Of a stretch of 64,000 nt of DNA, positions 1-64,000 are shown piece after piece. Both the position numbers and the translations under genes were made by a program. Positions within the stretch are counted from its first letter, which is position 1; each line of letters opens with the position of its first letter. Source of the stretch: Desulfatibacillum alkenivorans DSM 16219 (lineage in GTDB: Bacteria; Desulfobacterota; Desulfobacteria; Desulfobacterales; Desulfatibacillaceae); the NCBI RefSeq assembly GCF_900142135.1, contig NZ_FQZU01000016.1, positions 1 to 64,000 of the forward strand, written 5' to 3'. The notes beneath the pieces are model-generated. The model searched no databases, had not been told where the DNA came from, and saw only the letters and a program-made list of their open reading frames with translations.

Positions 1-213
1 CCCTTCCAGGAGCAGGCTCTTACCGGTAAGATTGCAACCGCAATGGAAATCAAGGCCAAACTGGAAGGGCGCTTAGGGCATTCAGTGCATAAAACAACAG
101 TATATCGAATGCTTAAGCGTCACGGATGGAGAAAAATTGTTCCAAGAACTGTTCATGTTCAGAGTGACGCCAAGCAACAAGAGGACTTTAAAAAAAATTC
201 CCGGACATTGTAA
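1..213 (+). CDS. IS630-type transposase, N-terminal part (partial)
   Basis: The frame is open from base 1 to a TAA at 211-213. The visible peptide contains the second half of a winged-helix/HTH region of the kind that precedes IS630 DDE domains, with the motif TTVYRMLKRHGWRK followed by a charged linker ending in QQEDFKK. The start codon is outside the window. After the A8 run at 190-197 the frame ends within six codons, while the -1 frame continues smoothly as KFPDIVKEALDF, so the natural product is probably a frameshift fusion with the downstream DDE part. The N-terminal part alone would be a DNA-binding fragment without catalytic residues. Confidence 0.6.
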   Translation, partial: PFQEQALTGKIATAMEIKAKLEGRLGHSVHKTTVYRMLKRHGWRKIVPRTVHVQSDAKQQEDFKKNSRTL

Positions 214-773
214 AAGAGGCTCTGGACTTCAGGGCACCCGAGGATGATAGGCCGGTCATGCTTTTTGCACAGGACGAGGGGAGGTTTGGGCGAATAAACG
301 ACGTCCGGCGCACATGGGCTCCTGCGGGAATACGGCCCAAAGCCCCCAGGCAAATAGTCCGCAAGTACATCTATGCCTATGCCGCAGTCTGTCCGAACTC
401 CGGGGAGATGGCCGCACTGGTCCTTCCATGGGCCAATAGCCAGATGATGTCCATGTTCTTGAGACATGTGTCAGAATTATATCCGAAGCATTTTATCCTC
501 ATGCTCGTGGATGGGGCTGGCTGGCATGTCTCAAAAAGCCTTGAAGTGCCGGAAAACATACGATTGATCAAACAACCGCCTCATAGTCCTGAATTGAATC
601 CTGTTGAGCACATATGGGAAGAGCTGCGAGAAAAGCATTTTCATAACAAAGCACTGAATTCTCTGGATCAGGTGGAGGCGCAGCTATGTAAAGGCTTGCT
701 AGAACTCATGGATGATCCTGGCAAAGTTCGTTCAATGACTAATTTTCCCTACCTAAGAAAAACTACTCATTAG
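198..773 (+). CDS. IS630-type transposase, DDE catalytic part
   Basis: This is a DDE superfamily endonuclease domain. The first catalytic Asp is in FAQDEGRFGR, the second in LMLVDGAGWHVS, and the third position is a Glu in PPHSPELNPVEHIWEELRE, which is the IS630/Tc1-mariner signature. The frame is open from about 195. The first ATG in frame is at 258, inside the domain just before the first catalytic Asp, so independent initiation would give a truncated enzyme. I therefore read it as the -1 frame continuation of the preceding ORF, joined at the A8 run. It sits at the left border of the defence cluster, where transposases are common. Confidence 0.8.
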   Translation, partial: FPDIVKEALDFRAPEDDRPVMLFAQDEGRFGRINDVRRTWAPAGIRPKAPRQIVRKYIYAYAAVCPNSGEMAALVLPWANSQMMSMFLRHVSELYPKHFILMLVDGAGWHVSKSLEVPENIRLIKQPPHSPELNPVEHIWEELREKHFHNKALNSLDQVEAQLCKGLLELMDDPGKVRSMTNFPYLRKTTH

Positions 774-856
774 ATTGCAACTTGGTATGAGCGCATAGTT
801 AATAAGGAAAAGAAAATTCGGAAAAAATTTCGGGCTTCCATCAAAACTTTCTTCTT

Positions 857-875
857 GTGTGACCGGATCTGACAC
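857..875 (+). repeat. Left copy of 19-base direct repeat flanking the defence cluster
   Basis: The 19 bases starting GTGTGACCGG match the sequence at 16180-16198 in the same orientation with two mismatches. The two copies bracket the lipoprotein gene, the WYL regulator, Zorya, the glycosylase-like gene, the ADP-ribosylglycohydrolase and McrBC. This could be a scar of insertion or part of a dispersed genomic repeat. Confidence 0.5.
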
Positions 876-966
876 ACCAGCCTTGTACATTCCCTTTCGC
901 GCGCCGGAGTGGCGAGGCAATTCCAGAATCAAATCCAAAACAAGTTTTCATGACAAGGAGAAAAAA

Positions 967-1470
967 ATGATGAAAAAACTAATCTCTATCTTTATAGCTG
1001 TATTCGTGGTTGCCAGCCTGGTCAGTTGCGCCAGCATCGTGAGCAAGTCCAATTACCCCGTCGTGGTCAACAGTTCGCCCGATGGCGCCACCATCACCGT
1101 CATGGATAAAAAGGGCGCACAGATTTATAAAGGAAAGACGCCCACCACTTTGACCCTTGCCAGCAGCGCCGGCTATTTCTCCGGCGCCGAATATTACATC
1201 ACCTATGAACTGGAGGGCTACGAAACCCGCCAGGTCACTTTGCAAAAGGAGTTGGATGGGTGGTACATCGGCAACATTCTTTTCGGCGGGCTCATCGGGA
1301 TATTGATCGTGGATCCAGCGACCGGCGCCATGTGGAAACTCCCTCCCAACCTCACCACATCCCTGGAGCCAAAGGTCACCGCCCTCAATATGGATGGACA
1401 GTCCGTCAAGGTCGCCTTGTTTCAGGATGTTCCGGCGCATCTGAGAGCGGAGTTGACGCCATTAAATTGA
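967..1470 (+). CDS. Small predicted lipoprotein with PEGA-like region
   Basis: The 167-residue product begins with a lipoprotein signal peptide: two lysines, a hydrophobic stretch and the lipobox LVSC with Cys about 20 residues in, so it should be lipidated and exported. The mature part has a PEGA-like beta-strand pattern (SSPDGATITVMDKKG, then KGKTPTTLTL and EGYETRQVTL), then a Gly-rich hydrophobic segment (IGNILFGGLIGILIVDPATG) near residues 100-125. The start at 967 is chosen because AAGGAG lies six bases upstream and the signal peptide begins there; an in-frame GTG at 859 would bury the signal. It is a single gene ended by a hairpin. Its function is unknown and nothing ties it to the defence genes except position. 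Confidence 0.75.
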   Translation: MMKKLISIFIAVFVVASLVSCASIVSKSNYPVVVNSSPDGATITVMDKKGAQIYKGKTPTTLTLASSAGYFSGAEYYITYELEGYETRQVTLQKELDGWYIGNILFGGLIGILIVDPATGAMWKLPPNLTTSLEPKVTALNMDGQSVKVALFQDVPAHLRAELTPLN

Positions 1471-1485
1471 AAATAGAAATCGTCT

Positions 1486-1530
1486 CCCCGGGGCTGCCTC
1501 AACGCCCCGGGGGGGCGGCCTTTATTTTCC
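1486..1530 (+). terminator. Probable intrinsic terminator after the lipoprotein gene
   Basis: A perfect GC-rich inverted repeat, CCCCGGGGC at 1486-1494 and GCCCCGGGG at 1504-1512, is followed after a further G-rich stretch by a short T-rich tract at 1521-1528. The T tract is interrupted and not adjacent to the stem, so efficiency is uncertain. Confidence 0.5.
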
Positions 1531-1653
1531 AGAAAAAAATCCATTAGGTTTCCAATGATTATATATTTTGTTCGGCAGCGATCAATCTGTGGCGCAGGAT
1601 AGTGTATTGTCTTCAAGATGTTGAATGTAGATAACAATTATTACTAAATAAAC

Positions 1654-1679
1654 CTTGTGGAATTGAAGTATTCTACAAG
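1654..1679. promoter_or_regulatory. Inverted repeat upstream of the WYL regulator, candidate operator
   Basis: CTTGTGGAAT at 1654-1663 and ATTCTACAAG at 1670-1679 form a 10-base dyad with one mismatch and a 6-base spacer. It lies 48 bases before the start codon of the WYL regulator, in an AT-rich stretch suitable for a promoter. WYL regulators of defence loci commonly bind such dyads as dimers and repress their own operon. I did not find the same dyad before zorA. Confidence 0.45.
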
Positions 1680-1726
1680 CCGTGCTATGGAAAATTAAAC
1701 ACTCGTCAAAGTAAGTAGGAGTATAG

Positions 1727-2755
1727 ATGAGGGGCGATCAACTGGCAAGACAATGGAGAATCCTGAGGCGCATCGAGGCAAGCCGCAACGGCCTGAGCGT
1801 CAATGACATCATTTCTTTAGTGGGAGTTCAACGCCGAACTGTGTACAGGGATTTGGAGGCTCTGCAGGCGGCGGGGTTCCCCCTGTATGTGGAGAAGGTG
1901 GAAGGTCAAAGCAAATGGATGTTTATTGACGACTACAAGTTTCAGGTGCCCCAGCCGTTTAGCATCACAGAACTGATGTCCCTTCATCTTTACGGGGACT
2001 TTATTAAGGTGTTCGAGGACACTTGGTATTATGACGGCCTGCAGTCCCTGCTTGAAAAGGTGCGGGCCACCCTGCCGCGGGAAACTCTTGCCTACATGGA
2101 AAACGTTCAGAACGCCTTTTCCGTAGCCATCAGTCCCTGCAAGGATTACGGCCGCTTTCGGGAGATGCTCAACCAGCTTAGCAAGGTGCTGCCCAAAAGG
2201 GAGCGGGTGGAGATGATTTACCAGTCCCTACGAAGCTCCAAAGACAGCCACCGTAAGGTGGATCCCTACGCTTTGCGGTTTTTGGACGGAACCATCTATC
2301 TGATCGGATTTTGCCATCTCCGCGGAGAGGTGCGCACCTTTGTGGTGGACCGCATCAAACTGGTGCGCGCCACGGGCGACACCTTTGACATCCCCGAGGA
2401 TTTTTCCCTGGAAGAATACACCCGTAACAGTTTCAAGGTCATGCAGGATGAATTGCATACGGTTAAAATCCGCATCAGTCAGGAATGGTCCCGGTGGGTG
2501 GGGGAGAAAATCTGGCACGAAAGCCAGCGCCTGGAAAAACTCCCTGACGGCGGCCTGGAACTGACCTTTGAAGTCGCCGGCCTGGACGAAATCAAGCAAT
2601 GGGTGCTCAGCCTGGGAAAGGAAGCCTGGGTTGTCTCGCCCGTTGAATTGAGGGATTTGGTATTGCAGGAAATGAAGTCCGCCTTAAGCCGTTATGAGAC
2701 AAATGCTGCGGATGCGGATGAATCGTGGGAAGTGCGGGAAGCCGCTGAAAGTTAG
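1727..2755 (+). CDS. WYL-domain transcriptional regulator
   Basis: This 342-residue protein has an N-terminal winged helix (about residues 8-60; VNDIISLVGVQRRTVYRDLEAL is the DeoR/YafY-type helix-turn-helix), a linker, a WYL domain at about residues 165-230 and a C-terminal WCX-like extension. In the WYL domain the family tripeptide region reads IYLIGF and the ligand-side motif is RTFVVDRIK. WYL domains sense nucleic-acid or nucleotide ligands and often control phage-defence operons. AGGAG sits nine bases before the ATG. It reads toward zorA, separated by 234 bases, so it is a plausible regulator of Zorya and of itself through the dyad at 1654-1679; that link is inference from position. The C-terminal 20 residues are acidic and probably disordered. 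Confidence 0.85.
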   Translation: MRGDQLARQWRILRRIEASRNGLSVNDIISLVGVQRRTVYRDLEALQAAGFPLYVEKVEGQSKWMFIDDYKFQVPQPFSITELMSLHLYGDFIKVFEDTWYYDGLQSLLEKVRATLPRETLAYMENVQNAFSVAISPCKDYGRFREMLNQLSKVLPKRERVEMIYQSLRSSKDSHRKVDPYALRFLDGTIYLIGFCHLRGEVRTFVVDRIKLVRATGDTFDIPEDFSLEEYTRNSFKVMQDELHTVKIRISQEWSRWVGEKIWHESQRLEKLPDGGLELTFEVAGLDEIKQWVLSLGKEAWVVSPVELRDLVLQEMKSALSRYETNAADADESWEVREAAES

Positions 2756-2989
2756 AAATAGAACGATCAAACCATGCCAATGAAGCACAGTTGTCCATTC
2801 CTCCTGTTTTCAATCAAGATGGAATCTTAATCTGTGGCGTTAGAGCATTTGGAGTGTAACAAAGAGAACAGAGGGTTCCTATCTGCACGGACGCAGTTGA
2901 ACATATTTTTTGGGATGTTGCAGAACCAGGATTTGCTTAAAGCACATGCAGGTTTTGTTTGCTTTTGGACTTAATTGTTAGGAATGGCC

Positions 2990-5338
2990 ATGAATTTTTT
3001 TAGTTTTTTAATCCCCAATTTTCACGACATTTTAAATCCTGATGTATTATTTACAACTAGAATGAGCGCTGGATTAATATTCATTCTTTGGGCATTCTTG
3101 GTGATTGTAGCGGCTTATCTCGTAGTAACAGCGCTCTTTCCTCTGAAATCAATTAAAAGCATGAAAAAACTGCTGTCGGAGCTTACTCCGGAGTTACTTG
3201 TTGAAAAGCGCAGAGATATATTGCTGGGCGCGGAGGAAATTCCCCGTTTAAAAAGAATTTGGCGATTATGGGACGGAACATTGGTGGAAGGGAATGACGG
3301 AAAGAATTTGTATGCCACAGTGAACGCCTCCCAATTTTTTTACTCCCGAGCAATCGCCCCGGAAATTGTAGACAACAGATTTCTTGCCGCTGTCCCGGGT
3401 CTTTTGACTGCGGTGGGAGTACTAGGGACATTTTTAGGGTTGTCCATTGGCCTGGGTGGATTGGACTTATCTGACAAGGGCATGGAGCACATATCCTCTG
3501 GCGTAAACCATCTGATTACTGGTGCATCTTTAGCCTTTTCCACCTCGGTTTGGGGAGTAATATGCAGCATCGCATTCAATTTAATTGAAAAGTTAACTGA
3601 GCGTAGGGTCCGGGATCGGGTGCGTTCATTGCAACGGCAAATAAATGATCTGTTTCCAAGCCTGAACCCAGAGGACACGTTATTGCTGATCGAACAGCAT
3701 GGACGCCAATCACGGGAAACTTTGCAAGGCCTTGCGGAGCAAATCGGCGATCGCATGCAGGAAAGCGTGAACCTGATGGGAGTACAGATGCAGCAGACCA
3801 TGGAAAGCCTGAGCAAATCCATGGTGGACGGCGTAACGGATATGTTGACGCCTGCCCTTGAAAAACTGATTGGAAAGGCGGACGAGTTTGCCGGGCGCCA
3901 GGAAAATGGGGCCCATGAAGCCTTGGCCGAGCTTGTGGAAAAGTTTTCCAACACTCTTGGAAAGCGCGCCAAGGAGCAAGGCAAGGCCATGGAGAACGCC
4001 AACAGAGAGATGCAGGGCCAGTTCAGTTCGTTTGGGGCCTATTTTGAAAAACTCAGCGACTCCCTGGACCAAAAGCATCAACAGGCCCTTGCCCAGGATG
4101 AATCCAGGACGCAAATGTTTCAAACCATTGTCAAGGAGTTGCAAAGTCAACATAGCCAACTGTCTGACAATGTCCGCAGCGGCGTTGAGGCGAACAGAGA
4201 GTCCGTGGTTGAAATCCAAAAGCAGGCTGCGGAGCTTCTAACCGCTGTTGAGAAAAGCCAAAGCGCCTTGAGGAAAACAACGGACGATTTGGGCGAGACG
4301 GTGCAGGGTTTTGGCTCGGCCACAGATAATGTAAAAGAACTTGTGTCGACATTGCGAGATGCTTCCGAACAAATGGCCTCATCAATGAAAGACGCCGGAT
4401 TGGCTACTTCCGCGGCGTCCTCCGAAAGCGCCCAGGTAACCGCAAACCTGGACAAGTTGCTTGCAATAGTTACGGATACCCAGCAACAGATTGAGATCAC
4501 CCGTCAAGGCATCCAGCAGGCAAGCGAAGCCATGGTTGGGGGGCTCAGTTCATCCAATCAGGAAATGCTTGAAAAACTGCAGTCCTTCAGCGAACGCTTT
4601 GAGCAGTTGAGCGAAGTCATGGACAAAAAATACAGCGAAGCAGTTTCCCAGGATGAAAGCCGATCCACCATTTTTGAGTTGTTTGTTGAAGAGATGAGGG
4701 AACAGCAAAAGCTGTTATCCGAAAATGTGAGGGCGGGGGTGGAGGCAAACAATACCTCGACATCAAAAGTGCAGGCCCAGCAGGAAGAATTGGCGGGCGT
4801 GGTTAATCAAAGCCAGCAATCCATGCAACAAGCCGCTTCGGAACTCGAACGGGTCATAGGAGGGTTTGGCGACGCTACAAAAAATATTAATGAACTTGTT
4901 TCCACTTTAAAGAGCGCCTCTGACCAAATGGCGGCTGCTTTGACGGAGGCCGGCCAGAACACGGCGACAGCTTCCAAGGAAAGCGCTCGCGTTTCCGAAA
5001 ATCTGCACAGATCTCTCGTCATGGTGAGGGAAACCCAGGAGCAAATAGAAACCACCCGGCAGGGAATCAAGGAAGCAAGCGAATCCGTGGTGGACGGCAT
5101 GAAGTCGTCAATCGTCCAAAACAGGCAACTCCAAGACGAATTGAAGCAACATGTCGAAGGCCTGCAAAAGCAAGTAAAAACATTGCTTTCAGAATACTCC
5201 GATCAAGTGAATTCGCAAACAGTGGAGCGGTTGGAGGAATGGAATAGGCAGACCCGCAGTTTTTGCAGCGCAATGGTTAATGTCGTTGGCCAGATGAACA
5301 GCGTCCTTGCTGAAATGGAGGACAGGGCCGCCAAATGA
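2990..5338 (+). CDS. zorA: Zorya ZorA, MotA/ExbB-like motor protein with long coiled-coil tail
   Basis: ZorA forms the stator-like membrane motor of Zorya with ZorB. Here a first membrane segment lies near residues 27-49, followed by two MotA/TolQ/ExbB-type helices near 131-155 (PGLLTAVGVLGTFLGLSIGL) and 175-197. The remaining roughly 550 residues are a Gln/Glu/Ser/Ala-rich coiled-coil tail predicted to reach into the cytoplasm. The tail contains two copies of a unit with an exact 185-residue period (QDESR, GFG.AT.N..ELVSTL and IE.TRQGI recur at that spacing). ATG 2990 is preferred over TTG 2975 because TTAGGA lies six bases upstream. The stop overlaps zorB by four bases (ATGA). In published work on E. 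coli Zorya the tail is needed for defence, so its length here matters. Flagellar MotA and ExbB are excluded by the tail and the neighbours. Confidence 0.93.
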   Translation: MNFFSFLIPNFHDILNPDVLFTTRMSAGLIFILWAFLVIVAAYLVVTALFPLKSIKSMKKLLSELTPELLVEKRRDILLGAEEIPRLKRIWRLWDGTLVEGNDGKNLYATVNASQFFYSRAIAPEIVDNRFLAAVPGLLTAVGVLGTFLGLSIGLGGLDLSDKGMEHISSGVNHLITGASLAFSTSVWGVICSIAFNLIEKLTERRVRDRVRSLQRQINDLFPSLNPEDTLLLIEQHGRQSRETLQGLAEQIGDRMQESVNLMGVQMQQTMESLSKSMVDGVTDMLTPALEKLIGKADEFAGRQENGAHEALAELVEKFSNTLGKRAKEQGKAMENANREMQGQFSSFGAYFEKLSDSLDQKHQQALAQDESRTQMFQTIVKELQSQHSQLSDNVRSGVEANRESVVEIQKQAAELLTAVEKSQSALRKTTDDLGETVQGFGSATDNVKELVSTLRDASEQMASSMKDAGLATSAASSESAQVTANLDKLLAIVTDTQQQIEITRQGIQQASEAMVGGLSSSNQEMLEKLQSFSERFEQLSEVMDKKYSEAVSQDESRSTIFELFVEEMREQQKLLSENVRAGVEANNTSTSKVQAQQEELAGVVNQSQQSMQQAASELERVIGGFGDATKNINELVSTLKSASDQMAAALTEAGQNTATASKESARVSENLHRSLVMVRETQEQIETTRQGIKEASESVVDGMKSSIVQNRQLQDELKQHVEGLQKQVKTLLSEYSDQVNSQTVERLEEWNRQTRSFCSAMVNVVGQMNSVLAEMEDRAAK
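4031..5110 (+). repeat. In-gene tandem duplication in the ZorA tail (about 555 bp period)
   Basis: Copy one covers about 4031-4555 and copy two about 4586-5110. The encoded proteins align without gaps at an offset of exactly 185 residues, with strongest matches at QDESR, the GFG-to-STL block and the TRQGI block. DNA identity is visibly lower than protein similarity, so the duplication is not recent. Confidence 0.9.
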
Positions 5339-6120
5339 GGATTTTAAATCAAAACAATTCACCTTACGCAGACGATGACAATCCTTATTGGATTTCCTTT
5401 TCAGATATCATGGCGGGGCTTCTCGTGATTTTTATATTGGCCTGTGTCGTCCTGATTATGAAACTCACAAAAATGAATGAGGAAATGGCGCAAAGGCGGG
5501 TTGAAGTGGAACGGGTTATCCAGGAAATTCAAGGAATCAATGCCTTACGTGAGGAGATGCTTCAGGAAATCAAGGCCGAGCTTGCCGCCAAGGGCATTGC
5601 CGTTGAGATAACGGAAAATTCTTCCGTGCTGCGCGTTCCGGACGACCAGTTGTATTTCAGGACAATGAGTTATGAAATCCCCAAGGAGAAACTTACGCTT
5701 GTTGAAGAAATTGGCAGGGTGCTTCATGACGCCTTGATAAAGGATGACCGATTCACGCATGTGGATACGGTGTTTATTGAAGGCCATACGGACAGCCGCA
5801 GGGCTGGCGGCTTGGCCATGGGAAACTGGGGGCTGTCAACCTACAGAGCCATTGCCGTCTGGAAATATTGGTCCGAAGAAACTGATTACGGGCCGGGTTT
5901 GCTTGAAATGAAGAATATGCAAGGCCAGAACATGTTTTCCGTTAGCGGGTACGCGGCGACTCGCCGAGTGGAGTTGGAAGAGGTCTGTGAAGACTCTTTT
6001 CGGCGAAACAGAAGAATCGACCTGCGTTTTTCCATGAGGAAGCCAGTGGTTTCCGACTATCAAGGCGTCATTGACTTATTGGGGGGAGAAAAGGCGAATG
6101 TCCAGGATCAGGCCTCCTAA
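5335..6120 (+). CDS. zorB: Zorya ZorB, MotB-like protein with OmpA peptidoglycan-binding domain
   Basis: ZorB pairs with ZorA to form the ion-driven motor and anchors it to peptidoglycan. The 261-residue product has a short cytoplasmic N terminus, one membrane helix at about residues 24-43 beginning with the MotB-type Asp24 (SFSDIMAGLL), a coiled-coil linker to about residue 85 and a periplasmic OmpA/MotB domain. Peptidoglycan-binding residues are visible in EGHTDSRR (149-156), NWGLSTYRA (164-172) and NRRIDLRF (225-232). Translation is coupled to zorA by an ATGA overlap, and the end overlaps the zorC start by 23 bases. Gene order and the lack of flagellar neighbours argue against a flagellar stator. 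Confidence 0.94.
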   Translation: MRILNQNNSPYADDDNPYWISFSDIMAGLLVIFILACVVLIMKLTKMNEEMAQRRVEVERVIQEIQGINALREEMLQEIKAELAAKGIAVEITENSSVLRVPDDQLYFRTMSYEIPKEKLTLVEEIGRVLHDALIKDDRFTHVDTVFIEGHTDSRRAGGLAMGNWGLSTYRAIAVWKYWSEETDYGPGLLEMKNMQGQNMFSVSGYAATRRVELEEVCEDSFRRNRRIDLRFSMRKPVVSDYQGVIDLLGGEKANVQDQAS

Positions 6121-7579
6121 AATCAATCTGCCGGAATGGGGGGAAATGGGCGGGGCCGACTGGGCATCTTCCATGACGGACGCGCTTGAGAGCCTGTCCC
6201 GTAACATTGGGACGAATTCAAACAAGTTTTTGCTTCGGAAAGATGAAATCAGTCGATTGTGCAGAAAGGGAACTCCATTATCCCGAATGCTCAAAACAAA
6301 AAGGGATGCAAAAATATTTGCCATTCTCTGGAACGAAGATCGAGCGATTTTACAAGCATATCCGCCATCGTCCAAGACGCTGGAAATCATCCACAATCTT
6401 TTTCCAAGGCCGAGTCTGCAGATAGTCATTAATTTGCTTGATCTGTTTTTTAGAGAGTATGATCATCTCCCGGATTCACAGTCTTTGAGCCAAACGGTAA
6501 GAAAAATGATGGAGAATTATTCCCAAAGTCCTTTTGTGGGGGATCAGGGAAGAATTTTTGACAATAAAGAAATTCTTTTTGGCCCTGATGGGCCAAGGGC
6601 TCTGGCAAGAGAGAGTATCAGGAGCAAAAAAGATTTTGAGCAGGCGTGCTTTGACAAGGGGTTGCCTATAGGGATGGGAGGGCGGTTTCTTGAGCTTGCA
6701 AAACAGCAATATTACCTCGAAACAATAGCCAATCTTAAGATTGGTGCAAAGTCCGCCATATTTTCAGAGGTTAACAAGACTTCCGTTAAGGAAAGCCCCT
6801 CCCAAAGGAACGGAGAGTTTTTTGGGCATGACATAGTTCGGGCCATGATTGACAGGGTGTCAGCCTCAAAAACCGTAATGCCCGACAACTGGATACAGGT
6901 CGTTTTGAGTATCGCGGGAGATCCGCGGAGGTCAAAAGGAGGGGGTAATTACCAAAGGTGGTGGTCTCCCTTGGAAGGAGAATACCGCAGCCGCATGTTG
7001 AGGTGGCTCTCAAGGTATGATCTGAATCTCTTCCTGCGTGTTTTGCAAGAATCCTCTACAACGGATGCCATGAAAAGGATGTTTCCGGCTCGCAGGCTCT
7101 TTTTGGAGGGGCTGGAAAAATCCGGCCTTGTTTGTGAATCAGTACTGTTTCTGAGTTGGTCAGCTGAGTCTTATGTAAAACGATCCATTCCCAAAAGTAA
7201 GCTGCCGCACTATAACTCTCTTTCAGATTATGACACCTCTGTCATTTATCTTAATCTTGGAAAGTGCCACCTGATTGAAGGGACTCACAACTACCGTTTG
7301 TGGTTGCACGGCAAGCTGCCGCCTAAGAACCCAATCGACTTTCCTTTTTTTTCCGGCTTGTCATCCAGGGATTTGGGCATGGGCTTGAAAGAACAGTACG
7401 AAAAGGCGATAAGGACAGGCAAACAAGGGCCTCCTCCTATTGGGGTTATCCACAGCCGCAATCTAACTTGGCAAAAAAATGCGATAAAAGGCATGAAGAA
7501 GTTTGGGTTACGTGTTGATCCAGAGAAGGTTCTCTCGGCCCAAGATTATGATGAGTACCTGGAAAAGTTTGGAGCTTAG
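6098..7579 (+). CDS. zorC: Zorya ZorC, EH-signature domain protein
   Basis: ZorC is the type I Zorya cytosolic effector/DNA-binding component. The 493-residue product is mostly helical, with no membrane segment. The EH-signature region is near the C terminus: conserved Glu and His are seen in HLIEGTHNYRLWLHG (about residues 396-410), preceded by the WW...R..W block (PLEGEYRSRMLRWL) near 295-310. ATG 6098 is chosen because a GGGGGAG sequence lies just upstream and the start falls inside the end of zorB; a TTG at 6071 would add nine residues. The gene is more AT-rich by eye than the pilus genes further right, which fits horizontal acquisition. It ends three bases before zorD, so the four genes form one operon. 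Confidence 0.9.
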   Translation: MSRIRPPKINLPEWGEMGGADWASSMTDALESLSRNIGTNSNKFLLRKDEISRLCRKGTPLSRMLKTKRDAKIFAILWNEDRAILQAYPPSSKTLEIIHNLFPRPSLQIVINLLDLFFREYDHLPDSQSLSQTVRKMMENYSQSPFVGDQGRIFDNKEILFGPDGPRALARESIRSKKDFEQACFDKGLPIGMGGRFLELAKQQYYLETIANLKIGAKSAIFSEVNKTSVKESPSQRNGEFFGHDIVRAMIDRVSASKTVMPDNWIQVVLSIAGDPRRSKGGGNYQRWWSPLEGEYRSRMLRWLSRYDLNLFLRVLQESSTTDAMKRMFPARRLFLEGLEKSGLVCESVLFLSWSAESYVKRSIPKSKLPHYNSLSDYDTSVIYLNLGKCHLIEGTHNYRLWLHGKLPPKNPIDFPFFSGLSSRDLGMGLKEQYEKAIRTGKQGPPPIGVIHSRNLTWQKNAIKGMKKFGLRVDPEKVLSAQDYDEYLEKFGA

Positions 7580-7582
7580 TTC

Positions 7583-10500
7583 ATGGGTATTTTGGATGCA
7601 ATCCGGTCATTGCGGCATCAATCCAAGTCCTCCTTCGAGGTGCGCCCGGATAGTAAAAGTCTGTTGTTTTCATTATCCAAAGATCAGTTTGATGAATGCC
7701 TTGACGGCAAAGCAGAGCCCTTCGTGACGCACCAGTTCGTCGCCCTGAAAATGTTGGAGGAGCAAGGCGCGGCGGAGCAATTGGCAAACGGGTTTCGGGT
7801 GTTTGCCGCGGACGCCGTTTGTCTGGATCAGGAAAACCGTGAATTGCTGGGCCTCCCGGAACCATGGCCTGGTTCTTTTGACGTTAATTTTATCGCTCAG
7901 ACGACCAGGAGCGGCTTTGAGATTCAATGTTCCCTTTGTTTCCTGGACGGCGCCAAAACGCGTCAGTACAGCCTCAACGGACCTATGCTTAGATTGAGCG
8001 AACAGGAAACCTATTTGCCGGATCATGCGCAGTGGACAATTCTTGACGCCGTTAAATGGCATCATGACCTGCCTGGAGAAAAGCGCACCGAATATAACAA
8101 TCTTTTGGCAGTCCATTTGTTGCAAGAAGCAAAAAAAGAGGGAGCCCGGATTCAACTCGCGCATTTTGAGGATTTGGAAACCGCAGTCCCCGGCTCCGTA
8201 GGGGTAGCCGGCCGCCTGGCGGACAATGGAGACCTTTTTCTCCTTCCAAGTTTTGAAAATCTGGGCGCCGAAGAAATGGATATTGAAAAACGGTTAGGGC
8301 AGCTCTCAGATAATCCGGTTGCAAGTTTTCGGGTGAAAAACAAAATAGTTCTGCTGGATGAATCAAGATTTAACGCCGCAAGGGAAATCATTGAACACCG
8401 CCGAATCCCCAAGGAGCAGGTCCAACAGTTTCTTGAAACGCCCTCTGCGTATCTGGATGCTTCTCTGGTAAACCTTGAGCTGGGCTTTTCCTTCCGCATG
8501 CATGGGGCCACCGAATTCAAACACGCGTACTTTGGGAGGACGGACGCCGCCAGTATCGAGTGGTTTCAGCTTATTGAGCAGCCTAAGGAAAGGCCTGCGG
8601 AAACGCCTTCCAAACTGGAACGGGTCATAAAGGAATTGGATGACGTATACGCGTTTCGCGAGCGCATGGAGGACGCCAGGCATGCAGGGGCAGAAACCTT
8701 TCCCTTTAATGAATACGAATTTTCTCTCTCGGAATCGGCTAAATTGGAGGCGGAACTTAAAGAGATAGAGACCCAGTTTGAAACAAATAGAGAAGAAACC
8801 CATGAGCAACACGAAGAAGATAAAGAGGTTCTATCCAAGGACAAGCCCGCTCTATTGACAACGGATATTGACACCCACGACGAGGCCCTGCCGGAGTGTC
8901 TTTCTGATGGAACAAATATAGATTTTAGTCCGTGGGCGCAACCAATTGATTGGTCGATTGTAAAACGGTCGCCGTATCCGCATCAGGAACAAGGGGTGCG
9001 ATGGCTATTAGGGCACATGGACGGCGCTTTGAGGCACCCGCGGCCGGAAAGTGGAGTTCGCGGGTGTCTTCTTGCGGATGACATGGGGCTTGGTAAGACA
9101 TACATGACTTTGGTCGCCATGGCGCTTTTCCTCAAAATGCGTAAGGATTTGTGGCTTTCCACCGGTCCGGTCCTGGTGGTCGCGCCTTCCATCCTGTTGG
9201 ATGTCTGGAACCAGGAGGTGGAAGCAACCTTTCACCAATCTCCCTTTAGAGACATCGTCACCCTCCAGGGCAAGGAACTCTCAAAATTTAAAAGCGCCAA
9301 AGGCAATGAAATCCATGGCGATGGCGGAGATGTTCGATATTGCCTGAAAGTCGGGGGCCGGGATTATCCCATTGATCGGTTGGACATGCCCAACCGGCTT
9401 GTCCTCACAACCTACGACACACTCCGGAACTATCAATTTTCCATGTGCTCCGTGGACTGGTCCATGGTGGTCTTTGACGAAGCTCAGGCCATTAAAAACC
9501 CCAACTCCCTTCAAACAAGAGCGGCAAAAGGCCTTCGTTCAGGCTTCAACCTTCTGGTGACCGGCACGCCTGTCGAAAACGATCTTAGGGATTTTTGGTG
9601 CCTTTTTGACACGGCATTCCCAGGCTACTTAAGAGCCTATCAAGATTTCCGCAAGCAATACATGGCGCCCATTTGTAACGCACCGCCGGACAACGTGGGG
9701 CAAACTCGTGAACAAGTCGGCAAAGAGCTTCGAGAGCATGTGGGTGAATTCATGCTCCGGAGAACAAAGGAGGAGAACTTAAAAGGGCTGCCGGAAAAAC
9801 GAATCCGATTGGGCGCTCCCGTTCCGTCTGTCAGTAGCAGCCAAATCAAGGTAAAGCACGCACCAAACTTGGAGTGTATGATGGAAGGCCGTCAACGCTT
9901 GCTTTATGATAGCATAATAACAGCTACTCTTGACGCCCAGAATGGAGGACAAAAGGGCGCAGCCTTAAAAGGCCTCCATCAGTTGCGGGATGTTTCTTTG
10001 CACTCTGGGATAATGGATGGAGGAGTCCTTCCGGAACCGGAAAAAGTTTTGGACATCCAAGCAGGGAAGGGAGAGTCGGCAAAACTGGCGAGATTGCTTC
10101 TTCTCATTGATGAAATCAGGGATCGAAATGAAAAGGTAATAATTTTTCTGATCAATCGACGTTTACAACGATATCTTTCCACTGTCCTGCAAATGAAATA
10201 TCACCTACCCGTCGACATTATTAATGGCGAAACAAAAGGGCAAGGTACTGGGCGTGACCCCAAGACGAGGCACACTATGATTGCTAAGTTTCAAGCGCAA
10301 AAAGGTTTTGGCGTATTGATCATGTCCCCCCTTGCCGCGGGCGTGGGGCTGACAGTGACGGCGGCCAATAATGTGATTCACTTTCAGAGGCACTGGAATC
10401 CGGCGAAAGAAGATCAGGCTACGGACAGGGTTTATAGGATTGGTCAAGAGAGAGTGGTCAATGTCTACATACCTGTGGCCCATCATCCTGAGATGCCCTC

Positions 10501-11092
10501 GTTTGAAGTAAATTTGAACACATTATTATCAAGAAAAACAGACCTCAAGGATGCCGTTGTTACATGCCCGGATGTGTCGCCCGATCAGATTTACGCACAA
10601 GGGATTTTTGGCCATAGCGCTTCCATACCAAAGCAGGAGCCGCTTGGGATGGAAGATGTTCACGAAATGCCTTGGGCTCATTTTGAAGCGTTGGCGGCTG
10701 AACTGGCCGTTAGAGCCTTTGATGCAGAGGCTTGGCTGACCCCGGCTTCAGGCGACCGGGGCTGCGATGTCGTCGTAATGAGCGCCAATCATGGTAACAT
10801 GCTCATACAGTGCAAGCACTCCGGCAAGGGGGCGGTTAGCGGCGAGATGGCAAGCAGAGAGGTACATAGCTCAAAGCCTTTCTACGAGGAAATGGCCGGC
10901 TGCAAATTTCAACGCCTGATTGTGTGCACCAACGTCAAAAAAATTTCGGCGAAAGAAAACGAAATTAAGAAGATTTATGGCGTTGAGTTCTGGAACGGCG
11001 GCGCCATAAAGAAACTGCTTGCCAAAAATCCAATCAGGCAATCAGATATATTGAGTCGCTTATATGCTGATCGATTTACGGAGAAGGCTTAA
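7583..11092 (+). CDS. zorD: Zorya ZorD, SNF2-type helicase with C-terminal Mrr-like nuclease
   Basis: ZorD is the DNA-degrading effector of type I Zorya. The 1,169-residue protein has an N-terminal region of about 450 residues with an acidic coiled stretch near 380-420. A SNF2/SWI2 motor follows: Walker A DDMGLGKTY at about 499-507, DEAQ at 632-635, VTGTPVEND near 659-667, and motif VI QATDRVYRIGQ at about 945-955. The C terminus (about 1030-1150) is a restriction-endonuclease fold with GDRGCDVVV at 1057-1065 and the catalytic IQCKH at 1075-1079, plus a CTNVKKIS strand. All core ATPase and nuclease residues are present, so the gene looks intact. It starts three bases after zorC and ends the operon; 62 bases separate it from the next gene. 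Confidence 0.94.
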   Translation: MGILDAIRSLRHQSKSSFEVRPDSKSLLFSLSKDQFDECLDGKAEPFVTHQFVALKMLEEQGAAEQLANGFRVFAADAVCLDQENRELLGLPEPWPGSFDVNFIAQTTRSGFEIQCSLCFLDGAKTRQYSLNGPMLRLSEQETYLPDHAQWTILDAVKWHHDLPGEKRTEYNNLLAVHLLQEAKKEGARIQLAHFEDLETAVPGSVGVAGRLADNGDLFLLPSFENLGAEEMDIEKRLGQLSDNPVASFRVKNKIVLLDESRFNAAREIIEHRRIPKEQVQQFLETPSAYLDASLVNLELGFSFRMHGATEFKHAYFGRTDAASIEWFQLIEQPKERPAETPSKLERVIKELDDVYAFRERMEDARHAGAETFPFNEYEFSLSESAKLEAELKEIETQFETNREETHEQHEEDKEVLSKDKPALLTTDIDTHDEALPECLSDGTNIDFSPWAQPIDWSIVKRSPYPHQEQGVRWLLGHMDGALRHPRPESGVRGCLLADDMGLGKTYMTLVAMALFLKMRKDLWLSTGPVLVVAPSILLDVWNQEVEATFHQSPFRDIVTLQGKELSKFKSAKGNEIHGDGGDVRYCLKVGGRDYPIDRLDMPNRLVLTTYDTLRNYQFSMCSVDWSMVVFDEAQAIKNPNSLQTRAAKGLRSGFNLLVTGTPVENDLRDFWCLFDTAFPGYLRAYQDFRKQYMAPICNAPPDNVGQTREQVGKELREHVGEFMLRRTKEENLKGLPEKRIRLGAPVPSVSSSQIKVKHAPNLECMMEGRQRLLYDSIITATLDAQNGGQKGAALKGLHQLRDVSLHSGIMDGGVLPEPEKVLDIQAGKGESAKLARLLLLIDEIRDRNEKVIIFLINRRLQRYLSTVLQMKYHLPVDIINGETKGQGTGRDPKTRHTMIAKFQAQKGFGVLIMSPLAAGVGLTVTAANNVIHFQRHWNPAKEDQATDRVYRIGQERVVNVYIPVAHHPEMPSFEVNLNTLLSRKTDLKDAVVTCPDVSPDQIYAQGIFGHSASIPKQEPLGMEDVHEMPWAHFEALAAELAVRAFDAEAWLTPASGDRGCDVVVMSANHGNMLIQCKHSGKGAVSGEMASREVHSSKPFYEEMAGCKFQRLIVCTNVKKISAKENEIKKIYGVEFWNGGAIKKLLAKNPIRQSDILSRLYADRFTEKA

Positions 11093-11154
11093 CAAGCGCC
11101 CAAAGAAAATTTATAAAATTGCAATTTTCTGAGGAAAATTAAATTGAGGTTTCT

Positions 11155-11901
11155 ATGTCAAAACTGTTTCCGATCCACGGAAAAATCAAATGCAGCAGGT
11201 GCTTTGAAGGCGCCCCCGTGCAATGGGGGAAGACTTTTATCGAAAGCAATGGCTGGACTCTCGAGAATAACCCGGGGGCATGGGGCAGCCGGAACCCGGA
11301 AATCCTGATTTTGGGGTATTCCAAAGGAGATCGCCAAGCAAAGAAAATCCTCAGCATTCCTTTTGACGAAATCCCCTTCAAAGGCATGCGGAATAATTTG
11401 ACCCGAATCCTGCAAAAGCTGGGAATTTTGTCGCTGGGTGAATCAATTGATCAGAGAATTCACGGCGAGGAGAATGAACTGGCTTTTGGCTCCCTGATTC
11501 GATGCAGCCTGGGCCTGTGGGACTCCGGGAAAGGGGCTGTAAGAAAAAGCGGTGGACTCATCAAGGCGTCGTTCCGGGAAGAACCAGCTCGTCAGTACAT
11601 TAGGAATTGCAGCAATGAGTATTTGTTCAACCTGCCTACGAGGCTGAAATTGATTTTGATGATGGGAAACGGAGACGACTATATTGGCGATTGTTTTAAC
11701 ATGATGGCCGAGATTCATCCGGAGATAAAAAGAATCAATGAAGTGGCATATTCAAACGGGGCGGTGATCTGGGTCCACCTGGTGCACCCTTCCGGCGCGG
11801 GTATGTCCCATATCAAGGCCTGGCTTGAGGCTGATAATGGTAAGCAGGCGGAGAAAAGGAAAGCAGCCATAGAGGCTGTGAGGTCGATTGGAATAGGGTA
11901 G
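11155..11901 (+). CDS. Uracil-DNA-glycosylase-superfamily-like protein, candidate 4Fe-4S type
   Basis: The 248-residue product shows the order of motifs typical of Fe-S uracil-DNA glycosylases (families 4/5): CSRC near residues 12-15, ILILGYSKG in the motif A position, LIRCSLG, then RNCSNEYL leading into the LILMMGNG strand, and VHLVHPSGAGMSH in the motif B position. Four cysteines in CxxC...C...C order could bind a cluster, although the spacing between the last two (33 residues) is longer than the usual 14-17. The catalytic loop is not canonical, so the substrate could be a modified base instead of uracil. It lies between zorD and the ADP-ribosylglycohydrolase, which suggests a defence role; that is inference. 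It may also be a plain repair enzyme. Confidence 0.6.
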   Translation: MSKLFPIHGKIKCSRCFEGAPVQWGKTFIESNGWTLENNPGAWGSRNPEILILGYSKGDRQAKKILSIPFDEIPFKGMRNNLTRILQKLGILSLGESIDQRIHGEENELAFGSLIRCSLGLWDSGKGAVRKSGGLIKASFREEPARQYIRNCSNEYLFNLPTRLKLILMMGNGDDYIGDCFNMMAEIHPEIKRINEVAYSNGAVIWVHLVHPSGAGMSHIKAWLEADNGKQAEKRKAAIEAVRSIGIG

Positions 11902-11977
11902 TGTTTCGGCATTGGCAATAAGACCAGGCCCATTATTGATTTGGTCTTTAAAGACGGTTAACTGCGTTGAGAGCCAA

Positions 11978-12913
11978 ATGAGCAATATAGATGCAAAATT
12001 TAAGGCCATACTATACGGCCTGGCTATCGGGGATGCTTTGGGATTTCAGGTGGAGTTTTCAAAACTGCCCCATATTTATGAGAGGTTCGGTAGGGAAGGC
12101 GTGACGGATCTACCGGAAGACGCCTTGTTTTCCGACGACACCCAGATGACCATTGCCATCGCCGAAGCCCTGGTAAAGGCCGGCGACAAGGATTTGGAGT
12201 CCATCATGGCGGAGGTCCGCAGAGAATTCATCAAGTGGCTCCATTCTCCCGAAAACAATCGCGCCCCGGGCAACGCCTGCCTTATCGGGGTGGAAAACAT
12301 GGAGACCGGAATTCACTGGTCGCAATCCGGGGTTGCCGACTCCAAGGGGTGCGGATCCGCCATGCGCGTCGCTCCTGTAGGTTATTTGTACCAGAATCAG
12401 CCTGAGAAGCTCAAAGAGGTTGCCAGCGCGACGGGCATTTGCACCCATGGCCACCCCACCGGGGACGCCGCCTGCATAGGCGCCGCTTATTTGGTCAAGT
12501 TGGCTTTGGACGGCATTGATCCCGGCGATATGGTTCCCAGGCTCCTAGAGTTTACCAAAGGCATTTCACAAGAGTTTGACGAAGCCATACTGAAAATAAC
12601 CCATTGCCTGGACTGGGACGACGAAGACGAGGCCTTGTCCTGTCTGGGAGAAGGCTGGATCGGCGAAGAAGCGGTGGCCTTGGCTCTGTATTGCTTCCTG
12701 AGATATCCAAACGATTATAAAAAAACGGTTCTTCGCGCCGCCAACACCAATGGGGATTCCGACTCCATTGCCTGCGTTGCGGGAGGAATCAGCGGGGCCT
12801 ATCTGGGGCTGGAAGCCATACCCCGGGACTGGATATCCCGGATCGAAAAGTCAGAATATTTGGAAGACTTGGCGGACAGACTTGCAAAGGTAAAAAATAA
12901 TAAATCCGGCTAA
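11978..12913 (+). CDS. ADP-ribosylglycohydrolase family protein
   Basis: This is an ADP-ribosylglycohydrolase (DraG/ARH fold), which removes ADP-ribose from proteins or nucleic acids using two Mg ions. The 311-residue product has the family motifs GLAIGDALG near residues 14-22, FSDDTQMT near 50-57, a GCGSAMRV block near 125-132, and the C-terminal metal-binding NGDSDSIACVAGG near 268-280. All metal ligands expected from these motifs are present. ATG 11978 fits the family N terminus; the frame is open upstream to 11912 but that extension has no family similarity. It is 28 bases before mcrB and reads with it. An ARPP-1-type gene lies beyond mcrC, and that family was named for association with ADP-ribosylglycohydrolases, so a link to ADP-ribose chemistry is plausible. 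Confidence 0.9.
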   Translation: MSNIDAKFKAILYGLAIGDALGFQVEFSKLPHIYERFGREGVTDLPEDALFSDDTQMTIAIAEALVKAGDKDLESIMAEVRREFIKWLHSPENNRAPGNACLIGVENMETGIHWSQSGVADSKGCGSAMRVAPVGYLYQNQPEKLKEVASATGICTHGHPTGDAACIGAAYLVKLALDGIDPGDMVPRLLEFTKGISQEFDEAILKITHCLDWDDEDEALSCLGEGWIGEEAVALALYCFLRYPNDYKKTVLRAANTNGDSDSIACVAGGISGAYLGLEAIPRDWISRIEKSEYLEDLADRLAKVKNNKSG

Positions 12914-12941
12914 AGCGGATTTTCTACGTGTGGAGGATGCA

Positions 12942-15074
12942 ATGTATTCTTGGATTCCCTTTTATGAAGAGTTGGCGGAAAAACTTGTCGATTATAAGGA
13001 TCGCCAGCCGAAGTTGATCGAATTCCTCAAGCAGATGAAGTCCGAGGGGGCGAAGATATTCCCTCTCAGGGACAAGGGGGCAGACGGAGCTTCCATGAAC
13101 TTGGAGGAAATCGATCCTTTCACCTTTTTAGCAACCGCCAACCGGGGGATTACGGAGGATAACCGTAAGGCTATACTTCGCCGGTTTAAAGAGGTTTTTC
13201 AGCTGACCGCGGAGGTTCCGGGGGATTTTAGCGGCGTGCCCCGGGTCAACAATTTGAATGCCTGGTTTTTCGCCTATAAGTATGACCGGAAGGCGGATGA
13301 TATACAAAGCCTTTGGCGGCTTTTTGAAATCTTGGTTAAAGAACGCAGGGTTGACGAGGCCCATTTTAACAGATGTCTGGAAATCCAAAAGCTGAGCATC
13401 TCCAAGCTGTCCATCGGGCTGTATTGGTTCAGCCCGATAGAAATTTTGCCATATGATTCACTGACTCAAAAATTCCTGGCGGATCATGGTTTAAATCAAA
13501 ATGTGGATGACTACGCAAGCTACATGGCCATGCTGGAAGCCGTTAAGGAAAAGTTTTCCGGCCCGTTCAACGAAATCAGTTGGGAGGCTTTCCAGCATCT
13601 CGGATCGCAACACACCCTGCACAATAAACTGATCGCCGGCGCGCTTCAAGAAGACAGGAATTGCTCTTATAATGTCTGGAAGGAAAAAGTCGGCGATATT
13701 CTGGCGCCTGTATACAATGATCTCGCCAAAGCCATCAAGGATGCGGAAATCCCGGTGGGAAAGGCCGTAAAGTACAACAGGCCCAAAAAAGACACGGCCA
13801 AGGAAAGGCAGTGCCTGTATAGCATCAAGTGGAATTTTGAAAACCCCACGCCGGATTTAGGGCCTAATCCCATTCAGTTCCAGATTGGCTTGGGAGAAAG
13901 GATCCAGGGCGGGGATCATTCCATTTGGTGGGGGGTATGCTGGTGGGGCAAGGCCGAATACGCCGACGCAGTGACCCGGTTTTTTGAAAGCCTGGAAGCC
14001 GAAAGCAAATTCATCAACAAGGAAGGCTCCGCCCTCTTTGGCGGCACGAACGTCTGGCTTGTCCAGAAACGCTATTCCAGCGAGGACGTCGCGTCCATTG
14101 ACCATGACATCAAAGAGGAAATCATCGAGGATTTTATGAATATCGCCCAGGCTTTGGAAGACGCTAGTCCCCCTATCATTGTTACGCCCCCTCCCGACCC
14201 GGAGGAATATTCCGTGGAAACCGCTCTTTCGGAGCTTTTCATGGATGAGAAGACCTTTGTGGAAATCATGAGCGCCCTGGCGTATCGGAAGAATATCATC
14301 CTGCAGGGGCCTCCCGGGGTGGGCAAGACCTTTCTGGCAAAGCGTTTGGCCTACGCCATGATGGGAAAGAAGGACAACGAACGGGTCGAAATGATCCAGT
14401 TCCATCAATCCTACGCCTATGAGGATTTCATCCAGGGCTACCGCCCCACCGACAATGGGGGATTCGACCTGAAAAACGGCGTCTTCCATGAATTTGTCAA
14501 ACGGGCTCAACAGGATCCGGACCATCAATACTTTTTTGTGATTGACGAAATCAACCGGGCCAATCTCGGCAAGGTCTTCGGCGAATTGATGATGCTCATC
14601 GAAGCGGACAAGCGCGGCGCCGAATATTCCATTCCCATGGCCTACGCCAAAAACAGTGAGGAGCGGTTTTATATTCCCAAGAATCTGTATCTGATCGGAA
14701 CCATGAACACTGCGGACAGGTCCATCACCATTGTGGATTACGCCCTGCGCAGAAGGTTTTCCTTTTTCAGCCTGCAGCCGGAGTTCGGCGGCAAGTTCAA
14801 AAAGCATCTGGCGGAATTCGGCGTCAGCTCCGAACTGATTGAACAGCTTGTCTCCCGGGTATCGGAACTGAACAGCTTCATTGTCGCGGATAAGAAAAAC
14901 CTGGGGCCCGGCTTTGAGATAGGGCATAGCTTCTTCTGTCCCTTGGAAACGGTGGCGGACGCCAGGACTTGGTATAACAGGATCGTGCGGTTGGAAATTA
15001 AGCCCCAACTCATGGAATATTGGTTTGACGCCCCTGAAAAGGCGGAAGAAAGGGCGGACTTGCTATATATATGA
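12942..15074 (+). CDS. mcrB: McrB-type GTPase of modification-dependent restriction system
   Basis: McrB is the DNA-recognising AAA+ GTPase of McrBC. The 710-residue product has a long N-terminal half unlike the E. coli DNA-binding domain. It includes a helical module (residues about 40-190) and a second domain with WNFENPTPDLGPNP and IWWGVCWWGKAEY near 285-345. The GTPase module starts near residue 430: Walker A LQGPPGVGKTF near 453-463, Walker B FFVIDEINRANLG near 530-542, and the McrB signature GTMNTADRS near 586-594. ATG 12942 is preferred over GTG 12930 because GGAGG lies five bases before it. The end overlaps mcrC by four bases. The unusual N-terminal half should set target choice, which cannot be deduced here. 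Confidence 0.92.
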   Translation: MYSWIPFYEELAEKLVDYKDRQPKLIEFLKQMKSEGAKIFPLRDKGADGASMNLEEIDPFTFLATANRGITEDNRKAILRRFKEVFQLTAEVPGDFSGVPRVNNLNAWFFAYKYDRKADDIQSLWRLFEILVKERRVDEAHFNRCLEIQKLSISKLSIGLYWFSPIEILPYDSLTQKFLADHGLNQNVDDYASYMAMLEAVKEKFSGPFNEISWEAFQHLGSQHTLHNKLIAGALQEDRNCSYNVWKEKVGDILAPVYNDLAKAIKDAEIPVGKAVKYNRPKKDTAKERQCLYSIKWNFENPTPDLGPNPIQFQIGLGERIQGGDHSIWWGVCWWGKAEYADAVTRFFESLEAESKFINKEGSALFGGTNVWLVQKRYSSEDVASIDHDIKEEIIEDFMNIAQALEDASPPIIVTPPPDPEEYSVETALSELFMDEKTFVEIMSALAYRKNIILQGPPGVGKTFLAKRLAYAMMGKKDNERVEMIQFHQSYAYEDFIQGYRPTDNGGFDLKNGVFHEFVKRAQQDPDHQYFFVIDEINRANLGKVFGELMMLIEADKRGAEYSIPMAYAKNSEERFYIPKNLYLIGTMNTADRSITIVDYALRRRFSFFSLQPEFGGKFKKHLAEFGVSSELIEQLVSRVSELNSFIVADKKNLGPGFEIGHSFFCPLETVADARTWYNRIVRLEIKPQLMEYWFDAPEKAEERADLLYI

Positions 15075-16117
15075 AAGTGCCCATTCAAAACATTTATTAT
15101 CTGCTCTGCTATGCATGGGATAAGTTGGAAGAACGGGAAGTTGTGGATGTTTCCCTGAGCGATGAAACCAATCTGGCGGACCTGTTTGCCAAGGTTTTAA
15201 TCAACGGGACGACCTATCTTTTCAAACGGGGGCTGGATCGCGGGTACCTGGATGTCAACGAGGACACAAGAAGCCTTCGCGGAAAAATCCGCATATCCCC
15301 TTCCATTAAAAGGAATCTCTTCCGGCGCTCCATGGCGTCCTGTTGCTACGACGAACTTTCCTACGATGTGCTGCATAACCGGATTCTTAAGGCAAGTTTC
15401 AGAACCCTGTTACGGGTGGGGGATTTGGACAAAGGCTTGAAAGAGGAACTGGCCGTCCTTTATAAAAAATTCCCCCCAATTTCGGACATTACTCTTGAGA
15501 GCCGGCATTTTTCCCAGGTCCGCCTTAACAGGAACAACCACTTTTATGATTTCCTCCTTCAGATCTGCCGTATAATTCACGAGTCCGTGTTTGTGGATGA
15601 AGCCGCTGGCGAGGCGCGATTTATGGATTTCATCCGCGACGAAATGCGTATGGCCGCGGTCTTTGAGGAGTTTGTACGGAATTTCTACCGCAAGGAGCTG
15701 AGCGGCTTTCGGGTGGGGACGGAATACATCCAATGGACGCTCGCCCAGCCCAGTTTGGATGACGCCTATCTTCCCTACATGGAGACGGACACGTCCCTGA
15801 CCGCCGTGGACGGATCCAGGAAAATCGTCGTGGAGACAAAATATTATAAAAAGGTCCTGCGATCCAGGATGGGGGCGAGAGGAAAAATCAATTCCGCGCA
15901 CCTTTATCAGTTGTACGCTTACCTCAAGAACCTGGAGGCGGACAAAGGGCCTAACTCCAACTGCAAAGGCATTCTTCTATATGCGGCCGTGGATGAGGAC
16001 TTGGATTTCCATTATTCCCTGCCCGGTCATGATCTCCGTGTAAAAACTCTTAATCTGTGCCAGGACTGGAAAGATATTCATTCCGAACTAGTGGCATTGG
16101 TGGGAGAGTGCGCCTGA
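15071..16117 (+). CDS. mcrC: McrC-type endonuclease subunit
   Basis: McrC joins the McrB ring and carries the PD-(D/E)xK nuclease. The 348-residue product begins with IQNIYYLLCYAWD, the family N terminus, and has an LRGKIRISPSIKRN block near residues 73-86. The nuclease core lies near 235-260: TDTSLTAVDGSRKIVVETKYYKK provides the acidic residues and the E-x-K catalytic pair. A later HLYQLYAYL helix is also conserved. Start and stop codons overlap with mcrB (ATGA), so the two are translationally coupled. No downstream terminator is evident before the ARPP-1 gene. Confidence 0.92.
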   Translation: MKVPIQNIYYLLCYAWDKLEEREVVDVSLSDETNLADLFAKVLINGTTYLFKRGLDRGYLDVNEDTRSLRGKIRISPSIKRNLFRRSMASCCYDELSYDVLHNRILKASFRTLLRVGDLDKGLKEELAVLYKKFPPISDITLESRHFSQVRLNRNNHFYDFLLQICRIIHESVFVDEAAGEARFMDFIRDEMRMAAVFEEFVRNFYRKELSGFRVGTEYIQWTLAQPSLDDAYLPYMETDTSLTAVDGSRKIVVETKYYKKVLRSRMGARGKINSAHLYQLYAYLKNLEADKGPNSNCKGILLYAAVDEDLDFHYSLPGHDLRVKTLNLCQDWKDIHSELVALVGECA

Positions 16118-16179
16118 TCAGATCCCTCCAAAGTATGTATCCAAAAACTATGGACACCAATTCAATATATTTTTTTGCG

Positions 16180-16198
16180 GTGTGACCGTATCTGACAT
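16180..16198 (+). repeat. Right copy of 19-base direct repeat flanking the defence cluster
   Basis: It matches 857-875 at 17 of 19 positions in the same orientation and follows an AT-rich stretch with a T7 run. It lies between mcrC and the ARPP-1 gene and may mark the right edge of a transferred block. Confidence 0.5.
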
Positions 16199-16244
16199 CT
16201 ACATGGGTTATCCTCCCCAGAAATCATCAACAAGGAGGATGACA

Positions 16245-17222
16245 ATGAATCAGGTACAAGATTTTTTAGATGCGGTTAAGATCGCCGGCAAGCAAACTTT
16301 TCAGAACATGACGGTTTTCCCTCTATTGGCTCCCCAAAATGGCGACCCCGGCTATCTCACCCTGGAAGAAGCCCTGGCAAAAGGTTTTGTCCAAGTAACA
16401 GAAGTGGACGAGTCGGGCAGCGTCCCGGAGCTCTTCCTGCGGAACCGGGGCGAAGTCAGCATCTTGATCCTTGAGGGCGAAGAACTTGTCGGCGCCAAAC
16501 AAAACCGGGTTGTGAACGCAACCTTTCTCATCCCCAGGAAAACGGAGCTAAAACTTCCGGTTAGCTGCGTCGAGCACGGAAGATGGGACTACACCAGCCG
16601 GGAATTCAAAACCAGCGACAAAGTCATGCACGCCAGCCTCCGCAGGAAAAGCCAGCAGGACGTCTGCTTGAACATGGCTGCGGGACGCGGGTTTCAGTCC
16701 GACCAGATGAAAATATGGGACGACATCAGCGGGAAGGCGCATAGACTTAAGGCCAATGCCCCTACAAGGGCCATGTCCGACGTTTATGAAAGCTCCAAGG
16801 ATCTCCTTGAAGGCTACATGCAGCGATTCAGCCTTATGGAATGCCAGGTCGGAGCGATTTTCGCGATCAATGGAAAAGTGCTGGGGCTGGAGTGCTTCGG
16901 CTATAGCGACACGTTTAAACGGTTTTTTGAAAAATTGTTAAGGAGCTATGCCCTGGACGCCATCGACATGAAAGAGGGAGCCGCATCCAAACCGATGAGA
17001 CCGGAAAAAGCTCACGACTTCTTCAACTCGGTGATGGAAAGCACACCGCATGCTCACGGCTCGGTTGGCAGCGGCATGTTTTATCGAATCGATTCCTGGA
17101 CGATCAGCGGCGCAGCTCTTTTGGAACAGGGACAGGTCCTCCACTTATCGGCTTTTCAAAAAGAAGAGCCTGGCGAATCACCGCGGGTCGGATTTCAAAG
17201 ATTTTCCCAAAGGCGCAGATGA
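16245..17222 (+). CDS. ARPP-1 (DUF6569-like) domain protein
   Basis: The 325-residue protein matches the ARPP-1 pattern I know from bacterial genomes: YLTLEEALAKGFVQVTEV, then LILEGEELVGAKQNRVVN near residues 82-99, LPVSCVEHGRWDY near 113-125, and VGAIFAINGKVLGLECFG near 200-218. No membrane segment or signal is present. Its activity is unknown; the family name records co-occurrence with ADP-ribosylglycohydrolases and rhodanese/phosphatase domains. ATG 16245 is chosen because AAGGAGG ends six bases before it; ATG 16239 abuts the Shine-Dalgarno sequence. A glycohydrolase gene lies 3.3 kb upstream in the same direction, with McrBC between them. Confidence 0.75.
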   Translation: MNQVQDFLDAVKIAGKQTFQNMTVFPLLAPQNGDPGYLTLEEALAKGFVQVTEVDESGSVPELFLRNRGEVSILILEGEELVGAKQNRVVNATFLIPRKTELKLPVSCVEHGRWDYTSREFKTSDKVMHASLRRKSQQDVCLNMAAGRGFQSDQMKIWDDISGKAHRLKANAPTRAMSDVYESSKDLLEGYMQRFSLMECQVGAIFAINGKVLGLECFGYSDTFKRFFEKLLRSYALDAIDMKEGAASKPMRPEKAHDFFNSVMESTPHAHGSVGSGMFYRIDSWTISGAALLEQGQVLHLSAFQKEEPGESPRVGFQRFSQRRR

Positions 17223-17443
17223 TTTTAGGTGCCCGGTAATTGGAGAGAGCTTGTCGAGGTGTGGGGCAACCTGAATGTCGCCCCACATTGACCCCACACA
17301 CCCCAATAATTTTTTTTGGATTGAACGACAGGGCGGTCGGGCCTTGAAAATCGTCCCGGTTGGAAAAATTATTTTTCCCCCTGTTTACCTTAATTTCTAT
17401 TCTGCAGGTTGGAAATAGGGTTGGAACTGAAAAAGGATGGCAT

Positions 17444-17477
17444 AAAAAAAGGGTTAGCCGAAATTGGCTAACCCTTT
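17444..17477 (-). terminator. Intrinsic terminator of the initiator tRNA gene
   Basis: A perfect 12-base stem, AAAGGGTTAGCC (17448-17459) with GGCTAACCCTTT (17466-17477), has a six-base loop. On the minus strand it is followed by a T7 run (A run at 17444-17450 on plus). It lies 11 bases beyond the tRNA 3' end. Confidence 0.9.
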
Positions 17478-17487
17478 GATTTTGCTA

Positions 17488-17564
<77 letters not shown>

Positions 17565-17849
17565 ACAGGAATTCCACCTTATAGATTAAGGCGGTTCATA
17601 TGTCAAGATATTATTTGGAAAGTCCGCATCCATCAGGGGATTTTACTTGCATTATCCAGTGATTTCAGGGGCTCCGACGCTCATTGTTCCTTGCGCCCTC
17701 CAAACGGCCTCTTGACGGGCCGCGCTTGAACACGCCGTTTCTTGCGAGAATCAGCGAAACGGACCTCTAACACACATCCAGCCCCATTGTCAGCAAAAAA
17801 ATTGCTGCTGCCATATATTCCTCTCCATACGCTTCAAGCGTTCCGGATC
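17565..17849. other. Intergenic region with tRNA promoter side, no gene seen
   Basis: This 285-base stretch lies upstream of the tRNA and downstream of the dockerin gene, both on the minus strand. I see no convincing ORF, RNA gene or terminator hairpin. The tRNA promoter should be in its left part. Confidence 0.4.
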
Positions 17850-20800
17850 TTATCTCAGCCCGGCCAGATGCTGAAGCACGTACAAGGCGTCGGAAAAATC
17901 CACCTTGCCGTCGCCGGTGACGTCGGCCAGCCTGATTTCTTCATACACATAGGGATCGGCGGCGGTCTGGCGCAGCATGATGATAACGTCCGCCAGGCTA
18001 AGGGTATTGTCTCCGTTGGCGTCGCCCGCCTTTAAGAGCGCAAACTCCGCGGTCAGGGATTGGGCGCCGTCAATAAACACGGTGCAGTCCTCCCCGGTGC
18101 AATCTCCGCTCCATCCCACGAACACCGAGGCGGCGTCCGGCGTGGCTTTTAGGGCGACCTCCGTGTTTTGGGTAAAGTCTGCGGAGCATGCGTCCGGGCA
18201 GACTATCCGGGCGAGGGGGTAGCTTTTGACGGTTCCCCCGCCGTTCCCGGTTTGTTGGACGGACACGTCGTACATGGGCTGCGTGAAATTGGGGGTCACG
18301 GCCGTTTTTTCGGTGAGGGTGAAGGTGCAGGCCGCTGTGCCAGAGCATACGCCGCCGCCCCATCCCGTGAAGGTGGAGCCCTCGCCCGCCGCCGCCGTGA
18401 GCGTGATTTCCTCTCCTGCCGTGAGTATCCGGCGGCAGTCCAGGCCGCAGTCGAAGTAGCCGGCGCCGTCTGTCACGGCGCCTTCGCCGTTGCCTGTTTT
18501 GACCACGGCCAATTGCACGAGCCCGGCTTTGCCCGGGCCGCCAGACCCGCGGATTTCTCCGTTCACGGACAGGTCGTGGTCGCCAGTGAAAGCGTCTTTA
18601 TAATGGATGACCAGTTCGTCGCCGGAAAACTCCCCGCCGAGGCCGGTTTGATCGTCGTAATCAAAGGCTTGCCAGTGGGGGAGCGTTTGATCCAGTGACG
18701 GCCCGTAGGCGTAGTACACATCCGCGCCCGGATCGGCGGGGAACAGGATGCTCACCTCAACCGTAGCCGTGATGGGGGCGTTTACGATGGTGTATTGGAA
18801 GAATCCCTGGGAGAAGTCCACGCCTTGCGGCATGTCCTGGGATGAAGGGTTGGGGGCTGCCGCCGCCGAGGCGAACTCGCCCTGGGAGGTAGTCAGGGTG
18901 ACGTAATCCCCGTTGATCGTGTGCAGGGAAGCCGTCGTCGCCTGATACTTGTCGGCCACGCCGTCCGCGTCGCCGTCGTAGCCGGCATCCAGCCCGTCGG
19001 CGCCGCTTTCCTCATTATCCAGGACCCCGTCGCCGTCCGAGTCCATGTTCAGGGCGGCCTCCTCCGCCTCGGAGACGGGCAGGGCGGTGACGGTAATGGT
19101 TCCTGCTAATCCTGCGCCCGTGGAATAGGGATAGACTCCGGCCGTTTCAAAGCGCCGGATGTAGTGGGTTCCCGGCGCCATCATGCCCGAGTCGAAGCCG
19201 TTCGGGTTGGTCAGGGGATCCAGGGCGGAAAGGACGCGCACCACGGGATTTTTCCTAAGTTCGGCAGTCTCGTCCGCGTCCGCATCCGTGGGCGGCAGGG
19301 AGACCCATTCCACGGCCTGGCCTTCCTGGATGACGATGGCGGAAACGTCCTGTCTGCCTTTGTTATCCAAAAGGTGCATGCCCTCCGGGGATACGTATAG
19401 GACAATGTCCGACTCGTTTTCCTCCATAGGGGTGTATGGCGCGTTGACGTGCACGATTTCGGCGATCACCCGCACCACCTGGCTGCGCCATGACTGCCAG
19501 CCCTCTGGATCCTCCACCTGGATGTAATAGAATCCCGGCGGCGTGAAAAAGGCGAAATATCCGTCCTCGCCCGTGACCTGGGGATTGATCTGGTCCTCGT
19601 ACAGATGGGCGGGCCATGCCACCCAGGCTTGCTGATTCTCGTTCCACCACATGCATGTGGCGATGGAGCCTGGAACCACATTGCCCCAGCCCAGGGTCGA
19701 GTTGACCACGTATCCGTCCGGATCGATGAGCACCTGTCCCTGTTCTTCGCCGTCCGTTTCCTCTCCGCAGGTGACCAGCAGGCTTATATTATGCGCGAAT
19801 CCGACATCAACATTGAATGTGTTCCCAAATGCCGAGGCCTCGTCGTCCACATACTCCACGCCGTCTGCGACCAAGGTCAGCTTATGGGGATCTTCGTTGC
19901 AGTCGCAGCTGAAAATTTCAACATGCGATTCATCAAATCCCCAAGCGCCCGGGATTGTCCAGTTGGATGTGCTTAAGTATCCGGTATCTTGGTCTTTAAA
20001 GAGAAATGTGTGGTCCTGGCCGGCTATGTCTTTGCCGGTCCAGGAGGAAAGCTGGGGGTTCCAAAGCTGCGCCGCCTTGTAATTGACAGTGATGGGCCGG
20101 GTTCCTGACACGCAGTTATATGGGGCGATTTTTGAGCAGGCGTCCACGGAGATTTGATAGGACGCCGGGGCGGGTTTGGCCAAGTTGACCAAGGCCTGGA
20201 AATATCCTGAATCATCAGCCTGCACCACGGCCTCCTCGACTGAATCCACATATACATGCGCCTCGGTGTTGCACTGGATGACGCCTTCCACATAAAGGTT
20301 TCCGGGGCAGACCTCGCCGTTCATGGGGGAGTATACGATGGGGCCGGCCAGGGGCACGGTCATGGAAACCACCAGGGATTCCGGATTGCCGCTTCCCGGT
20401 TCCACAATGCCGCCCTCTTCAGCCTCATCCAATACCCAAACGGCCTTTACTTTCTGGGCATGCTCGGGGTTCTCCGGCTCCCAGCTCTTGTTGGTGAATC
20501 TTTCATCATAATATATGACAATTTTTTCATCAGGCATAAGAGGCTCATCCGAGACCCATTCAGACGCCACTTTGTCATAAGTTATGTTCCGGGGAGAGTG
20601 GCTCTCAAGGCTGGAAGCGTTTTCCGGGCGGCCGCTGAAGCCGGAAAGATCCTGCAACTGAATGTAAAAAGGCGGAAGGATTGGAGGCCTTTGGGGATCC
20701 GGATTACGGTAGTAGCATTCTATTGCGTGAGCTTTTGTATAAAAAGGCTTATATTCCTTGTCCTGCGCGGATGCATTTACATCCACGGCTTCATGATTGA

Positions 20801-23800
20801 AAGTCAGTTCGGCGGACAGGGTGACTCCATACTCATAGCCATAGGCCGCATGCATGTCGAAATTAAAAGCGCCTCCCTCGCATTCCTGGTTTTCGGAGTC
20901 CGCCGCGGCCTGAAAAGCCATGCGCGCCGCAACATCCCCCATTGCACGCAGGCGGACGACTTTTTTGTTATTCTCGCCCGCCTCGATGTCTCCCAGATTC
21001 CATTCAAAGACCGGATCATTCACAAAATTGGGCTGAGGATCGCAGCCTTGGGGGATTAGCTCACTGTCCTCATCGACTTCCGTGATCGTTAGAATCACGT
21101 CTTTCGCCAGTCCGGATCTTGCCCCGTTATCCACATTGGTCACGACGGCTTCCATTTCCCAATCATTGGGGGCCTCAATGGCATTTATGTTTCTGGGGCC
21201 TTTAAGCTCCACCTTAAGATCCGGGCATTGCACGGTCAGGACGGCGCCGACTTTTTTTGACAGGTAAGCCTGGTCGGGAAAATCCATGTAAAAGGTATTG
21301 TCAATGGTCCCGCACTCGTCCCCGCCGCACGCAGTCACTTTTAGGGAAAACGAAAAGGAGAGTTGGGCGCCCGGCGCCAAGGGGCCGTCCAGTTCTTCAT
21401 ACAGCGAATTGATCATGTCGTCGTACACGCACCGGCCCTGGTCGGCGCTGGCCGATCCCGGAACATACTCCAGCCCGTCAGGGACTTTTTGCGTAAAGGT
21501 GGGATTTAAACCGATGGGGCCGGTATTTTTGATGGTGATGGAAAAGTCCACCACGTCGCCGACTTCGACGGTTTCGGCGCTGACAAAGTTAATGATCTCC
21601 ACGGCGGCCTGTTTCGTCACAGCCGTTGCCGTGCTTGAGGCTGTGTTGTTTCCGTCCGGGTCACTGGCTGAGGATGTGCTGATGCGGGCTTTATTCGTCA
21701 ACTCCAGGCCGTTGGTCAGGCCGGCGTTGGCCAGGCACTGGACGGCGATTTCCCCGCTGTCGCCGGAAGCCAGATCCCCCAAAATCCATGAGAGGGTGCG
21801 GCTGGCCGCGTCCCATCCATAGCTTCCTTCCGCGGAGACGAAGGAAACCTGGACCGGCAGGGTGTCTGTCAGCACGGCGTCTTCCGCTGGGAGTCCGCCT
21901 TGATTGCCGTAAGCCAAAGTGTATGCAACGGCTTCTCCGGATTCAACATAACTGGGGCCTGTTTTATTAAGATAAAGGTCGGGCGTGGCGGCAATGATGG
22001 TAATATCCCGGGCGTCGTCCCGGTTATTGTCTTCATACTCATCGACAACCCCGTCTCCTGCGAAGACCTCTCCGCTGCATGACAGCACGCCGCTGTAATC
22101 CTGGGCGACCGTGCAGGTGATGACCACGTCCCGGGGCAGATAATCAGGGATGGCATACAGGTTTCCCGAAATGGCGTTGCCGGAAGCCGTCCAGTCGTCA
22201 GCCATGGCCAGGGAAGATGCGGAAATGCTTCCCACGGCCTGGGCGGGCGTGAAGACCGCTTCCAGCACGGCGTCCGAAGGCGTATCCGGCCCCAGGTTGC
22301 TGATTGATGCGGAGTACACGGCTTTTTGCCCCGCCTCCACTTGGGTGGAGGCTCCGGCGTAATCCAGCGACACGGTGAAGTCCGAAGACCAGGCGACTTC
22401 GTCGGCGCCGATGTCCGGGGTCGCTTCCATCACCCTAGGCTGGCCGTCCACGTCAACCCGGTCAGCATAATCGATGGGGTCCCCGTTTTCGTCAAAAGGC
22501 GCGGCGCTATTGACGGCCGGCGAGTTGGGATCGACATGCCAGGTCCCGTCTTCCGTAAACATGGGGTCGCCCGATAAAGGAAGGCGGTCTTCTATGGGCA
22601 GGTCGTTCATGTTTTCATTATTATCGTACCAGAGGGTTCTGATCATGGTTACCGGACCCACCGTGTAATTGAGATTCGTTCCGCGATGGACGCCGATTTC
22701 ATGGCCGGAAATGATATTGTTGATCATGAAGATGTGAAGATCGGGGCCGTACGGGCAAGCATATATGGCGGAGCCTTCTCCCCCGAAATTATCGGCGATT
22801 GTATTGTTTATTATGGAAGGGAGGGCGTATTTGGTCAAATAGATGCCGCACCCTTGAATGTCCGCTTGGTTGCCGGCGATGACGTTGCTGATGATGAGAG
22901 GCGCGCCTCCATTAATGTAGATTCCGCCTCCGCAGCCGTCATTGTCTGGATTGCCGCACGCATTGCCGATAATCCGGTTGCCTTCGATGATGTTATTAGC
23001 GCCGTACATGTAAATGCCGGCGCCGTCCCCGGCCGTCACATTGTTTTCGATGAGGTTGTTTTTGATCAGGGCTTGCTGGGCGCCTGAGATATGCATGCCG
23101 GAGCCGTTGCCGTAAATGTGGTTGTCGATAATCTGCGGGCCGGAATAGGAGCCGTAATCCGAGGCCGATTCCGTGATCAGACCCGTGTGTGCGTTATTGG
23201 CGATAATATTATCCGTGACCAAACAGTTATCATTGAACAGGTGCAGACCTTTTAATTCGTTTTCGGTAATCAAGTTGCCTTGGAAAACATTTTGCCGGCC
23301 GTTATGCCCTAAGGAGAGGACGGCGCCTCTGGAGGTTATTGCGGCGCTGCAGAAGTTGGCGGTCACGGTATTGGAAATGCAATTTACGTTTGATTTATAA
23401 AAATACATGGCCGCGCCGTCGACCCCGTCATTTTCGGAAAAGATGTTGTTTTGGATCAAACAGTTCGCGGATTGAAGCACATAAAGCCCGCCTCCAAAAG
23501 ACTCGTTAGCGGCAGCGCCCTCCGAGTCAACACAGACGGAGCCTTCAATACGGCTGTCCTCCAACGTCAAAGAGGCCTGATCCACGTATATCCCCGCCCC
23601 GGCGTCGCGGTATGTCAGGTGGCCGTCCAGGCCATAGGTGTTTCCTCCGGTCAGGGTGAAGTTCCTGATGGAAACCGCCACATCCGACCCGGTGATGTAA
23701 AAAATTCGTCCGTCCTCTTCGGCGTCCAACACGGAAGCATGTTCCCCGGGTTCCCAATCAGATGCGTCCAATCCGCCTAAAAAGGATAGGGACTTGTCCA

Positions 23801-24080
23801 CATAGACTATTTGGGGAGAGCCTCCCCGGGTATTGAGCCCGGTATAAGGAGTTTCCGATCCGGCGACCAGGATTTGGTCTCCCGCAGAGGCTTGGTCAAC
23901 AGCCTGCTGGACTGTGGCGCAAGGCTGATTGCAGTCCAAACAAGTGTTGGCGCCCGCATTGTCATCGCCGTCTTGGGATACGTACAGGTTGTCTGCGTTG
24001 GCCATTCCGGTCAGGGCGAGGAAAACAAAAAGGCAGAGCAGGGATTTCCAGGGGGGGATAAGCGTGGCGGCTCCTTTCAT
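17850..24080 (-). CDS. Giant secreted beta-helix, DUF11 and dockerin protein
   Basis: The roughly 2,076-residue product begins with a signal peptide (Lys, long hydrophobic core, cleavage near MANA-D). Then come a right-handed parallel beta-helix (about residues 40-560, many NN-I and GGGIY repeats), CARDB/DUF11-type modules (about 570-1000; VESGEAVAYTLAYGNQG, VEVGDVVDFSITIKNTGP), an Ig-like central part, a calcium-binding DMDSDGDGVLDNEESG stretch, a choice-of-anchor-U-like domain, two TGWGG/VGWSGD-type InlB-B-like repeats with paired cysteines, and a C-terminal dockerin with two calcium loops (DANGDNTLSLADVI and DVTGDGKVDFSDAL). The start codon at 24080 has TAGGA eight bases upstream; the frame opens at 24110. 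It stands alone. Likely an extracellular adhesin or matrix protein that could dock to a cohesin, though no cohesin is seen here. Confidence 0.85.
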   Translation of the reverse strand: MKGAATLIPPWKSLLCLFVFLALTGMANADNLYVSQDGDDNAGANTCLDCNQPCATVQQAVDQASAGDQILVAGSETPYTGLNTRGGSPQIVYVDKSLSFLGGLDASDWEPGEHASVLDAEEDGRIFYITGSDVAVSIRNFTLTGGNTYGLDGHLTYRDAGAGIYVDQASLTLEDSRIEGSVCVDSEGAAANESFGGGLYVLQSANCLIQNNIFSENDGVDGAAMYFYKSNVNCISNTVTANFCSAAITSRGAVLSLGHNGRQNVFQGNLITENELKGLHLFNDNCLVTDNIIANNAHTGLITESASDYGSYSGPQIIDNHIYGNGSGMHISGAQQALIKNNLIENNVTAGDGAGIYMYGANNIIEGNRIIGNACGNPDNDGCGGGIYINGGAPLIISNVIAGNQADIQGCGIYLTKYALPSIINNTIADNFGGEGSAIYACPYGPDLHIFMINNIISGHEIGVHRGTNLNYTVGPVTMIRTLWYDNNENMNDLPIEDRLPLSGDPMFTEDGTWHVDPNSPAVNSAAPFDENGDPIDYADRVDVDGQPRVMEATPDIGADEVAWSSDFTVSLDYAGASTQVEAGQKAVYSASISNLGPDTPSDAVLEAVFTPAQAVGSISASSLAMADDWTASGNAISGNLYAIPDYLPRDVVITCTVAQDYSGVLSCSGEVFAGDGVVDEYEDNNRDDARDITIIAATPDLYLNKTGPSYVESGEAVAYTLAYGNQGGLPAEDAVLTDTLPVQVSFVSAEGSYGWDAASRTLSWILGDLASGDSGEIAVQCLANAGLTNGLELTNKARISTSSASDPDGNNTASSTATAVTKQAAVEIINFVSAETVEVGDVVDFSITIKNTGPIGLNPTFTQKVPDGLEYVPGSASADQGRCVYDDMINSLYEELDGPLAPGAQLSFSFSLKVTACGGDECGTIDNTFYMDFPDQAYLSKKVGAVLTVQCPDLKVELKGPRNINAIEAPNDWEMEAVVTNVDNGARSGLAKDVILTITEVDEDSELIPQGCDPQPNFVNDPVFEWNLGDIEAGENNKKVVRLRAMGDVAARMAFQAAADSENQECEGGAFNFDMHAAYGYEYGVTLSAELTFNHEAVDVNASAQDKEYKPFYTKAHAIECYYRNPDPQRPPILPPFYIQLQDLSGFSGRPENASSLESHSPRNITYDKVASEWVSDEPLMPDEKIVIYYDERFTNKSWEPENPEHAQKVKAVWVLDEAEEGGIVEPGSGNPESLVVSMTVPLAGPIVYSPMNGEVCPGNLYVEGVIQCNTEAHVYVDSVEEAVVQADDSGYFQALVNLAKPAPASYQISVDACSKIAPYNCVSGTRPITVNYKAAQLWNPQLSSWTGKDIAGQDHTFLFKDQDTGYLSTSNWTIPGAWGFDESHVEIFSCDCNEDPHKLTLVADGVEYVDDEASAFGNTFNVDVGFAHNISLLVTCGEETDGEEQGQVLIDPDGYVVNSTLGWGNVVPGSIATCMWWNENQQAWVAWPAHLYEDQINPQVTGEDGYFAFFTPPGFYYIQVEDPEGWQSWRSQVVRVIAEIVHVNAPYTPMEENESDIVLYVSPEGMHLLDNKGRQDVSAIVIQEGQAVEWVSLPPTDADADETAELRKNPVVRVLSALDPLTNPNGFDSGMMAPGTHYIRRFETAGVYPYSTGAGLAGTITVTALPVSEAEEAALNMDSDGDGVLDNEESGADGLDAGYDGDADGVADKYQATTASLHTINGDYVTLTTSQGEFASAAAAPNPSSQDMPQGVDFSQGFFQYTIVNAPITATVEVSILFPADPGADVYYAYGPSLDQTLPHWQAFDYDDQTGLGGEFSGDELVIHYKDAFTGDHDLSVNGEIRGSGGPGKAGLVQLAVVKTGNGEGAVTDGAGYFDCGLDCRRILTAGEEITLTAAAGEGSTFTGWGGGVCSGTAACTFTLTEKTAVTPNFTQPMYDVSVQQTGNGGGTVKSYPLARIVCPDACSADFTQNTEVALKATPDAASVFVGWSGDCTGEDCTVFIDGAQSLTAEFALLKAGDANGDNTLSLADVIIMLRQTAADPYVYEEIRLADVTGDGKVDFSDALYVLQHLAGLR

Positions 24081-24110
24081 GTCAAAATTCCTAAGGCGCT
24101 GGGGTTTCAT

Positions 24111-24508
24111 TGTCGATGCTCATGGAGGAATATCTACATTTTATAAGCGGACGCGGGGCAATATCAAGAACAAAACCTGATCATTGGATTAAATCTGGTA
24201 TTTTATTATTTGTCCATATCATATCTATGCTGTGATTACGGTTTCTTATACGGCTCAATTGCTTGTTTGTAAAAAGAGCTAAAACGCACCGAGACCGGAA
24301 AATAAAGCAGTTTATGACCTATCTCCGTTATCATGGTCCGGCAAAAGTCCGTATATAAATGGTGTGGCGATTAATCTGGGGATGCGGGGCTATGACCTTA
24401 ATTTATGATGTAAAACTGAAGATTGGGAAAGGATTTCAGCGCAGTGAAAAATTTTATGCTGAGACGGGAAAAAATAGAATTGGCTGGCTGCTCCGGGCCG
24501 AAAAAGAA
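24111..24508. other. AT-rich intergenic region, no gene seen
   Basis: This stretch separates the start of the dockerin gene from the end of the YggU-family gene, both minus strand. It should hold the dockerin gene promoter, but I could not assign boxes. A 79-codon plus-strand ORF that begins at 24359 runs antisense into the YggU-family gene and lacks family features, so I left it out. Confidence 0.4.
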
Positions 24509-24826
24509 TTAAACGGCGAGTTCCTCGATGATTTTTTTCAACTGGGCCAACTCTTTTTTGGAGCCTTCCTCTCTGGGGCGGACCATAATCTGTTTTGACC
24601 GGCCTGTCTCGCCGCTCAGGATTTTAATGGAGGATTTGGGCAGCTTAAGGGTTTTGGCCAGGAACTGAATGCACATCTTGTTGGCCGCGCCGCCCACGGG
24701 CGGGGCTTTCAGCTTGATTTTCAGGGCGCCGTCCTGAAGCCCCACGACCGCGTTGACGCTGGATCGGGGCAGCACTTTAATGGGAAAAACCAAGCCTCCG
24801 TCTTTTTCTGCAACCAAGCCGGGCAT
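24509..24826 (-). CDS. YggU/UPF0235 (DUF167) family protein
   Basis: The 105-residue product is the full length of the DUF167 fold. Family motifs are LPRSSVNAVVGLQDGALKIKL in the first half and APPVGGAANKMCIQFLAKTLKLPKSSIKILSGETGRSK in the second (both interrupted here by description limits only at their ends). The family is widespread, small and cytosolic, with no firmly established biochemical function. It does not overlap neighbours, and the next gene on the right runs in the opposite direction. Confidence 0.88.
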   Translation of the reverse strand: MPGLVAEKDGGLVFPIKVLPRSSVNAVVGLQDGALKIKLKAPPVGGAANKMCIQFLAKTLKLPKSSIKILSGETGRSKQIMVRPREEGSKKELAQLKKIIEELAV

Positions 24827-25010
24827 GTTCAGTCTTCCTTTTCAGGACAGGTAATGGTCGTCTGAGCCGTTATTTCCAACGAAATCGTCATAGCATACAT
24901 GACAGGCGCCCGCCAGAGGCAGTTTAGCGGGCCGGGTCAAAGGACGGCGCGTTTTTTCCTTTATGGGTGAAACGTTTCCGTGTAAGTGTGATATTTGGCG
25001 GTGCGTTGCA

Positions 25011-26030
25011 ATGGAAAAAGAAAAAAGGCCCTTTGTCATTCCCATCTTTTTGCCCCATGCGGGGTGTCCGCACCAGTGCGTTTTTTGCAACCAAAGGGCC
25101 ATCACCGGCGCCCTCCGGCCGTTCAGCGTCGAGGACGCCCGGGCGGAGGTGGAGCGTTGCCTTTCCTTTTCCCGCAAGTCCAAAGGGCCAACCATCATTT
25201 CGTTTTACGGCGGCAACTTTCTGGGGATTCCCCGGAAGCGCATCCAGGATCTATTGACCCTGGCGGACCAATATGTCAGCCAGGGCAGGGTGGACGGCAT
25301 CCGTTTTTCCACCCGGCCTGACACGGTGAGTCCTCAGAGCCTGTCCCTATTGGAAGGATATCCGATTAAAACCGTGGAACTTGGCGTGCAATCCATGGAT
25401 GAGGATGTTTTGGCGGCCTCCCGGCGCGGGCATACTGTCCAGGACACCAGGACTGCTCATGCCCTGTTGCGGGAAAAAGGGTACGAAACCGGCCTTCAGA
25501 TGATGATCGGCCTGCCCGGGGACGACGGCGCCCAATCCCTGGCCAGCGCCCGCGAAATCGCCGCCCTTTTTCCGGACTTCGTTCGGATTTATCCTACGGT
25601 GGTTTTGGAAAACAGCCCCCTGGCGGAAATGTGGCGAAGCGGGCGCTACGGGGCCTTAAGTCTGGATCGGGCCGTGGATTTGTGTTCGAAGGCGTACGGC
25701 ATCTTTCATGAGGCGAATATTCCGGTTGTGCGCATGGGGCTGGCCGCTTCGGACTCCCTGGACGAGGAGGGCGCGGTTCTGGCCGGGCCTTATCACCCGG
25801 CCTTCGGGCATTTGGCGCTATCGGCCTGGTTTTTGGAAAAGGCTCTTGCCCTGTTAAAAGATGCGGGCCTTTCCGGTGGGCCGGTTGTCTTCAGGGTGCA
25901 TCCCCAAAGCGTTTCGGTGCTGCGCGGCCTGAAAAATTCCAACATGGACGCCCTGGAAGGGCGCCTGGGAGAGCGCCCCGGCGTTATAGAAGACCGGGGG
26001 CTGCGGCGGGATCAGCTTGCCCTTGGATAA
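25011..26030 (+). CDS. Radical SAM protein, Elp3/MiaB/NifB-type
   Basis: The protein binds a 4Fe-4S cluster and S-adenosylmethionine. The CxxxCxxC cluster motif is in GCPHQCVFCNQ at about residues 17-27, followed by the Gly-rich strand SFYGGNFLGIP near 63-73 and the ELGVQSMDEDVL strand near 124-135, as in Elp3-like and coproporphyrinogen-oxidase-like enzymes. Length is 339 residues from ATG 25011. This start is preferred because close relatives begin just before the PFVIPIFLPHAGCPH segment; an ATG at 24963 would add 16 residues with no family match. No HAT domain is present, so it is not a full Elp3. The substrate is unknown. Its stop is 18 bases from the convergent PBP1A stop. Confidence 0.85.
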   Translation: MEKEKRPFVIPIFLPHAGCPHQCVFCNQRAITGALRPFSVEDARAEVERCLSFSRKSKGPTIISFYGGNFLGIPRKRIQDLLTLADQYVSQGRVDGIRFSTRPDTVSPQSLSLLEGYPIKTVELGVQSMDEDVLAASRRGHTVQDTRTAHALLREKGYETGLQMMIGLPGDDGAQSLASAREIAALFPDFVRIYPTVVLENSPLAEMWRSGRYGALSLDRAVDLCSKAYGIFHEANIPVVRMGLAASDSLDEEGAVLAGPYHPAFGHLALSAWFLEKALALLKDAGLSGGPVVFRVHPQSVSVLRGLKNSNMDALEGRLGERPGVIEDRGLRRDQLALG

Positions 26031-26048
26031 TTCCCATGCTCCCGGGCT

Positions 26049-28463
26049 TTACTGGATCAGATCGTTCCTGAACAAGTCGCTCGCCTCTTCCACCTCGCCC
26101 GGTCTGGGCGTGTATTTTGTGGGCGCGGTTCCCTGTTTGAAACACTCAAACACGGTCTTTTTGGACTCGGGAATGGCCAAAAGGCCGGTTTCCGCGTCGA
26201 TTTTGGCCCAATCCACGCCTTCTGGCACGGGGAACACCCGCACGGGCTTGTCCTCTAAAGCCTGCTGCATGAAGTCCAGCCAAATGGGGCTGGCGGCCCT
26301 TGAGCCTGTCTCCCCTTTGCTCATGGGGCGTTCGTTATCGTAGCCCACCCAGACCCCGGTCACCAATCGGGGCGTATAGCCCACAAACCAGGCGTCGTAC
26401 AGGTCGTTTGTGGTGCCTGTCTTGCCGGCGGCGGGCCGGTTAAGGGCTTTAATCCGCCAGCCGGTGCCGTGCTCCACAACCCCCTGCAAAAGATGGGTCA
26501 TGACATAAGCCGTGCTCTGGTCGATGGCTTTGCGGCTGTTGTGGGTGTATTCCTCAAGCACATTGCCTTCCCGGTCGGTAATCCGGGTGACGAAGCAGGG
26601 TTCGATGTAAAAGCCCTGGTTGGCGAACACGGAATAAGCCTGCACCAGCTCCAGCACGGAAAGCCCCGAAGACCCGAGGGCCAGAGACAGGTCCGGGGAG
26701 AGGTCGGAGGTGATGCCGAATTTCCGGGCGTAGTCAATGACGTAAGGAACCGTAATATCCTGCATGATTTTGACCGTAGGCACGTTTCTGGACTGCGCCA
26801 GCGCATCCCGCAGGAGGGTCTTGCCGTGAAATTTTTCCTTGTAATTCTGGGGTTTCCAGGTGAAGTCATTGGACGAATCGTTAAAGACCACGGCGGTGTC
26901 GTGCAGGATGGTCGCCGGGGTGTAGCCCTTGTCAATGGCCGCGCTGTAGATGATGGGCTTGAAGGCCGAGCCCGGCTGCCTCCGGGACTGATAAGCCCGG
27001 TTGAACTTACTGGAACTGAAATCCCGGCCGCCCACCATGGCCTTTACATGGCCCGTCTCGGTTTCTATGCATAGCAGGGCGGATTCCGCCTTGGGCTCCT
27101 GCTCCAGGGCAAGGGAATACAGGTCGGAGCCTTCTTTCTTTTCCTTGACTCTTACTTCAATGACATCCCCCACCTCCAAAGCCTGGGATATTCTTTGGAT
27201 GGTCCCGCCCCAGTCGTAGGGAGCGATATCCAGGTTGGGCTTTCTGGCCCACTTCATGTCAGCAATAACCAGCGTTCCCATGGACGCCCCCATGCGGACC
27301 ATGGCCAGTTTGTCGTCGTCCGCAATGGAGACCACCACGCCCTTGACAATGGAGTCCAAGGCGGGAGGCTCCTGGGGCAGCTCCGCGGAATAACCTTCTA
27401 TCTGTTCAGGCTGGATGTGCTCCAATGGGCCGCGGTAGCCTTCCCTTTTATCCAGGTCTGCCAAACCCTTTTCAATGGCTTCCCGGGCGATTTTCTGCAT
27501 TTCAATATTGGCGGCCGTGGTGATGGTCAGGCCTCCGGTCAACAGCATTTCCTGGCCGTATTTATCCTCCACATAACGCCTGACATACTCGGTGTAATTG
27601 GGAATCTGCTCCATATAGAGGTTGCGGCGGGGCTTGATGTCCAGCGTGTCCAGTTCGCTGACCGCCTTGGCCACTTCCACGTTGGTGATGTATTGCTCGT
27701 CAAACATCCGATTCAGGACGTATACGGCTCTGGCTTTGGCCTTTTCCCAATGATGGAAAGGCGAGTACCGGCTGGGCGCCTGAGGCAGGCCGGCCAGGAT
27801 GGAGCATTGCGCCAAGGTCATTTGGGAGGCGTGAATGCCGAAATAATTCTGGGCCGCAGCCTCAACCCCATAGGCCCCGTGGCCCAGGTATATCTGATTA
27901 AGGTACAGGTAAAGGACCTCTTCCTTGGAAAAGGCTTTATCTATTCGCCGGGCCAGGATGGCTTCCTTGATTTTTCTTTCATAGCTTTTTTCCCTGGTCA
28001 GCAAAAACGACCTGGTCACTTGCTGGGTGATCGTGCTTCCTCCCTGGACGATGGCGCCGGCCTCAATATTTTTTATCATGGCCCGCAGGATCCCGAAAAA
28101 GTCCGTTCCTGCATGCTTGTAAAATCTTGAGTCCTCAGCAGCCACAAAGGCTTTCAGCAACATGGGCGGCATTTGCTCCAGAGGGATGACAATGCGTCTT
28201 TCCTTAAAAAACTCTCCGATTTTGCGTCCGTCATCAGAATAAACCGTGGATACAATGGGGGGGCGGTAGTCAGCTAAACTAGAAATTTGCGGCAGGTTTT
28301 GAGAGAAGTGAAGATACAAAGCCCCCCCGGCGCAGGCCGCTAAAACAGCGCCTATGATCATGAGAGCAAAGAAAAATTTAAACAGTCTGAAGAGCAGGCT
28401 TTTTTTCTGGGGCTTTTTGCGTTTTTTTTGTTTGGCGGCCGCGGAGTAGTTATTTTTGGGCAT
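26049..28463 (-). CDS. mrcA: Penicillin-binding protein 1A, bifunctional peptidoglycan synthase
   Basis: The 804-residue enzyme polymerises and cross-links peptidoglycan in the periplasm. A basic cytoplasmic N terminus and one membrane helix (about residues 27-52) come first. The GT51 glycosyltransferase follows with catalytic Glu110 in AAEDSRFYKHAG, GGSTITQQ near 141-148, and LYLNQIYLGHGAYG. The class A linker/OB-like domain typical of PBP1A follows. The transpeptidase has SxxK in RQPGSAFKPI near residue 500, SRN in the SxN position and KTGTTND near 680. AAGGA lies eight bases before the start. It is divergent from the pilus operon and convergent with the radical SAM gene, so it is a single-gene unit. 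Confidence 0.95.
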   Translation of the reverse strand: MPKNNYSAAAKQKKRKKPQKKSLLFRLFKFFFALMIIGAVLAACAGGALYLHFSQNLPQISSLADYRPPIVSTVYSDDGRKIGEFFKERRIVIPLEQMPPMLLKAFVAAEDSRFYKHAGTDFFGILRAMIKNIEAGAIVQGGSTITQQVTRSFLLTREKSYERKIKEAILARRIDKAFSKEEVLYLYLNQIYLGHGAYGVEAAAQNYFGIHASQMTLAQCSILAGLPQAPSRYSPFHHWEKAKARAVYVLNRMFDEQYITNVEVAKAVSELDTLDIKPRRNLYMEQIPNYTEYVRRYVEDKYGQEMLLTGGLTITTAANIEMQKIAREAIEKGLADLDKREGYRGPLEHIQPEQIEGYSAELPQEPPALDSIVKGVVVSIADDDKLAMVRMGASMGTLVIADMKWARKPNLDIAPYDWGGTIQRISQALEVGDVIEVRVKEKKEGSDLYSLALEQEPKAESALLCIETETGHVKAMVGGRDFSSSKFNRAYQSRRQPGSAFKPIIYSAAIDKGYTPATILHDTAVVFNDSSNDFTWKPQNYKEKFHGKTLLRDALAQSRNVPTVKIMQDITVPYVIDYARKFGITSDLSPDLSLALGSSGLSVLELVQAYSVFANQGFYIEPCFVTRITDREGNVLEEYTHNSRKAIDQSTAYVMTHLLQGVVEHGTGWRIKALNRPAAGKTGTTNDLYDAWFVGYTPRLVTGVWVGYDNERPMSKGETGSRAASPIWLDFMQQALEDKPVRVFPVPEGVDWAKIDAETGLLAIPESKKTVFECFKQGTAPTKYTPRPGEVEEASDLFRNDLIQ

Positions 28464-28930
28464 AATCGCTTTCCTTGCAGTGGAATCTATAATGGCAAGC
28501 CATTGTATGGCGAGTTGGGTGCAAGGTCAATACAAACCATGCATTTTTATCAGGTTTATGGTTTTTGAAGGGGTTTAAAGCGGCCGTAGAAAAAAGAAAT
28601 ACAGCGCTGCATTTTTGGGAAGTGGGCCATTTCACAATTTTTCTTAAATTTAACTTGCATAACTTAGGACGAGTGTGATAGCTATTTGATATGTTGAGAT
28701 AAACTAAAATTCAATTGCAATCCGGTAGGTCCTGGGGAGGGGATAAATGTACCAGATGGGGGGATGTCTCTTGTGTTTGCCACAATATGTGGATCTTTAG
28801 ACGGAATTTACTGACTTTCAGCTGTTTATACTTGGGTTGATTACTAAGGCGGTTTCCAGGGGTCCGGTATGTGCAAAGGCGATAGAAAATTACAGGACCG
28901 GGAGATGGGGGCTGCAAGCAGGAGTTGCCA
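28464..28930. other. Divergent promoter region between PBP1A and the pilus operon
   Basis: This AT-rich 467-base stretch contains the promoters of both flanking transcription units. I see no gene. A GG-N10-GC arrangement at 28861-28874 lies about 57 bases before the first pilus gene and resembles a weak sigma-54 promoter, but only some consensus bases match. A 161-codon minus-strand ORF across 28711-29196 is antisense to the pilus gene and is not supported. Confidence 0.4.
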
Positions 28931-31159
28931 TTGAATTCGCGAGATGAAATTTCGTCAACCGAAAAACTGTTGAATGTTATTCGGGGAGAGGAAGAGGAAG
29001 AGGCGTCTTCAAAATCCGCCTCTCGCCGTAATGCTTCCAAGCAAAAGTCTTCTTCCGCCAAGAAGAAGCAAAAGCCCTCCAAGCCCAAAAAGGTGCGGGG
29101 CGGCGGTAAAGTCGTCAATGTCGGGGTAACCTTTGGCCGTGAACGTCTGGTTTTGGTTAAAGCCAGCCAGATTTCCGAAAAGCGTTGGCGCACCATGGGG
29201 CGGAAGATCGTTCCTTATCCCGTGGGGGTGAATCCGTCCTCCCCGGATTTCGCCGGTTTTCTCAGATCTTCGCTTTCCGACTTCTGCTCCGGTTCTTCGG
29301 TGCAGGTATGGGCCGCCGTGCCTTCCCAATCAGCTGACATTCGAAGAATTTTCGTCCCCAAGGTGGGACGGGACGAACTGCCTGAGGCGGTTTTCTGGAC
29401 ATTCAAAAAAGAATCCCCCTTTGACGACGCCAAAGTGGTTTTTGACTTTCAGGTGGAAGGGGAGGTCCGGGATTCGGGAGTTGCGAAGATCGCAGTAATC
29501 GCATACACGGCGGATCGCGGGGAAGTGAATGGACTTAGAGATCTGTTTGACAAAGCCGGGTATCCTCTCACCGGGCTTACGGCGCCGCCCTTTTTTGTAC
29601 AGAACCTGTTCCGTTCCGGCTGGCTGAGAGCGCCGGATGAAGCGGTGGCGGTTTTGTATGTTGGCGATGAACGGACCCGTATTGACATTTTTTCGGGCTC
29701 GAATTTGGTGTTGACCCGGGGGATTAAAGCGGGCATCCACAGCCTGAGCGAAGCCCTGGTGGAATCGTACAATGAACAATGGCGGTATTCCACCTTGCAT
29801 ATGGCTGAACAGAAGGAAGAGGATTTCGGTCAGGAAATAACCCTGGAGCTCAGCCCGGAAGGCATGGAATCCGTTTCAGGGGCGACCGGCGCCTCCTCTC
29901 AGGATTCCGCTCCCATGCAGGAACTGGTTATCGAATCGGATTCCTATGACCTCCCTCATGAACTGACGATGGAGTCGTCCTATCAGGACGAACAGACGCC
30001 GGAGGGCGTGGTTGAAATTTCCCCGGTGGAGGAGCCTCCTCCTTTGCCGGATTCCGCGTCCGAAACGCCCGTCTCTGAAACGCCGGCGCCGGCCGGTCCT
30101 TCTTTCAAGGAGTCCAAGGAGCCTCAGTCCCTGGATTTGGAATTGGCCCGGAGGGTGTTGTTGTGGGAGACGGGGGAAAGCCCCCCCCTGGAATCAGGAG
30201 ACCCAGGCTATGGATTGAGCGCGGAGGAGGTTTTTGACTTCACCCTTTCCGCGGCCGACCGCCTTGTCCGCCAATTGGAAAGAACTTTGACCCATTTCCA
30301 GAACAACCCTGGAAGTCAAAGAGTCTCAAAAATTTTGGTGTCAGGCCTTCTTAGCTCGCACGCTCCTTTCAAGAATTACATCGGGGAGCAGCTGGGCATA
30401 AAAAGCGAAGGGGTGGATCCCTGGGCGCCCGGCCTGCCCCTTTCATCGGGCGATGAGCCCCCCACTCTTGAGTCGGAGCGGGCCTGCACCGCCCCCGCCC
30501 TGAGCCTGGCCCTGTCCACCAACGAACAGACTCCCAACCTTTTGTACACGCACGAACAGCGCGAGGCCGTTGATCGGGTTAACAGCATCAACAAGATGAT
30601 CATCGGCGTGTTTTTGCTCTTATTCATAGCGGCTTTTGGCGTGTACCTCGTACAGGAAAAAGCGGTAGACTCCCGGAAAGCCGTTATAGCCGGGTTAAAC
30701 GCGGAATTGAAGCAGTTCGGGGCGGCCAAGGATATTGGCCAGGTGTTGGTGGAAGCGTCCAAAGTAAGCAAAGCCTACGAAAACGTCGTGGAAAACAGCA
30801 TGCGCTTTCAGTCTTTGGCGGCTTTGAATGAACTGGCGCGGGTTTCGCGGGAAATGCAGCCCCAGCGGGTGGAGCTTTTAGGGGTGACGGTGGATTTCCA
30901 GGTTGTGGGGGCCGGCAAGAAAAGCAAAAATTCCAAAATGGATGAAAAAGAGGACGCGGTTAAACCGGGGATGGGCCTTGTCCTGGAAGGCGTGGTCATT
31001 GGCCGGAGGGACGTCCTGGAGGCCACTCTGGCGACTTTTTGGATGCATTTGGACAATTCCCCGCTGTTTTCGGAAGCAACAATCCACAAGTCCGAAATTC
31101 AGGAGTACGCCGACGACGGCGAAGTCCTGCATTTCTTCATGAAGTTGAATGTTGCCTGA
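28931..31159 (+). CDS. MshI-like pilus assembly protein (PilM/PilN fusion, GspL-like)
   Basis: This first gene of the pilus operon encodes the inner-membrane platform that links the cytoplasmic ATPase to the periplasmic assembly. The 742-residue product has a basic, Lys-rich N terminus (about 20-60), a PilM/actin-like ATPase-fold region interrupted by a long acidic Pro/Ser-rich insert (about 290-400), and then a PilN-like part. In that part one membrane helix lies near residues 555-575 (IIGVFLLLFIAAFGVYLV), followed by a coiled coil and a periplasmic ferredoxin-like domain. The TTG at 28931 has AGGAG six bases upstream; TTG 28925 abuts it. The long insert is not usual in PilM. It precedes the PilO-like gene by 28 bases. 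GspL of type II secretion is the close alternative. Confidence 0.75.
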   Translation: MNSRDEISSTEKLLNVIRGEEEEEASSKSASRRNASKQKSSSAKKKQKPSKPKKVRGGGKVVNVGVTFGRERLVLVKASQISEKRWRTMGRKIVPYPVGVNPSSPDFAGFLRSSLSDFCSGSSVQVWAAVPSQSADIRRIFVPKVGRDELPEAVFWTFKKESPFDDAKVVFDFQVEGEVRDSGVAKIAVIAYTADRGEVNGLRDLFDKAGYPLTGLTAPPFFVQNLFRSGWLRAPDEAVAVLYVGDERTRIDIFSGSNLVLTRGIKAGIHSLSEALVESYNEQWRYSTLHMAEQKEEDFGQEITLELSPEGMESVSGATGASSQDSAPMQELVIESDSYDLPHELTMESSYQDEQTPEGVVEISPVEEPPPLPDSASETPVSETPAPAGPSFKESKEPQSLDLELARRVLLWETGESPPLESGDPGYGLSAEEVFDFTLSAADRLVRQLERTLTHFQNNPGSQRVSKILVSGLLSSHAPFKNYIGEQLGIKSEGVDPWAPGLPLSSGDEPPTLESERACTAPALSLALSTNEQTPNLLYTHEQREAVDRVNSINKMIIGVFLLLFIAAFGVYLVQEKAVDSRKAVIAGLNAELKQFGAAKDIGQVLVEASKVSKAYENVVENSMRFQSLAALNELARVSREMQPQRVELLGVTVDFQVVGAGKKSKNSKMDEKEDAVKPGMGLVLEGVVIGRRDVLEATLATFWMHLDNSPLFSEATIHKSEIQEYADDGEVLHFFMKLNVA

Positions 31160-31187
31160 TACGGACCTTTGATGGAGCGCTATCATC

Positions 31188-31859
31188 ATGGCAGGTGAAA
31201 ACAAAAAACGATTGCCAGCATCCAGCCAAAGAATAATTTTGATTTTTACGCTGCTGCTTATTCTTTTAATCATCGGGGGGCCCTTCTGGTCTTACAAGAC
31301 CACTCAAAAACTGGATCAGCAAATTTCCGATCTGAAGCAGGACATTGAAGAGCAGAAGTTGTTGGCGGAAGCCGCCCTCCAATTTAAGCTGGCCGTAAAA
31401 ACCCTGGAAAAGAACATTGAAGACAATCGTTCTTTAAGCAAGGCGCAGCCGCCCTCGGCCAAGGAAGGGCAACCCCCCCTGGCCGAAGAGGACGCCGGAG
31501 CCGGCGTTCCGGAAACTGTCGCCAAAGCCGGCCAAATGGATCCGGCGAGCATATTGAAAATTGAGCGCCGCGGCCTGACCCTGCAGGAGACTGCGGATAT
31601 CGGGGCGGCGCTGAGCGCCATGGCCGAAAACGTGGGGCTTACGCCCGATAGCATTCGTCCGGATGTCACCTCGCTTATGGGAGACAAGGGGGAAATCGTG
31701 GTCGATGCCAGGGTGACGGGAAGCTACACCGGCCTTTGGTCCTTTTTGCATGACTTGGGAGCGCATCCTGCGTTTAAGGAGTTCCTGCAGATTACCATGC
31801 GCGAAATTCCTGAATCCCGAGAAATGAACCTGAAGGTTCGTTTTTATACTGAAATTTAG
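31188..31859 (+). CDS. MshJ-like (PilO/GspM-type) pilus assembly protein
   Basis: The 223-residue product has a basic cytoplasmic N terminus, one membrane helix near residues 16-37 (LIFTLLLILLIIGGPFW), a coiled coil to about residue 80, a Pro/Ala/Glu-rich linker and a periplasmic ferredoxin-like domain (about 130-223; GLTPDSIRPDVTSLM, GSYTGLWSFLHDLG). This is the layout of PilO/GspM/MshJ, which pair with the PilN-like part of the upstream protein. Gene order (I, J, K, L, M, E, G) supports the MSHA-type assignment more than sequence does. Confidence 0.75.
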   Translation: MAGENKKRLPASSQRIILIFTLLLILLIIGGPFWSYKTTQKLDQQISDLKQDIEEQKLLAEAALQFKLAVKTLEKNIEDNRSLSKAQPPSAKEGQPPLAEEDAGAGVPETVAKAGQMDPASILKIERRGLTLQETADIGAALSAMAENVGLTPDSIRPDVTSLMGDKGEIVVDARVTGSYTGLWSFLHDLGAHPAFKEFLQITMREIPESREMNLKVRFYTEI

Positions 31860-31899
31860 GCCGCAAGCGATTGTTGATTGATAAAGGGGACGCGGATTA

Positions 31900-32436
31900 A
31901 TGGCTAAACGGGAAAAGTTCATTGTCATTGTGGCCATCCTTGCAGTGCTAGGATACGGGGCGACTTTTTTGTTCTCCGGCGGAGGGGGCGACAAAGGGCG
32001 CAAGGCCTCCGCTTCAAAAACGAGTCAGGGAAAGGATCCGGCCGCCGAACTCGCCGAGTTGCGGAAGAGCATCGAAGAGTCGCAGACAAAGGTTGGCAAG
32101 GCCAAGCCGGAGGAGTTGGCTGTTTACATTGTGGCCAATTCGGAAGCCCCTTTTCCCCAGGACCCGTTTTACTACCGAATCAAAGTGGAAGAGCCGGAGG
32201 AGGCCAAAGAGGTTGAGGAAGAAATTCCGACGCCCTCCATTGCGCTTTTTTATACCGGGTTTATTCAGATCGGCGGAAAACGCATGGCCATCATCAATAA
32301 CCTGGAATATGAAGTCGGCGACGACGTGGCGGCGACAGGCTTTCTGCTTAAGTCTATTCATCAGGATCGCGTTGAAATAGTCAGCCGCGAGGGCACATTC
32401 ACCTCGCTAATTCCTTATGTGGAAGAAGGGTTATAA
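31900..32436 (+). CDS. MshK/PilP-like pilus assembly protein
   Basis: The 178-residue product begins with a membrane anchor (about residues 7-24), then a helical, charged linker, then a small beta domain near 115-175 (TGFIQIGGKRMAIINNLEYEVGD and a hydrophobic LLKSIHQDRVEI strand) similar to the HR/PilP fold. PilP-like proteins bridge the PilN-PilO complex and the secretin in the periplasm. It lacks a lipobox, unlike many PilP proteins. It lies between the PilO-like gene and the secretin, and its stop falls just before the secretin start. Confidence 0.7.
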   Translation: MAKREKFIVIVAILAVLGYGATFLFSGGGGDKGRKASASKTSQGKDPAAELAELRKSIEESQTKVGKAKPEELAVYIVANSEAPFPQDPFYYRIKVEEPEEAKEVEEEIPTPSIALFYTGFIQIGGKRMAIINNLEYEVGDDVAATGFLLKSIHQDRVEIVSREGTFTSLIPYVEEGL

Positions 32437-32440
32437 GCAC

Positions 32441-34141
32441 ATGGCTCTTATCAAGCATGGTCTGAAAAAGTATAGCGGGCTGCTGCTGGCCTTGGGAGTT
32501 CTCCTGGTATGGGCCGGCTGCGCCCAAACGGAAAAAGAGGCGCAACCCGATCCATTTTTTGAAAAATGGAAAACCATGTCCATGACCGCCAAGGGGACCT
32601 CGCCCGTTGACAGGGAGTTCTCCATTGACGCCTCGGAGGAGGTGGTGAGCTCCGGTGATGACATGGATTTGATCGGCGAAACCGAGGAAGAGGAAATGGC
32701 GCCCGAGCGCCCTCTTCCAAGCCAGCCTGTCACCATGCGAATGAAGGACTCCGAGGTTGGAGTGGTCTTAAGGGCCATTGCCAGGGGCGTGGGGCAAAAC
32801 CTGTTGATCAACTCCAATGTCACAGGCCGCGTGAGCGTGGAGGTGAAAGCCGTCCCATGGAACGAAGTGTTCCTGAGCATCCTGAATTCTCAAGGGCTGC
32901 GCTATGCCTGGGAGGGCGACATCATCCGCATCATGACCGCCGAGGACATGGAAAAGGACCTGGCCGTCCAGCAGGTGCAGGAGCGGACCAAACGCCAGAA
33001 GCTGGTTGCCAAAAGCGTGGAGCCCCTGCTCATGAAGGTGGTTCAAATCGACTATGCGGACCCCGAAGGGCTGGTGGAGCCTTTGAACAGCATCCTGGCC
33101 ACTTCCGCCGGCGAAAATGCCGCAGATAAGAGTAAAAAGGACAAATCCAACAGCGTGGCGCGCGGCTCGGTTGACGTGGACAAGCACAATAACAGCCTGG
33201 TCCTCATGGCCGTCCGGGAAGACCTGAAAAAAATGCTTGCGCTCATCAACAAGCTGGATCGTCCGCCCTATCAGGTGCACATTAAAGCCAATATCGTGGA
33301 AACCAGCCGGGATACGGCCCGCGACCTGGGCATCCAATGGGGCTGGATGTACGGCCGGTACGACAGCCTGGGAAACGATACGGATTTTTGGCTCACCCCA
33401 GGCGGCAATTTCGGATCGGCGGCCAGCCGGGACGCCCCTCTTACAGGCGCCTACACCGCGGGTACGGGAAGCAAGGGCGTAAGCGGCCAGGGCAACGGCA
33501 TTAACTTTCCCGTGGATTTTGAAGACGCCATGGGCGCCACCATGGGCCTGATGTTCGGCAAGGTGGGCAGCAACATCCTGGAGGTCCAGTTGAGCGCCTT
33601 GGCGGAAGCAGGCAAGATCAACATCCTTTCCACGCCCTCCATCACGACCCTGGACAACCAGACCGCGTCCACGGAAAACGGAACGGAAGTTCCCTATGTG
33701 ACCATCAATGAAGACGGAGACCGGGAAGTCAAATTCAAGGACGCCACCTTGATGCTGGAAATCACGCCCCACGTCATTGACGAAGGGCAGATGAAAATGA
33801 AGGTGGAAATCAAAAAGGACGAGGTGGACTTGTCCAACACCGTGGACGGCAACCCGTTCATCCTCAAAAAACGCACCAGCACGAATCTGATTGTGAGAAA
33901 CGGCGAGACGATCGTCATATCCGGCCTGTCCAAGACGAGAAACGCCGAAGGGGATACGGGAATCCCCTGGTTGAAGGACATCCCCGGCCTGGGATACCTA
34001 TTTAAAGGGGAGAGCAAAGCCGAGGCCATGGAGGAAGTCCTGATTTTCCTCACCCCCAATGTTTTGCCCAAGCCGGGAGAAGCAATGGTGCAGGAGCAAA
34101 ACGTCAACATGCCCGCTTCTGCGGGGGGTAATGAATCCTGA
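32441..34141 (+). CDS. mshL: MshL-like secretin, outer-membrane pilus channel
   Basis: The secretin forms the outer-membrane ring through which the pilus passes. The 566-residue product starts with a lipoprotein signal (lipobox near WAGC, Cys about 27), followed by a secretin/TonB short N-terminal domain near 90-150 (VTMRMKDSEVGVVLRAIARGVGQN), an N1-like domain, and the secretin domain. Signature pieces are IKANIVETSRDTARDLGIQWGW, LSALAEAGKINILSTPSI, and TSTNLIVRNGETIVISGL, ending in DIPGLGYLFKGESK. ATG 32441 is preferred over ATG 32417 because it places the signal peptide at the N terminus. It follows the PilP-like gene directly. The type II secretin GspD has more N domains, so MshL/PilQ type is more likely. 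Confidence 0.88.
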   Translation: MALIKHGLKKYSGLLLALGVLLVWAGCAQTEKEAQPDPFFEKWKTMSMTAKGTSPVDREFSIDASEEVVSSGDDMDLIGETEEEEMAPERPLPSQPVTMRMKDSEVGVVLRAIARGVGQNLLINSNVTGRVSVEVKAVPWNEVFLSILNSQGLRYAWEGDIIRIMTAEDMEKDLAVQQVQERTKRQKLVAKSVEPLLMKVVQIDYADPEGLVEPLNSILATSAGENAADKSKKDKSNSVARGSVDVDKHNNSLVLMAVREDLKKMLALINKLDRPPYQVHIKANIVETSRDTARDLGIQWGWMYGRYDSLGNDTDFWLTPGGNFGSAASRDAPLTGAYTAGTGSKGVSGQGNGINFPVDFEDAMGATMGLMFGKVGSNILEVQLSALAEAGKINILSTPSITTLDNQTASTENGTEVPYVTINEDGDREVKFKDATLMLEITPHVIDEGQMKMKVEIKKDEVDLSNTVDGNPFILKKRTSTNLIVRNGETIVISGLSKTRNAEGDTGIPWLKDIPGLGYLFKGESKAEAMEEVLIFLTPNVLPKPGEAMVQEQNVNMPASAGGNES

Positions 34142-34161
34142 TTGCTCAGGAATAAGGCGCC

Positions 34162-35757
34162 ATGGATTATTTTCAACTGCTGGACCTGAAGAAGGAGCCT
34201 TTTTCCAACTCTCCGGACCCTGAGTTTTTTTACGGGTCGCGGCAACACTTGGGGTGCCTCCAAAAACTGGAACTCTCCGTCCGCCTGCGCCGCGGGCTGA
34301 ACGTGATCACGGCGGACGTGGGCATGGGCAAAACCACCCTGTGCCGCCAGCTTATCAGGCGCTTCGCCGCGGACAAGGACGTCCGGACCCATCTCCTGCT
34401 GGACCCCGCGTGCTCCTCGGCCCACGAGTTTTTGTGCATCATCGCCCAGATGTTCAACCTTCCGGTCGACCCGGAAAAGGATACGGAACGGCGCCTCAAG
34501 GAAAAGATCAAAGGATACCTGTTCGAACAAGGCGTGGAAAAGGAGAAGGTCACGGCCCTCATTATCGACGAAGGGCAAAAGCTCCCCTACCACTGCACGG
34601 AAGTGCTTCGGGAGTTCTTGAATTACGAGACCAATTCCAACAAGCTGCTTCAAATCATCATTTTTGCGCAAACGGAATTCGACCAGATTCTTCAGGAACA
34701 CCCTAATTTCGCCGACCGGGTCAGCCTTTACCACAAGCTCCTGCCCCTTTCCTATAAGGAAACCAAGGCGTTGGTGCAGTTCCGGCTCAGAGAGGCCGCA
34801 GAAGGCGTTGTACCGGCCATATTTTCCGAAAGCGGTTTTTGGGCCGTGTATCGATCCACGGGAGGATATCCCCGGAAAATCGTGGAGCTGGGATACAGGG
34901 TGCTGCTCGCCCTGATCGTTCAAAGCAGACGGAAGGCGAACTGGCGCCTGGTGCGTTCCTGCGCCAAACGGGGAACGCCCATCAAGGGCCCGGAGCCTGT
35001 CTTGAGGCCGGTGTTCGCCGGATTGCTTATCGCGGCCATTGCCTTGGGGCTAAGCGCGGCGTCCACGGAGGATGTCGCAAGCCTTTGGGAGCGCTTTGCA
35101 CCGCAATCCAACGTTGAATTAATGTCGGCCGCCCCGGCGGCGGTCGTTCCCAAACCGGCCGTCAAGCCTCCGGCCGTCAAGCCGGCGGCGCCCCCGGCCG
35201 CTCCCGCTGTTTCGGCGGTTGCAGCGTCAGCCCCCGAGACGCCTGAGCAGCAAGCCCAGGAGGCGCCTGTCCCTGCAGACGCCGCTCCCATAGCGCCGGA
35301 AAAGCCTTTGATTGCTGCATCCCGGCTTGAGGAGCCGCCCTCCCGGACTCAGCCTTTATACGCCGCCGTAAAAGAGCCTGCAGCGGCGCCGGCGGCCGCC
35401 AAACCCGAACCGGCGGCTCCTCCGGCCGGCCTGGTCAATATGTGGGGCGGGCGTTTTTCCGGTTATTCCCAGATTATTTTTTGGTTCGATAAGGAAGTTG
35501 CTTTTGAAGGGCCGGCGCTCCATTCGCGGGAAGCGGAATTCCGCTTTTTTAACGCCGTGAGCAAGGTGGCCTCCTATAGGGAATACTCCAGTTTTCCAGG
35601 CTGGGTGATGTTGAAAAAAGGGGATGGAAACGTTCAGGCGCGCATTGGTCTGCCCCTCAACCTGGAAGGAATCGAGCACTTTGTGGAACATGATCCTTTT
35701 CGCATAATCGTCAACTTGTATCATTACCAACAGCCCCGTGTAGAGGATAAGAGCTGA
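34162..35757 (+). CDS. mshM: MshM/ExeA-like ATPase fused to a periplasmic AMIN-like domain
   Basis: The N-terminal 260 residues are an ExeA/MshM AAA ATPase: DYFQLLDLKKEPFSNSPDP at the start, Walker A TADVGMGKTTLC near residues 50-61, and Walker B LIIDEGQKL near 133-141. A membrane helix follows near 285-303 (VFAGLLIAAIALGLSA). Then come an Ala/Pro-rich linker of about 110 residues and a C-terminal domain near 425-530 that resembles AMIN (WGGRFSGYSQIIFWFD, FRIIVNLYHY). AMIN domains bind peptidoglycan or envelope proteins. The layout puts the ATPase in the cytoplasm and AMIN in the periplasm. ExeA normally carries a different C-terminal peptidoglycan-binding domain, so this is a variant. It lies between secretin and MshE, as in MSHA loci. 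Confidence 0.82.
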   Translation: MDYFQLLDLKKEPFSNSPDPEFFYGSRQHLGCLQKLELSVRLRRGLNVITADVGMGKTTLCRQLIRRFAADKDVRTHLLLDPACSSAHEFLCIIAQMFNLPVDPEKDTERRLKEKIKGYLFEQGVEKEKVTALIIDEGQKLPYHCTEVLREFLNYETNSNKLLQIIIFAQTEFDQILQEHPNFADRVSLYHKLLPLSYKETKALVQFRLREAAEGVVPAIFSESGFWAVYRSTGGYPRKIVELGYRVLLALIVQSRRKANWRLVRSCAKRGTPIKGPEPVLRPVFAGLLIAAIALGLSAASTEDVASLWERFAPQSNVELMSAAPAAVVPKPAVKPPAVKPAAPPAAPAVSAVAASAPETPEQQAQEAPVPADAAPIAPEKPLIAASRLEEPPSRTQPLYAAVKEPAAAPAAAKPEPAAPPAGLVNMWGGRFSGYSQIIFWFDKEVAFEGPALHSREAEFRFFNAVSKVASYREYSSFPGWVMLKKGDGNVQARIGLPLNLEGIEHFVEHDPFRIIVNLYHYQQPRVEDKS

Positions 35758-35758
35758 G

Positions 35759-37471
35759 ATGAGAATCAGAAAAAGACTGGGCGAGCTACTGGTTGAGGGG
35801 GGGCTTTTAACCGACGAACAACTGAAGGACGCCCTGGCCCAGCACAAAAAGTCCGGCATGAAACTTGGCAAGTTCCTGGTGCAGCGCGGCATCGTGCGGG
35901 AAGACGCCATGATCGACGCGGTGGCCTCCCAGTTGAAAATCGACCGCTACAGGGCTGACAAATACCCGGTGAACGCCGAGTTGACCAATGTCATCCCCAT
36001 GGACATGGCCCAGAGGCATCAGTTGGTCCCCCTCGCCAAAAAGCCCCATCTTTTGACCGTCGGCATGACGGACCCCATGGACATTGAAAGCCTGGACGCC
36101 ATTGAAATTTACACCAACACCGAGGTCGAGGCCGTCATCTGTACGGAACGGGAGCTGACTCAGCTGATTAGCAGCCTTTACGGCTTTTCCTCTTTGGCGG
36201 ACGGCATGGAGGAAGTGCAGGGCCTGGAAATGGGGCCGGAATCCCAGGTCCAGGAAGAGGCTGCGGATACGGAAATCGAAGTGCAGTCCCTGGCCGGCAT
36301 GGTGGATGAAGCCCCGGTCGTCAGACTGGTGAACTCCATCCTGTCCCAGGCCATCCGGGAAGGCGCCTCGGACGTGCACATAGGTCCCGAGAAAACTTAC
36401 GCCCACGTCCGGTTCCGCATTGACGGAAAGCTGCACGAGGTGCCTGCGCCGCCCAAATCCCTGCTCATGCCGGTGATTTCGCGCATCAAAATTCTCAGCA
36501 ACATGGACATTGCAACCACCCGAATTCCCCAGGACGGCAGGTTCACCCTGAAAATGGAAAGCCGTGAGATCAATGTCCGCGCTTCCACCGTGCCCACCAT
36601 CTACGGAGAAAACCTGGTGCTCAGGCTTCTGGACATGAGCAGCGGCATCTATTCCCTGCACGAGTTGGGCATGAACAAGGACGACCGCGCCAAGATCGAG
36701 AGCGTCATCGTCAAGCCTTATGGGATGATTCTTTCCACCGGCCCCACGGGCAGCGGTAAGAGTACAAGCCTTTACGCCATTCTTCAGGCGTTGAACAAGC
36801 CGGACATCAATATCATCACCGTGGAAGACCCGGTGGAATACCGCCTGGAAAAAATCAAGCAGATCCAGCTGAACCGCAAGGCGGGCATGACCTTCGCCAG
36901 CGGTTTGCGGGCCATCCTGCGCCAGGACCCGGACGTCATCATGGTCGGCGAAATCCGGGACGGCGAAACCGCCTCCATCGCGGTCCAGGCCGCCCTCACC
37001 GGCCACAGGGTGTTGTCCACCCTGCACACCAACGATTCGGCCGGCGCCGTCACCCGTTTGGTGGACATGGGCATCGAGCCCTTTCTGGTCTCCTCGGTGC
37101 TGCTGGTCTCATTCGCCCAGCGCCTGGTGCGCACCGTGTGCACGGGCTGCCAGGAGAGCTATATCCCCGCTGACGAAAGTCTGGCCGCATGGGGCCTCAG
37201 CCGGGCGGACGTGGCCGGAGTGGACTTCAAAAGGGGCAAGGGCTGCGCCATGTGCATGCAAACCGGGTACAAGGGCAGAACCGGCATTTTCGAGGTTTTG
37301 AAAAACGACGACACCATTCAGGATTTGATTTCCAGGCGGGATTCGTCCCAGGAGATCGCCCGGTCGGCCAGGGCGGCGGGCAAGATGCGCTTTTTGAGGG
37401 AAGACGCCCTGGACAAGGTGTTCGCCGGAAGGACCACCCTGGAAGAGGCAGCCTCTGCAGTCATGACTTAG
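35759..37471 (+). CDS. mshE: MshE/PilB-type pilus extension ATPase
   Basis: This hexameric ATPase powers pilus assembly. The 570-residue product starts with an MshEN-type domain (about 1-150; RKRLGELLVEGGLLTDEQL), which in MshE binds cyclic di-GMP. The T2SSE core follows: Walker A STGPTGSGKSTS near residues 326-337, an Asp box with VEDPVEYRLE near 357-366, Walker B RQDPDVIMVGEIRDGET near 389-405, and a His box GHRVLSTLHTND near 419-430. The zinc-binding Cys pairs are CTGC near 462-465 and CAMC near 497-500. It starts one base after the stop of mshM. A PilT retraction ATPase is not found in the window. Confidence 0.93.
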   Translation: MRIRKRLGELLVEGGLLTDEQLKDALAQHKKSGMKLGKFLVQRGIVREDAMIDAVASQLKIDRYRADKYPVNAELTNVIPMDMAQRHQLVPLAKKPHLLTVGMTDPMDIESLDAIEIYTNTEVEAVICTERELTQLISSLYGFSSLADGMEEVQGLEMGPESQVQEEAADTEIEVQSLAGMVDEAPVVRLVNSILSQAIREGASDVHIGPEKTYAHVRFRIDGKLHEVPAPPKSLLMPVISRIKILSNMDIATTRIPQDGRFTLKMESREINVRASTVPTIYGENLVLRLLDMSSGIYSLHELGMNKDDRAKIESVIVKPYGMILSTGPTGSGKSTSLYAILQALNKPDINIITVEDPVEYRLEKIKQIQLNRKAGMTFASGLRAILRQDPDVIMVGEIRDGETASIAVQAALTGHRVLSTLHTNDSAGAVTRLVDMGIEPFLVSSVLLVSFAQRLVRTVCTGCQESYIPADESLAAWGLSRADVAGVDFKRGKGCAMCMQTGYKGRTGIFEVLKNDDTIQDLISRRDSSQEIARSARAAGKMRFLREDALDKVFAGRTTLEEAASAVMT

Positions 37472-37493
37472 GAACAGGACGACAGGAAGCATC

Positions 37494-38714
37494 ATGGCGA
37501 CATACAACTACACGGCGATGAATGAAGTGGGAACCAAGGTGTCAGGCACGCTGGAGGCGGAGACCTCCGACGGCGCCCGGCAGATTTTAAGCTCTCGCGG
37601 CTTTATACCCACCAAAGTCACCAAAGTCCGTGGAGAGGAAAAAGCTGAAAAGGAAGGCCTGGGCAACAGAATGGGCCGGGTGGGGGCCAGGGATATTATC
37701 CTCTTCACCAAGCAATTCGCCACCATGCTGAGGGCGGGCATTCCCATCATTGATCTTTTTCAGGTTGCGGAGTCGCAAACCGAAAATCCCAAGCTAAAAA
37801 GGGTTATCGCGCAGATTTCCAAGGATATCCAGGAGGGCGCCAGCCTTCATCAGGCCATGAAAAAGCATCCCTCCGTGTTTTCCCCCTTATATTTAAGCAT
37901 GATGCGCGCCGGCGAAACCAGCGGGGCTCTGCCCCAGGTTTTGGAACGCCTGATATACATCATCGACCATGAGGAAAAGGTTAAGAAGGACATCAAGGGC
38001 GCCATGATTTATCCGGCGCTGGTCACAATCGTCCTGACTGGAGCTTTTTTCTTTTTGGAAATTAAGGTGGTGCCGGTTTTTGCGAAAATTTTTTCAAGAG
38101 CGCAGTTGGAGCTTCCACTCCCGACGAAAATTTGCATCGGCATCTACTCGTTTTTAAGCGCCTATTGGGTTTATCTGGTGCTTGCCGCCGTCGCTTTGGC
38201 CGTTTTTCTGTTTTTCTATTTGAGAACCGAGCAGGGAAAATACACATTTAACAGCATTTTGTTGAATATACCCATATTCGGAGACCTGCTCACAAAAGCG
38301 GCCATGTCCCGGTTTGCGAGCATCTTCGCTATATTGCAGTCCAGCGGCGTGACGGTGTTGGACTCCTTTACCATTTTGTCGGGAACCATAGGCAGCGCAG
38401 CTATGTCCCGGCAATTTGACGGCATCCGGCAACGGTTGGAGCAAGGGAGAGGCATTTCAGAGCCGCTCAGGGAGGCGAAATTTTTTACTCCCATGGTCAT
38501 TAATATGGTGGCCATAGGCGAGGAGTCCGGAAACCTGGAGGAGATGCTTCAGGTTATTTCAGACCACTATGACGACGAAGTGGAGTACGCCGTAAATGCG
38601 CTTTCAGAGGCCATTGTGCCCATCTTAACGATAGCATTGGCGGCGGTTGTCGGCTTCTTCGCCCTGGCGATATTCCTCCCCATGTGGGACATGACCAAGA
38701 TGGTCAAGAAATAG
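37494..38714 (+). CDS. mshG: MshG/PilC-type inner-membrane platform protein
   Basis: The 406-residue product has the GspF/PilC layout: an N-terminal TYNYTAMNEVGTKVSG segment, two repeated GspF domains near 70-190 and 270-395, and three membrane helices near 170-190, 220-240 and 372-395. The motifs FTKQFATMLRAGIPIIDL and RFASIFAILQSSGVTVLDS mark the two domain starts. It interacts with the extension ATPase below it and the pilus base. It starts 22 bases after mshE; the operon seems to end here. Confidence 0.93.
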   Translation: MATYNYTAMNEVGTKVSGTLEAETSDGARQILSSRGFIPTKVTKVRGEEKAEKEGLGNRMGRVGARDIILFTKQFATMLRAGIPIIDLFQVAESQTENPKLKRVIAQISKDIQEGASLHQAMKKHPSVFSPLYLSMMRAGETSGALPQVLERLIYIIDHEEKVKKDIKGAMIYPALVTIVLTGAFFFLEIKVVPVFAKIFSRAQLELPLPTKICIGIYSFLSAYWVYLVLAAVALAVFLFFYLRTEQGKYTFNSILLNIPIFGDLLTKAAMSRFASIFAILQSSGVTVLDSFTILSGTIGSAAMSRQFDGIRQRLEQGRGISEPLREAKFFTPMVINMVAIGEESGNLEEMLQVISDHYDDEVEYAVNALSEAIVPILTIALAAVVGFFALAIFLPMWDMTKMVKK

Positions 38715-38848
38715 TGCTTCGATATCCGTTTTGTAAATGCCGGCGCCGGGGTCAGAACTGAGCAAGCGGGAATCAGAGCGCCCAGGAGGCGCCCGCCGTT
38801 GCGCAACGGGTGGCTGCTTTGTTGAAGATTTCCGAATCATGAGATGTC

Positions 38849-40204
38849 ATGAAGTTATATATGAAAAAGTCTCTATACCACCTAAAATTATATATAATAA
38901 TTCCTTTAATATTCAGCGGCCTTTCCATTCTTTCCTTTATCGGCGCCTACCGGATTGCCGCCGGAAGAATTCAAGCGGGAGTGGATCCCGCCCCTCATCT
39001 GCTGTTATGGGGCGGGCTGTTCGGAGGCTTTACCTTTGTCTGCGGCCTATTTTTAATCCGGGCCATATTGGGGCCCGTGGAAAAATTCGTTGTGGAAGCG
39101 GAGAGTTTAGGCGTTGCGGCGCCCAATGATTCCAAGCAGAATGGTCCTTCGGGCAAGGACGAGATGGCGCGTTACACCACGGTGTTCAGACAGGTCAGCG
39201 AGGTTTTGAATCGCGTGGAGGCCAGGAAGCTATTCCCTGAAATCGTGGCCCAAAGCAAAGCCATGCGCCAGGTTCTTTCCCAGATAAAACGGGTGGCCCC
39301 GACCGACTCCACTGTTTTGATAACAGGGGAAAGCGGAACCGGCAAGGAACTGGTCGCCGACAGCATTCACCGGCACAGCCAACGCAGCGGAAAGCGTTTT
39401 GTAAAGATAAACTGCGCCGCCATCCCTGAAACCCTGCTGGAAAGTGAATTGTTCGGGTATGAGAAAGGCGCTTTTACAGGAGCGGCGGCCCGCAAGCCCG
39501 GGAAGTTTGAACAAGCCAACGGCGGGACGGTCTTTTTGGACGAAATCGGGGACATGCCCCTGGAAACCCAGGCGAAAATTTTAAGGGTCCTGGAGGAAAA
39601 GGAAGTGGACAGGCTTGGAGGGATGCGCCCCGTCCCCGTGGATGTACGGGTTGTCGCCGCCAGCAATAGAAATATTCAGGAAATGGTCGATAATAATGAA
39701 TTTCGGGAGGACCTGTTTTTTCGCCTGAATGTGTTTCCCATCCAATTGCCGCCCTTACGGGAGCGGCCGGAGGACATTCCTTTTTTGGTGGAGGCCTTTT
39801 TATCGCATTCCGATAAAGAGGCCTCGGTGTCTCCCCAGGCCATGCACATTTTATGCGCCCATCCCTGGCACGGCAACGTGAGGGAGTTAAGAAACGTTGT
39901 GGAAAGCGCCATGCTGTACAGCCAAAAAACCGTGGAGCCGGAACATCTGCCTCCGGCCCTTTCCGGCAGCATGGCGATCCCGACGCCCGTTGGGGTGTTT
40001 ATTTCCAGGGAGGAGGAATCCCTGGACTTGGATTATCGGCTGCAGGAGTTGGAAAAAGGGATTTTGGTGGAGGCTTTAAAGCGATCGGACGGAGTGCAGG
40101 CTCAGGCCGCCCGTTTGTTGGGAATCAAGGAGCGGAGTCTTTGGCATCGGGTGAAGAAGTACGGAATTGACGTTTCCCGGATGCGGAGAAAGCCGGGGAA
40201 TTAG
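38849..40204 (+). CDS. Membrane-bound sigma-54-dependent transcriptional activator
   Basis: The 451-residue product has two N-terminal membrane helices (about residues 13-32 and 46-70) flanking a short periplasmic loop, then a HAMP-like linker, and a sigma-54 AAA+ domain (about 128-370). Walker A is TGESGTGKEL near 157-166, the sigma-54-binding loop is GAFTGA near 208-213, Walker B is GGTVFLDEIGDM near 225-236, and a C-terminal Fis-type HTH (AQAARLLGIKERSLWHRVKKYG) ends the protein. No receiver or histidine kinase domain is present, so it probably senses an envelope signal directly. It reads toward a sigma-54 promoter 160 bases downstream in front of the pilin, which is its likely target. Confidence 0.9.
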   Translation: MKLYMKKSLYHLKLYIIIPLIFSGLSILSFIGAYRIAAGRIQAGVDPAPHLLLWGGLFGGFTFVCGLFLIRAILGPVEKFVVEAESLGVAAPNDSKQNGPSGKDEMARYTTVFRQVSEVLNRVEARKLFPEIVAQSKAMRQVLSQIKRVAPTDSTVLITGESGTGKELVADSIHRHSQRSGKRFVKINCAAIPETLLESELFGYEKGAFTGAAARKPGKFEQANGGTVFLDEIGDMPLETQAKILRVLEEKEVDRLGGMRPVPVDVRVVAASNRNIQEMVDNNEFREDLFFRLNVFPIQLPPLRERPEDIPFLVEAFLSHSDKEASVSPQAMHILCAHPWHGNVRELRNVVESAMLYSQKTVEPEHLPPALSGSMAIPTPVGVFISREEESLDLDYRLQELEKGILVEALKRSDGVQAQAARLLGIKERSLWHRVKKYGIDVSRMRRKPGN

Positions 40205-40360
40205 CCCTGCATTTTTTGGTGATCGATCTACAAAAAGTGTAGATATGCCGTTTGATGCGGTTTTCGTCCAAAATTCCGGCGGGGGGCTTTATTTTATAAC
40301 GCTCCGAAAATCAAATAAAATTGTAAATCTGAACCCAATTTAGCTTGCAGCCGCCTGATT

Positions 40361-40377
40361 GAGGCACAGTATTTGCT
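40361..40377 (+). promoter_or_regulatory. Sigma-54 (-24/-12) promoter of the pilin gene
   Basis: GAGGCACAGTATTTGCT carries GG at 40363-40364 and GC at 40375-40376 with exactly ten bases between, and the flanking GGCAC and TTGC elements match the consensus. Transcription should start near 40388. The activator gene is directly upstream, and the pilin ATG is at 40467. Confidence 0.88.
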
Positions 40378-40466
40378 TCGTTTAAACGGCAACGATAGGA
40401 AGCATAGGCTCTTTTTAATAATCTCAAGTTCTTTTAACCGCAACACACCATGAAAGGAGTAGCGCT

Positions 40467-40868
40467 ATGTTAGAAAAATGGAAGAATAAGGTCAGAGGTC
40501 AAGAAGGCTTCACCCTCATTGAAATCATCGCGGTTCTGGTCATCCTGGGCATCCTGGCCGCCGTGGCCGTTCCCAAGTACTATGACTTGCAGCAACAGTC
40601 CCTCAACCAGGCCCTGGAAGGCGGAGGCGCGGAAGCCGTTGCTTATGTTAATATGACTTTTGCCCAGGCCATCTTGGGCGGCGCCACGGTTGCTGATACG
40701 CAAGTATCTGGTTTTTATACCAAAGAGCTTGATTTGGGCGACATGACCGTCGATATTGAGGATGATGGGGGGGATCCGACTTATACGGTTTCCGCCGTGA
40801 CTGGCGGCGCTCTTGACGGCGCCGTTGACGTAACAGGCACAATCGACCGTCCCGGCCAGGCGCCGTAG
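40467..40868 (+). CDS. Type IV pilin-like protein (MshA-type candidate major pilin)
   Basis: The 133-residue prepilin has a short basic leader ending in Gly (QEG), cleavage before Phe, and the N-methylation sequence FTLIEIIAVLVILGILAAVAVP with Glu at position 5 of the mature protein. This is the class III/T2SS-like motif cut by prepilin peptidase. The C-terminal globular part is short, contains DIEDDGGDPTYTVSAVTGG and has no cysteines, so it has no disulfide loop. AAAGGAG lies seven bases upstream of the ATG, and a sigma-54 promoter precedes it. A terminator ends the unit. Strong dedicated expression signals suggest it is the major subunit. Confidence 0.88.
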   Translation: MLEKWKNKVRGQEGFTLIEIIAVLVILGILAAVAVPKYYDLQQQSLNQALEGGGAEAVAYVNMTFAQAILGGATVADTQVSGFYTKELDLGDMTVDIEDDGGDPTYTVSAVTGGALDGAVDVTGTIDRPGQAP

Positions 40869-40908
40869 CCAATCAGGCTGACAGCCTAAAACTTGTCTTA
40901 TCCATAGG

Positions 40909-40943
40909 GCCGTCGCTTTTCATAGCGGCGGCTTTATTTTTTT
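40909..40943 (+). terminator. Intrinsic terminator after the pilin gene
   Basis: GCCGTCGC (40909-40916) pairs with GCGGCGGC (40925-40932) over eight bases with one G-T pair, followed by TTTATTTTTTTT. It ends the pilin transcript and overlaps the 3' end of the convergent gene. Confidence 0.85.
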
Positions 40944-43010
40944 TAATGAAGGGGCCAAAACTCCAAAATCCGGCTCATAAGCCCGGACAGCTTGATCCTT
41001 GGCGAATTCGGAAAAGATTTCCTTAAAAGAAGCCTCTCCTTTTAGTTTGTGCAGCAGCCTGACCTTGGCATTGGTCAGGTTTTCGTCTTTTGTAAGGACT
41101 CCCAACTCCATGAGCGCCAGAATCGAGTCCAGCCTGTTGGGCGATCGAAGTGCAAAGGCCTTGTACAGGCGGACGGCCGAGTCAAACCTGCCTTTTTTCT
41201 GCTCTATGGCCGCCAGAGTCAGGATAGGTTCGATAAAGGACGGGGCGATGTTCAAAGCCCGTCCGGCCTCTTTGGCGGACTCCTCGTATTTCCCTAATTT
41301 GAATAGCGCGACGCCCTTCAAGTGCAGCAGCTTCGGATCTCCGGGAAACCTGTTCAGGCTTTTATCAATCCTATCCATAGCAAGCTCATACCGCCCTAAC
41401 AGCATCCAGCAATGGGCCATCTGCCTATCATTCTCCACCTTGCCGGGCGCATGAATTTTGGCGGATTGAAAAAATGCAAGCGCCGCCTTGGGTTGGTTGT
41501 GGAGATATAATTTGATCATGCCCAGGTTGAAAAGGCAGGTTTCTACAGACCCGGCATTCTGAAACCGGTTGAGCTGGAGGGCCTTTTGGAAGCACGCTTC
41601 CGCCAGATTCAGCCGCCCTAATTGGTAATAGGCGCTGCCAAGGCTTATATAGGGGGCGCCCCGGTGGAGGGCTTTGTAGACATTGTCCGACCAGAACGCC
41701 TCCTTGCTTGTAAAAAGGCCGTTACGGTGGAACGTGGTATTTCCATGGACAATGATAACAACGCCGACCATGCAGACGCCGAGGAACTTGACGGATTTTT
41801 CGTGTGAAATCCGCGCGATCAGCTTGAATGTTAACAGGAAGACAGGAAGAAAAAGCAGCATGGAGGGGATGTAGTTTCTGTGTTCATAGACCATTTCAAG
41901 GGGCAGGAAGGTGCTTTCGACCGTGTGATTCAAGAAAAAGAAGAGAATGCAAAAACTGACCATGGGGGCTTTTTTCATCAATCCCAGCCCGGTCCCCAAG
42001 GCGGCCAAAAGAAACAAAAAGCTAAAAAGACCGGAAATCGGGTCCAATAATGATGAGGAGAAGGGAACGTCGTACAAAAAGGTCATCCGGCCCGGGGCGG
42101 GAAAAAAAAGCAACCCGAGGTACAGCATCATAACCCTGGGTTGGGTGGCCAGTCGCTCCCACATGGAAAAGGGACGGACCGAGTAATACGATAGCGCATT
42201 GAACGGGTTGGTCAGTAAAAAAGCGGCCAGCGCCCCTGCGGCGCAGATCAGGAAGGTCCATTTGGCGAATTTGGCGATATTTTTTGGGGAAGCTCCATGG
42301 ATCAATATCAACTCAAGCAAGGCCAGTGCGGGCGCCAGCAGCACGGCGTTTTCCTTGGAGGCGACGGCGCACAGGCCGGAAATTCCGGCGGCGGCGAACC
42401 ATCCCCATTTGGTTTTTCCATCGGCAAACCGTCCTTTGACATAAAAATACAGGGCGGCGATATAAAACAAGCCGGCCATGGAAGCCATCCGCTGTACAAC
42501 GTAGGTAACGGAGGTGACCTGGATGGGATGCACGGCCCAGAACACCGAGGTTAACAGGGCGAGAGGGTAGGAAAGGGCTCCGTATTTCTCCCTCAGCATG
42601 GGCAGGTTAAGCATGGCGCGGATGAACAGGAACAAAAAGCAGGCCGCCAAAAAATGAACGCCCAGGTTGAAGGCGTGGAACCCGGCCGGCTCCAGGCCGC
42701 CCGTGTAATAGTTCAAGGCGAAGGTGAAAAAGGCCAGGGGCCTCCACAGCCGGAATTCCCCTGTTTTTTCATCCCTAAATGGATTGGTCAAAGACTCAAA
42801 GTCCAATCGTTCCATGCGGATGTACTCGTTTTTGACGATTCTATTCATATCGTCAAAGACAAAAACCCCGTGGAAGGAGTTGGAATAAATTAGAATCAAT
42901 ATAAAAAACAAAGAGATGAACGCGAATGCGTGAGGCGTCGGCCGGAATTTGCCAAAAGACCCTTTCAGGTCGAAATCATAGGAATCTGTTCCCTTGCCTT
43001 CCTGCGGCAT
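40920..43010 (-). CDS. TMTC-like polytopic membrane protein with TPR repeats, candidate GT-C glycosyltransferase
   Basis: The 696-residue protein has about ten membrane helices in its first 430 residues, then a soluble TPR region (about 440-660; YKALHRGAPYISLGSAYYQLG, GRYELAMDRIDKSLNRFPGD). The first external loop carries an Asp-Asp pair (FVFDDMN, Asp53-Asp54) in the place where GT-C enzymes hold their catalytic acidic residue, as in TMTC/PMT protein O-mannosyltransferases. I infer that it transfers a sugar from a lipid carrier to a protein or glycan. Two related minus-strand genes follow upstream. The position inside the pilus locus makes pilin a possible acceptor. It could instead act on envelope glycans. 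Confidence 0.65.
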   Translation of the reverse strand: MPQEGKGTDSYDFDLKGSFGKFRPTPHAFAFISLFFILILIYSNSFHGVFVFDDMNRIVKNEYIRMERLDFESLTNPFRDEKTGEFRLWRPLAFFTFALNYYTGGLEPAGFHAFNLGVHFLAACFLFLFIRAMLNLPMLREKYGALSYPLALLTSVFWAVHPIQVTSVTYVVQRMASMAGLFYIAALYFYVKGRFADGKTKWGWFAAAGISGLCAVASKENAVLLAPALALLELILIHGASPKNIAKFAKWTFLICAAGALAAFLLTNPFNALSYYSVRPFSMWERLATQPRVMMLYLGLLFFPAPGRMTFLYDVPFSSSLLDPISGLFSFLFLLAALGTGLGLMKKAPMVSFCILFFFLNHTVESTFLPLEMVYEHRNYIPSMLLFLPVFLLTFKLIARISHEKSVKFLGVCMVGVVIIVHGNTTFHRNGLFTSKEAFWSDNVYKALHRGAPYISLGSAYYQLGRLNLAEACFQKALQLNRFQNAGSVETCLFNLGMIKLYLHNQPKAALAFFQSAKIHAPGKVENDRQMAHCWMLLGRYELAMDRIDKSLNRFPGDPKLLHLKGVALFKLGKYEESAKEAGRALNIAPSFIEPILTLAAIEQKKGRFDSAVRLYKAFALRSPNRLDSILALMELGVLTKDENLTNAKVRLLHKLKGEASFKEIFSEFAKDQAVRAYEPDFGVLAPSLKKIKPPL

Positions 43011-43099
43011 GATGAGGCGTCCAACTCCTTTCCTTTAAACGGCGATGGGTTCGTTTAAGAACGGATGTGGAATCAAAATGCTATGTAAAACGGATGCGG

Positions 43100-44038
43100 C
43101 TATTTATTAACGAGTTTGGAGGCAAGCCAGAATCCCCCTCCCAGGGCGGCTTCCGTGCAGGTGTCGATCAACCGCATGCCTATGGCGGCGGCGATCACCA
43201 CCGGCTGCGGGATGATCACCGGCAGAATCAAAAAGATAATCCCCTCCCTAACGCCTATGCCGGCGGGCGCGAACAGCGCCGCCATCCCAATGAGCATGGC
43301 GCCGTAGTAGACGCCTGCAACCACCAAAAAATGCTGCCATTCCACCCCATATAGCGCCCTTATCAGAAAAAAGAAAGAGGCGCCGGTAAACAAGGCGGGA
43401 ACCCCGTAAGCCCCGACCAGCCGCAGGACCATGCTGTAGGGCGGATATTTTTCCGGCGGCGCTTTTTTTGCCAGGCGAAAAACCAGGCGCAGCATAAAGG
43501 GCATGACCCATGGCGTCAGGCTCACCAGCATGGCCAGGGCGCCCAGACCGGAAATCCATTGGAGGCTCACAGGAACGTCCACAGACCCCCAGGTCACGGC
43601 CAGGGTTACGATGAGTCCTGAGGCGGCCGTGCTGGACAGGTGCTCGGTAATGGTGGCCGCGGTAATGGCGTTGTTGGGGTGGTTTTTATACTGATTGAAC
43701 CGGACCAGCAAAATCGTCACTTTGCCGGGGACGTGCCTGCCCATGCGAGATAGAAGCCAGGCCCTCCCGGTGGTCACGAAGTCCTCCCGGATGCCGAAAG
43801 CTGAGGCCAGCCTGATCCAAACCGCCAGGTTGGCCAAATATCCGGCGGCGCAGCACAATATGCTCAGCGCAAGATAGGCGGGCGAGATATTGAGCGTATA
43901 GGCGCCAAGCTCCCTGGCGTGCCGGAAAATAACCCAGCCCACAAAAGAGAGCACAAGCAAAAGCAAGGCCCTGCCGTACCAAATCCGGGCTTTTCCCGAT
44001 TGAACGCGGGAGGCCGCTTCCGGACTATTTTTCATCAT
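43100..44038 (-). CDS. Lysylphosphatidylglycerol-synthase TM-domain/flippase-like membrane protein
   Basis: The 312-residue product has about eight hydrophobic helices and matches the YbhN/AglD-like LPG_synthase_TM family, with ALFAPAGIGVREGIIFLILP as the characteristic C-terminal motif and RVWLLSRMGRHVPGK-like basic loop near residue 90 (here GRAWLLSRMGRHVPGK). No soluble aminoacyl-transferase domain is attached. Such proteins move or process lipid-linked substrates; the exact role is not settled. It overlaps the GT2 gene by 14 bases, so the two are coupled. Confidence 0.75.
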   Translation of the reverse strand: MMKNSPEAASRVQSGKARIWYGRALLLLVLSFVGWVIFRHARELGAYTLNISPAYLALSILCCAAGYLANLAVWIRLASAFGIREDFVTTGRAWLLSRMGRHVPGKVTILLVRFNQYKNHPNNAITAATITEHLSSTAASGLIVTLAVTWGSVDVPVSLQWISGLGALAMLVSLTPWVMPFMLRLVFRLAKKAPPEKYPPYSMVLRLVGAYGVPALFTGASFFFLIRALYGVEWQHFLVVAGVYYGAMLIGMAALFAPAGIGVREGIIFLILPVIIPQPVVIAAAIGMRLIDTCTEAALGGGFWLASKLVNK

Positions 44039-44948
44039 CTGCCTTTTGACTATAGATTACCCTGCCTATTTGGTCGAAGCGCAGTTGCGTCACCTGTTCG
44101 GATATGAGGCCCATTAAAAAAACCACCACGGCTATGGTCATGAGCATGGCCGAAGTAGGGCCGTATCTTGTGTGCAGCACAAAAATTTTAAAAAGCCCGT
44201 ATCCCATGCCCGTAAGGAACATAAGAAGGCTGGCGGGCAGGAAGATTTTCAAAGGCGCGAACAGGGTGGCGATTTTCAGGATGATCAGAAAAAACCTGGC
44301 GCCGTCCCTGAATATTTTTATCTTGCTTTTTCCTTCCCTTGCCGGCGCTGCAAAGGGCACATACACCAAGCTGTAACCCGTCCTGACCACGGCAAGGGTC
44401 AGGGTGGTGGGGTACGAGAAGGTATTGGGCAGAATATTAACGAATTCCTTGGCGATGGACGTTTTCACAGCCCGGAAGCCCGAGGTCAGGTCCTCGATTT
44501 TTCGGTCGCTTACGTAGGAGGCCAGACGATTGTACACAGCGTTGGCGAAATTTCGGTGCATGCTGGCTTTGGTGCCTGTGGATCTGGCCCCGACCACCAG
44601 GTCGTAAGGCCCCAGTTTTTCCAGAAGACGCGGGATTTCCTCCGGCGGGTGCTGGCCGTCCGCATCCATGAGCACGATGGAGTCCCCCATGGCATGACGG
44701 ATGCCTGTTTTGACGGCCGCGCCGTTGCCCATGTTGTAGGGATGGGTGCAAACCCGGGCGCCCGCCTCCAGGGCCGCCTGGGCCGTTTGGTCCCTGGACC
44801 CGTCGTTCACCACAATAATCTCGTGGGACAGCCCCAGTTGCTCCATAACTTTTCGGACTCTTTCCACGATTCCGCCGATGGCTTGTTCCTCTTCATAGGC
44901 GGGCATAATCACGGATACGGAAATTGCTTCCTCTTGAAGGTGCGTCAT
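44025..44948 (-). CDS. GT2 glycosyltransferase, polyprenyl-phosphate-sugar synthase-like
   Basis: The 307-residue product has an N-terminal GT-A domain (SVIMPAYEEEQAIGG, then VNDGSRDQT and the metal-binding MDADGQHPP near residues 91-99, and TSGFRAVK near 155-162), followed by two membrane helices near 225-250 and 265-285. This is the layout of dolichol/undecaprenyl-phosphate mannose or glucose synthases. It would make the lipid-linked sugar donor for the TMTC-like enzyme downstream in the same operon. Substrate sugar is not readable from the sequence. The start ATG is preceded by no strong Shine-Dalgarno sequence. Confidence 0.85.
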   Translation of the reverse strand: MTHLQEEAISVSVIMPAYEEEQAIGGIVERVRKVMEQLGLSHEIIVVNDGSRDQTAQAALEAGARVCTHPYNMGNGAAVKTGIRHAMGDSIVLMDADGQHPPEEIPRLLEKLGPYDLVVGARSTGTKASMHRNFANAVYNRLASYVSDRKIEDLTSGFRAVKTSIAKEFVNILPNTFSYPTTLTLAVVRTGYSLVYVPFAAPAREGKSKIKIFRDGARFFLIILKIATLFAPLKIFLPASLLMFLTGMGYGLFKIFVLHTRYGPTSAMLMTIAVVVFLMGLISEQVTQLRFDQIGRVIYSQKADDEK

Positions 44949-45144
44949 TGTAAACCTGCGTGAATTGAATTGAAAATTTGGGGAAAAGTGAAACCTGATT
45001 TGACTTTATATGGCATATTGAGCCAAAATGTGTAAAGAATAAGTTAATATCCTAATATTATTTGTGACTTTTTTTCCTTAAGGGGAGTAAATCAGGTAAA
45101 GGCTTGGGCTCCCCTGCGTAACGCCGGACCGTGACGGGGGAACC

Positions 45145-45699
45145 ATGGACCAGGAAGAGGAAAGACAGGCCGTTTTGGATGTCAAAGCGGGCGCCGTAGA
45201 TCGCTTCGCCTTCTTGGTGGACGCGCACAAAGGGGCGCTGTTCAACCTGGCTTGGCGCATGACCGGCAGCCGCTCCGACGCCGAAGACCTTGTTCAGGAA
45301 ATATTTGTGCGGGCTTTTCGCAATCTTGGATCCTTTGACTCTGAAAAGCGTTTTTTCCCATGGTTATACACCATCGGAATCAACCTGATCCGCAGCCGTC
45401 TTAAATCTGTTTCCAAGAGGCGCCGGGTTTTGCAGGACCAGGAAAAGGAAGGGTCGCAAGAAGCCAGCCCCGAGGACGCCTTTTTGGAAAAGGAAAGGGC
45501 CGACCAGGTGCAGGCCGCTTTGCTGAAATTAAACACGGGGCAGCGCGAAGCCTTGCTTTTACGCTATTCTCAAGGCCTGACATATGATGAGATTGCGGTT
45601 ATTTTACGCATCTCCAACAGCGCTGCAAAAATGCGGGCGGCCCGAGGGCTGGACCGCTTGCGTTCCATTTTACCGGAAACCTTGTTGGACAAAGGCTGA
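45145..45699 (+). CDS. ECF-type RNA polymerase sigma factor
   Basis: The 184-residue protein has sigma region 2 (SRSDAEDLVQEIFVRAFRNLGSF, about residues 32-54) and region 4 (REALLLRYSQGLTYDEIAVIL, about 132-153), separated by a basic linker, and no region 1 or 3. This is the ECF layout. It is followed after two bases by a small membrane protein that may act as its anti-sigma factor, and then by minor pilin genes, so it may control the second pilus transcription unit. I could not identify a clear ECF-type -35/-10 pair upstream. Confidence 0.88.
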   Translation: MDQEEERQAVLDVKAGAVDRFAFLVDAHKGALFNLAWRMTGSRSDAEDLVQEIFVRAFRNLGSFDSEKRFFPWLYTIGINLIRSRLKSVSKRRRVLQDQEKEGSQEASPEDAFLEKERADQVQAALLKLNTGQREALLLRYSQGLTYDEIAVILRISNSAAKMRAARGLDRLRSILPETLLDKG

Positions 45700-45701
45700 T
45701 C

Positions 45702-46211
45702 ATGAAACCGAAGGACGAAACGATAAAGCAATGGATTAAAGACCTTAAACAAGAGGATCCGCCGGAGGACCTGACCCGGCATGTCATGGATCAAATTACG
45801 GCCGGGCCTGTAAATTCCCCTCCGCTGACGCTGGCCTGGGTCTTCTTTGTCACGGGTTTTTTCTTCTTTTGCCTGTTTGCGGTTTTGGCCGCCGGAGTTC
45901 GCTACTGGGCTCTGCAGGGAGTGGGCCTGGAGGGCTTGAATCTGGCCCGCAACGCCTCGTTTATGGTTTCCCTTTTTATGGGGGCGGCCGGGTGCGGTTT
46001 AGTCCGCGGAGGGAGAATCGGAATCAGAACCGCCTATGCAGTGGGCTTGATCACGGGCTCAGGATGCATCCTGTCTTCCGTGGGCCTGTCCTTAAAATTG
46101 GCTGACCTGTCCGCCGCACTTGCTGTTTTGGGATATGGAGCTTGCGGGGCGGCCATTGCTCTTATTTTACTGAAGGAGTTACGGCGTAATGAGTATCACG
46201 GATATCAATAA
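45702..46211 (+). CDS. Small membrane protein, possible anti-sigma factor
   Basis: The 169-residue product has a charged cytoplasmic N terminus (about 1-40, KPKDETIKQWIKDLKQ then PPEDLTRHVMDQI), which resembles the sigma-binding segment of membrane anti-sigma factors, and about four membrane helices after residue 45. There is no zinc-binding HxxxCxxC motif. It starts two bases after the sigma-factor stop and overlaps the next pilin gene by 23 bases, so all are one operon. The anti-sigma role is inferred from neighbourhood and layout only. Confidence 0.6.
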   Translation: MKPKDETIKQWIKDLKQEDPPEDLTRHVMDQITAGPVNSPPLTLAWVFFVTGFFFFCLFAVLAAGVRYWALQGVGLEGLNLARNASFMVSLFMGAAGCGLVRGGRIGIRTAYAVGLITGSGCILSSVGLSLKLADLSAALAVLGYGACGAAIALILLKELRRNEYHGYQ

Positions 46212-46686
46212 GACGGCCCGGACTCCAGGCTCCCAGCATGGATTCACGCTTTTGGAACTGGTGAGCGTCCTGTTGATAATAGGCATTCTCTCTGCAGTGG
46301 TTATCACCCGGGCCAGCATGTCATTGGACGTCACCATGGTGGCCGAGGCGGAGGCGCTCAAGGCTCAACTGCGCTACGCCCAGAGAAGGTCCATGACAGG
46401 CGGCGATCCCTGGGGAATCAATATTAGCGGCAACTCTTACTCCATGTTCTATTATGATGGAACTCGCAACACGGTTTCCATGCCGGGGGCGACCAGTGCT
46501 TCCCGCAATTTAGGCTCGTTAGGGATAAGCGTGACCGGCGCCATTGTCAGTTTTGACTCCTGGGGCAGGCCTTGCACAGGCGACTCAGGAACCTCGCCGC
46601 GCACCAGCGACCTCACCCTGACCGTATCCAAAGGCAGTGTGTCCCGGACAATAACCGTTACAAAAAATACGGGGTTCATACCATGA
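46189..46686 (+). CDS. Minor pilin/pseudopilin, GspH/MshC-type
   Basis: The 165-residue prepilin has a 17-residue leader ending HG, then FTLLELVSVLLIIGILSAVVI with Glu5, the prepilin peptidase motif. The next helix part (AEALKAQLRYAQRRSMTGG) matches the GspH/FimT alpha-helical spine, followed by a beta-rich domain. It overlaps the upstream membrane protein gene and its stop overlaps the next ATG (ATGA). In an MSHA locus this position is that of MshC/MshD minor pilins. Confidence 0.85.
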   Translation: MSITDINKTARTPGSQHGFTLLELVSVLLIIGILSAVVITRASMSLDVTMVAEAEALKAQLRYAQRRSMTGGDPWGINISGNSYSMFYYDGTRNTVSMPGATSASRNLGSLGISVTGAIVSFDSWGRPCTGDSGTSPRTSDLTLTVSKGSVSRTITVTKNTGFIP

Positions 46687-47120
46687 AATGCTTAATCTTT
46701 AAAAATTCCAGCGGCTTTTCTCTCCTGGAGATCATTGTGACGCTGACGGTCGCCGCCGTCCTGGCCACCGTGCTTATTGCATTCACGGGGACCGCAGTCC
46801 AGCGCGCCGGCGAGCCGGCCGCCCGTTTGAGCGACATATACGGCCTGCAGCAGGTCATGGAAAACATCACCGGGTATTACGTGGACGTAGCCCATGGAGA
46901 GGACGCCCTGTCCAGGCTGTACAACGCCATCGAAAGCGAGGACACGGATCCTTCCACCGGTTTCGGCGCTTACAAATCCTCCAAGTCCTGGGTGTATTAC
47001 AATGCCAGCCGCGAGGAAGTCACGTCCAGCGCGCAAACCAGTGACACCATGCTCAAAATCGTTCTGGAGCCTGTGGCCGGAGAATCCACTATCAAACTCA
47101 CGGCCTTTTTTGTGAGATAA
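46683..47120 (+). CDS. Minor pilin/pseudopilin, MshD-like
   Basis: The 145-residue prepilin has a 10-residue leader ending SG, then FSLLEIIVTLTVAAVLATVLI with Glu5. The remaining domain is short (VMENITGYYVDVAHGEDAL, SKSWVYYNASREE) and has no cysteine pair after the leader. ATG 46683 overlaps the stop of the previous pilin by four bases; longer in-frame starts upstream lie inside that gene and would put residues before the leader. It precedes the large fusion protein by 33 bases. Confidence 0.85.
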   Translation: MKCLIFKNSSGFSLLEIIVTLTVAAVLATVLIAFTGTAVQRAGEPAARLSDIYGLQQVMENITGYYVDVAHGEDALSRLYNAIESEDTDPSTGFGAYKSSKSWVYYNASREEVTSSAQTSDTMLKIVLEPVAGESTIKLTAFFVR

Positions 47121-47153
47121 GCAGGCCCCGCGCCTATTCATTGGAGATTATCC

Positions 47154-50100
47154 ATGAGAAGACATACAAAAAACAGCGGGTTTACTTTGGTTGAAATGAT
47201 CGCCGTTCTGGTGATTGTGGGAGTTCTGGCCGCCGTTGCGGGCATGGGTATCGTCAAAGCCGCGCAAGCCTTTGCGTTCAACAGCGAGGCGACGGCGCTC
47301 TCGCAAAAGGCGGAGCTCGCCATGGACCGCCTGCGCCGGTCTTTGGAAAACCTGACGGACATTTCCTCGGCCACGTCCAGTTCCATCGGCGTTTCGCGTT
47401 TGAGCGGCGAAACCATTGTCACCGAACGCTATTATGTCAGCGGAAGCGACTTGATGCTTACCAGCTCGGAAAGCGGCGCCGGGACCAACACCCTCACGGA
47501 TCTGGTCGACTCTTTCAGCCTGTCCTACAAAATGGCCGACGACTCGGCGTGGAGCTTCGGCTCCAATCTCGAAGACCTCGCACGCATCGAGTTCACCCTC
47601 ACCATGGAAGGCCCAAACGGGACAAGCATGTCCTTCGCCAATTATGTGGTGCCCAGAAATACATATATTCCGGACATCCAAAGGCGCTATTATCCGGCGG
47701 GCTCCACCACAGGTTCCGCCCCGGGATGTTTTGTGGCCACAGCGGCCTTTGGAAGCGATTCCGATTCCCGGGTTTTCGCCTTAACCCAATTCCGGGATCA
47801 ATACCTGACCCAATACAGCCTGGGCCGCTGGTTTTTGGATTTTTACAATGAGAACGGTCCGGGAATGGCCCAAACGCTTCACTCTCATTATTGGCTGAAA
47901 TCCCTGGTGCGGCTGTTGCTTCTCCCTGCGGCGGGATTCGCCTTCCTGGCCATGTACTTTCCCTTGGGGTTTGTTTTAATCGGCGCCATGGCCTGGCTGC
48001 TGTCCCGGTTGGTCATTGCGGCCCGAAACGAGCGCAGGAAAGCGGGCGCGGCCCCTGCAGGCGCCTCGGGCGCGGTGCTTTTAAGCCTGGTGATCGCCAT
48101 GGTGGTCATGGCCGCCATCGGGGCGGGCATGGTATCCATGTACAGCGCCTCCAATACTTCTTCCGCGGCCACCCCCTTTACCGCCAGGGCGCACTATATC
48201 GCCGAATCCGGACTTCGTTACGCCGGCTGGATTCTGGAAGACAACCTGAACGACGACACCTTCATCACGACCGATTTGCACAAAAAAAGTTTTGCCGTGG
48301 ATGACGACTCCTTTTATCTGGAAATCCTTACCTACTGGTACGACATAGGAACCTCCACAACGCCGTCTTCCAACCTCAGCGCTTCCGCTTGGGGCGGGCT
48401 GCCTAAAAAAGTGCTGACAATCCCCGATGACGCCGGAGGATTCCTTACCGTGGAAAAATCCGACGGATCCTCGGAACTGGTCAGGTACAACAGCATAACC
48501 GTTAACGCCGCATCGGACGATATTGGTTTTAGCCTTACTTCAACGCCTTCCGGGACATATAAAAGCCGCGGCCGCATTTTGCCTGCGGCCAAGATTCCAT
48601 CAGCGGGGACCATCCGGGCGGCGAATTTAGGCGATTCATCCGGCGATAGCCTGGAAATCGACCTGGACTCTCTTGCCGGCGAAAACGACACCTTCCTTTT
48701 CCCGAAAATGATGGGCATCATCACCGTGACCGATGCATCAAACAAAGATTGGTACATCATGTACGATTCGGTGGATTATGACAGCGACAAGCTGGTGGGG
48801 ATAAGAAACTGTCCCGGCAGGACGGCGCTGCCCTCCGGAGGGATTACCGTAAATGCAGGGACTCCGGTCCAGTTGGAGCGCTACGCCATGTTCGTCTCCA
48901 CCGGAATCGCCGGCGAGGCGGGGTTTCAAGCGCAAGACACCATCAGTAGAAGTCAGTCCATGGGAACTGTGAGCATGTACCGGGGCGTGGAAGGCGGCAT
49001 AGACTTTAACGATCCCAATGACATCAACAAGGTCGATCCCGTTTTAGGCTCTGCGGCCATTGAAGACGGGGCAATCAAGATTACAGGAACCGAGCAGACT
49101 TATTCTTACACCGAACCCGTTGTTTACCAGCAGGAAAGCCTCATCGCCGTAGACTGGCAGGACGAACTCATCGATACTTTGAACCTGGAGGATATCTGGA
49201 ACAGGTCCTCAAGATTGCTCAGCTACGATCTCCAGGTAAAGGTCAAATTCACCGAAAACCAGGACGACCTGACGCCGCCTTACGTCAATGTGCCCGGAAG
49301 CTACATGCCCGGCCTGTCCTTCAGGACGTATTGCAGCGGGGGACAATGCAACTACTACGGCCTATCCTTTATGCGGGGCGTTCAAGGGAGGACTGAGGTC
49401 TCTTCCGGCGGCGACGGATGCGGCGGCGGCGACTCCACGTATGAAGAGGATGACGACATTGCGGACGGCTTCTTTTCGGAGCATGGGAGCAACACCTCCA
49501 TATCCGTTTGCGGCGACACCTACTCCAGCTGGAACGACTACGCGCCCAAGGACGGCGTCCCCTATCTTATGTTCTGGCAAAAATACCTGGACCCGGACGA
49601 CGACTCGGGCAGCGGGTGCGGGGGAGGAGAAGAGTCTCTCTTTGATTGGATTTCCTACGTGCAATTGGTGGATGTGGAGGAAGTGAGCGTCTACTATTAT
49701 GAGCCGGTTACTTGTTGGGGGGAGTGGAATTGGCATGGTATAATCCTTCGTTTCGACGAATATGATGTAAATTGGGCAGGGGGATGGTACGAAGGAGAAA
49801 TTCCCGGCGACTCGAGGAATTCGCGCCTGTATTTATGCTCTGATAGATGGAGCAGGCAATGGGCGCGCCAGGGCCCCTATACCGCCTGGAAACTTACGGA
49901 CAAGTACGGCTTGTTCCGCACCAGCACCGTGGAAGGCGTCACCGTACTGGGCATCCCGGGCGGCGCCATTGTGCGCAATCCTGCAACGGTCAGCGCAAAT
50001 TCCTCCACGACGGGAAGCCCCGTGCCTAATGTGGCATACATAGTCGATCCCGAATCTGTCAACGATTCGTATCAACAATCCAAGGGCACCAACAACTACC

Positions 50101-50657
50101 GCATCTATCCCAAGGAGTGGGCTACGCTCATGGTGCGGATTATTGAAATGCAGGGGGACTTTGACTGCGACGGCGCGGATGACAACCGGGTTAACGCCGT
50201 GGCCATGTACGCGGCGTCTCCGGACGCCAACGGATCGAATGCCTCATCAGACGATAAGGACGGCAATAGGGTCGCTTATGCAAGAAATTCGCCTGTCAAA
50301 TGGCCCGAGGATTCGGAGTATTTTACGTTGGGCGTCATGGGGTCACGCCATTACACCAGCAAGGAGATTACCGCGCCCAGGGGGTGCGGCGATGATTACG
50401 ACATTGTCAGACTGGCAGGCAGGGGCCAGGACAGCGAAGGCGACTATGTGGTGACCTATTCCGGAACCTTCACTACGGAAGATTACGACTTTACCTCTAA
50501 TGTGGAGGAAGTGGAGTTCGGCCTCCACACATTGGGAATTGACGCAACGGCGGACTCTAACGGAAACCCAACGGAGACCTGTTACTTCGACGATCTGTAC
50601 TGGTCATTCTGGGAGGGCGGAGCCACGGGAGTCATGCCCGGCGTGCAGCAGCAATAA
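47154..50657 (+). CDS. Giant pilin-type fusion protein (MshO-like, MshP-like and long extracellular part)
   Basis: The 1,167-residue ORF holds two prepilin-type segments. The first (residues 1-190) is a GspJ/MshO-like pseudopilin with leader NSG, FTLVEMIAVLVIVGVLA and Glu5. Then come CFVATAAFG at 192-200 (CFI-box), a hydrophobic stretch near 250-290, and a basic loop (RNERRK, 291-296). The second segment starts at Gly306 followed by AVLLSLVIAMVVMAAIGAG, a PilX/MshP/GspK-like start lacking Glu5. About 840 residues of Cys/Gly/Asp-rich and aromatic-rich domain follow, with paired CGGG motifs and beta-rich segments, like the adhesin-like MshQ. No stop interrupts it. In MSHA loci these are usually separate genes. 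Internal prepilin-peptidase cleavage at 306 is possible. Confidence 0.8.
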   Translation: MRRHTKNSGFTLVEMIAVLVIVGVLAAVAGMGIVKAAQAFAFNSEATALSQKAELAMDRLRRSLENLTDISSATSSSIGVSRLSGETIVTERYYVSGSDLMLTSSESGAGTNTLTDLVDSFSLSYKMADDSAWSFGSNLEDLARIEFTLTMEGPNGTSMSFANYVVPRNTYIPDIQRRYYPAGSTTGSAPGCFVATAAFGSDSDSRVFALTQFRDQYLTQYSLGRWFLDFYNENGPGMAQTLHSHYWLKSLVRLLLLPAAGFAFLAMYFPLGFVLIGAMAWLLSRLVIAARNERRKAGAAPAGASGAVLLSLVIAMVVMAAIGAGMVSMYSASNTSSAATPFTARAHYIAESGLRYAGWILEDNLNDDTFITTDLHKKSFAVDDDSFYLEILTYWYDIGTSTTPSSNLSASAWGGLPKKVLTIPDDAGGFLTVEKSDGSSELVRYNSITVNAASDDIGFSLTSTPSGTYKSRGRILPAAKIPSAGTIRAANLGDSSGDSLEIDLDSLAGENDTFLFPKMMGIITVTDASNKDWYIMYDSVDYDSDKLVGIRNCPGRTALPSGGITVNAGTPVQLERYAMFVSTGIAGEAGFQAQDTISRSQSMGTVSMYRGVEGGIDFNDPNDINKVDPVLGSAAIEDGAIKITGTEQTYSYTEPVVYQQESLIAVDWQDELIDTLNLEDIWNRSSRLLSYDLQVKVKFTENQDDLTPPYVNVPGSYMPGLSFRTYCSGGQCNYYGLSFMRGVQGRTEVSSGGDGCGGGDSTYEEDDDIADGFFSEHGSNTSISVCGDTYSSWNDYAPKDGVPYLMFWQKYLDPDDDSGSGCGGGEESLFDWISYVQLVDVEEVSVYYYEPVTCWGEWNWHGIILRFDEYDVNWAGGWYEGEIPGDSRNSRLYLCSDRWSRQWARQGPYTAWKLTDKYGLFRTSTVEGVTVLGIPGGAIVRNPATVSANSSTTGSPVPNVAYIVDPESVNDSYQQSKGTNNYRIYPKEWATLMVRIIEMQGDFDCDGADDNRVNAVAMYAASPDANGSNASSDDKDGNRVAYARNSPVKWPEDSEYFTLGVMGSRHYTSKEITAPRGCGDDYDIVRLAGRGQDSEGDYVVTYSGTFTTEDYDFTSNVEEVEFGLHTLGIDATADSNGNPTETCYFDDLYWSFWEGGATGVMPGVQQQ

Positions 50658-50660
50658 AGA

Positions 50661-51434
50661 GTGAGAGCCGCACCGCTCCTGCTGGAAACGCCTTTGCCGG
50701 ACGGTGCGGCTATTGAAAAACCGCCTCCTGTCATATTAGATTCGCCTGACGAACGTTTTTCGCTTTGCAAACGCGCTGAATGGATTTCGAGAGACCCGGG
50801 GTTGAGCTTGGATTATATCTTGGTTAAAAAACCGCGTTGTTTTTTGGTTTATTATTTATACTGGGTCCCATACACCCTGGTCTACGAAGCTACCAACCGT
50901 TTCCTCTTGTTCCCTCCCATTGAACTTGAATTCACATGGCTGGATGCACATCTGCCTTTTGTTTCCTTTCTTGTGCCCGTTTATGTAAGCTACCTTTTGT
51001 TCGGCTGTCTGATACTGGCGAACTCCAAAGATAACCGGGAGTTGAACGACCTGTTTTACCTGACCCACTTCCAGTTGCTGGTGTGCGCTTTGTTTTTCGT
51101 GTTTTTTCCGGTTTCGTTTCCCAGGCACGAGTATTACGCCGGCTCGGCGTTCACGAAAGCATTCCTTGATTTTTGGCTGTGGTTCGACGCTCCCAACAAT
51201 TGCTTTCCCAGCCTGCATACGGCCAACTGCGCCCTGGCCATTCACTATAGCCTGGGTAAAAAACGGCAGTGGTTGTTTTGCATCTGGGGAGGGTTGATTA
51301 TTGTTTCCACGGTCTTGTGCAAGCAGCATTATATCGTGGATCTGGCGGCCGGGTTATGCGTTTATCTCTTATCCATTCGATTTAAAGAGTGGGTCCTGGA
51401 CCCTTGGAAAAGCGCCGCCGGGGCCGTTGCCTAA
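50661..51434 (+). CDS. PAP2-family membrane phosphatase-like protein
   Basis: The 257-residue product has about six membrane helices. The PAP2 motifs are FPSLHTAN (central motif, His) near residues 180-187 and a C-terminal SxxxxxQHYIVDLAAG-type segment (KQHYIVDLAAG, His) near 220-230; the first KxxxxxRP motif is weak. The family dephosphorylates lipid phosphates such as undecaprenyl pyrophosphate or phosphatidate. A GTG start at 50661 gives the longest product; a later start is possible because the first 50 residues have no family match. It lies three bases after the fusion gene. Confidence 0.75.
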   Translation: MRAAPLLLETPLPDGAAIEKPPPVILDSPDERFSLCKRAEWISRDPGLSLDYILVKKPRCFLVYYLYWVPYTLVYEATNRFLLFPPIELEFTWLDAHLPFVSFLVPVYVSYLLFGCLILANSKDNRELNDLFYLTHFQLLVCALFFVFFPVSFPRHEYYAGSAFTKAFLDFWLWFDAPNNCFPSLHTANCALAIHYSLGKKRQWLFCIWGGLIIVSTVLCKQHYIVDLAAGLCVYLLSIRFKEWVLDPWKSAAGAVA

Positions 51435-51443
51435 GGAGAGGGT

Positions 51444-52286
51444 ATGTATCCCCAGATACACATTGGCACAGGGTATGTCAGTTCCTACAACGTCGCTCTA
51501 TTAACGGCAGTCCTGTGCGGATGGGCCGCCTACGTGCTGGGGGACTACCGCTTGTGGGAGGCGTCCACTCCTTTGGCCAGGGTCAGGAAATTGCTGGGCC
51601 TGTCCCTGGCGTTTTGGGTTGTTGGCTTGCTCTGCCTTCAGGCGACCGTTTATTTCCATTTTATTTTTGACAACATATCCGACAAGGTTTGGGACAAACT
51701 GTCCATGGCGGATATTGTATTCGCCAATCCTTTAAAAACCATCAAAGTGCTTTACGGGCTTATTTTCGCCTTTCCCCTGGGAATTTTTTTGGTCTCCCTG
51801 GTGGACCGGAGCGAACGCTTTTATGACCTGCTGAACAAAAAAACCTTTATCATTTTCCTGGTGCTGGGGTTCGCCAGGGTGGGGTGCTTTTTAAACGGGT
51901 GCTGCTACGGCGTATGTTCCGAAACCTTCGGCGTCCGCTTCCCCATGAATTCCGTGGCGGCCTGGGAGCACCTGAGGCGCGGCCTCACAAAAGGCTTTGT
52001 GGCCCCTCCCTCCCTGCCGGTCATTCCCACACAGGCGATCAGCGCTGTTTTTCTCTTCGCCCTGGCTTTTTTCGCTTTACGCGCCTCCTTAAAAAATAAA
52101 TCCCACGTGTTTTTTCACTATGTTTTTTATTATGCAATATTCCGTTTTTTCATTGAATTTTTAAGGGCCGACATTGACAGGGCATACTACGGCCCGTTAT
52201 CCGCCTCCCAGTGGATTTCCCTTTTTATCTTTCTGCTGTACGGCCTGTGGCGCAGGTTCGGAAGAAAAACTTCATCGACTGTGTAA
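51444..52286 (+). CDS. Prolipoprotein diacylglyceryl transferase-like protein (Lgt family)
   Basis: The 280-residue product has about seven membrane helices and the Lgt core motif GFARVGCFLNGCCYG (about residues 140-154), in the position of the family GxxxGRxGNFxNGExxG sequence. The second family region near IPTQAISAVF and FFIEFLRAD also fits. Differences from canonical Lgt (Cys-rich loop, NGCCYG) place it with the Lgt-like enzymes often seen beside PAP2 or pilus genes, instead of the housekeeping enzyme. It starts 10 bases after the PAP2 gene and ends the cluster. Confidence 0.75.
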   Translation: MYPQIHIGTGYVSSYNVALLTAVLCGWAAYVLGDYRLWEASTPLARVRKLLGLSLAFWVVGLLCLQATVYFHFIFDNISDKVWDKLSMADIVFANPLKTIKVLYGLIFAFPLGIFLVSLVDRSERFYDLLNKKTFIIFLVLGFARVGCFLNGCCYGVCSETFGVRFPMNSVAAWEHLRRGLTKGFVAPPSLPVIPTQAISAVFLFALAFFALRASLKNKSHVFFHYVFYYAIFRFFIEFLRADIDRAYYGPLSASQWISLFIFLLYGLWRRFGRKTSSTV

Positions 52287-52550
52287 TAAACGCATAGTGC
52301 GTGTAAAGGCGAGGAATAGTTGAAAAACTGAATTTTTTGCATTTTTCTTCAAAAAAAGCCTTGCCAAAACCGGTTTTTCAAGGTTAATTTTTCCCCCGGA
52401 GACTACTACTGCTCTATTCAGATGGCCTTGACCGTCTTCAAATTTCAACCCCCCAAAATTTTTTGTGTGAGTTCCAAACCGCCTTTAAAAAGGGCGGAGA
52501 GTCATAGCCGTAGCATATTATAATCGCACCACTATGTAAGGAGGATTTTC

Positions 52551-54061
52551 ATGCAGATCAACATCGGGAGTTTTCTTACCAAACGCGCCCAGCACAGCCC
52601 TAATATGGAAGCCCTGGTTATCGGCGGGCTCCGTTTCACCTATAAGGAGTTGAACGAGCGGTCGAGCCGTCTTGCCAACGCCATGAAGTCCGCAGGGATA
52701 GGACCGGGAGACCGGGTGGCTTATCTTGGATTGAATGAAACGGAGTTTTTCGATCTTTATTTCGGCCTGGGAAAGTTGGGCGCCATTCTGGTGCCGGTGA
52801 ACTTTCGCCTCGCCCCGCCTGAAGTCCTTTATATCATTAACAATTGCGAAGCATCCAAAGTGGTGGTGGGTGCGGATTTTTTCCCGGTGATTGAAGCCAT
52901 CAAGGGCGATCTTTGCACCAACAGCATTTATGCGCTTGGCGATTCCATCCCGGAATGGGCCCAAAGCTACGATGATTTTCTGGCAACCGGCTCTCCGGAT
53001 GAGCCCGAGCATGTGGCGGCGATGACGACACCCTGACGATCCTGTACACCTCCGGCACCACGGGCAAGCCCAAGGGCGCCGAACTGACTCACGCGGGTTA
53101 CTTTCACGAATCGGTCAACCTCCGGGCCACTCTGGGCGACGTAGGAACCAAGATGCTTATGCCGCTGCCTTTGTTCCATATCGGAGCTTTGGCGCCCGTG
53201 CCTCATTGCGTGCAGTTTGGAATGACCATGGTTTTCCAGCGGGCCTTTGACCCGGCGGAATTCCTCCAACTGCTCGCCACGGAAAATATCTCCTGGTTCG
53301 GTTCCGTGCCTCAGGTGCTCATGTTCCTGCGCTCCGTACCCCAGTTTGAGACCTTTGACTGGAGCAGCATCAGAATGGCCTTGGTCTATGCGGCGCCGGT
53401 TCCGGTAACCCTGATTAAGGAATTCGCCGAAAAGGGCATGAACGTGCGTCAGCTTTACGGCATGACCGAGTGCACCGGCCCTGCGGCCGTCATCGATTCG
53501 GACAAGGCCATTGTCAAAGCAGGCTCCACCGGCCCGGCCATGTTCCATTGCGACATCAAACTGGTGGACGACAAAGGCGAAGAGGTTCCCACCGGCGAAT
53601 TGGGCGAACTCCTTCTTTTGACCACGCACCCCATGAAGGGCTATTGGAACAATCCCGAAGCGACGGCGTCGACCATCATTGACGGTTGGATTCATTCAGG
53701 CGACATGGCCAAGATGGATGAAGACGGCTACTTGTACATCCTGGACCGGAAAAAAGACATGATCATCTCCGGCGGCGAAAACATCTATCCCGCGGAAGTG
53801 GAGGACACGCTGCTCAGCCATCCCGCCATTGCGGACGTGGGCGTCATCGGCGTGGAGGATGAAAAATGGGGCGAGGCGGTCAAGGCCGTCATCGTTTTGA
53901 ACAAGGAGCAAAGCCTGACCCAGGATGAGCTCATTGAATGGTGCCGCGACAAGCTGGCCCGGTTCAAGACTCCCAAGCAGGTGGTGTTCGCCGAGGAAAT
54001 CCCCAGGACTCCCACCGGCAAGATCCTCAAACGCATCCTCAGGGATCAGTACAACCAATAA
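52551..54061 (+). pseudogene. AMP-dependent acyl-CoA synthetase/ligase, single frameshift
   Basis: The gene would encode an acyl-CoA ligase of about 504 residues, but the reading frame breaks near 53016-53020. Before the break the N-terminal domain (ALVIGGLRFTYKELNERSSRLAN) is in one frame, ending with a TGA at 53034-53036. After it the P-loop LTILYTSGTTGKPKG, the YGMTECTGPAA motif and the C-terminal GWIHSGDMAKMDEDGYLYI, KIL and PRTPTGKILK motifs continue in the -1 frame. The sequence GCGGCGATG suggests one missing G in a GCGGGCGATG original. Everything else is intact, and AAGGAGG lies upstream of the start, so this is a recent mutation or a sequencing error. The family activates fatty or aromatic acids. 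Confidence 0.85.
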
Positions 54062-54292
54062 TGCCAAGTTGCATCAAGACAGGATTTCGGGGACACGATA
54101 CTTATCTCCAGGGGCTTGCACAGTGAGTGGCATGACTGCCGGGGAGATAAGTTCATGTCTCCGGAAATCCCGCGCGTCGTTTGAACTCGCGTCAACCCGG
54201 AAAGAGCGTGATCCAGGCAAGGGCGATCCGCTTTTCAGGATCGTCCGCAAGCCGGGACCCATCGTTCTTTTTGGTTGATTAATTGGGGCTCC

Positions 54293-54332
54293 AAAAAACA
54301 GGCCGGAGAGGAATCATCCTCCCGGCCTGTTT
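54293..54332 (-). terminator. Intrinsic terminator of the RND efflux operon
   Basis: AAACAGGCCGG (54296-54306) pairs with CCGGCCTGTTT (54322-54332), with an inner GAGG/CCTC pair and an apical loop. On the minus strand it ends in a T6 run (A run at 54293-54298). It lies 28 bases beyond the stop of the outer-membrane factor gene. Confidence 0.9.
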
Positions 54333-54360
54333 CAGGTAATGCCGATTTATCTTGCAATCG

Positions 54361-55770
54361 CTATTGGGCGCCGCCCCCCAGAACCGTGTACAGGCGAATC
54401 TGATTGGCCAGCTTGGCGATGCGAATGTCGATCAATTGCTGCTGGGCCGCGTACAAGGATCTTTGGGCGTCCAGGACGCTCAGATAGCTGTCGATGCCCT
54501 TGTCGTAGCGCACGCCGGCCAGGGTGTAGGACTTGTCCAGGGCTTCCACCAGGGCTTCTCCGGCGGAGAGCTGCTCGCCCACCGTATTTTCCACGGCGAT
54601 GGCGTCGGCCGTTTCCCGGAATGCGGTCTGGATGGCTTTTTCATACTGCGCCACGGCGATGTCCATGTCCGCCTGCGATACTTTGTAGGCGGAGTAGACC
54701 CTGGGGTCGAAAATGGGCACGGAAATCTGGGGCATGAAGCTCCAGGTTCCCTGGCCCGAGCCGAACAGGTCGCTCAGTTCCGCACTGGCGGTTCCCACGG
54801 AACCCGTCAAGGCGATGCGCGGGAAGAAAGCCGCCCTGGCCGCGCCGATGTTGGCGTTAGCCGCCTTTAGCTGATGCTCGGCCGCCAGGATGTCGGGCCT
54901 GGTGAGCAGGATTTCGGAAGGAATCCCGGCCGATACGCTTTTAAAAGGCTGCACGTTTTCCAGCTTTTGAGGGAACACCCGCTCGGGCAGGGGAACCGTG
55001 GTTCCGCTCAAAAGAATCAGGGCGTTTTTGTCCTGGGACACCAGTTGGGTGTACCTGGCTATGTCGCCCCTGGCCGTTTCCACCTGGGTTTGTGCGCGAA
55101 GCAGGTCCAGTTCGGAAGCCAGGCCCAGGTCGAATCGGCTTTTAATCAGGTTGTACGCCTCTTTTTGGCTTTGCAGCGTGGATTCCGAAAGTTTCAGATG
55201 CTCCTGATCGGCCGCCAGCTTCAAGTAGGCGTTGGCCACTGCGGATATCAGGGCGATTTGCGCGCTGCGCTGCGCCTCCTCGGTCGCAAGGTAGCTTTCC
55301 AGGGCGGCGTCTTTCAGGCTTCTGATGCGGCCGAAAAAGTCCGCTTCCCAGGCGGTCACGCCCAGGTCCACCCTGTAGCTATCCGACTCTGTGACCTGGC
55401 CGGAGTAGGAGAGATCCGCAGGGGTTTTAGTATGAGACGAAGAGCCGCTGGCGCCCACGGACGGAAACAGCTCCGCCCTCTGGACGCCGTATAGGGCCTG
55501 CATCCGTTGCACGTTTAACATGGCCAGCTTAAGGTCCCGGTTATTTTCCAACGCGGTTTGAATGACCACCTGCAAAGCCTGATCCGTTATGAACTCCCGC
55601 CATTCCAGGTCCATGGGCTGGGGCCGCTCCGGTTCAGCCTGAACGGCAGCCTGCGCTTCCGGCCAGTCCCGGCTTACCGGAGCTTCGGGCCTGGTGTACT
55701 GGGGCTTAAGGGAGCATCCTGCAGCCAGCAGGGTTAGACCGACAACGGGGATTATCAAATATCTTTTCAT
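54361..55770 (-). CDS. RND efflux outer-membrane factor (OprM/NodT family lipoprotein)
   Basis: The 469-residue protein is the TolC-like channel of a tripartite pump. A lipoprotein signal with lipobox LAAGC (Cys19) starts it, followed by two OEP repeats. Characteristic blocks are WREFITDQALQVVIQTALENNRDLKLA near residues 58-84, SRFDLGLASELDLLRAQTQVE near 215-235 and VGTASAELSDLFGSGQGTWSF near 325-345. AGGA lies five bases before the ATG. It is the last gene of the operon, five bases after the pump gene, and a terminator follows. Confidence 0.93.
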   Translation of the reverse strand: MKRYLIIPVVGLTLLAAGCSLKPQYTRPEAPVSRDWPEAQAAVQAEPERPQPMDLEWREFITDQALQVVIQTALENNRDLKLAMLNVQRMQALYGVQRAELFPSVGASGSSSHTKTPADLSYSGQVTESDSYRVDLGVTAWEADFFGRIRSLKDAALESYLATEEAQRSAQIALISAVANAYLKLAADQEHLKLSESTLQSQKEAYNLIKSRFDLGLASELDLLRAQTQVETARGDIARYTQLVSQDKNALILLSGTTVPLPERVFPQKLENVQPFKSVSAGIPSEILLTRPDILAAEHQLKAANANIGAARAAFFPRIALTGSVGTASAELSDLFGSGQGTWSFMPQISVPIFDPRVYSAYKVSQADMDIAVAQYEKAIQTAFRETADAIAVENTVGEQLSAGEALVEALDKSYTLAGVRYDKGIDSYLSVLDAQRSLYAAQQQLIDIRIAKLANQIRLYTVLGGGAQ

Positions 55771-55775
55771 AATTC

Positions 55776-58700
55776 CTATCCTTCGGCTGGCGCCGTTTCG
55801 GGTTCTTCCTCGTTTGCTTCGGACAATTGAGGCTGAGCCCCAGCCAGTTTTTTTCTGGGGATGAACAGCCTGGCGATGATCACATAAAACAAGGGCGTGA
55901 ACAAGGTGACCAAAACCGTGCCTGTCACCATGCCGCCGAGCACCGAGGTGCCGATGGCGATCTGGGCGCCGGCTCCGGCGCCATTGGCCAGGAACAAGGG
56001 AAGCACGCCAAACCCGAAGGCCAGCGATGTCATGATAATAGGCCTGAACCGCAGCTTGGCGCCTTCCAGGGTGGCCGAAACCAGATCCATGCCTTCCTCC
56101 CGTTTGGCCTTGGCGAACTGAACGATCAGAATGGCGTTCTTGGTGGTCAGGCCCAAGGTGGTCAAAAGCCCGATCTGGAAGTACACGTCATTAGGCAGTC
56201 CGCGCAAAGTCGTGGCAAACACGCCTCCAATGGCGCCCAAAGGCAATGCCAGCAAAATGGAGATGGGAATGGGCCAGCTTTCGTACAAGGCCGCCAGGCA
56301 GAGGAAGATCGCCAGAATGGAAAAGGCGTACAAGAGGCCGGTCTGAGAGCTCGCCATCCGCTCCTGGTACGAAATGCCCGTCCAGTCGTATCCAAAGCCC
56401 TGAGGCAGCATGTCCATGATTTCCTCCATGGCTGCCATGGCTTCGCCCGAGCTCCTGCCCGGCGCCGCTTCCCCCTGAAAGTTGATGGAGGGAAAGCCGT
56501 TATACCGCTGAAGCTGCTGGGCGCCTTCGGTCCAGCGTCCCGTGGCCACCGAGGAGTACGGAACCATGGTCCCGGAATTGCCCCGGAAGTAGAGCTTGTT
56601 CAAGTCCTCCGGCAGCATGCGGTGGGGAGCGTCAGCCTGAATATAAACACGCTTGACGCGGCCCGCCTGGATAAAGTCATTTACGTAAGCGCTTCCAAAA
56701 GCGGCGGAAACGGAGCTGTGAATGACCGACAGGGGCACTCCCAGCGTTCCCGCTTTTTCCCAGTCCACGTCCACCCGGTATTCCGCCTGGTCAGGAATAG
56801 CGTTGGGCCGCACATTGGCCAAGCGGTTGTCCTGGGACGCGATGCCCAGCAACTGATATTCCGCAGCAACCAGCGCTGCATGACCCAGGCCGCTGCGATC
56901 CTGCAACTGGAAGTCAAAGCCCTTGGCATGGCCCAGTTCGGACACGGCGGGCGGCGTAAACGCGTAAGCGCGGGCGTTTCGGATCTGCATGAAACGGCCC
57001 ATGGCCCTGCCCGCCACGGCGTCCGCCTTCAAATCAGGCCGAAGCCTGAGGTCCCAATCCTTCAACTTGATAAAGGCAAGTCCGTTGTTTTGCCCCATGC
57101 CGGCGAAGCTCATGCCTGAAAGCGTCAGAACGGATTTGACGGCTTCTTTTTCCTGTTCCAGGAAGTAATCCTGGATTTCAGCCAAAATTTCGTCCGTCTG
57201 CTCCATGGTGGACCCGGTGGGCAATTGCACCATAGCCAGTACGATTCCCTGGTCTTCATTGGGCAGATAAGCCGTAGGCATTTGCTGGAAGAAATGAACG
57301 AAAGCAAACACGATTCCAATGAAGCATAGCATGAAAACCACTTTAAACCTGAGAATGGCCCCCACCATCATTAAATAGACGTCGCGGACCCAGTTGAAGC
57401 CCTTATTGAAAAGAGCCACAAAGGCGCGAAGCGGAGTAAAAGTTCTTTTACCCTTCCGGGTTTGATGCCCCTCCTTAAGCAGGGAGGCGCAAAGCACCGG
57501 GGTTAGAATCAAAGCCACAACCACGGAAAGCAGCATGGCCGAGATAATGGTCAGGGAGAACTGGCGGTAGATGACGCCCGTGGCGCCGCCGAAAAAAGCC
57601 ATGGGGCCGAACACGGCGGAAAGCACCAGGCCGATGCCGATCAGGGCGCTGGTGATTTCGTGCATGGACTTGCGGGTGGCCTCCTTGGGCGGCAGGCCCT
57701 CCTCCTCCATGATGCGCTCCACGTTTTCCACGACCACGATGGCGTCGTCCACCAACAGGCCGATGGCCAAAACCATGGCGAACATTGTCAGCATGTTGAT
57801 GGAAAAGCCGAACAAACCCAGCACGCCGAAGGTGCCCAGCAAAACCACGGGCACGGCGATGGTGGGGATGAGTGTGGCCCGGAAGCTCCCCAAGAACAGG
57901 AGCATGACCAAAAACACCAGGAGGACCGCTTCGAACAGGGTCTTGACCACTTCATGGATGGCCACCCGCACAAAGGGCGTGGTGTCGTAAGGGTAGGTCA
58001 CCTTTAAGCCGGGCGGAAAGTACTTTTCCATTTCCGCAAGTTTGTCCCGGACGTTCTGAGCGGTCTCCAGCGCGTTGGCGCCCGCAGCCTGGCGAATGGC
58101 CAGGGCCGCCGAAGGCTGGCCGTTGAACAAGGGCTTGACCGCGTAGCTTTCCGACCCCAGTTCGGTCCTGGCAACGTCTCCGACTTTGATGACCGAGCCG
58201 TCCGGATTGTTCCTGATGGGAATGGCTGCAAACTGCGCGGGCGTTTGCAAAAGGTTTTGCACGACAATGGAGGCGTTCATTTTCTGGCCTTCCACAGCCG
58301 GCTGGGCTCCGAAGGCTCCGGCGGAAACCTCCACGTTATAAGTCCTCAACGCGGCGATCACGTCCTGAACGGTCAGCTTGTAGCTGTTCAGCTTTTCCGG
58401 GTTGAACCAGATCCGCATGGCGTATTGGGGGCTGAACGCCTCCACCTCGCCGACTCCGGGAACCCTTGCCAAAACCTTTTCCAGGTTGGAGTTCACGTAG
58501 TCGGCCAGGTCGCTGTAGTCCATGGAACCGTCTTCGGAAATGATGCCGACGATAATCAGGTAGTTTCGGGTGGACTTGCTGACGCTGACGCCCTGGCTTT
58601 GCACCACCTCGGGCAGGCTGGGCATGGCAAGCTGCAATTTGTTCTGCACCTTGGCCCAGGCCATGTCAGGGTCGCTGCCCGGCACAAAGGTCATTTCAAT

Positions 58701-58970
58701 CCTGCCCACGCCTGACGAACTGCTCTCCGCGGACATGTACAGCAGGTTTTCAAAACCAACCATTTTTTGTTCGATGATCTGGACCACCGTGTTTTCCACG
58801 GTTTCCGCCGAGGCGCCGGGGTACATCGCTTCGATGGCGATGGACGGCGGTGCGATAGGCGGATACTGGGATATGGGCAGGTTGTAGATTGCCAGCCCGC
58901 CCGCCAGCATGATGATAATAGCGATAACCCAGGCGAAAACCGGGCGATCCAGGAAAAAATTTGCTAACAT
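55776..58970 (-). CDS. RND efflux pump, HAE1 family inner-membrane transporter
   Basis: The 1,064-residue proton-driven pump is homologous to AcrB/MexB. Twelve membrane helices and two large periplasmic loops are evident. The proton-relay Asp pair is in GLLVDDAIVVVENVERIMEEEG in helix 4 near residue 407, the N terminus is the typical FFLDRPVFAWVIAI, and the second half repeats the fold with LALPLGAIGGVFAT and GLTTKNAILIVQFAK. AAAGGAG lies before the start. It is between the adaptor (12 bases) and the outer-membrane factor in one operon. The substrate range cannot be read from the sequence. Confidence 0.96.
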   Translation of the reverse strand: MLANFFLDRPVFAWVIAIIIMLAGGLAIYNLPISQYPPIAPPSIAIEAMYPGASAETVENTVVQIIEQKMVGFENLLYMSAESSSSGVGRIEMTFVPGSDPDMAWAKVQNKLQLAMPSLPEVVQSQGVSVSKSTRNYLIIVGIISEDGSMDYSDLADYVNSNLEKVLARVPGVGEVEAFSPQYAMRIWFNPEKLNSYKLTVQDVIAALRTYNVEVSAGAFGAQPAVEGQKMNASIVVQNLLQTPAQFAAIPIRNNPDGSVIKVGDVARTELGSESYAVKPLFNGQPSAALAIRQAAGANALETAQNVRDKLAEMEKYFPPGLKVTYPYDTTPFVRVAIHEVVKTLFEAVLLVFLVMLLFLGSFRATLIPTIAVPVVLLGTFGVLGLFGFSINMLTMFAMVLAIGLLVDDAIVVVENVERIMEEEGLPPKEATRKSMHEITSALIGIGLVLSAVFGPMAFFGGATGVIYRQFSLTIISAMLLSVVVALILTPVLCASLLKEGHQTRKGKRTFTPLRAFVALFNKGFNWVRDVYLMMVGAILRFKVVFMLCFIGIVFAFVHFFQQMPTAYLPNEDQGIVLAMVQLPTGSTMEQTDEILAEIQDYFLEQEKEAVKSVLTLSGMSFAGMGQNNGLAFIKLKDWDLRLRPDLKADAVAGRAMGRFMQIRNARAYAFTPPAVSELGHAKGFDFQLQDRSGLGHAALVAAEYQLLGIASQDNRLANVRPNAIPDQAEYRVDVDWEKAGTLGVPLSVIHSSVSAAFGSAYVNDFIQAGRVKRVYIQADAPHRMLPEDLNKLYFRGNSGTMVPYSSVATGRWTEGAQQLQRYNGFPSINFQGEAAPGRSSGEAMAAMEEIMDMLPQGFGYDWTGISYQERMASSQTGLLYAFSILAIFLCLAALYESWPIPISILLALPLGAIGGVFATTLRGLPNDVYFQIGLLTTLGLTTKNAILIVQFAKAKREEGMDLVSATLEGAKLRFRPIIMTSLAFGFGVLPLFLANGAGAGAQIAIGTSVLGGMVTGTVLVTLFTPLFYVIIARLFIPRKKLAGAQPQLSEANEEEPETAPAEG

Positions 58971-58982
58971 CGTCTTTCTCCT

Positions 58983-60320
58983 TTAAGCCTCTGGCTGCGC
59001 CTTGGGGGCGCCGGCGCCGGCGCCGGTTTTTGCCATATCAGCAACCCTTACAGTCGCTCCCGGGCGGACTTTCTGAGACCCTTCCACAATAACCCGGTCT
59101 CCGTCCTGCAGGCCGGAAGTCACAAGCCACTTGTCCCCGATGGCCCTGTCCAGAGTCAGGAGCCGTTGCTCCACGACATTGTCCTTGTTGACCACGTATG
59201 CCAAAGGCAGCCCTTTGGGGTTGCGCCGAACCCCGTCCTGGGGCGCCATGATGGCGTCTTTGGCCACGCCCTCCTGGACCACGGCGCGGACGAACATGCC
59301 GGGCAAAAGGGTCTGGTCCGGATTGGGGAAGACCATACGCAAGGTGACGGAACCGGTTGTGGGATCCACGGTTACGTCGCGGAACTCCAAGGTTCCTTTA
59401 TGGGGGTATTCCGTGCCGTCCTCCAGCATCAGGCCGACTTCAGCCTGTCCTTCTCCGTCGGTCACTATTTCGCCGCTCTTGGCCAGCTTGGAAAGCCGCA
59501 GGACGTCCAGCGTGGATTGGGGAACGTCCACAAACACCGGGTCGGTCTGCTGGATAGTCGACAGGGCAGTGGGCTGATACGCAGTCACGATAGCGCCTTC
59601 CGTCACGGCGGATCTGCCGATGCGGCCGGAAATAGGCGCCGTGATCTGTGTATAGTCCAACTGGATGCGGGCGGTCTTGAGGGCGGCTTCAGCCTGCTTG
59701 ATGCTCGCCTTGGCAGTGGCCAATGCTTTGCGTTCGCTGTCCACCTGGGCTTTAGCCGCTTCCAGGGTGGCTCGAGCCACTTCCACCTGAGTCACCGCCT
59801 GGTCCCGCTCGCTGGCCGAAACGGCCTGCTGTTCATAAGCCTTGGTGAACCTCTCGCCGTTGGTCATAGCCAACTTGTATGACGCCTCGGCCTGGGCCAC
59901 GCCGGCCATGGCCGCTTCCAGGGCGGCCTGAGCGCGGTCCGCGGACTTTTTGACGGCGGACAAGTTGGCTTCGGCGTTTTCGTAAGCCGCCTCAAACGGC
60001 GCCGGATCGATCTGATACAAGACCTGGCCGGCTTCCACGTCCGCGCCTTCCACAAACAGGCGCTTCTGGATCAGCCCGTTTACCTGGGGCCGGATTTCGG
60101 AAATCAAGAAAGGCGAGGTGCGTCCGGGCAATTCCGTGGTGAGCGTGACGGACTGCGGCGAGACCGTAACCACACCCACTTCCGGCGGCGGCATGGCCGC
60201 TGCTGATGCAGCAGCGTTCTGAGGTTGTTGCTCGTTGCATCCCAGTACTAAGGATGCAAACAGCAAAAAGGCTAATAAGCCGATCAACCGGTAGGCGTTT
60301 TGTTGACGGGGCAATGTCAT
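58983..60320 (-). CDS. RND efflux periplasmic adaptor (AcrA/MexA family)
   Basis: The 445-residue membrane-fusion protein bridges pump and outer-membrane channel. A lipoprotein-type signal (LVLGC, Cys28) starts it, then the lipoyl half-motif (PEVGVVTVSPQSVTL), a long coiled-coil hairpin near residues 100-220 (AANLSAVKKSADRAQAALEAAM), a second lipoyl/barrel part (TQITAPISGRIGRSAVTEGA near 228-247) and the membrane-proximal domain (GDRVIVEGSQKVRPGATVRV). GGGAG precedes the ATG. It is second in the operon, 75 bases after the regulator. Confidence 0.95.
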   Translation of the reverse strand: MTLPRQQNAYRLIGLLAFLLFASLVLGCNEQQPQNAAASAAAMPPPEVGVVTVSPQSVTLTTELPGRTSPFLISEIRPQVNGLIQKRLFVEGADVEAGQVLYQIDPAPFEAAYENAEANLSAVKKSADRAQAALEAAMAGVAQAEASYKLAMTNGERFTKAYEQQAVSASERDQAVTQVEVARATLEAAKAQVDSERKALATAKASIKQAEAALKTARIQLDYTQITAPISGRIGRSAVTEGAIVTAYQPTALSTIQQTDPVFVDVPQSTLDVLRLSKLAKSGEIVTDGEGQAEVGLMLEDGTEYPHKGTLEFRDVTVDPTTGSVTLRMVFPNPDQTLLPGMFVRAVVQEGVAKDAIMAPQDGVRRNPKGLPLAYVVNKDNVVEQRLLTLDRAIGDKWLVTSGLQDGDRVIVEGSQKVRPGATVRVADMAKTGAGAGAPKAQPEA

Positions 60321-60394
60321 TGATGTTCTCCCAAATAAAAAAAATGGTTCAAGGGCGCAGACAAGATCATGCGCCCGGCGCGTGGAATATGGAT

Positions 60395-61018
60395 TTAGTC
60401 TTGGATAAGCCCTTTAAACAGGATGTTTAAAATCACGTCGGGATCTTCCGGATAGGGATACTGCTCGGGATCTTCTATCCAAGACAATAAAAAAGAGTGC
60501 GTAATGTTGTCCAAAGATTTGGCTAAAATATAGGGATCTCCGATGCGCTGGAAGGTTCCTTTTTTCATGCCGCTTTCAAAAACCGCCGCCACATCTTTCA
60601 TCAAACTGAGGCGTTTTGTCTGGATTTTTAAATCCAGTTCGGTGATGGCGCTGTCCGAAGCCTGTCGAAGCTCTGCATGAAATATGCGTATTTTGGAGGC
60701 GTTATTTAGAAAATACGTCCCTTTCGCCCTGACAAGGTTCCGCAATTTTGCAACCTCGTCCACAGGTTCGTCAAGGACTTTGCCTAACTGCCCCATAAAT
60801 TTTTCCGTCTCTTCGAGCATGGACTCCTGATACAAATCCCCCTTGCTCTTGAAAAAAATGTAAAGGGTGCCTACAGCGAACTCCGCCTGATCGGCGATTT
60901 CCTGCATGGAAACGCCGTGATATCCCTTTTCGGAAAACAAGGTGTGGGCCGCCGCCATGATTTCGCGCCTCTGACGCTCCCTTTCCCTTTCTTTCCTGGA
61001 AAGCCGTTTTCCCTTCAT
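60395..61018 (-). CDS. TetR/AcrR-family regulator of the RND operon
   Basis: The 207-residue repressor has the TetR helix-turn-helix near residues 18-55 (MAAAHTLFSEKGYHGVSMQEIADQAE, then FAVGTLYIFFKSKGDLYQE) and an all-helical ligand-binding domain. It is the first gene of the efflux operon and probably controls itself and the pump through the dyad directly upstream at 61042-61078. The basic stretch KGKRLSRKERERERQRRE at the N terminus is typical of AcrR-like proteins. AAGGGG lies before the start. Confidence 0.93.
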   Translation of the reverse strand: MKGKRLSRKERERERQRREIMAAAHTLFSEKGYHGVSMQEIADQAEFAVGTLYIFFKSKGDLYQESMLEETEKFMGQLGKVLDEPVDEVAKLRNLVRAKGTYFLNNASKIRIFHAELRQASDSAITELDLKIQTKRLSLMKDVAAVFESGMKKGTFQRIGDPYILAKSLDNITHSFLLSWIEDPEQYPYPEDPDVILNILFKGLIQD

Positions 61019-61041
61019 GTTTCTACCCCTTGAAAAATATT

Positions 61042-61078
61042 AATTCACGAAAATGAACTTTTCCTCATTTCGTGAATT
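61042..61078. promoter_or_regulatory. Palindromic operator for the TetR regulator
   Basis: AATTCACGAAA (61042-61052) and TTTCGTGAATT (61068-61078) form a perfect 11-base inverted repeat with a 15-base AT-rich spacer, 24 bases upstream of the TetR start codon. The location and symmetry suit a TetR dimer or pair of dimers. Confidence 0.8.
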
Positions 61079-61597
61079 TAGATTCATAAAATAGAACTAA
61101 GCCTCAAATTGTCAAGGAGTTTTTTCTCCACACTAAAATATTAACGCCTCCAACACAATGGTGATTGTCTTGTAACTTTCTTAAGAATAAATTAAATCAA
61201 ATAGTTACATTGTTTCTATTTTTTATATTTATTGTGGAGAGCACTGCCTGTGTTCCATGCTGCTGTGCGGGGGAACGTTTTTACTCATTTTGTTTTTTGA
61301 ATCCGAGGAATTCTTGGGCCAATGGCCGTTTTTGTATTACAAGATTTTGGCGCCAGCCTTTTTCTGGATTCATTTTGACGTCAGGATTTTGGCGGACGCC
61401 TTGGGATCGGGAGGCAGTTTGCGGCGCCCATAGGGCTTGCAAAAACATAAGATGGAAGACCTTGTATACGCCCGTCAAATGGGCGGCGTCAGCCTCGGCC
61501 ATGGCATGAACCTTGCTCTGTTTGGAGGGAGGAAATCAGCACGTCCCGCGGCAAATGCGGGGCCGTTTTATACATATTCAAAAAATCAGGAACTTAC
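61079..61597. other. Intergenic region with one weak ORF candidate
   Basis: The roughly 520-base region between the efflux operon and the ParA-like gene is AT-rich on the left. Plus- and minus-strand ORFs overlap at 61165-61509. The minus-strand one has a reasonable amino acid pattern and an AAGG before its ATG; the plus-strand one looks like its shadow. I see no RNA gene or terminator. Confidence 0.4.
61281..61502 (-). CDS. Small hypothetical protein, uncertain
   Basis: The 73-residue ORF reads MAEADAAHLTGVYKV at the start and contains QTASRSQGVRQNP and NPEKGWRQNLVIQKRP. Its charge pattern is protein-like, and AAGG lies about eight bases before the ATG. I recall similar short peptides annotated in related sulfate reducers, but I cannot verify it. 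It has no domain I recognise, no membrane segment and no operon partner. It may equally be part of a dispersed repeat. Confidence 0.3.
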   Translation of the reverse strand: MAEADAAHLTGVYKVFHLMFLQALWAPQTASRSQGVRQNPDVKMNPEKGWRQNLVIQKRPLAQEFLGFKKQNE

Positions 61598-62803
61598 ATG
61601 AACAGCGCCTCTATCGATATTTCGGCGGACAAGCTGCGCCAGATGCGTGCTGCCTGCGCTTGTCTGTTTTCACCCCGTCAAGCAAATGACGATGTCTTTT
61701 TACGCTCCCTGGACATGGAACAGGTGCGCAAGGCTTTCCGGGAAAAAGCCCGGCATTGCCACCCTGACCTGCATCGGGGGGAATCCAGCCTGGCCGCGGC
61801 GCGATGGTCCGAGCAATTCATGAGAGCCCGTCAGGCTTACGAGCTGATTATCGACTGCATTCCCAAGGAGGAGACGGCGGTCCAAAGGCCTCTCCCCAGG
61901 ATCATCGCCGTGGGCGGAGCCAAGGGCGGCATTGGGAAAAGCATCCTGGCGGCCAACCTGGGCGTGCACTTGGCGCGGATGGGCAGGAAAACCGTTGTGG
62001 TGGACCTGGACCTGGGCGGGGCCAATCTGCATTTATACATGGGCATGACCCGAATGCAGCGCAGCATCAACGATTTTTTGGATCGGACCGCCCCAACCCT
62101 GGAGAGCATCATGGCCCAGACCAAGCACGGCCCCTGGCTGATCGGCGGGGACAGTTCCCGGCTGGGCGCCGGAAACATTCCGTTCGCGGTCAAGATGCGC
62201 CTGATCAAGGCCGTAAAAAACTTGGACGCGGATCACGTTATCCTGGACTTGGGCGGCGATACGTCCTTCAATGTCATGGATTTTTTCCTGTCCGCGGACC
62301 GGGGCCTGGTTTTGACCACCTGCGATCCCGCGTCCTACCTGGAGGCCTATAACTTCATCAAGGTAGGGCTTTTCAGGAAGTTGAACCGGATATTCGGGGA
62401 GGAAAACCCCGTGCCGGCGAAACGGTACAAGCCCCTGGAGGAGTTGATTCGCACGGCCACCATGCCCAAGGGGGACCAAAAAGCCTGCACGGTGACCGAC
62501 ATCCTGTCCCGGGTGGAGTCCCAGCAGCCGGCCTACGCCCAGGCAGTCAGAAAAGCGGTGTCCGGGTACAGCCCGTTTTTGGCCATCAACCGGGAAAATC
62601 GGCCCGCCAAGACGCAAAACGTGGTGGACAGAATCAGGGAGGTTTCCCGAAAAATGCTGAACATCGACGTCCGGTACTCCGGCTGCCTTCCCAACGGGGA
62701 GGAAGTGGAAAACAGCGCACGCTGCCTGGTTCCGGTTCTTTCCCAATGCCCCCACGGCGAGTACAGCAAAGGCGTTCAGGCCCTGGCCGATCAGTTGGCC
62801 TGA
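61598..62803 (+). CDS. J-domain fused to a ParA/MinD-type ATPase
   Basis: The 401-residue protein joins a DnaJ-like J domain (about residues 25-88; HPD at 55-57 in KARHCHPDLHRG) to a MinD/FlhG-like P-loop ATPase. The deviant Walker A is VGGAKGGIGKSI at 105-116, followed by VDLDLGGANLHLYMG near 134-148 and a Walker B-type HVILDLGGDTSFNVMD near 210-225. The C-terminal part (about 260-400) is helical with DIRVSRVESQQPA-like segments and no membrane-targeting helix. J domains stimulate Hsp70, and ParA/MinD proteins position cargo or count flagella. The fusion suggests a link between an Hsp70 and a positioned complex; this is inference. Its 3' end is duplicated 157 bases downstream. Confidence 0.85.
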   Translation: MNSASIDISADKLRQMRAACACLFSPRQANDDVFLRSLDMEQVRKAFREKARHCHPDLHRGESSLAAARWSEQFMRARQAYELIIDCIPKEETAVQRPLPRIIAVGGAKGGIGKSILAANLGVHLARMGRKTVVVDLDLGGANLHLYMGMTRMQRSINDFLDRTAPTLESIMAQTKHGPWLIGGDSSRLGAGNIPFAVKMRLIKAVKNLDADHVILDLGGDTSFNVMDFFLSADRGLVLTTCDPASYLEAYNFIKVGLFRKLNRIFGEENPVPAKRYKPLEELIRTATMPKGDQKACTVTDILSRVESQQPAYAQAVRKAVSGYSPFLAINRENRPAKTQNVVDRIREVSRKMLNIDVRYSGCLPNGEEVENSARCLVPVLSQCPHGEYSKGVQALADQLA

Positions 62804-62956
62804 AATGGGGTCAAATCTACGTTTGACGTTTGAGGAGGTTTTCAGCTCCAGTATGCATTCCCACGCGACAGCCGCGTCGCAAAAAACTACTGCGCGACGC
62901 AGGCTGACAGCATGGGAACGAGTTCAAGGCGTTCAGGCCCTGGCCGATCCGTTGGC
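62769..62956 (+). repeat. 31-base direct repeat of the ParA-like gene end flanking a REP-like hairpin
   Basis: The last 31 bases of coding sequence (62769-62799) recur at 62926-62956 with one mismatch. The second copy is followed by a TAG but is not coding. About 126 bases separate the copies, and a hairpin sits inside them, as expected if an element duplicated the target or if slippage copied the end. Confidence 0.8.
62855..62921. repeat. REP-like hairpin element
   Basis: Outer arms TTCCCACGC (62858-62866) and GCATGGGAA (62910-62918) pair with one mismatch, and inner arms GCGTCGC (62874-62880) and GCGACGC (62894-62900) pair perfectly. CAGCC/GGCTG extend the inner stem with one bulge. The arms resemble the widespread CGTTCCCACGC/GCGTGGGAACG intergenic repeats. 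Confidence 0.7.
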
Positions 62957-62959
62957 GGG

Positions 62960-63355
62960 TTAGGCGCGAAGTCGCAATTTAAATGCCATGGCTGCGCCCA
63001 ATCCTACGCACCAGGCGTTGATAAACATGTTGGGCAGGGATTCGCCCGGCCCCATGGCGTACATGCCGTTTTGGATGTTGAAGGAAAAATCCAGCAATCC
63101 CAGAAAAAGCAGTCCGCCCGCGCTTATCAGGCCCAAGGTTCGGCCCTTTGGCGAGCCTTTCAGCAAAAGGGCTCCCGAGACGATCAGGCCCACGCAAAGC
63201 ACTCCGTCCGGCAAGGGAAAGGAATGCTCAAAGGCAAAATAGCCGTCCGGCGGGTTTTCAGGCGCCAGCCCGACCGTGAAAAATGCGATCCAAAAACAAA
63301 TAATTCCCGCGCCGGTAATGATCTGCAGCACAGCCAAGGCCTTTGGTTTTTCCAT
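62960..63355 (-). CDS. Small membrane protein of unknown function
   Basis: The 131-residue product has four hydrophobic segments (about residues 8-28, 48-66, 72-92 and 105-125) and short loops, so a four-helix membrane protein is likely. No conserved family motif is recognised. A G6 stretch lies about six bases before the ATG. It ends four bases from the duplicated ParA-like gene end and reads toward that gene. Its upstream neighbour is the acyl-CoA dehydrogenase gene on the same strand, 38 bases away, so the two could be co-transcribed. Confidence 0.65.
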   Translation of the reverse strand: MEKPKALAVLQIITGAGIICFWIAFFTVGLAPENPPDGYFAFEHSFPLPDGVLCVGLIVSGALLLKGSPKGRTLGLISAGGLLFLGLLDFSFNIQNGMYAMGPGESLPNMFINAWCVGLGAAMAFKLRLRA

Positions 63356-63393
63356 TTCATCCCCCCGGATTAGGTTGTTGTTTCTGGCTCTAT

Positions 63394-64000
63394 TTAAATC
63401 AAAGCCGCTTTCCCCATCATTTTCTGTTTGATTTTGGAGACGTTTCCCGCAATGCGGCCGGAAAAGATCAGGTCGTTCAAGGTTACGGCCAGTTCACTCC
63501 CTTCCTCCGGTTTCACGTCTTCTAAAATCGTTTGCGCGACTTCCAAAGCCTTTTTGGACATAAAGCGGAACGCAACCGGAATCATGGCCAGGTCCGGGTC
63601 GGGCGTTCCTCTATCTAGCTTTTCCGCTCCGTGCAGGGCCAGGGCGAACAAACCTTTGCACAGGGAAAGGTAAAGCCCCAGGGCTTCCAGCTTTTCATCC
63701 GACGGCTTTCCGGCTTTTTTCAGTTGCTCGGCCAGCAATACCCCAATGCGGTCCATGCCGCCGCACACAGGCCCCATCATGAGGATGTCTTCCGTATCCC
63801 GAAAGGCTTTGACAATGGCTTCATACCCCTGATTGAAAGGTCCGAGCACGGCGCTTTCAGGAACCTTGCACGCTTCCAGGACGATTCCACCATGGGGCGA
63901 AGGCTTGAAAAAGTCCAGGGCCATGTTTTCGCCCACGGTCAGGCCCGGGGTTTCGCGGGGGACCAAAAAGGCGGTAAACTGCTTTTTCTCTTCTTTCTCA
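63394..64000 (-). CDS. Acyl-CoA dehydrogenase, C-terminal part (cut by window edge)
   Basis: The frame is open to the right edge, so the start is outside. The visible 202 residues include the end of the beta domain (FTAFLVPRETPGLTVGEN, then LEACKVPESAVLG) and the helical C-terminal domain that binds FAD and acyl-CoA. The helical part contains AFRDTEDILMMGPVCGG in place of the usual catalytic-base region and is more divergent than housekeeping enzymes. The C terminus, VSKIKQKMMGKAALI, resembles the ETF-linked acyl-CoA dehydrogenases of sulfate reducers. The enzyme would oxidise an acyl-CoA in beta-oxidation or a related pathway. Substrate is unknown. Confidence 0.85.
   Translation of the reverse strand, partial: EKEEKKQFTAFLVPRETPGLTVGENMALDFFKPSPHGGIVLEACKVPESAVLGPFNQGYEAIVKAFRDTEDILMMGPVCGGMDRIGVLLAEQLKKAGKPSDEKLEALGLYLSLCKGLFALALHGAEKLDRGTPDPDLAMIPVAFRFMSKKALEVAQTILEDVKPEEGSELAVTLNDLIFSGRIAGNVSKIKQKMMGKAALI

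Follow-up and report, generated by a model that had tools for sequence, protein, structure and literature searches.

A gene in a defense island of Desulfatibacillum alkenivorans DSM 16219 encodes a protein of a distinct family within the uracil-DNA glycosylase (UDG) superfamily, one that is predicted to bind an Fe-S cluster and is enriched near restriction genes. The gene is an open reading frame (ORF) for 248 amino acids at positions 11155 to 11901 on the plus strand of the window, by which we mean the whole 64,000-nucleotide stretch of contig NZ_FQZU01000016.1 that was analyzed. On balance, and with somewhat better than an even chance, we regard this protein as a DNA glycosylase that represents a new Fe-S family, was recruited to phage defense, and removes a modified base in the manner of the Brig glycosylases. 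We infer the cluster itself, catalysis, DNA as the substrate, a modified base as the target, and a role in defense; removal of a phage-specific base would be the best inference by analogy. Searches of the literature available to the analysis returned no description of the family.

The original prediction had read the motifs CxxC, ILILGYSKG, IRC, RNC, and VHLVHPSG, in that order, in this ORF and had remarked on an unusually long spacer before the fourth cysteine. Both observations held up. The ORF carries C13xxC16 (11191 to 11202), ILILGYSKG at residues 50 to 58, IRC117, RNC152, and VHLVHPSG at residues 207 to 214. C13, C16, C117, and C152 (11608 to 11610) are the four predicted ligands of an Fe-S cluster and are invariant in 65 of 65 homologs. 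Because this invariance persists among proteins only 27 to 45% identical to the window protein, the motifs reflect more than chance. The 34 residues between the third and fourth cysteines (residues 118 to 151, SLGLWDSGKGAVRKSGGLIKASFREEPARQYIRN; 11506 to 11607) comprise, in an AF2 model, a β hairpin, a conserved S/T132-G133, and a helix. Across 61 members this spacing ranges from 31 to 48 residues, whereas all ten UDGs compared from family 4 have exactly 15, and the long spacer is a trait of the whole family.

The AF2 model, built from a 61-sequence alignment, had a pLDDT of 95.3 and a pTM of 0.92. The best structural relatives in the PDB were all UDG-superfamily enzymes: the family 4 enzyme 1ui1 (Z 10.7, 175 residues aligned, 3.8 Å), UdgX (Z 10.6), TDG (Z 10.5), the family 4 enzyme 4zby (Z 10.3), and Mug (Z 9.7). 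Foldseek searches with the model gave E values as low as 3.7e-6, with TM-scores of just about 0.4 to 0.45. At the sequence level, the Pfam UDG model (PF03167) scored the window protein at 14.5 bits, below its gathering cut-off of 24.3, and matched 8 of 61 members at E ≤ 1 (best 2.6e-4, in one member). Searches of NCBIfam, PADLOC, and PDB sequences with the window protein yielded no match, and PHROGs gave sub-significant matches alone. In a profile-profile comparison with family 4, the probability was not significant and the best path was collinear. As far as prediction can settle the matter, the protein has the UDG α/β/α fold. The likeness to family 4 and 5 UDGs that had been claimed thus stands for the superfamily fold and the four cluster cysteines, but membership in those families does not, as motif A, motif 3, and the cysteine spacing differ.

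The putative active site was mapped by anchoring on the four cysteines and following the collinear but statistically weak hhalign path, and the residue assignments below carry the low confidence of that alignment. In the UdgX active site, uracil is bound by the motif 3 Asn and stacked upon by F65, while H178 exerts a pull on O2 (PMC10776899). Motif A of the window protein, G54-Y/F-S56-K57-G58-x-x-Q61 (11314 to 11337), occupies the position held by GE(A/G)PG in family 4 enzymes and by GEQPG in UdgX; S56, K57, and G58 are each present in 61 of 61 members and Q61 in 60. The predicted counterpart of F65 is F75 (11377 to 11379; Phe or Tyr in 61/61), and that of H178 is H211 within motif 2, H208-L-V-H211-P-S (11776 to 11793; H208 in 58 of 61 and H211 in 60 of 61). 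Motif 3, S113-L-I-R116-C117 (11491 to 11505), reads S-x-I/V-R-C across the family and includes the third cysteine (61/61); Ser113 stands, also in all 61, at the base-reading Asn position of N-x-x-K-C. With F75 and H211 conserved and S113 replacing the Asn, the stacking and His functions known from UdgX are probably retained and the uracil-reading Asn lost. The four invariant cysteines and the near-invariant putative pocket residues argue for an active enzyme.

The family comprises about 65 diverse members from Proteobacteria and Desulfobacteria, chiefly from Alpha-, Gamma-, and Betaproteobacteria with a few from Desulfobacteria/Deltaproteobacteria. The relatives come from 58 loci in the GTDB genome collection, five viral contigs, and several plasmids. 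A single-sequence search of phage records and IMG/VR found no homologs; the five viral contigs were recovered by an alignment-based search of viral sequences. Five weak matches to the UDG Pfam model in related genomes (L015 to L019) were rejected as relatives, four being SMUG-like (NPGPWG) and one Ung-like (GQDPY).

The island that contains the ORF is flanked by a DDE_3 transposase ORF (258 to 773) and ends near a tRNA-Met gene (17488 to 17564, minus strand). Its first gene encodes a WYL-domain regulator (1727 to 2755, plus strand; Pfam WYL and WCX) and is followed by a type I Zorya system, ZorA, ZorB, ZorC, and ZorD, recognized by PADLOC (2975 to 11092, plus strand). The glycosylase-like ORF begins 62 nt after zorD, and 76 nt separate its stop from the start of a gene for a DraG-like ADP-ribosylglycohydrolase (11978 to 12913; PF03747, 7e-74). 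The genes for McrB (12930 to 15074; AAA_5) and McrC (15071 to 16117; PF10117, NF007277) come next, and an ARPP-1 domain protein (16182 to 17222; PF20208, 6e-98) closes the island; all five genes from the glycosylase-like ORF onward are on the plus strand. The same order includes a second genome (L109) in which a WYL gene 53.6% identical to that of the window lies directly 5' of McrBC (L109 positions 3224 to 8018). By this comparison, ZorABCD, the glycosylase-like gene, and DraG are what the window holds between WYL and McrB, and the two regions (1727 to 17222 in the window) resemble modular cargo under a single WYL gene. When DraG-McrBC was sought as a unit elsewhere, McrBC was found without DraG. 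Past the tRNA gene, the minus strand encodes a 2086-residue protein (17850 to 24110) with DUF11, right-handed beta-helix, NosD, InlB-like repeat, and dockerin domains.

At least 17 of the 67 member loci had restriction or defense homologs within 10 kb, as opposed to 0 of 20 loci of ordinary UDGs in these genomes (Fisher p 0.009), and a paired comparison of member and ordinary UDG loci gave 5/20 versus 0/20 (p 0.047), a contrast that is somewhat biased despite the exclusion of seed proteins, self-hits, and own-locus hits from the count, because the seeds were taken from the studied loci themselves. About two-thirds of the loci had no recognized defense gene within 10 kb in this incomplete survey. 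No partner gene was universal, and the neighboring nucleases varied by locus. In three loci (L038, L039, and L043), the member is contained in a type III Res-Mod-U-UvrD operon, where U is the glycosylase-like gene and UvrD a UvrD-like helicase; the gaps in the first two operons are only 3 to 4 nt. Elsewhere, the gene lies 64 nt behind that for GmrSD, after SNF2 helicase, Mod, and Res genes (L073), or, following helicases and an Eco57I-type methylase, ahead of an HNH gene (L065). Other members adjoin type I HsdM/S/R (L023 and L083), DUF6361 and helicases (L060), or an Eco57I-type methylase and a helicase (L053). Four members (L042, L079, L081, and L082) are located in prophage-like DNA with one terminase family. 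Several adjoin housekeeping genes such as those for CobT, a tRNA synthetase, and GyrB, and many members are therefore best described as single-gene cargo. Radical SAM genes directly adjoin the glycosylase-like gene in two unrelated loci (L023, 8970 to 9995, by Pfam; L002, 12966 to 13859, as read from sequence).

These surveys bear on what had been proposed about the neighborhood. The expectation that relatives have defense neighbors was borne out as an enrichment, though for only about a third of them. The ORF had been placed between Zorya and McrBC; Zorya is indeed directly upstream, but the DraG gene separates the ORF from McrBC. No support emerged for McrBC as its particular partner. McrBC was rejected as a conserved neighbor, being found only in the window, near L042 and L081 in the opposite orientation, and at a greater distance from L029 (three or four of 67 loci). 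DraG was rejected as well, its sole other match (L037) being beside an ordinary family 1 Ung gene.

Ten members have C-terminal extensions of approximately 80 to 150 residues. Those of L036, L062, L067, and L071 are one common domain, which also stands alone beside the glycosylase-like gene in L052 (9486 to 9779) and L069 (10730 to 11095). The same domain appears in the N-terminal half (about residues 179 to 292) of the McrB that adjoins the L081 member (13994 to 14356, minus strand; E 3e-9) and is fused to an HNH-like nuclease, read from sequence, in Thauera (L095, 879 to 1577). It had no Pfam match and no confident PDB match (model pLDDT 76). Since specificity in McrBC systems usually resides in the N-terminal part of McrB, the shared domain is probably a target-recognition module of restriction enzymes. 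A second recurrent partner, a protein of about 250 to 440 amino acids with an apparent helix-turn-helix (HTH), is encoded beside 14 members (L003, L021, L022, L024, L030, L035, L045, L046, L052, L057, L062, L066, L072, and L074), often with a small DUF4258-like ORF in between. The L021 glycosylase carries the C-terminal domain of this partner as a fusion; comparison of the two kinds of C-terminal domain established no homology between them. The window member has neither the C-terminal domain nor the HTH partner. A bolder and rather doubtful extension of the preferred reading is that the family represents a class of "restriction glycosylases": UDG-fold Fe-S effectors with a Ser-Lys motif A whose chemistry, perhaps covalent or of the lyase type, departs from that of every UDG family described so far. 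They would serve as interchangeable warheads replacing the nuclease, either as inserts in type III restriction-modification (R-M) operons or as fusions with a small target-recognition domain common to McrB and HNH nucleases.

The association with R-M genes could instead reflect a repair enzyme, kept with these genes to remove bases that are deaminated or mispaired (for example, a T facing G that arose from 5-methylcytosine) and so protect the host genome. The UDG/TDG fold (TDG Z 10.5) is consistent with such a function, as are a C5-cytosine methylase gene and a gene reading as Vsr that adjoin L021, a C5 methylase homolog near L080, and Vsr homologs near L047 and L059. However, adenine is the usual methylation target of the type I and III systems that adjoin other members, and no deamination in need of repair arises with McrBC, GmrSD, or Zorya. 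Ordinary UDGs above the Pfam cut-off were found in 32 of 32 host genomes tested, as well as in the window's own genome, and the glycosylase-like gene is therefore an extra paralog rather than a replacement for a repair enzyme. Unlike a repair gene, it is also rare and patchy, being present in 2 genomes out of 389 in the window's class, and we regard this explanation as unlikely.

Alternatively, the protein might be a noncatalytic or trapping reader whose binding to a modified base recruits or licenses neighboring nucleases such as McrBC, ZorD, or type III Res. A reader would be in keeping with the loss of the residues canonical for motifs A and 3, with the place of members inside R-M operons, and with their fusion to or pairing with a domain that an McrB and an HNH nuclease also carry. 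Yet the replacement residues are nearly invariant across 27 to 45% identity, a pattern more suggestive of new chemistry than of loss and one that makes a pure sensor role less likely; the nucleases, moreover, differ between loci, so that there is no fixed partner. We find a reader quite unlikely. Also quite improbable is a bifunctional or self-trapping glycosylase, in which Lys57 or a residue of the insert between the third and fourth cysteines would attack C1' and produce a covalent protein-DNA adduct or a strand nick, comparable to UdgX. Position 57, where GExPG has its Pro, holds Lys in 61 of 61 members, and the insert occupies the site of the cross-linking R-loop of UdgX, but the KRRIH signature of that loop is absent. 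Finally, action on ADP-ribosylated bases together with the adjoining ADP-ribosylglycohydrolase, or on RNA or free nucleotides instead of phage-modified DNA, is very improbable: DraG lies 76 nt downstream, the ARPP-1 gene closes the island, and ADP-ribosylglycohydrolase genes occur beside Brig1 homologs and in the Brig3 cosmid as well, but DraG is not a conserved neighbor (its other match accompanies a family 1 Ung gene) and Brig3 defense did not need its ADP-ribosylglycohydrolase (PMC13160076).

We therefore return to the reading that we prefer, a defense glycosylase that excises a modified base. In this mechanism, the four-cysteine cluster and the long insert would hold the DNA-binding side of the UDG fold, and a flipped base would be stacked on F75 and held by His211 of motif 2. 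The altered motif A (S56-K57-G58..Q61) and S113 of motif 3 would take the place of the uracil-reading residues, and a different, probably phage-specific modified base could thereby be accepted. Hydrolysis of this base would leave abasic sites that block phage replication, as with Brig1 and Brig3. The glycosylase would be an independent module in a WYL-headed island of Zorya, DraG, and McrBC. If this is true, base excision would emerge as a broader arm of bacterial immunity, one that includes an Fe-S family of its own, found across Proteobacteria and Desulfobacteria, linked to restriction systems, and equipped with a rebuilt active site. The family could also yield an enzyme that removes a modified base beyond the reach of every known glycosylase, and the change of the base-reading residue from Asn to Ser makes the question of the substrate directly testable.

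Among described UDGs, family 4 enzymes (UDGa; T. thermophilus 1UI1 and S. tokodaii 4ZBY) share with the window protein the fold, the N-terminal CxxC, two later cysteines, the aromatic stacking residue, and the motif 2 His. Their motif A has the pattern GE(A/G)PG (PMC10359453), extended as GE(A/G)PG..E, whereas that of the window family is GFSKG..Q (G-F/Y-S-K-G in 61/61). The motif 3 Asn is invariant in ten family 4 proteins and Ser113 in 61 of 61 members here, in a low-confidence alignment that is anchored by the adjacent cysteine. The spacing of 15 residues between the third and fourth cysteines, as opposed to 31 to 48, and the score below the Pfam cut-off further distinguish the window protein from family 4. 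Motif A in family 5 (UDGb) is of the GLAPG type, and the window family has GFSKG at this position instead. UdgX, the cross-linking UDG of M. smegmatis, has the same fold and an extra motif 3 loop at the equivalent place, but the window protein lacks its KRRIH R-loop and GEQPG motif A (GYSKG here), and the window family differs from it in retaining all four cysteines. Human TDG and E. coli Mug (family 2) also share the fold, and the third residue of motif A could be a polar catalytic position in both cases; unlike the window family, they are without the cysteine cluster and have GINPG as motif A. R.PabI-type base-excision restriction enzymes share the idea of restriction through base removal in R-M loci, but their fold is unrelated and their target is an unmethylated recognition sequence. 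Because motif A, the motif 3 Ser, and the cysteine spacing differ, the window family is, by these defining motifs, none of family 4, family 5, or UdgX, and uracil is unlikely to be its main target.

The closest functional parallel comes from Brig1 to Brig3, the only three defense glycosylases described in the literature consulted. Brig1 removes alpha-glucosyl-5hmC (PMC11078745) and Brig3 removes 5hmC (PMC13160076), and base excision as a phage defense is thus proven in principle. Like the window family, as judged from the published descriptions, Brig1 and Brig3 are UDG-superfamily proteins in defense islands with an ADP-ribosylglycohydrolase gene nearby, and the best Dali match of Brig1 is 4zby, which is also among the relatives of the window model. 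Glu55 of Brig3 contacts the hydroxymethyl group of 5hmC, and Brig1 has Gln81 at this site. Gln61 of the window protein is five residues past the motif A residue aligned with Asn50 of Brig3, the same offset as that of Glu55, which is only a hint at a C5-substituted pyrimidine substrate. The families also differ: the Brig3 paper mentions no Fe-S cluster, motif A of Brig3 is N50-P51-S52-R53-x-E55, and no BapA-like gene was recognized at the window locus. The defense-island location is common to both, with the window gene in an island that holds Zorya and McrBC and 17 of 67 relatives, versus 0 of 20 controls, near restriction or defense homologs. Set beside Brig1 by description, what is probably new here is a UDG-superfamily DNA glycosylase for defense that carries a new set of motifs.

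Follow-up and report, generated by a model that had tools for sequence, protein, structure and literature searches.

Each known precursor of a type IV pilin-like protein holds a single subunit. The closest relatives of the protein described here are GspJ and GspK, which belong as minor pseudopilins to the tip complex of type II secretion systems and type IV pili; known systems encode them in separate genes. GspK proteins are recognized by the lack of Glu5, by their oversized form and by a gene that occupies the 3' end of its cluster, K coming last in the order H-I-J-K (PMC5207764). A second point of reference is the CFI-box-CTERM family (NF041770), in which a Cys-Phe-Ile motif, helices, a hydrophobic helix and a basic tail stand towards the protein's end. 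A Cys motif, a transmembrane helix and an Arg-rich cytoplasmic end also mark MYXO-CTERM and other tripartite C-terminal sorting tags, which belong to a different sequence family; MYXO-CTERM is cut by myxosortase in a Cys-dependent manner (PMC11980579).

We analysed a window of 64,000 nucleotides from Desulfatibacillum alkenivorans DSM 16219 (GCF_900142135.1, NZ_FQZU01000016.1, positions 1 to 64,000, forward strand), in which a GspJ-like and a GspK-like protein share one ORF, joined by a CFI-box/TM spacer. This gene probably encodes a polyprotein that prepilin peptidase cuts at Gly306, although cleavage has not been observed. A first-pass annotation had described an uninterrupted frame of 1,167 amino acids at 47154-50657 with an internal pilin-like start at Gly306, and reading of the sequence confirmed it. 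Its further elements were found as described, namely a hydrophobic stretch at about 246-290, an RNERRK loop at 291-296 and then Gly306 followed by AVLLSLVIAMVVMAAIGAGM without Glu5. What it had not recognized is the CFI-box-CTERM domain between the two pilins. The parts of the protein, all on the + strand, are as follows.

47154..50657, +, fused ORF of 1,167 codons, in which a CFI-box/TM spacer joins a GspJ-like minor pilin to a GspK-like tip pilin
47154..47180, +, first prepilin leader MRRHTKNSG, with a predicted cut after Gly9 and with Glu5 at E14 (PF07963 and TIGR02532)
47181..47672, +, pilin 1 (aa 10-173), predicted GspJ/XcpW/EpsJ fold (AlphaFold model, Foldseek, VIA-align)
47727..47927, +, CFI-box-CTERM domain (aa 192-258) with Cys192 (NF041770, 66-72 bits against a cut-off of 40)
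47889..47957, +, hydrophobic helix 1 (aa 246-268), with a central Pro, borderline as a transmembrane segment
47967..48023, +, hydrophobic helix 2 (aa 272-290), more likely than helix 1 to cross the membrane
48024..48041, +, basic loop RNERRK (aa 291-296), predicted to lie in the cytoplasm; homologs have basic linkers
48069..48071, +, Gly306, predicted internal site for prepilin peptidase, which would cut between Gly306 and Ala307
48072..50654, +, pilin 2 (aa 307-1167), GspK-like, with a pilin helix that lacks Glu5 and with a large beta-rich region
48987..50612, +, jelly-roll (carbohydrate-binding-like) domain in pilin 2, discontinuous (VIA-align)

The fused gene lies in a pilus locus, which also holds an NtrC-type regulator and these genes:

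35759..38714, +, genes for the assembly ATPase and the inner-membrane platform, GspE/GspF-like (sequence, and synteny with homologous loci)
40467..40868, +, major-pilin-like protein (PF07963, TIGR02532)
46189..46686, +, GspH-like minor pilin (PF12019 above cut-off; TIGR01708 51 bits)
46683..47120, +, minor pilin in the GspI position (TIGR02532 above cut-off; order conserved in homologous loci)

Directly upstream of the minor-pilin genes are those of a membrane protein and an ECF sigma factor (45145-46211), and sigma homologs are also found upstream in two homologous loci, L038 and L039.

The first half of the protein begins as a prepilin does (S8-G9/FTLVE, Glu5 present) and scores above both type IV prepilin thresholds (PF07963 27.8, cut-off 21.2; TIGR02532 27, cut-off 16.3). 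From an alignment of fused homologs with 20 rows, AlphaFold2 gave a model (mean pLDDT 63) in which pilin 1 finds EpsJ and XcpW as its best Foldseek matches, and VIA-align places it on EpsJ with a Z of 12.8 over 127 residues and on XcpW with 12.5, the first unrelated row scoring 5.6. As modelled, pilin 1 is thus a GspJ fold. We nevertheless call it GspJ-like because the cut-off of TIGR01711, the GspJ family model, is not reached: it does not match in the window, and two of 20 homologs match it at E<=0.01.

Pilin 2 has the traits of GspK, being devoid of Glu5, larger than its partners and last in the minor-pilin cluster. It is named GspK-like only, since NF037980, the GspK model, scores 11.7 bits on the window, far below its cut-off of 130. 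The jelly-roll of pilin 2 aligns with a GH43 accessory domain at a VIA-align Z of 13.6 in a model with a mean pLDDT of 63, and MAM or choice-of-anchor J models match some pilin 2 homologs; together, these matches make a surface or adhesive role of pilin 2 likely by inference. Solved structures searched with the pilin 2 sequence returned chance matches only, and Foldseek alone was weak. The first-pass annotation had likened the ORF to MshO, MshP and MshQ of the MSHA system, whose pilus cluster has minor pilins and, after them, a large adhesin-like protein. GspJ-like plus GspK-like is the better description of the pair, although we compared no Vibrio sequences.

How might one chain yield both proteins? 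We hold it quite likely, short of any observed cleavage, that the ORF encodes a precursor of two tip subunits. The pilin 1 half, a GspJ-like minor pilin, would place its globular domain in the periplasm. The CFI-box/TM segment would then return the chain to the cytoplasmic side, the basic linker ending at Gly306, and prepilin peptidase would cut after both Gly9 and Gly306. The second of these inferred cuts would give a free N-terminus to a GspK-like tip subunit, which bears the carbohydrate-binding-like domain, and both neighbours in the tip complex, where we infer that they reside, would be obtained in a 1:1 ratio.

The spacer deserves attention in its own right. NF041770 matches the window at 66.2 bits against a cut-off of 40 and matches all of the full fused homologs (20/20), so the identity of the domain is well established. 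In known CFI-box-CTERM proteins the module stands near the end; here it is internal and a complete second prepilin follows. A cut at Gly306 would make the CFI box the C-terminal end of the first product. Cys192 is invariant (20/20 full forms), and fused homologs of a short form keep the Cys, together with Phe or Met and a hydrophobic residue, although most of the module is gone. It is plausible, though unproven, that a further cut or a lipid attachment occurs at Cys192 and frees pilin 1 from its membrane tail. A possible but tentative extension is then a pilin polyprotein matured by two proteases, prepilin peptidase acting after Gly306 and an unknown periplasmic sorting protease at Cys192 (with or without lipid), which would release the CFI-box spacer and two tip subunits in equal number. 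We know of no processing enzyme for the CFI box, and found no description of its processing or of such an enzyme in the open-access literature. CFI-box-CTERM proteins are common across the order, with 46 of 194 genomes above cut-off and up to 10 matches per genome (L112-L141).

Directly downstream of the fused gene lie a PAP2-like phosphatase and a divergent Lgt-like protein (50661-52286). We considered the Lgt-like (51444) and PAP2-like (50661) products as Cys-lipidating partners and rejected them, since the pair is absent beside homologous loci; the sole Lgt-like match there is weak (26 bits, L036). The genome holds two other Lgt-family genes.

The first-pass annotation had also proposed a comparison of split and fused homologs. 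We surveyed 60 relatives and scanned 84,980 species genomes, every locus then being read, and classified 30 fused ORFs, not counting L044 and the cut-off L073. The fusion is therefore not unique to the window. In fact, the identical layout recurs in about 30 homologous ORFs, with a variable linker and a nearly constant Gly, and so is more than chance. Most fused ORFs come from metagenome-assembled Desulfobacterota, but one (L068) is found in a complete isolate genome, Desulfosarcina alkanivorans PL12 (NZ_AP021874.1). An assembly artefact as the origin of the fusion is excluded by this recurrence, complete genome included. In an even draw of the phylum, a single match spans the whole fused profile in 7 of 395 genomes, the window's own among them. 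On the pilin 2 tree, where the window groups with L100 and L034 (support 98/91), the label changes between fused and split at least 10 times, and the fused state is thus old or has arisen repeatedly.

Fused and split homologs also differ in what follows pilin 1. In the split genes, pilin 1 usually ends directly after the pilin domain, without CFI box or membrane segment; in the fused ones, we observe Cys-Phe-Ile, a hydrophobic segment and a linker that is mostly strongly basic. This co-occurrence, in which a membrane-returning segment is present in fused forms and missing from nearly all split ones, lends support to a polyprotein. There are two exceptions among the split loci. In L070, pilin 1 ends in CFI-box-TM-KRRSP and a stop codon that shares bases with the next ATG, while AAAAGGAGG encodes KRR and is at the same time the ribosome-binding site; a prepilin-peptidase cut in the fused forms would replace the stop and start codons of this locus. 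In L076, pilin 1 ends in CFIDSIL-stop and the membrane segment is missing; since this locus groups with the fused L065 and L068, fission occurs too.

Other split loci show variations of their own. In L035 (reverse strand, at the end of the ORF), pilin 1 stops shortly past the CFI motif (CFINSVF-stop), again without a membrane segment. In L045 (reverse strand), the split J and K genes lie about 0.9 kb apart, and the DNA between them holds repeats and an endonuclease-like frame. Joining of the two genes by selenocysteine or read-through was considered for L043 and L050 and rejected: the intergenic repeats carry several stops, and both are thus plain split genes.

Could the second pilin simply be translated from an internal start, the open frame between the pilins being incidental? 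As a signal we required a start codon in the 40 codons that precede the Gly, with a duplex to the anti-ribosome-binding sequence at least as good as -4.5 in energy. Such a signal is present in 3 of 30 fused ORFs, compared with 16 of 23 second genes of split loci (Fisher p 3.6e-5); with L044 included, the fused count is 4 of 31. Thus, 27 of the 30, the window among them, show no such signal near the Gly: the window has four weak candidates before Gly306, the best no better than -3.1, and two fused ORFs (L072, L090) have no ATG, GTG or TTG at all in the last 40 codons. An internal start remains possible in four homologs, as candidates in L056, L082 and L094 and, most strikingly, in L044, where a textbook ribosome-binding site serves an ATG four codons upstream of the second Gly (duplex -12.0) and pilin 1 has an odd start; this locus may stand between the fused and the split state. 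Tight coupling of the split genes, with 4-base overlaps in some, also speaks for translational initiation. However, an internal start would leave the membrane-returning segment of the fused forms unexplained, and we judge it unlikely. The observed lack of internal start signals in most fused ORFs, together with the prepilin peptidase that the genome encodes (a single Peptidase_A24), favours the processed precursor instead.

If a precursor is made, it could also remain uncut and act as a single, two-headed J-K tip subunit. GspJ and GspK are in contact in solved tip complexes (3ci0, 5vtm and 6utu are among the fold hits), and a permanent link is conceivable. Such a protein would have no need for a Gly at -1 of the second pilin, yet 29 of 30 fused ORFs have Gly there, at the point where conservation begins after the variable linker. 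The sole exception is an Ala in L067 (NNNA/NVLVG). Across the alignment of fused and split forms the position of Gly306 is invariant; conservation drops sharply upstream of it, where the linker is unconserved, and the downstream helix is strongly conserved. A conserved -1 Gly ahead of a long hydrophobic helix, our criterion for a prepilin-peptidase substrate, is found in the same 29 ORFs. Pilin 2 branches of about 0.3-1.2 changes per site would, we infer, have been more than long enough for a dispensable Gly to disappear. An uncut chain would moreover hold a second helix without a free pilin N-terminus. What counts against cleavage in the window is its -2 residue, which is Ser, not the Lys or Arg seen in 18 of the 30. 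Altogether, a fusion that stays intact seems improbable to us, and the retention of the Gly site in many old fused lineages, as far as sequence can tell, supports the predicted processing after Gly306.

Topology is the weakest point of this polyprotein reading. The first-pass annotation had supposed that the stretch at 250-290 might span the membrane once: a membrane-returning segment is indeed there, but the single pass is not established, for the model has two helices (246-268 and 272-296, pLDDT about 82) with a short turn between them, which form the CFI-box tail. If both crossed the membrane, Gly306 would be periplasmic. We infer a single pass from the sequences of homologs with one clear segment. 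Each of the eight short-form fused homologs that our script placed has exactly one, and these are interleaved with full forms on the pilin 2 tree. In a rough biological-scale calculation, which uses our own simplified weighting and no published predictor, helix 1 scores worse than helix 2 (means 1.46 vs 0.52), also in generic CFI-box proteins (3.14 vs -0.58, n=20). Basic residues follow helix 2 in most of these generic proteins, and the linkers preceding the Gly are mostly Lys/Arg-rich in the fused homologs. A helix hairpin that leaves Gly306 in the periplasm, with the second pilin helix inverted or not a pilin helix at all, would fit the two modelled helices and their short turn, but it is very hard to reconcile with the single segment of the interleaved short forms, with a basic linker that would violate the positive-inside rule and with relatives that encode the second protein as a separate prepilin-like gene.

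What is new in the processed precursor is thus its architecture; the tip subunits themselves are known. In the open-access literature, we found no description of a pilin polyprotein, and matches for a GspJ/GspK gene fusion were unrelated to a fused precursor. If the reading is true, prepilin peptidase can also process polyproteins, at a site inside the chain. This would matter for the question of how the enzyme recognizes its substrates, and a two-pilin precursor for that of how 1:1 tip complexes are assured. The fused forms also offer a handle on CFI-box-CTERM, in that the Cys-Phe-Ile motif outlasts the shrinkage of its module.
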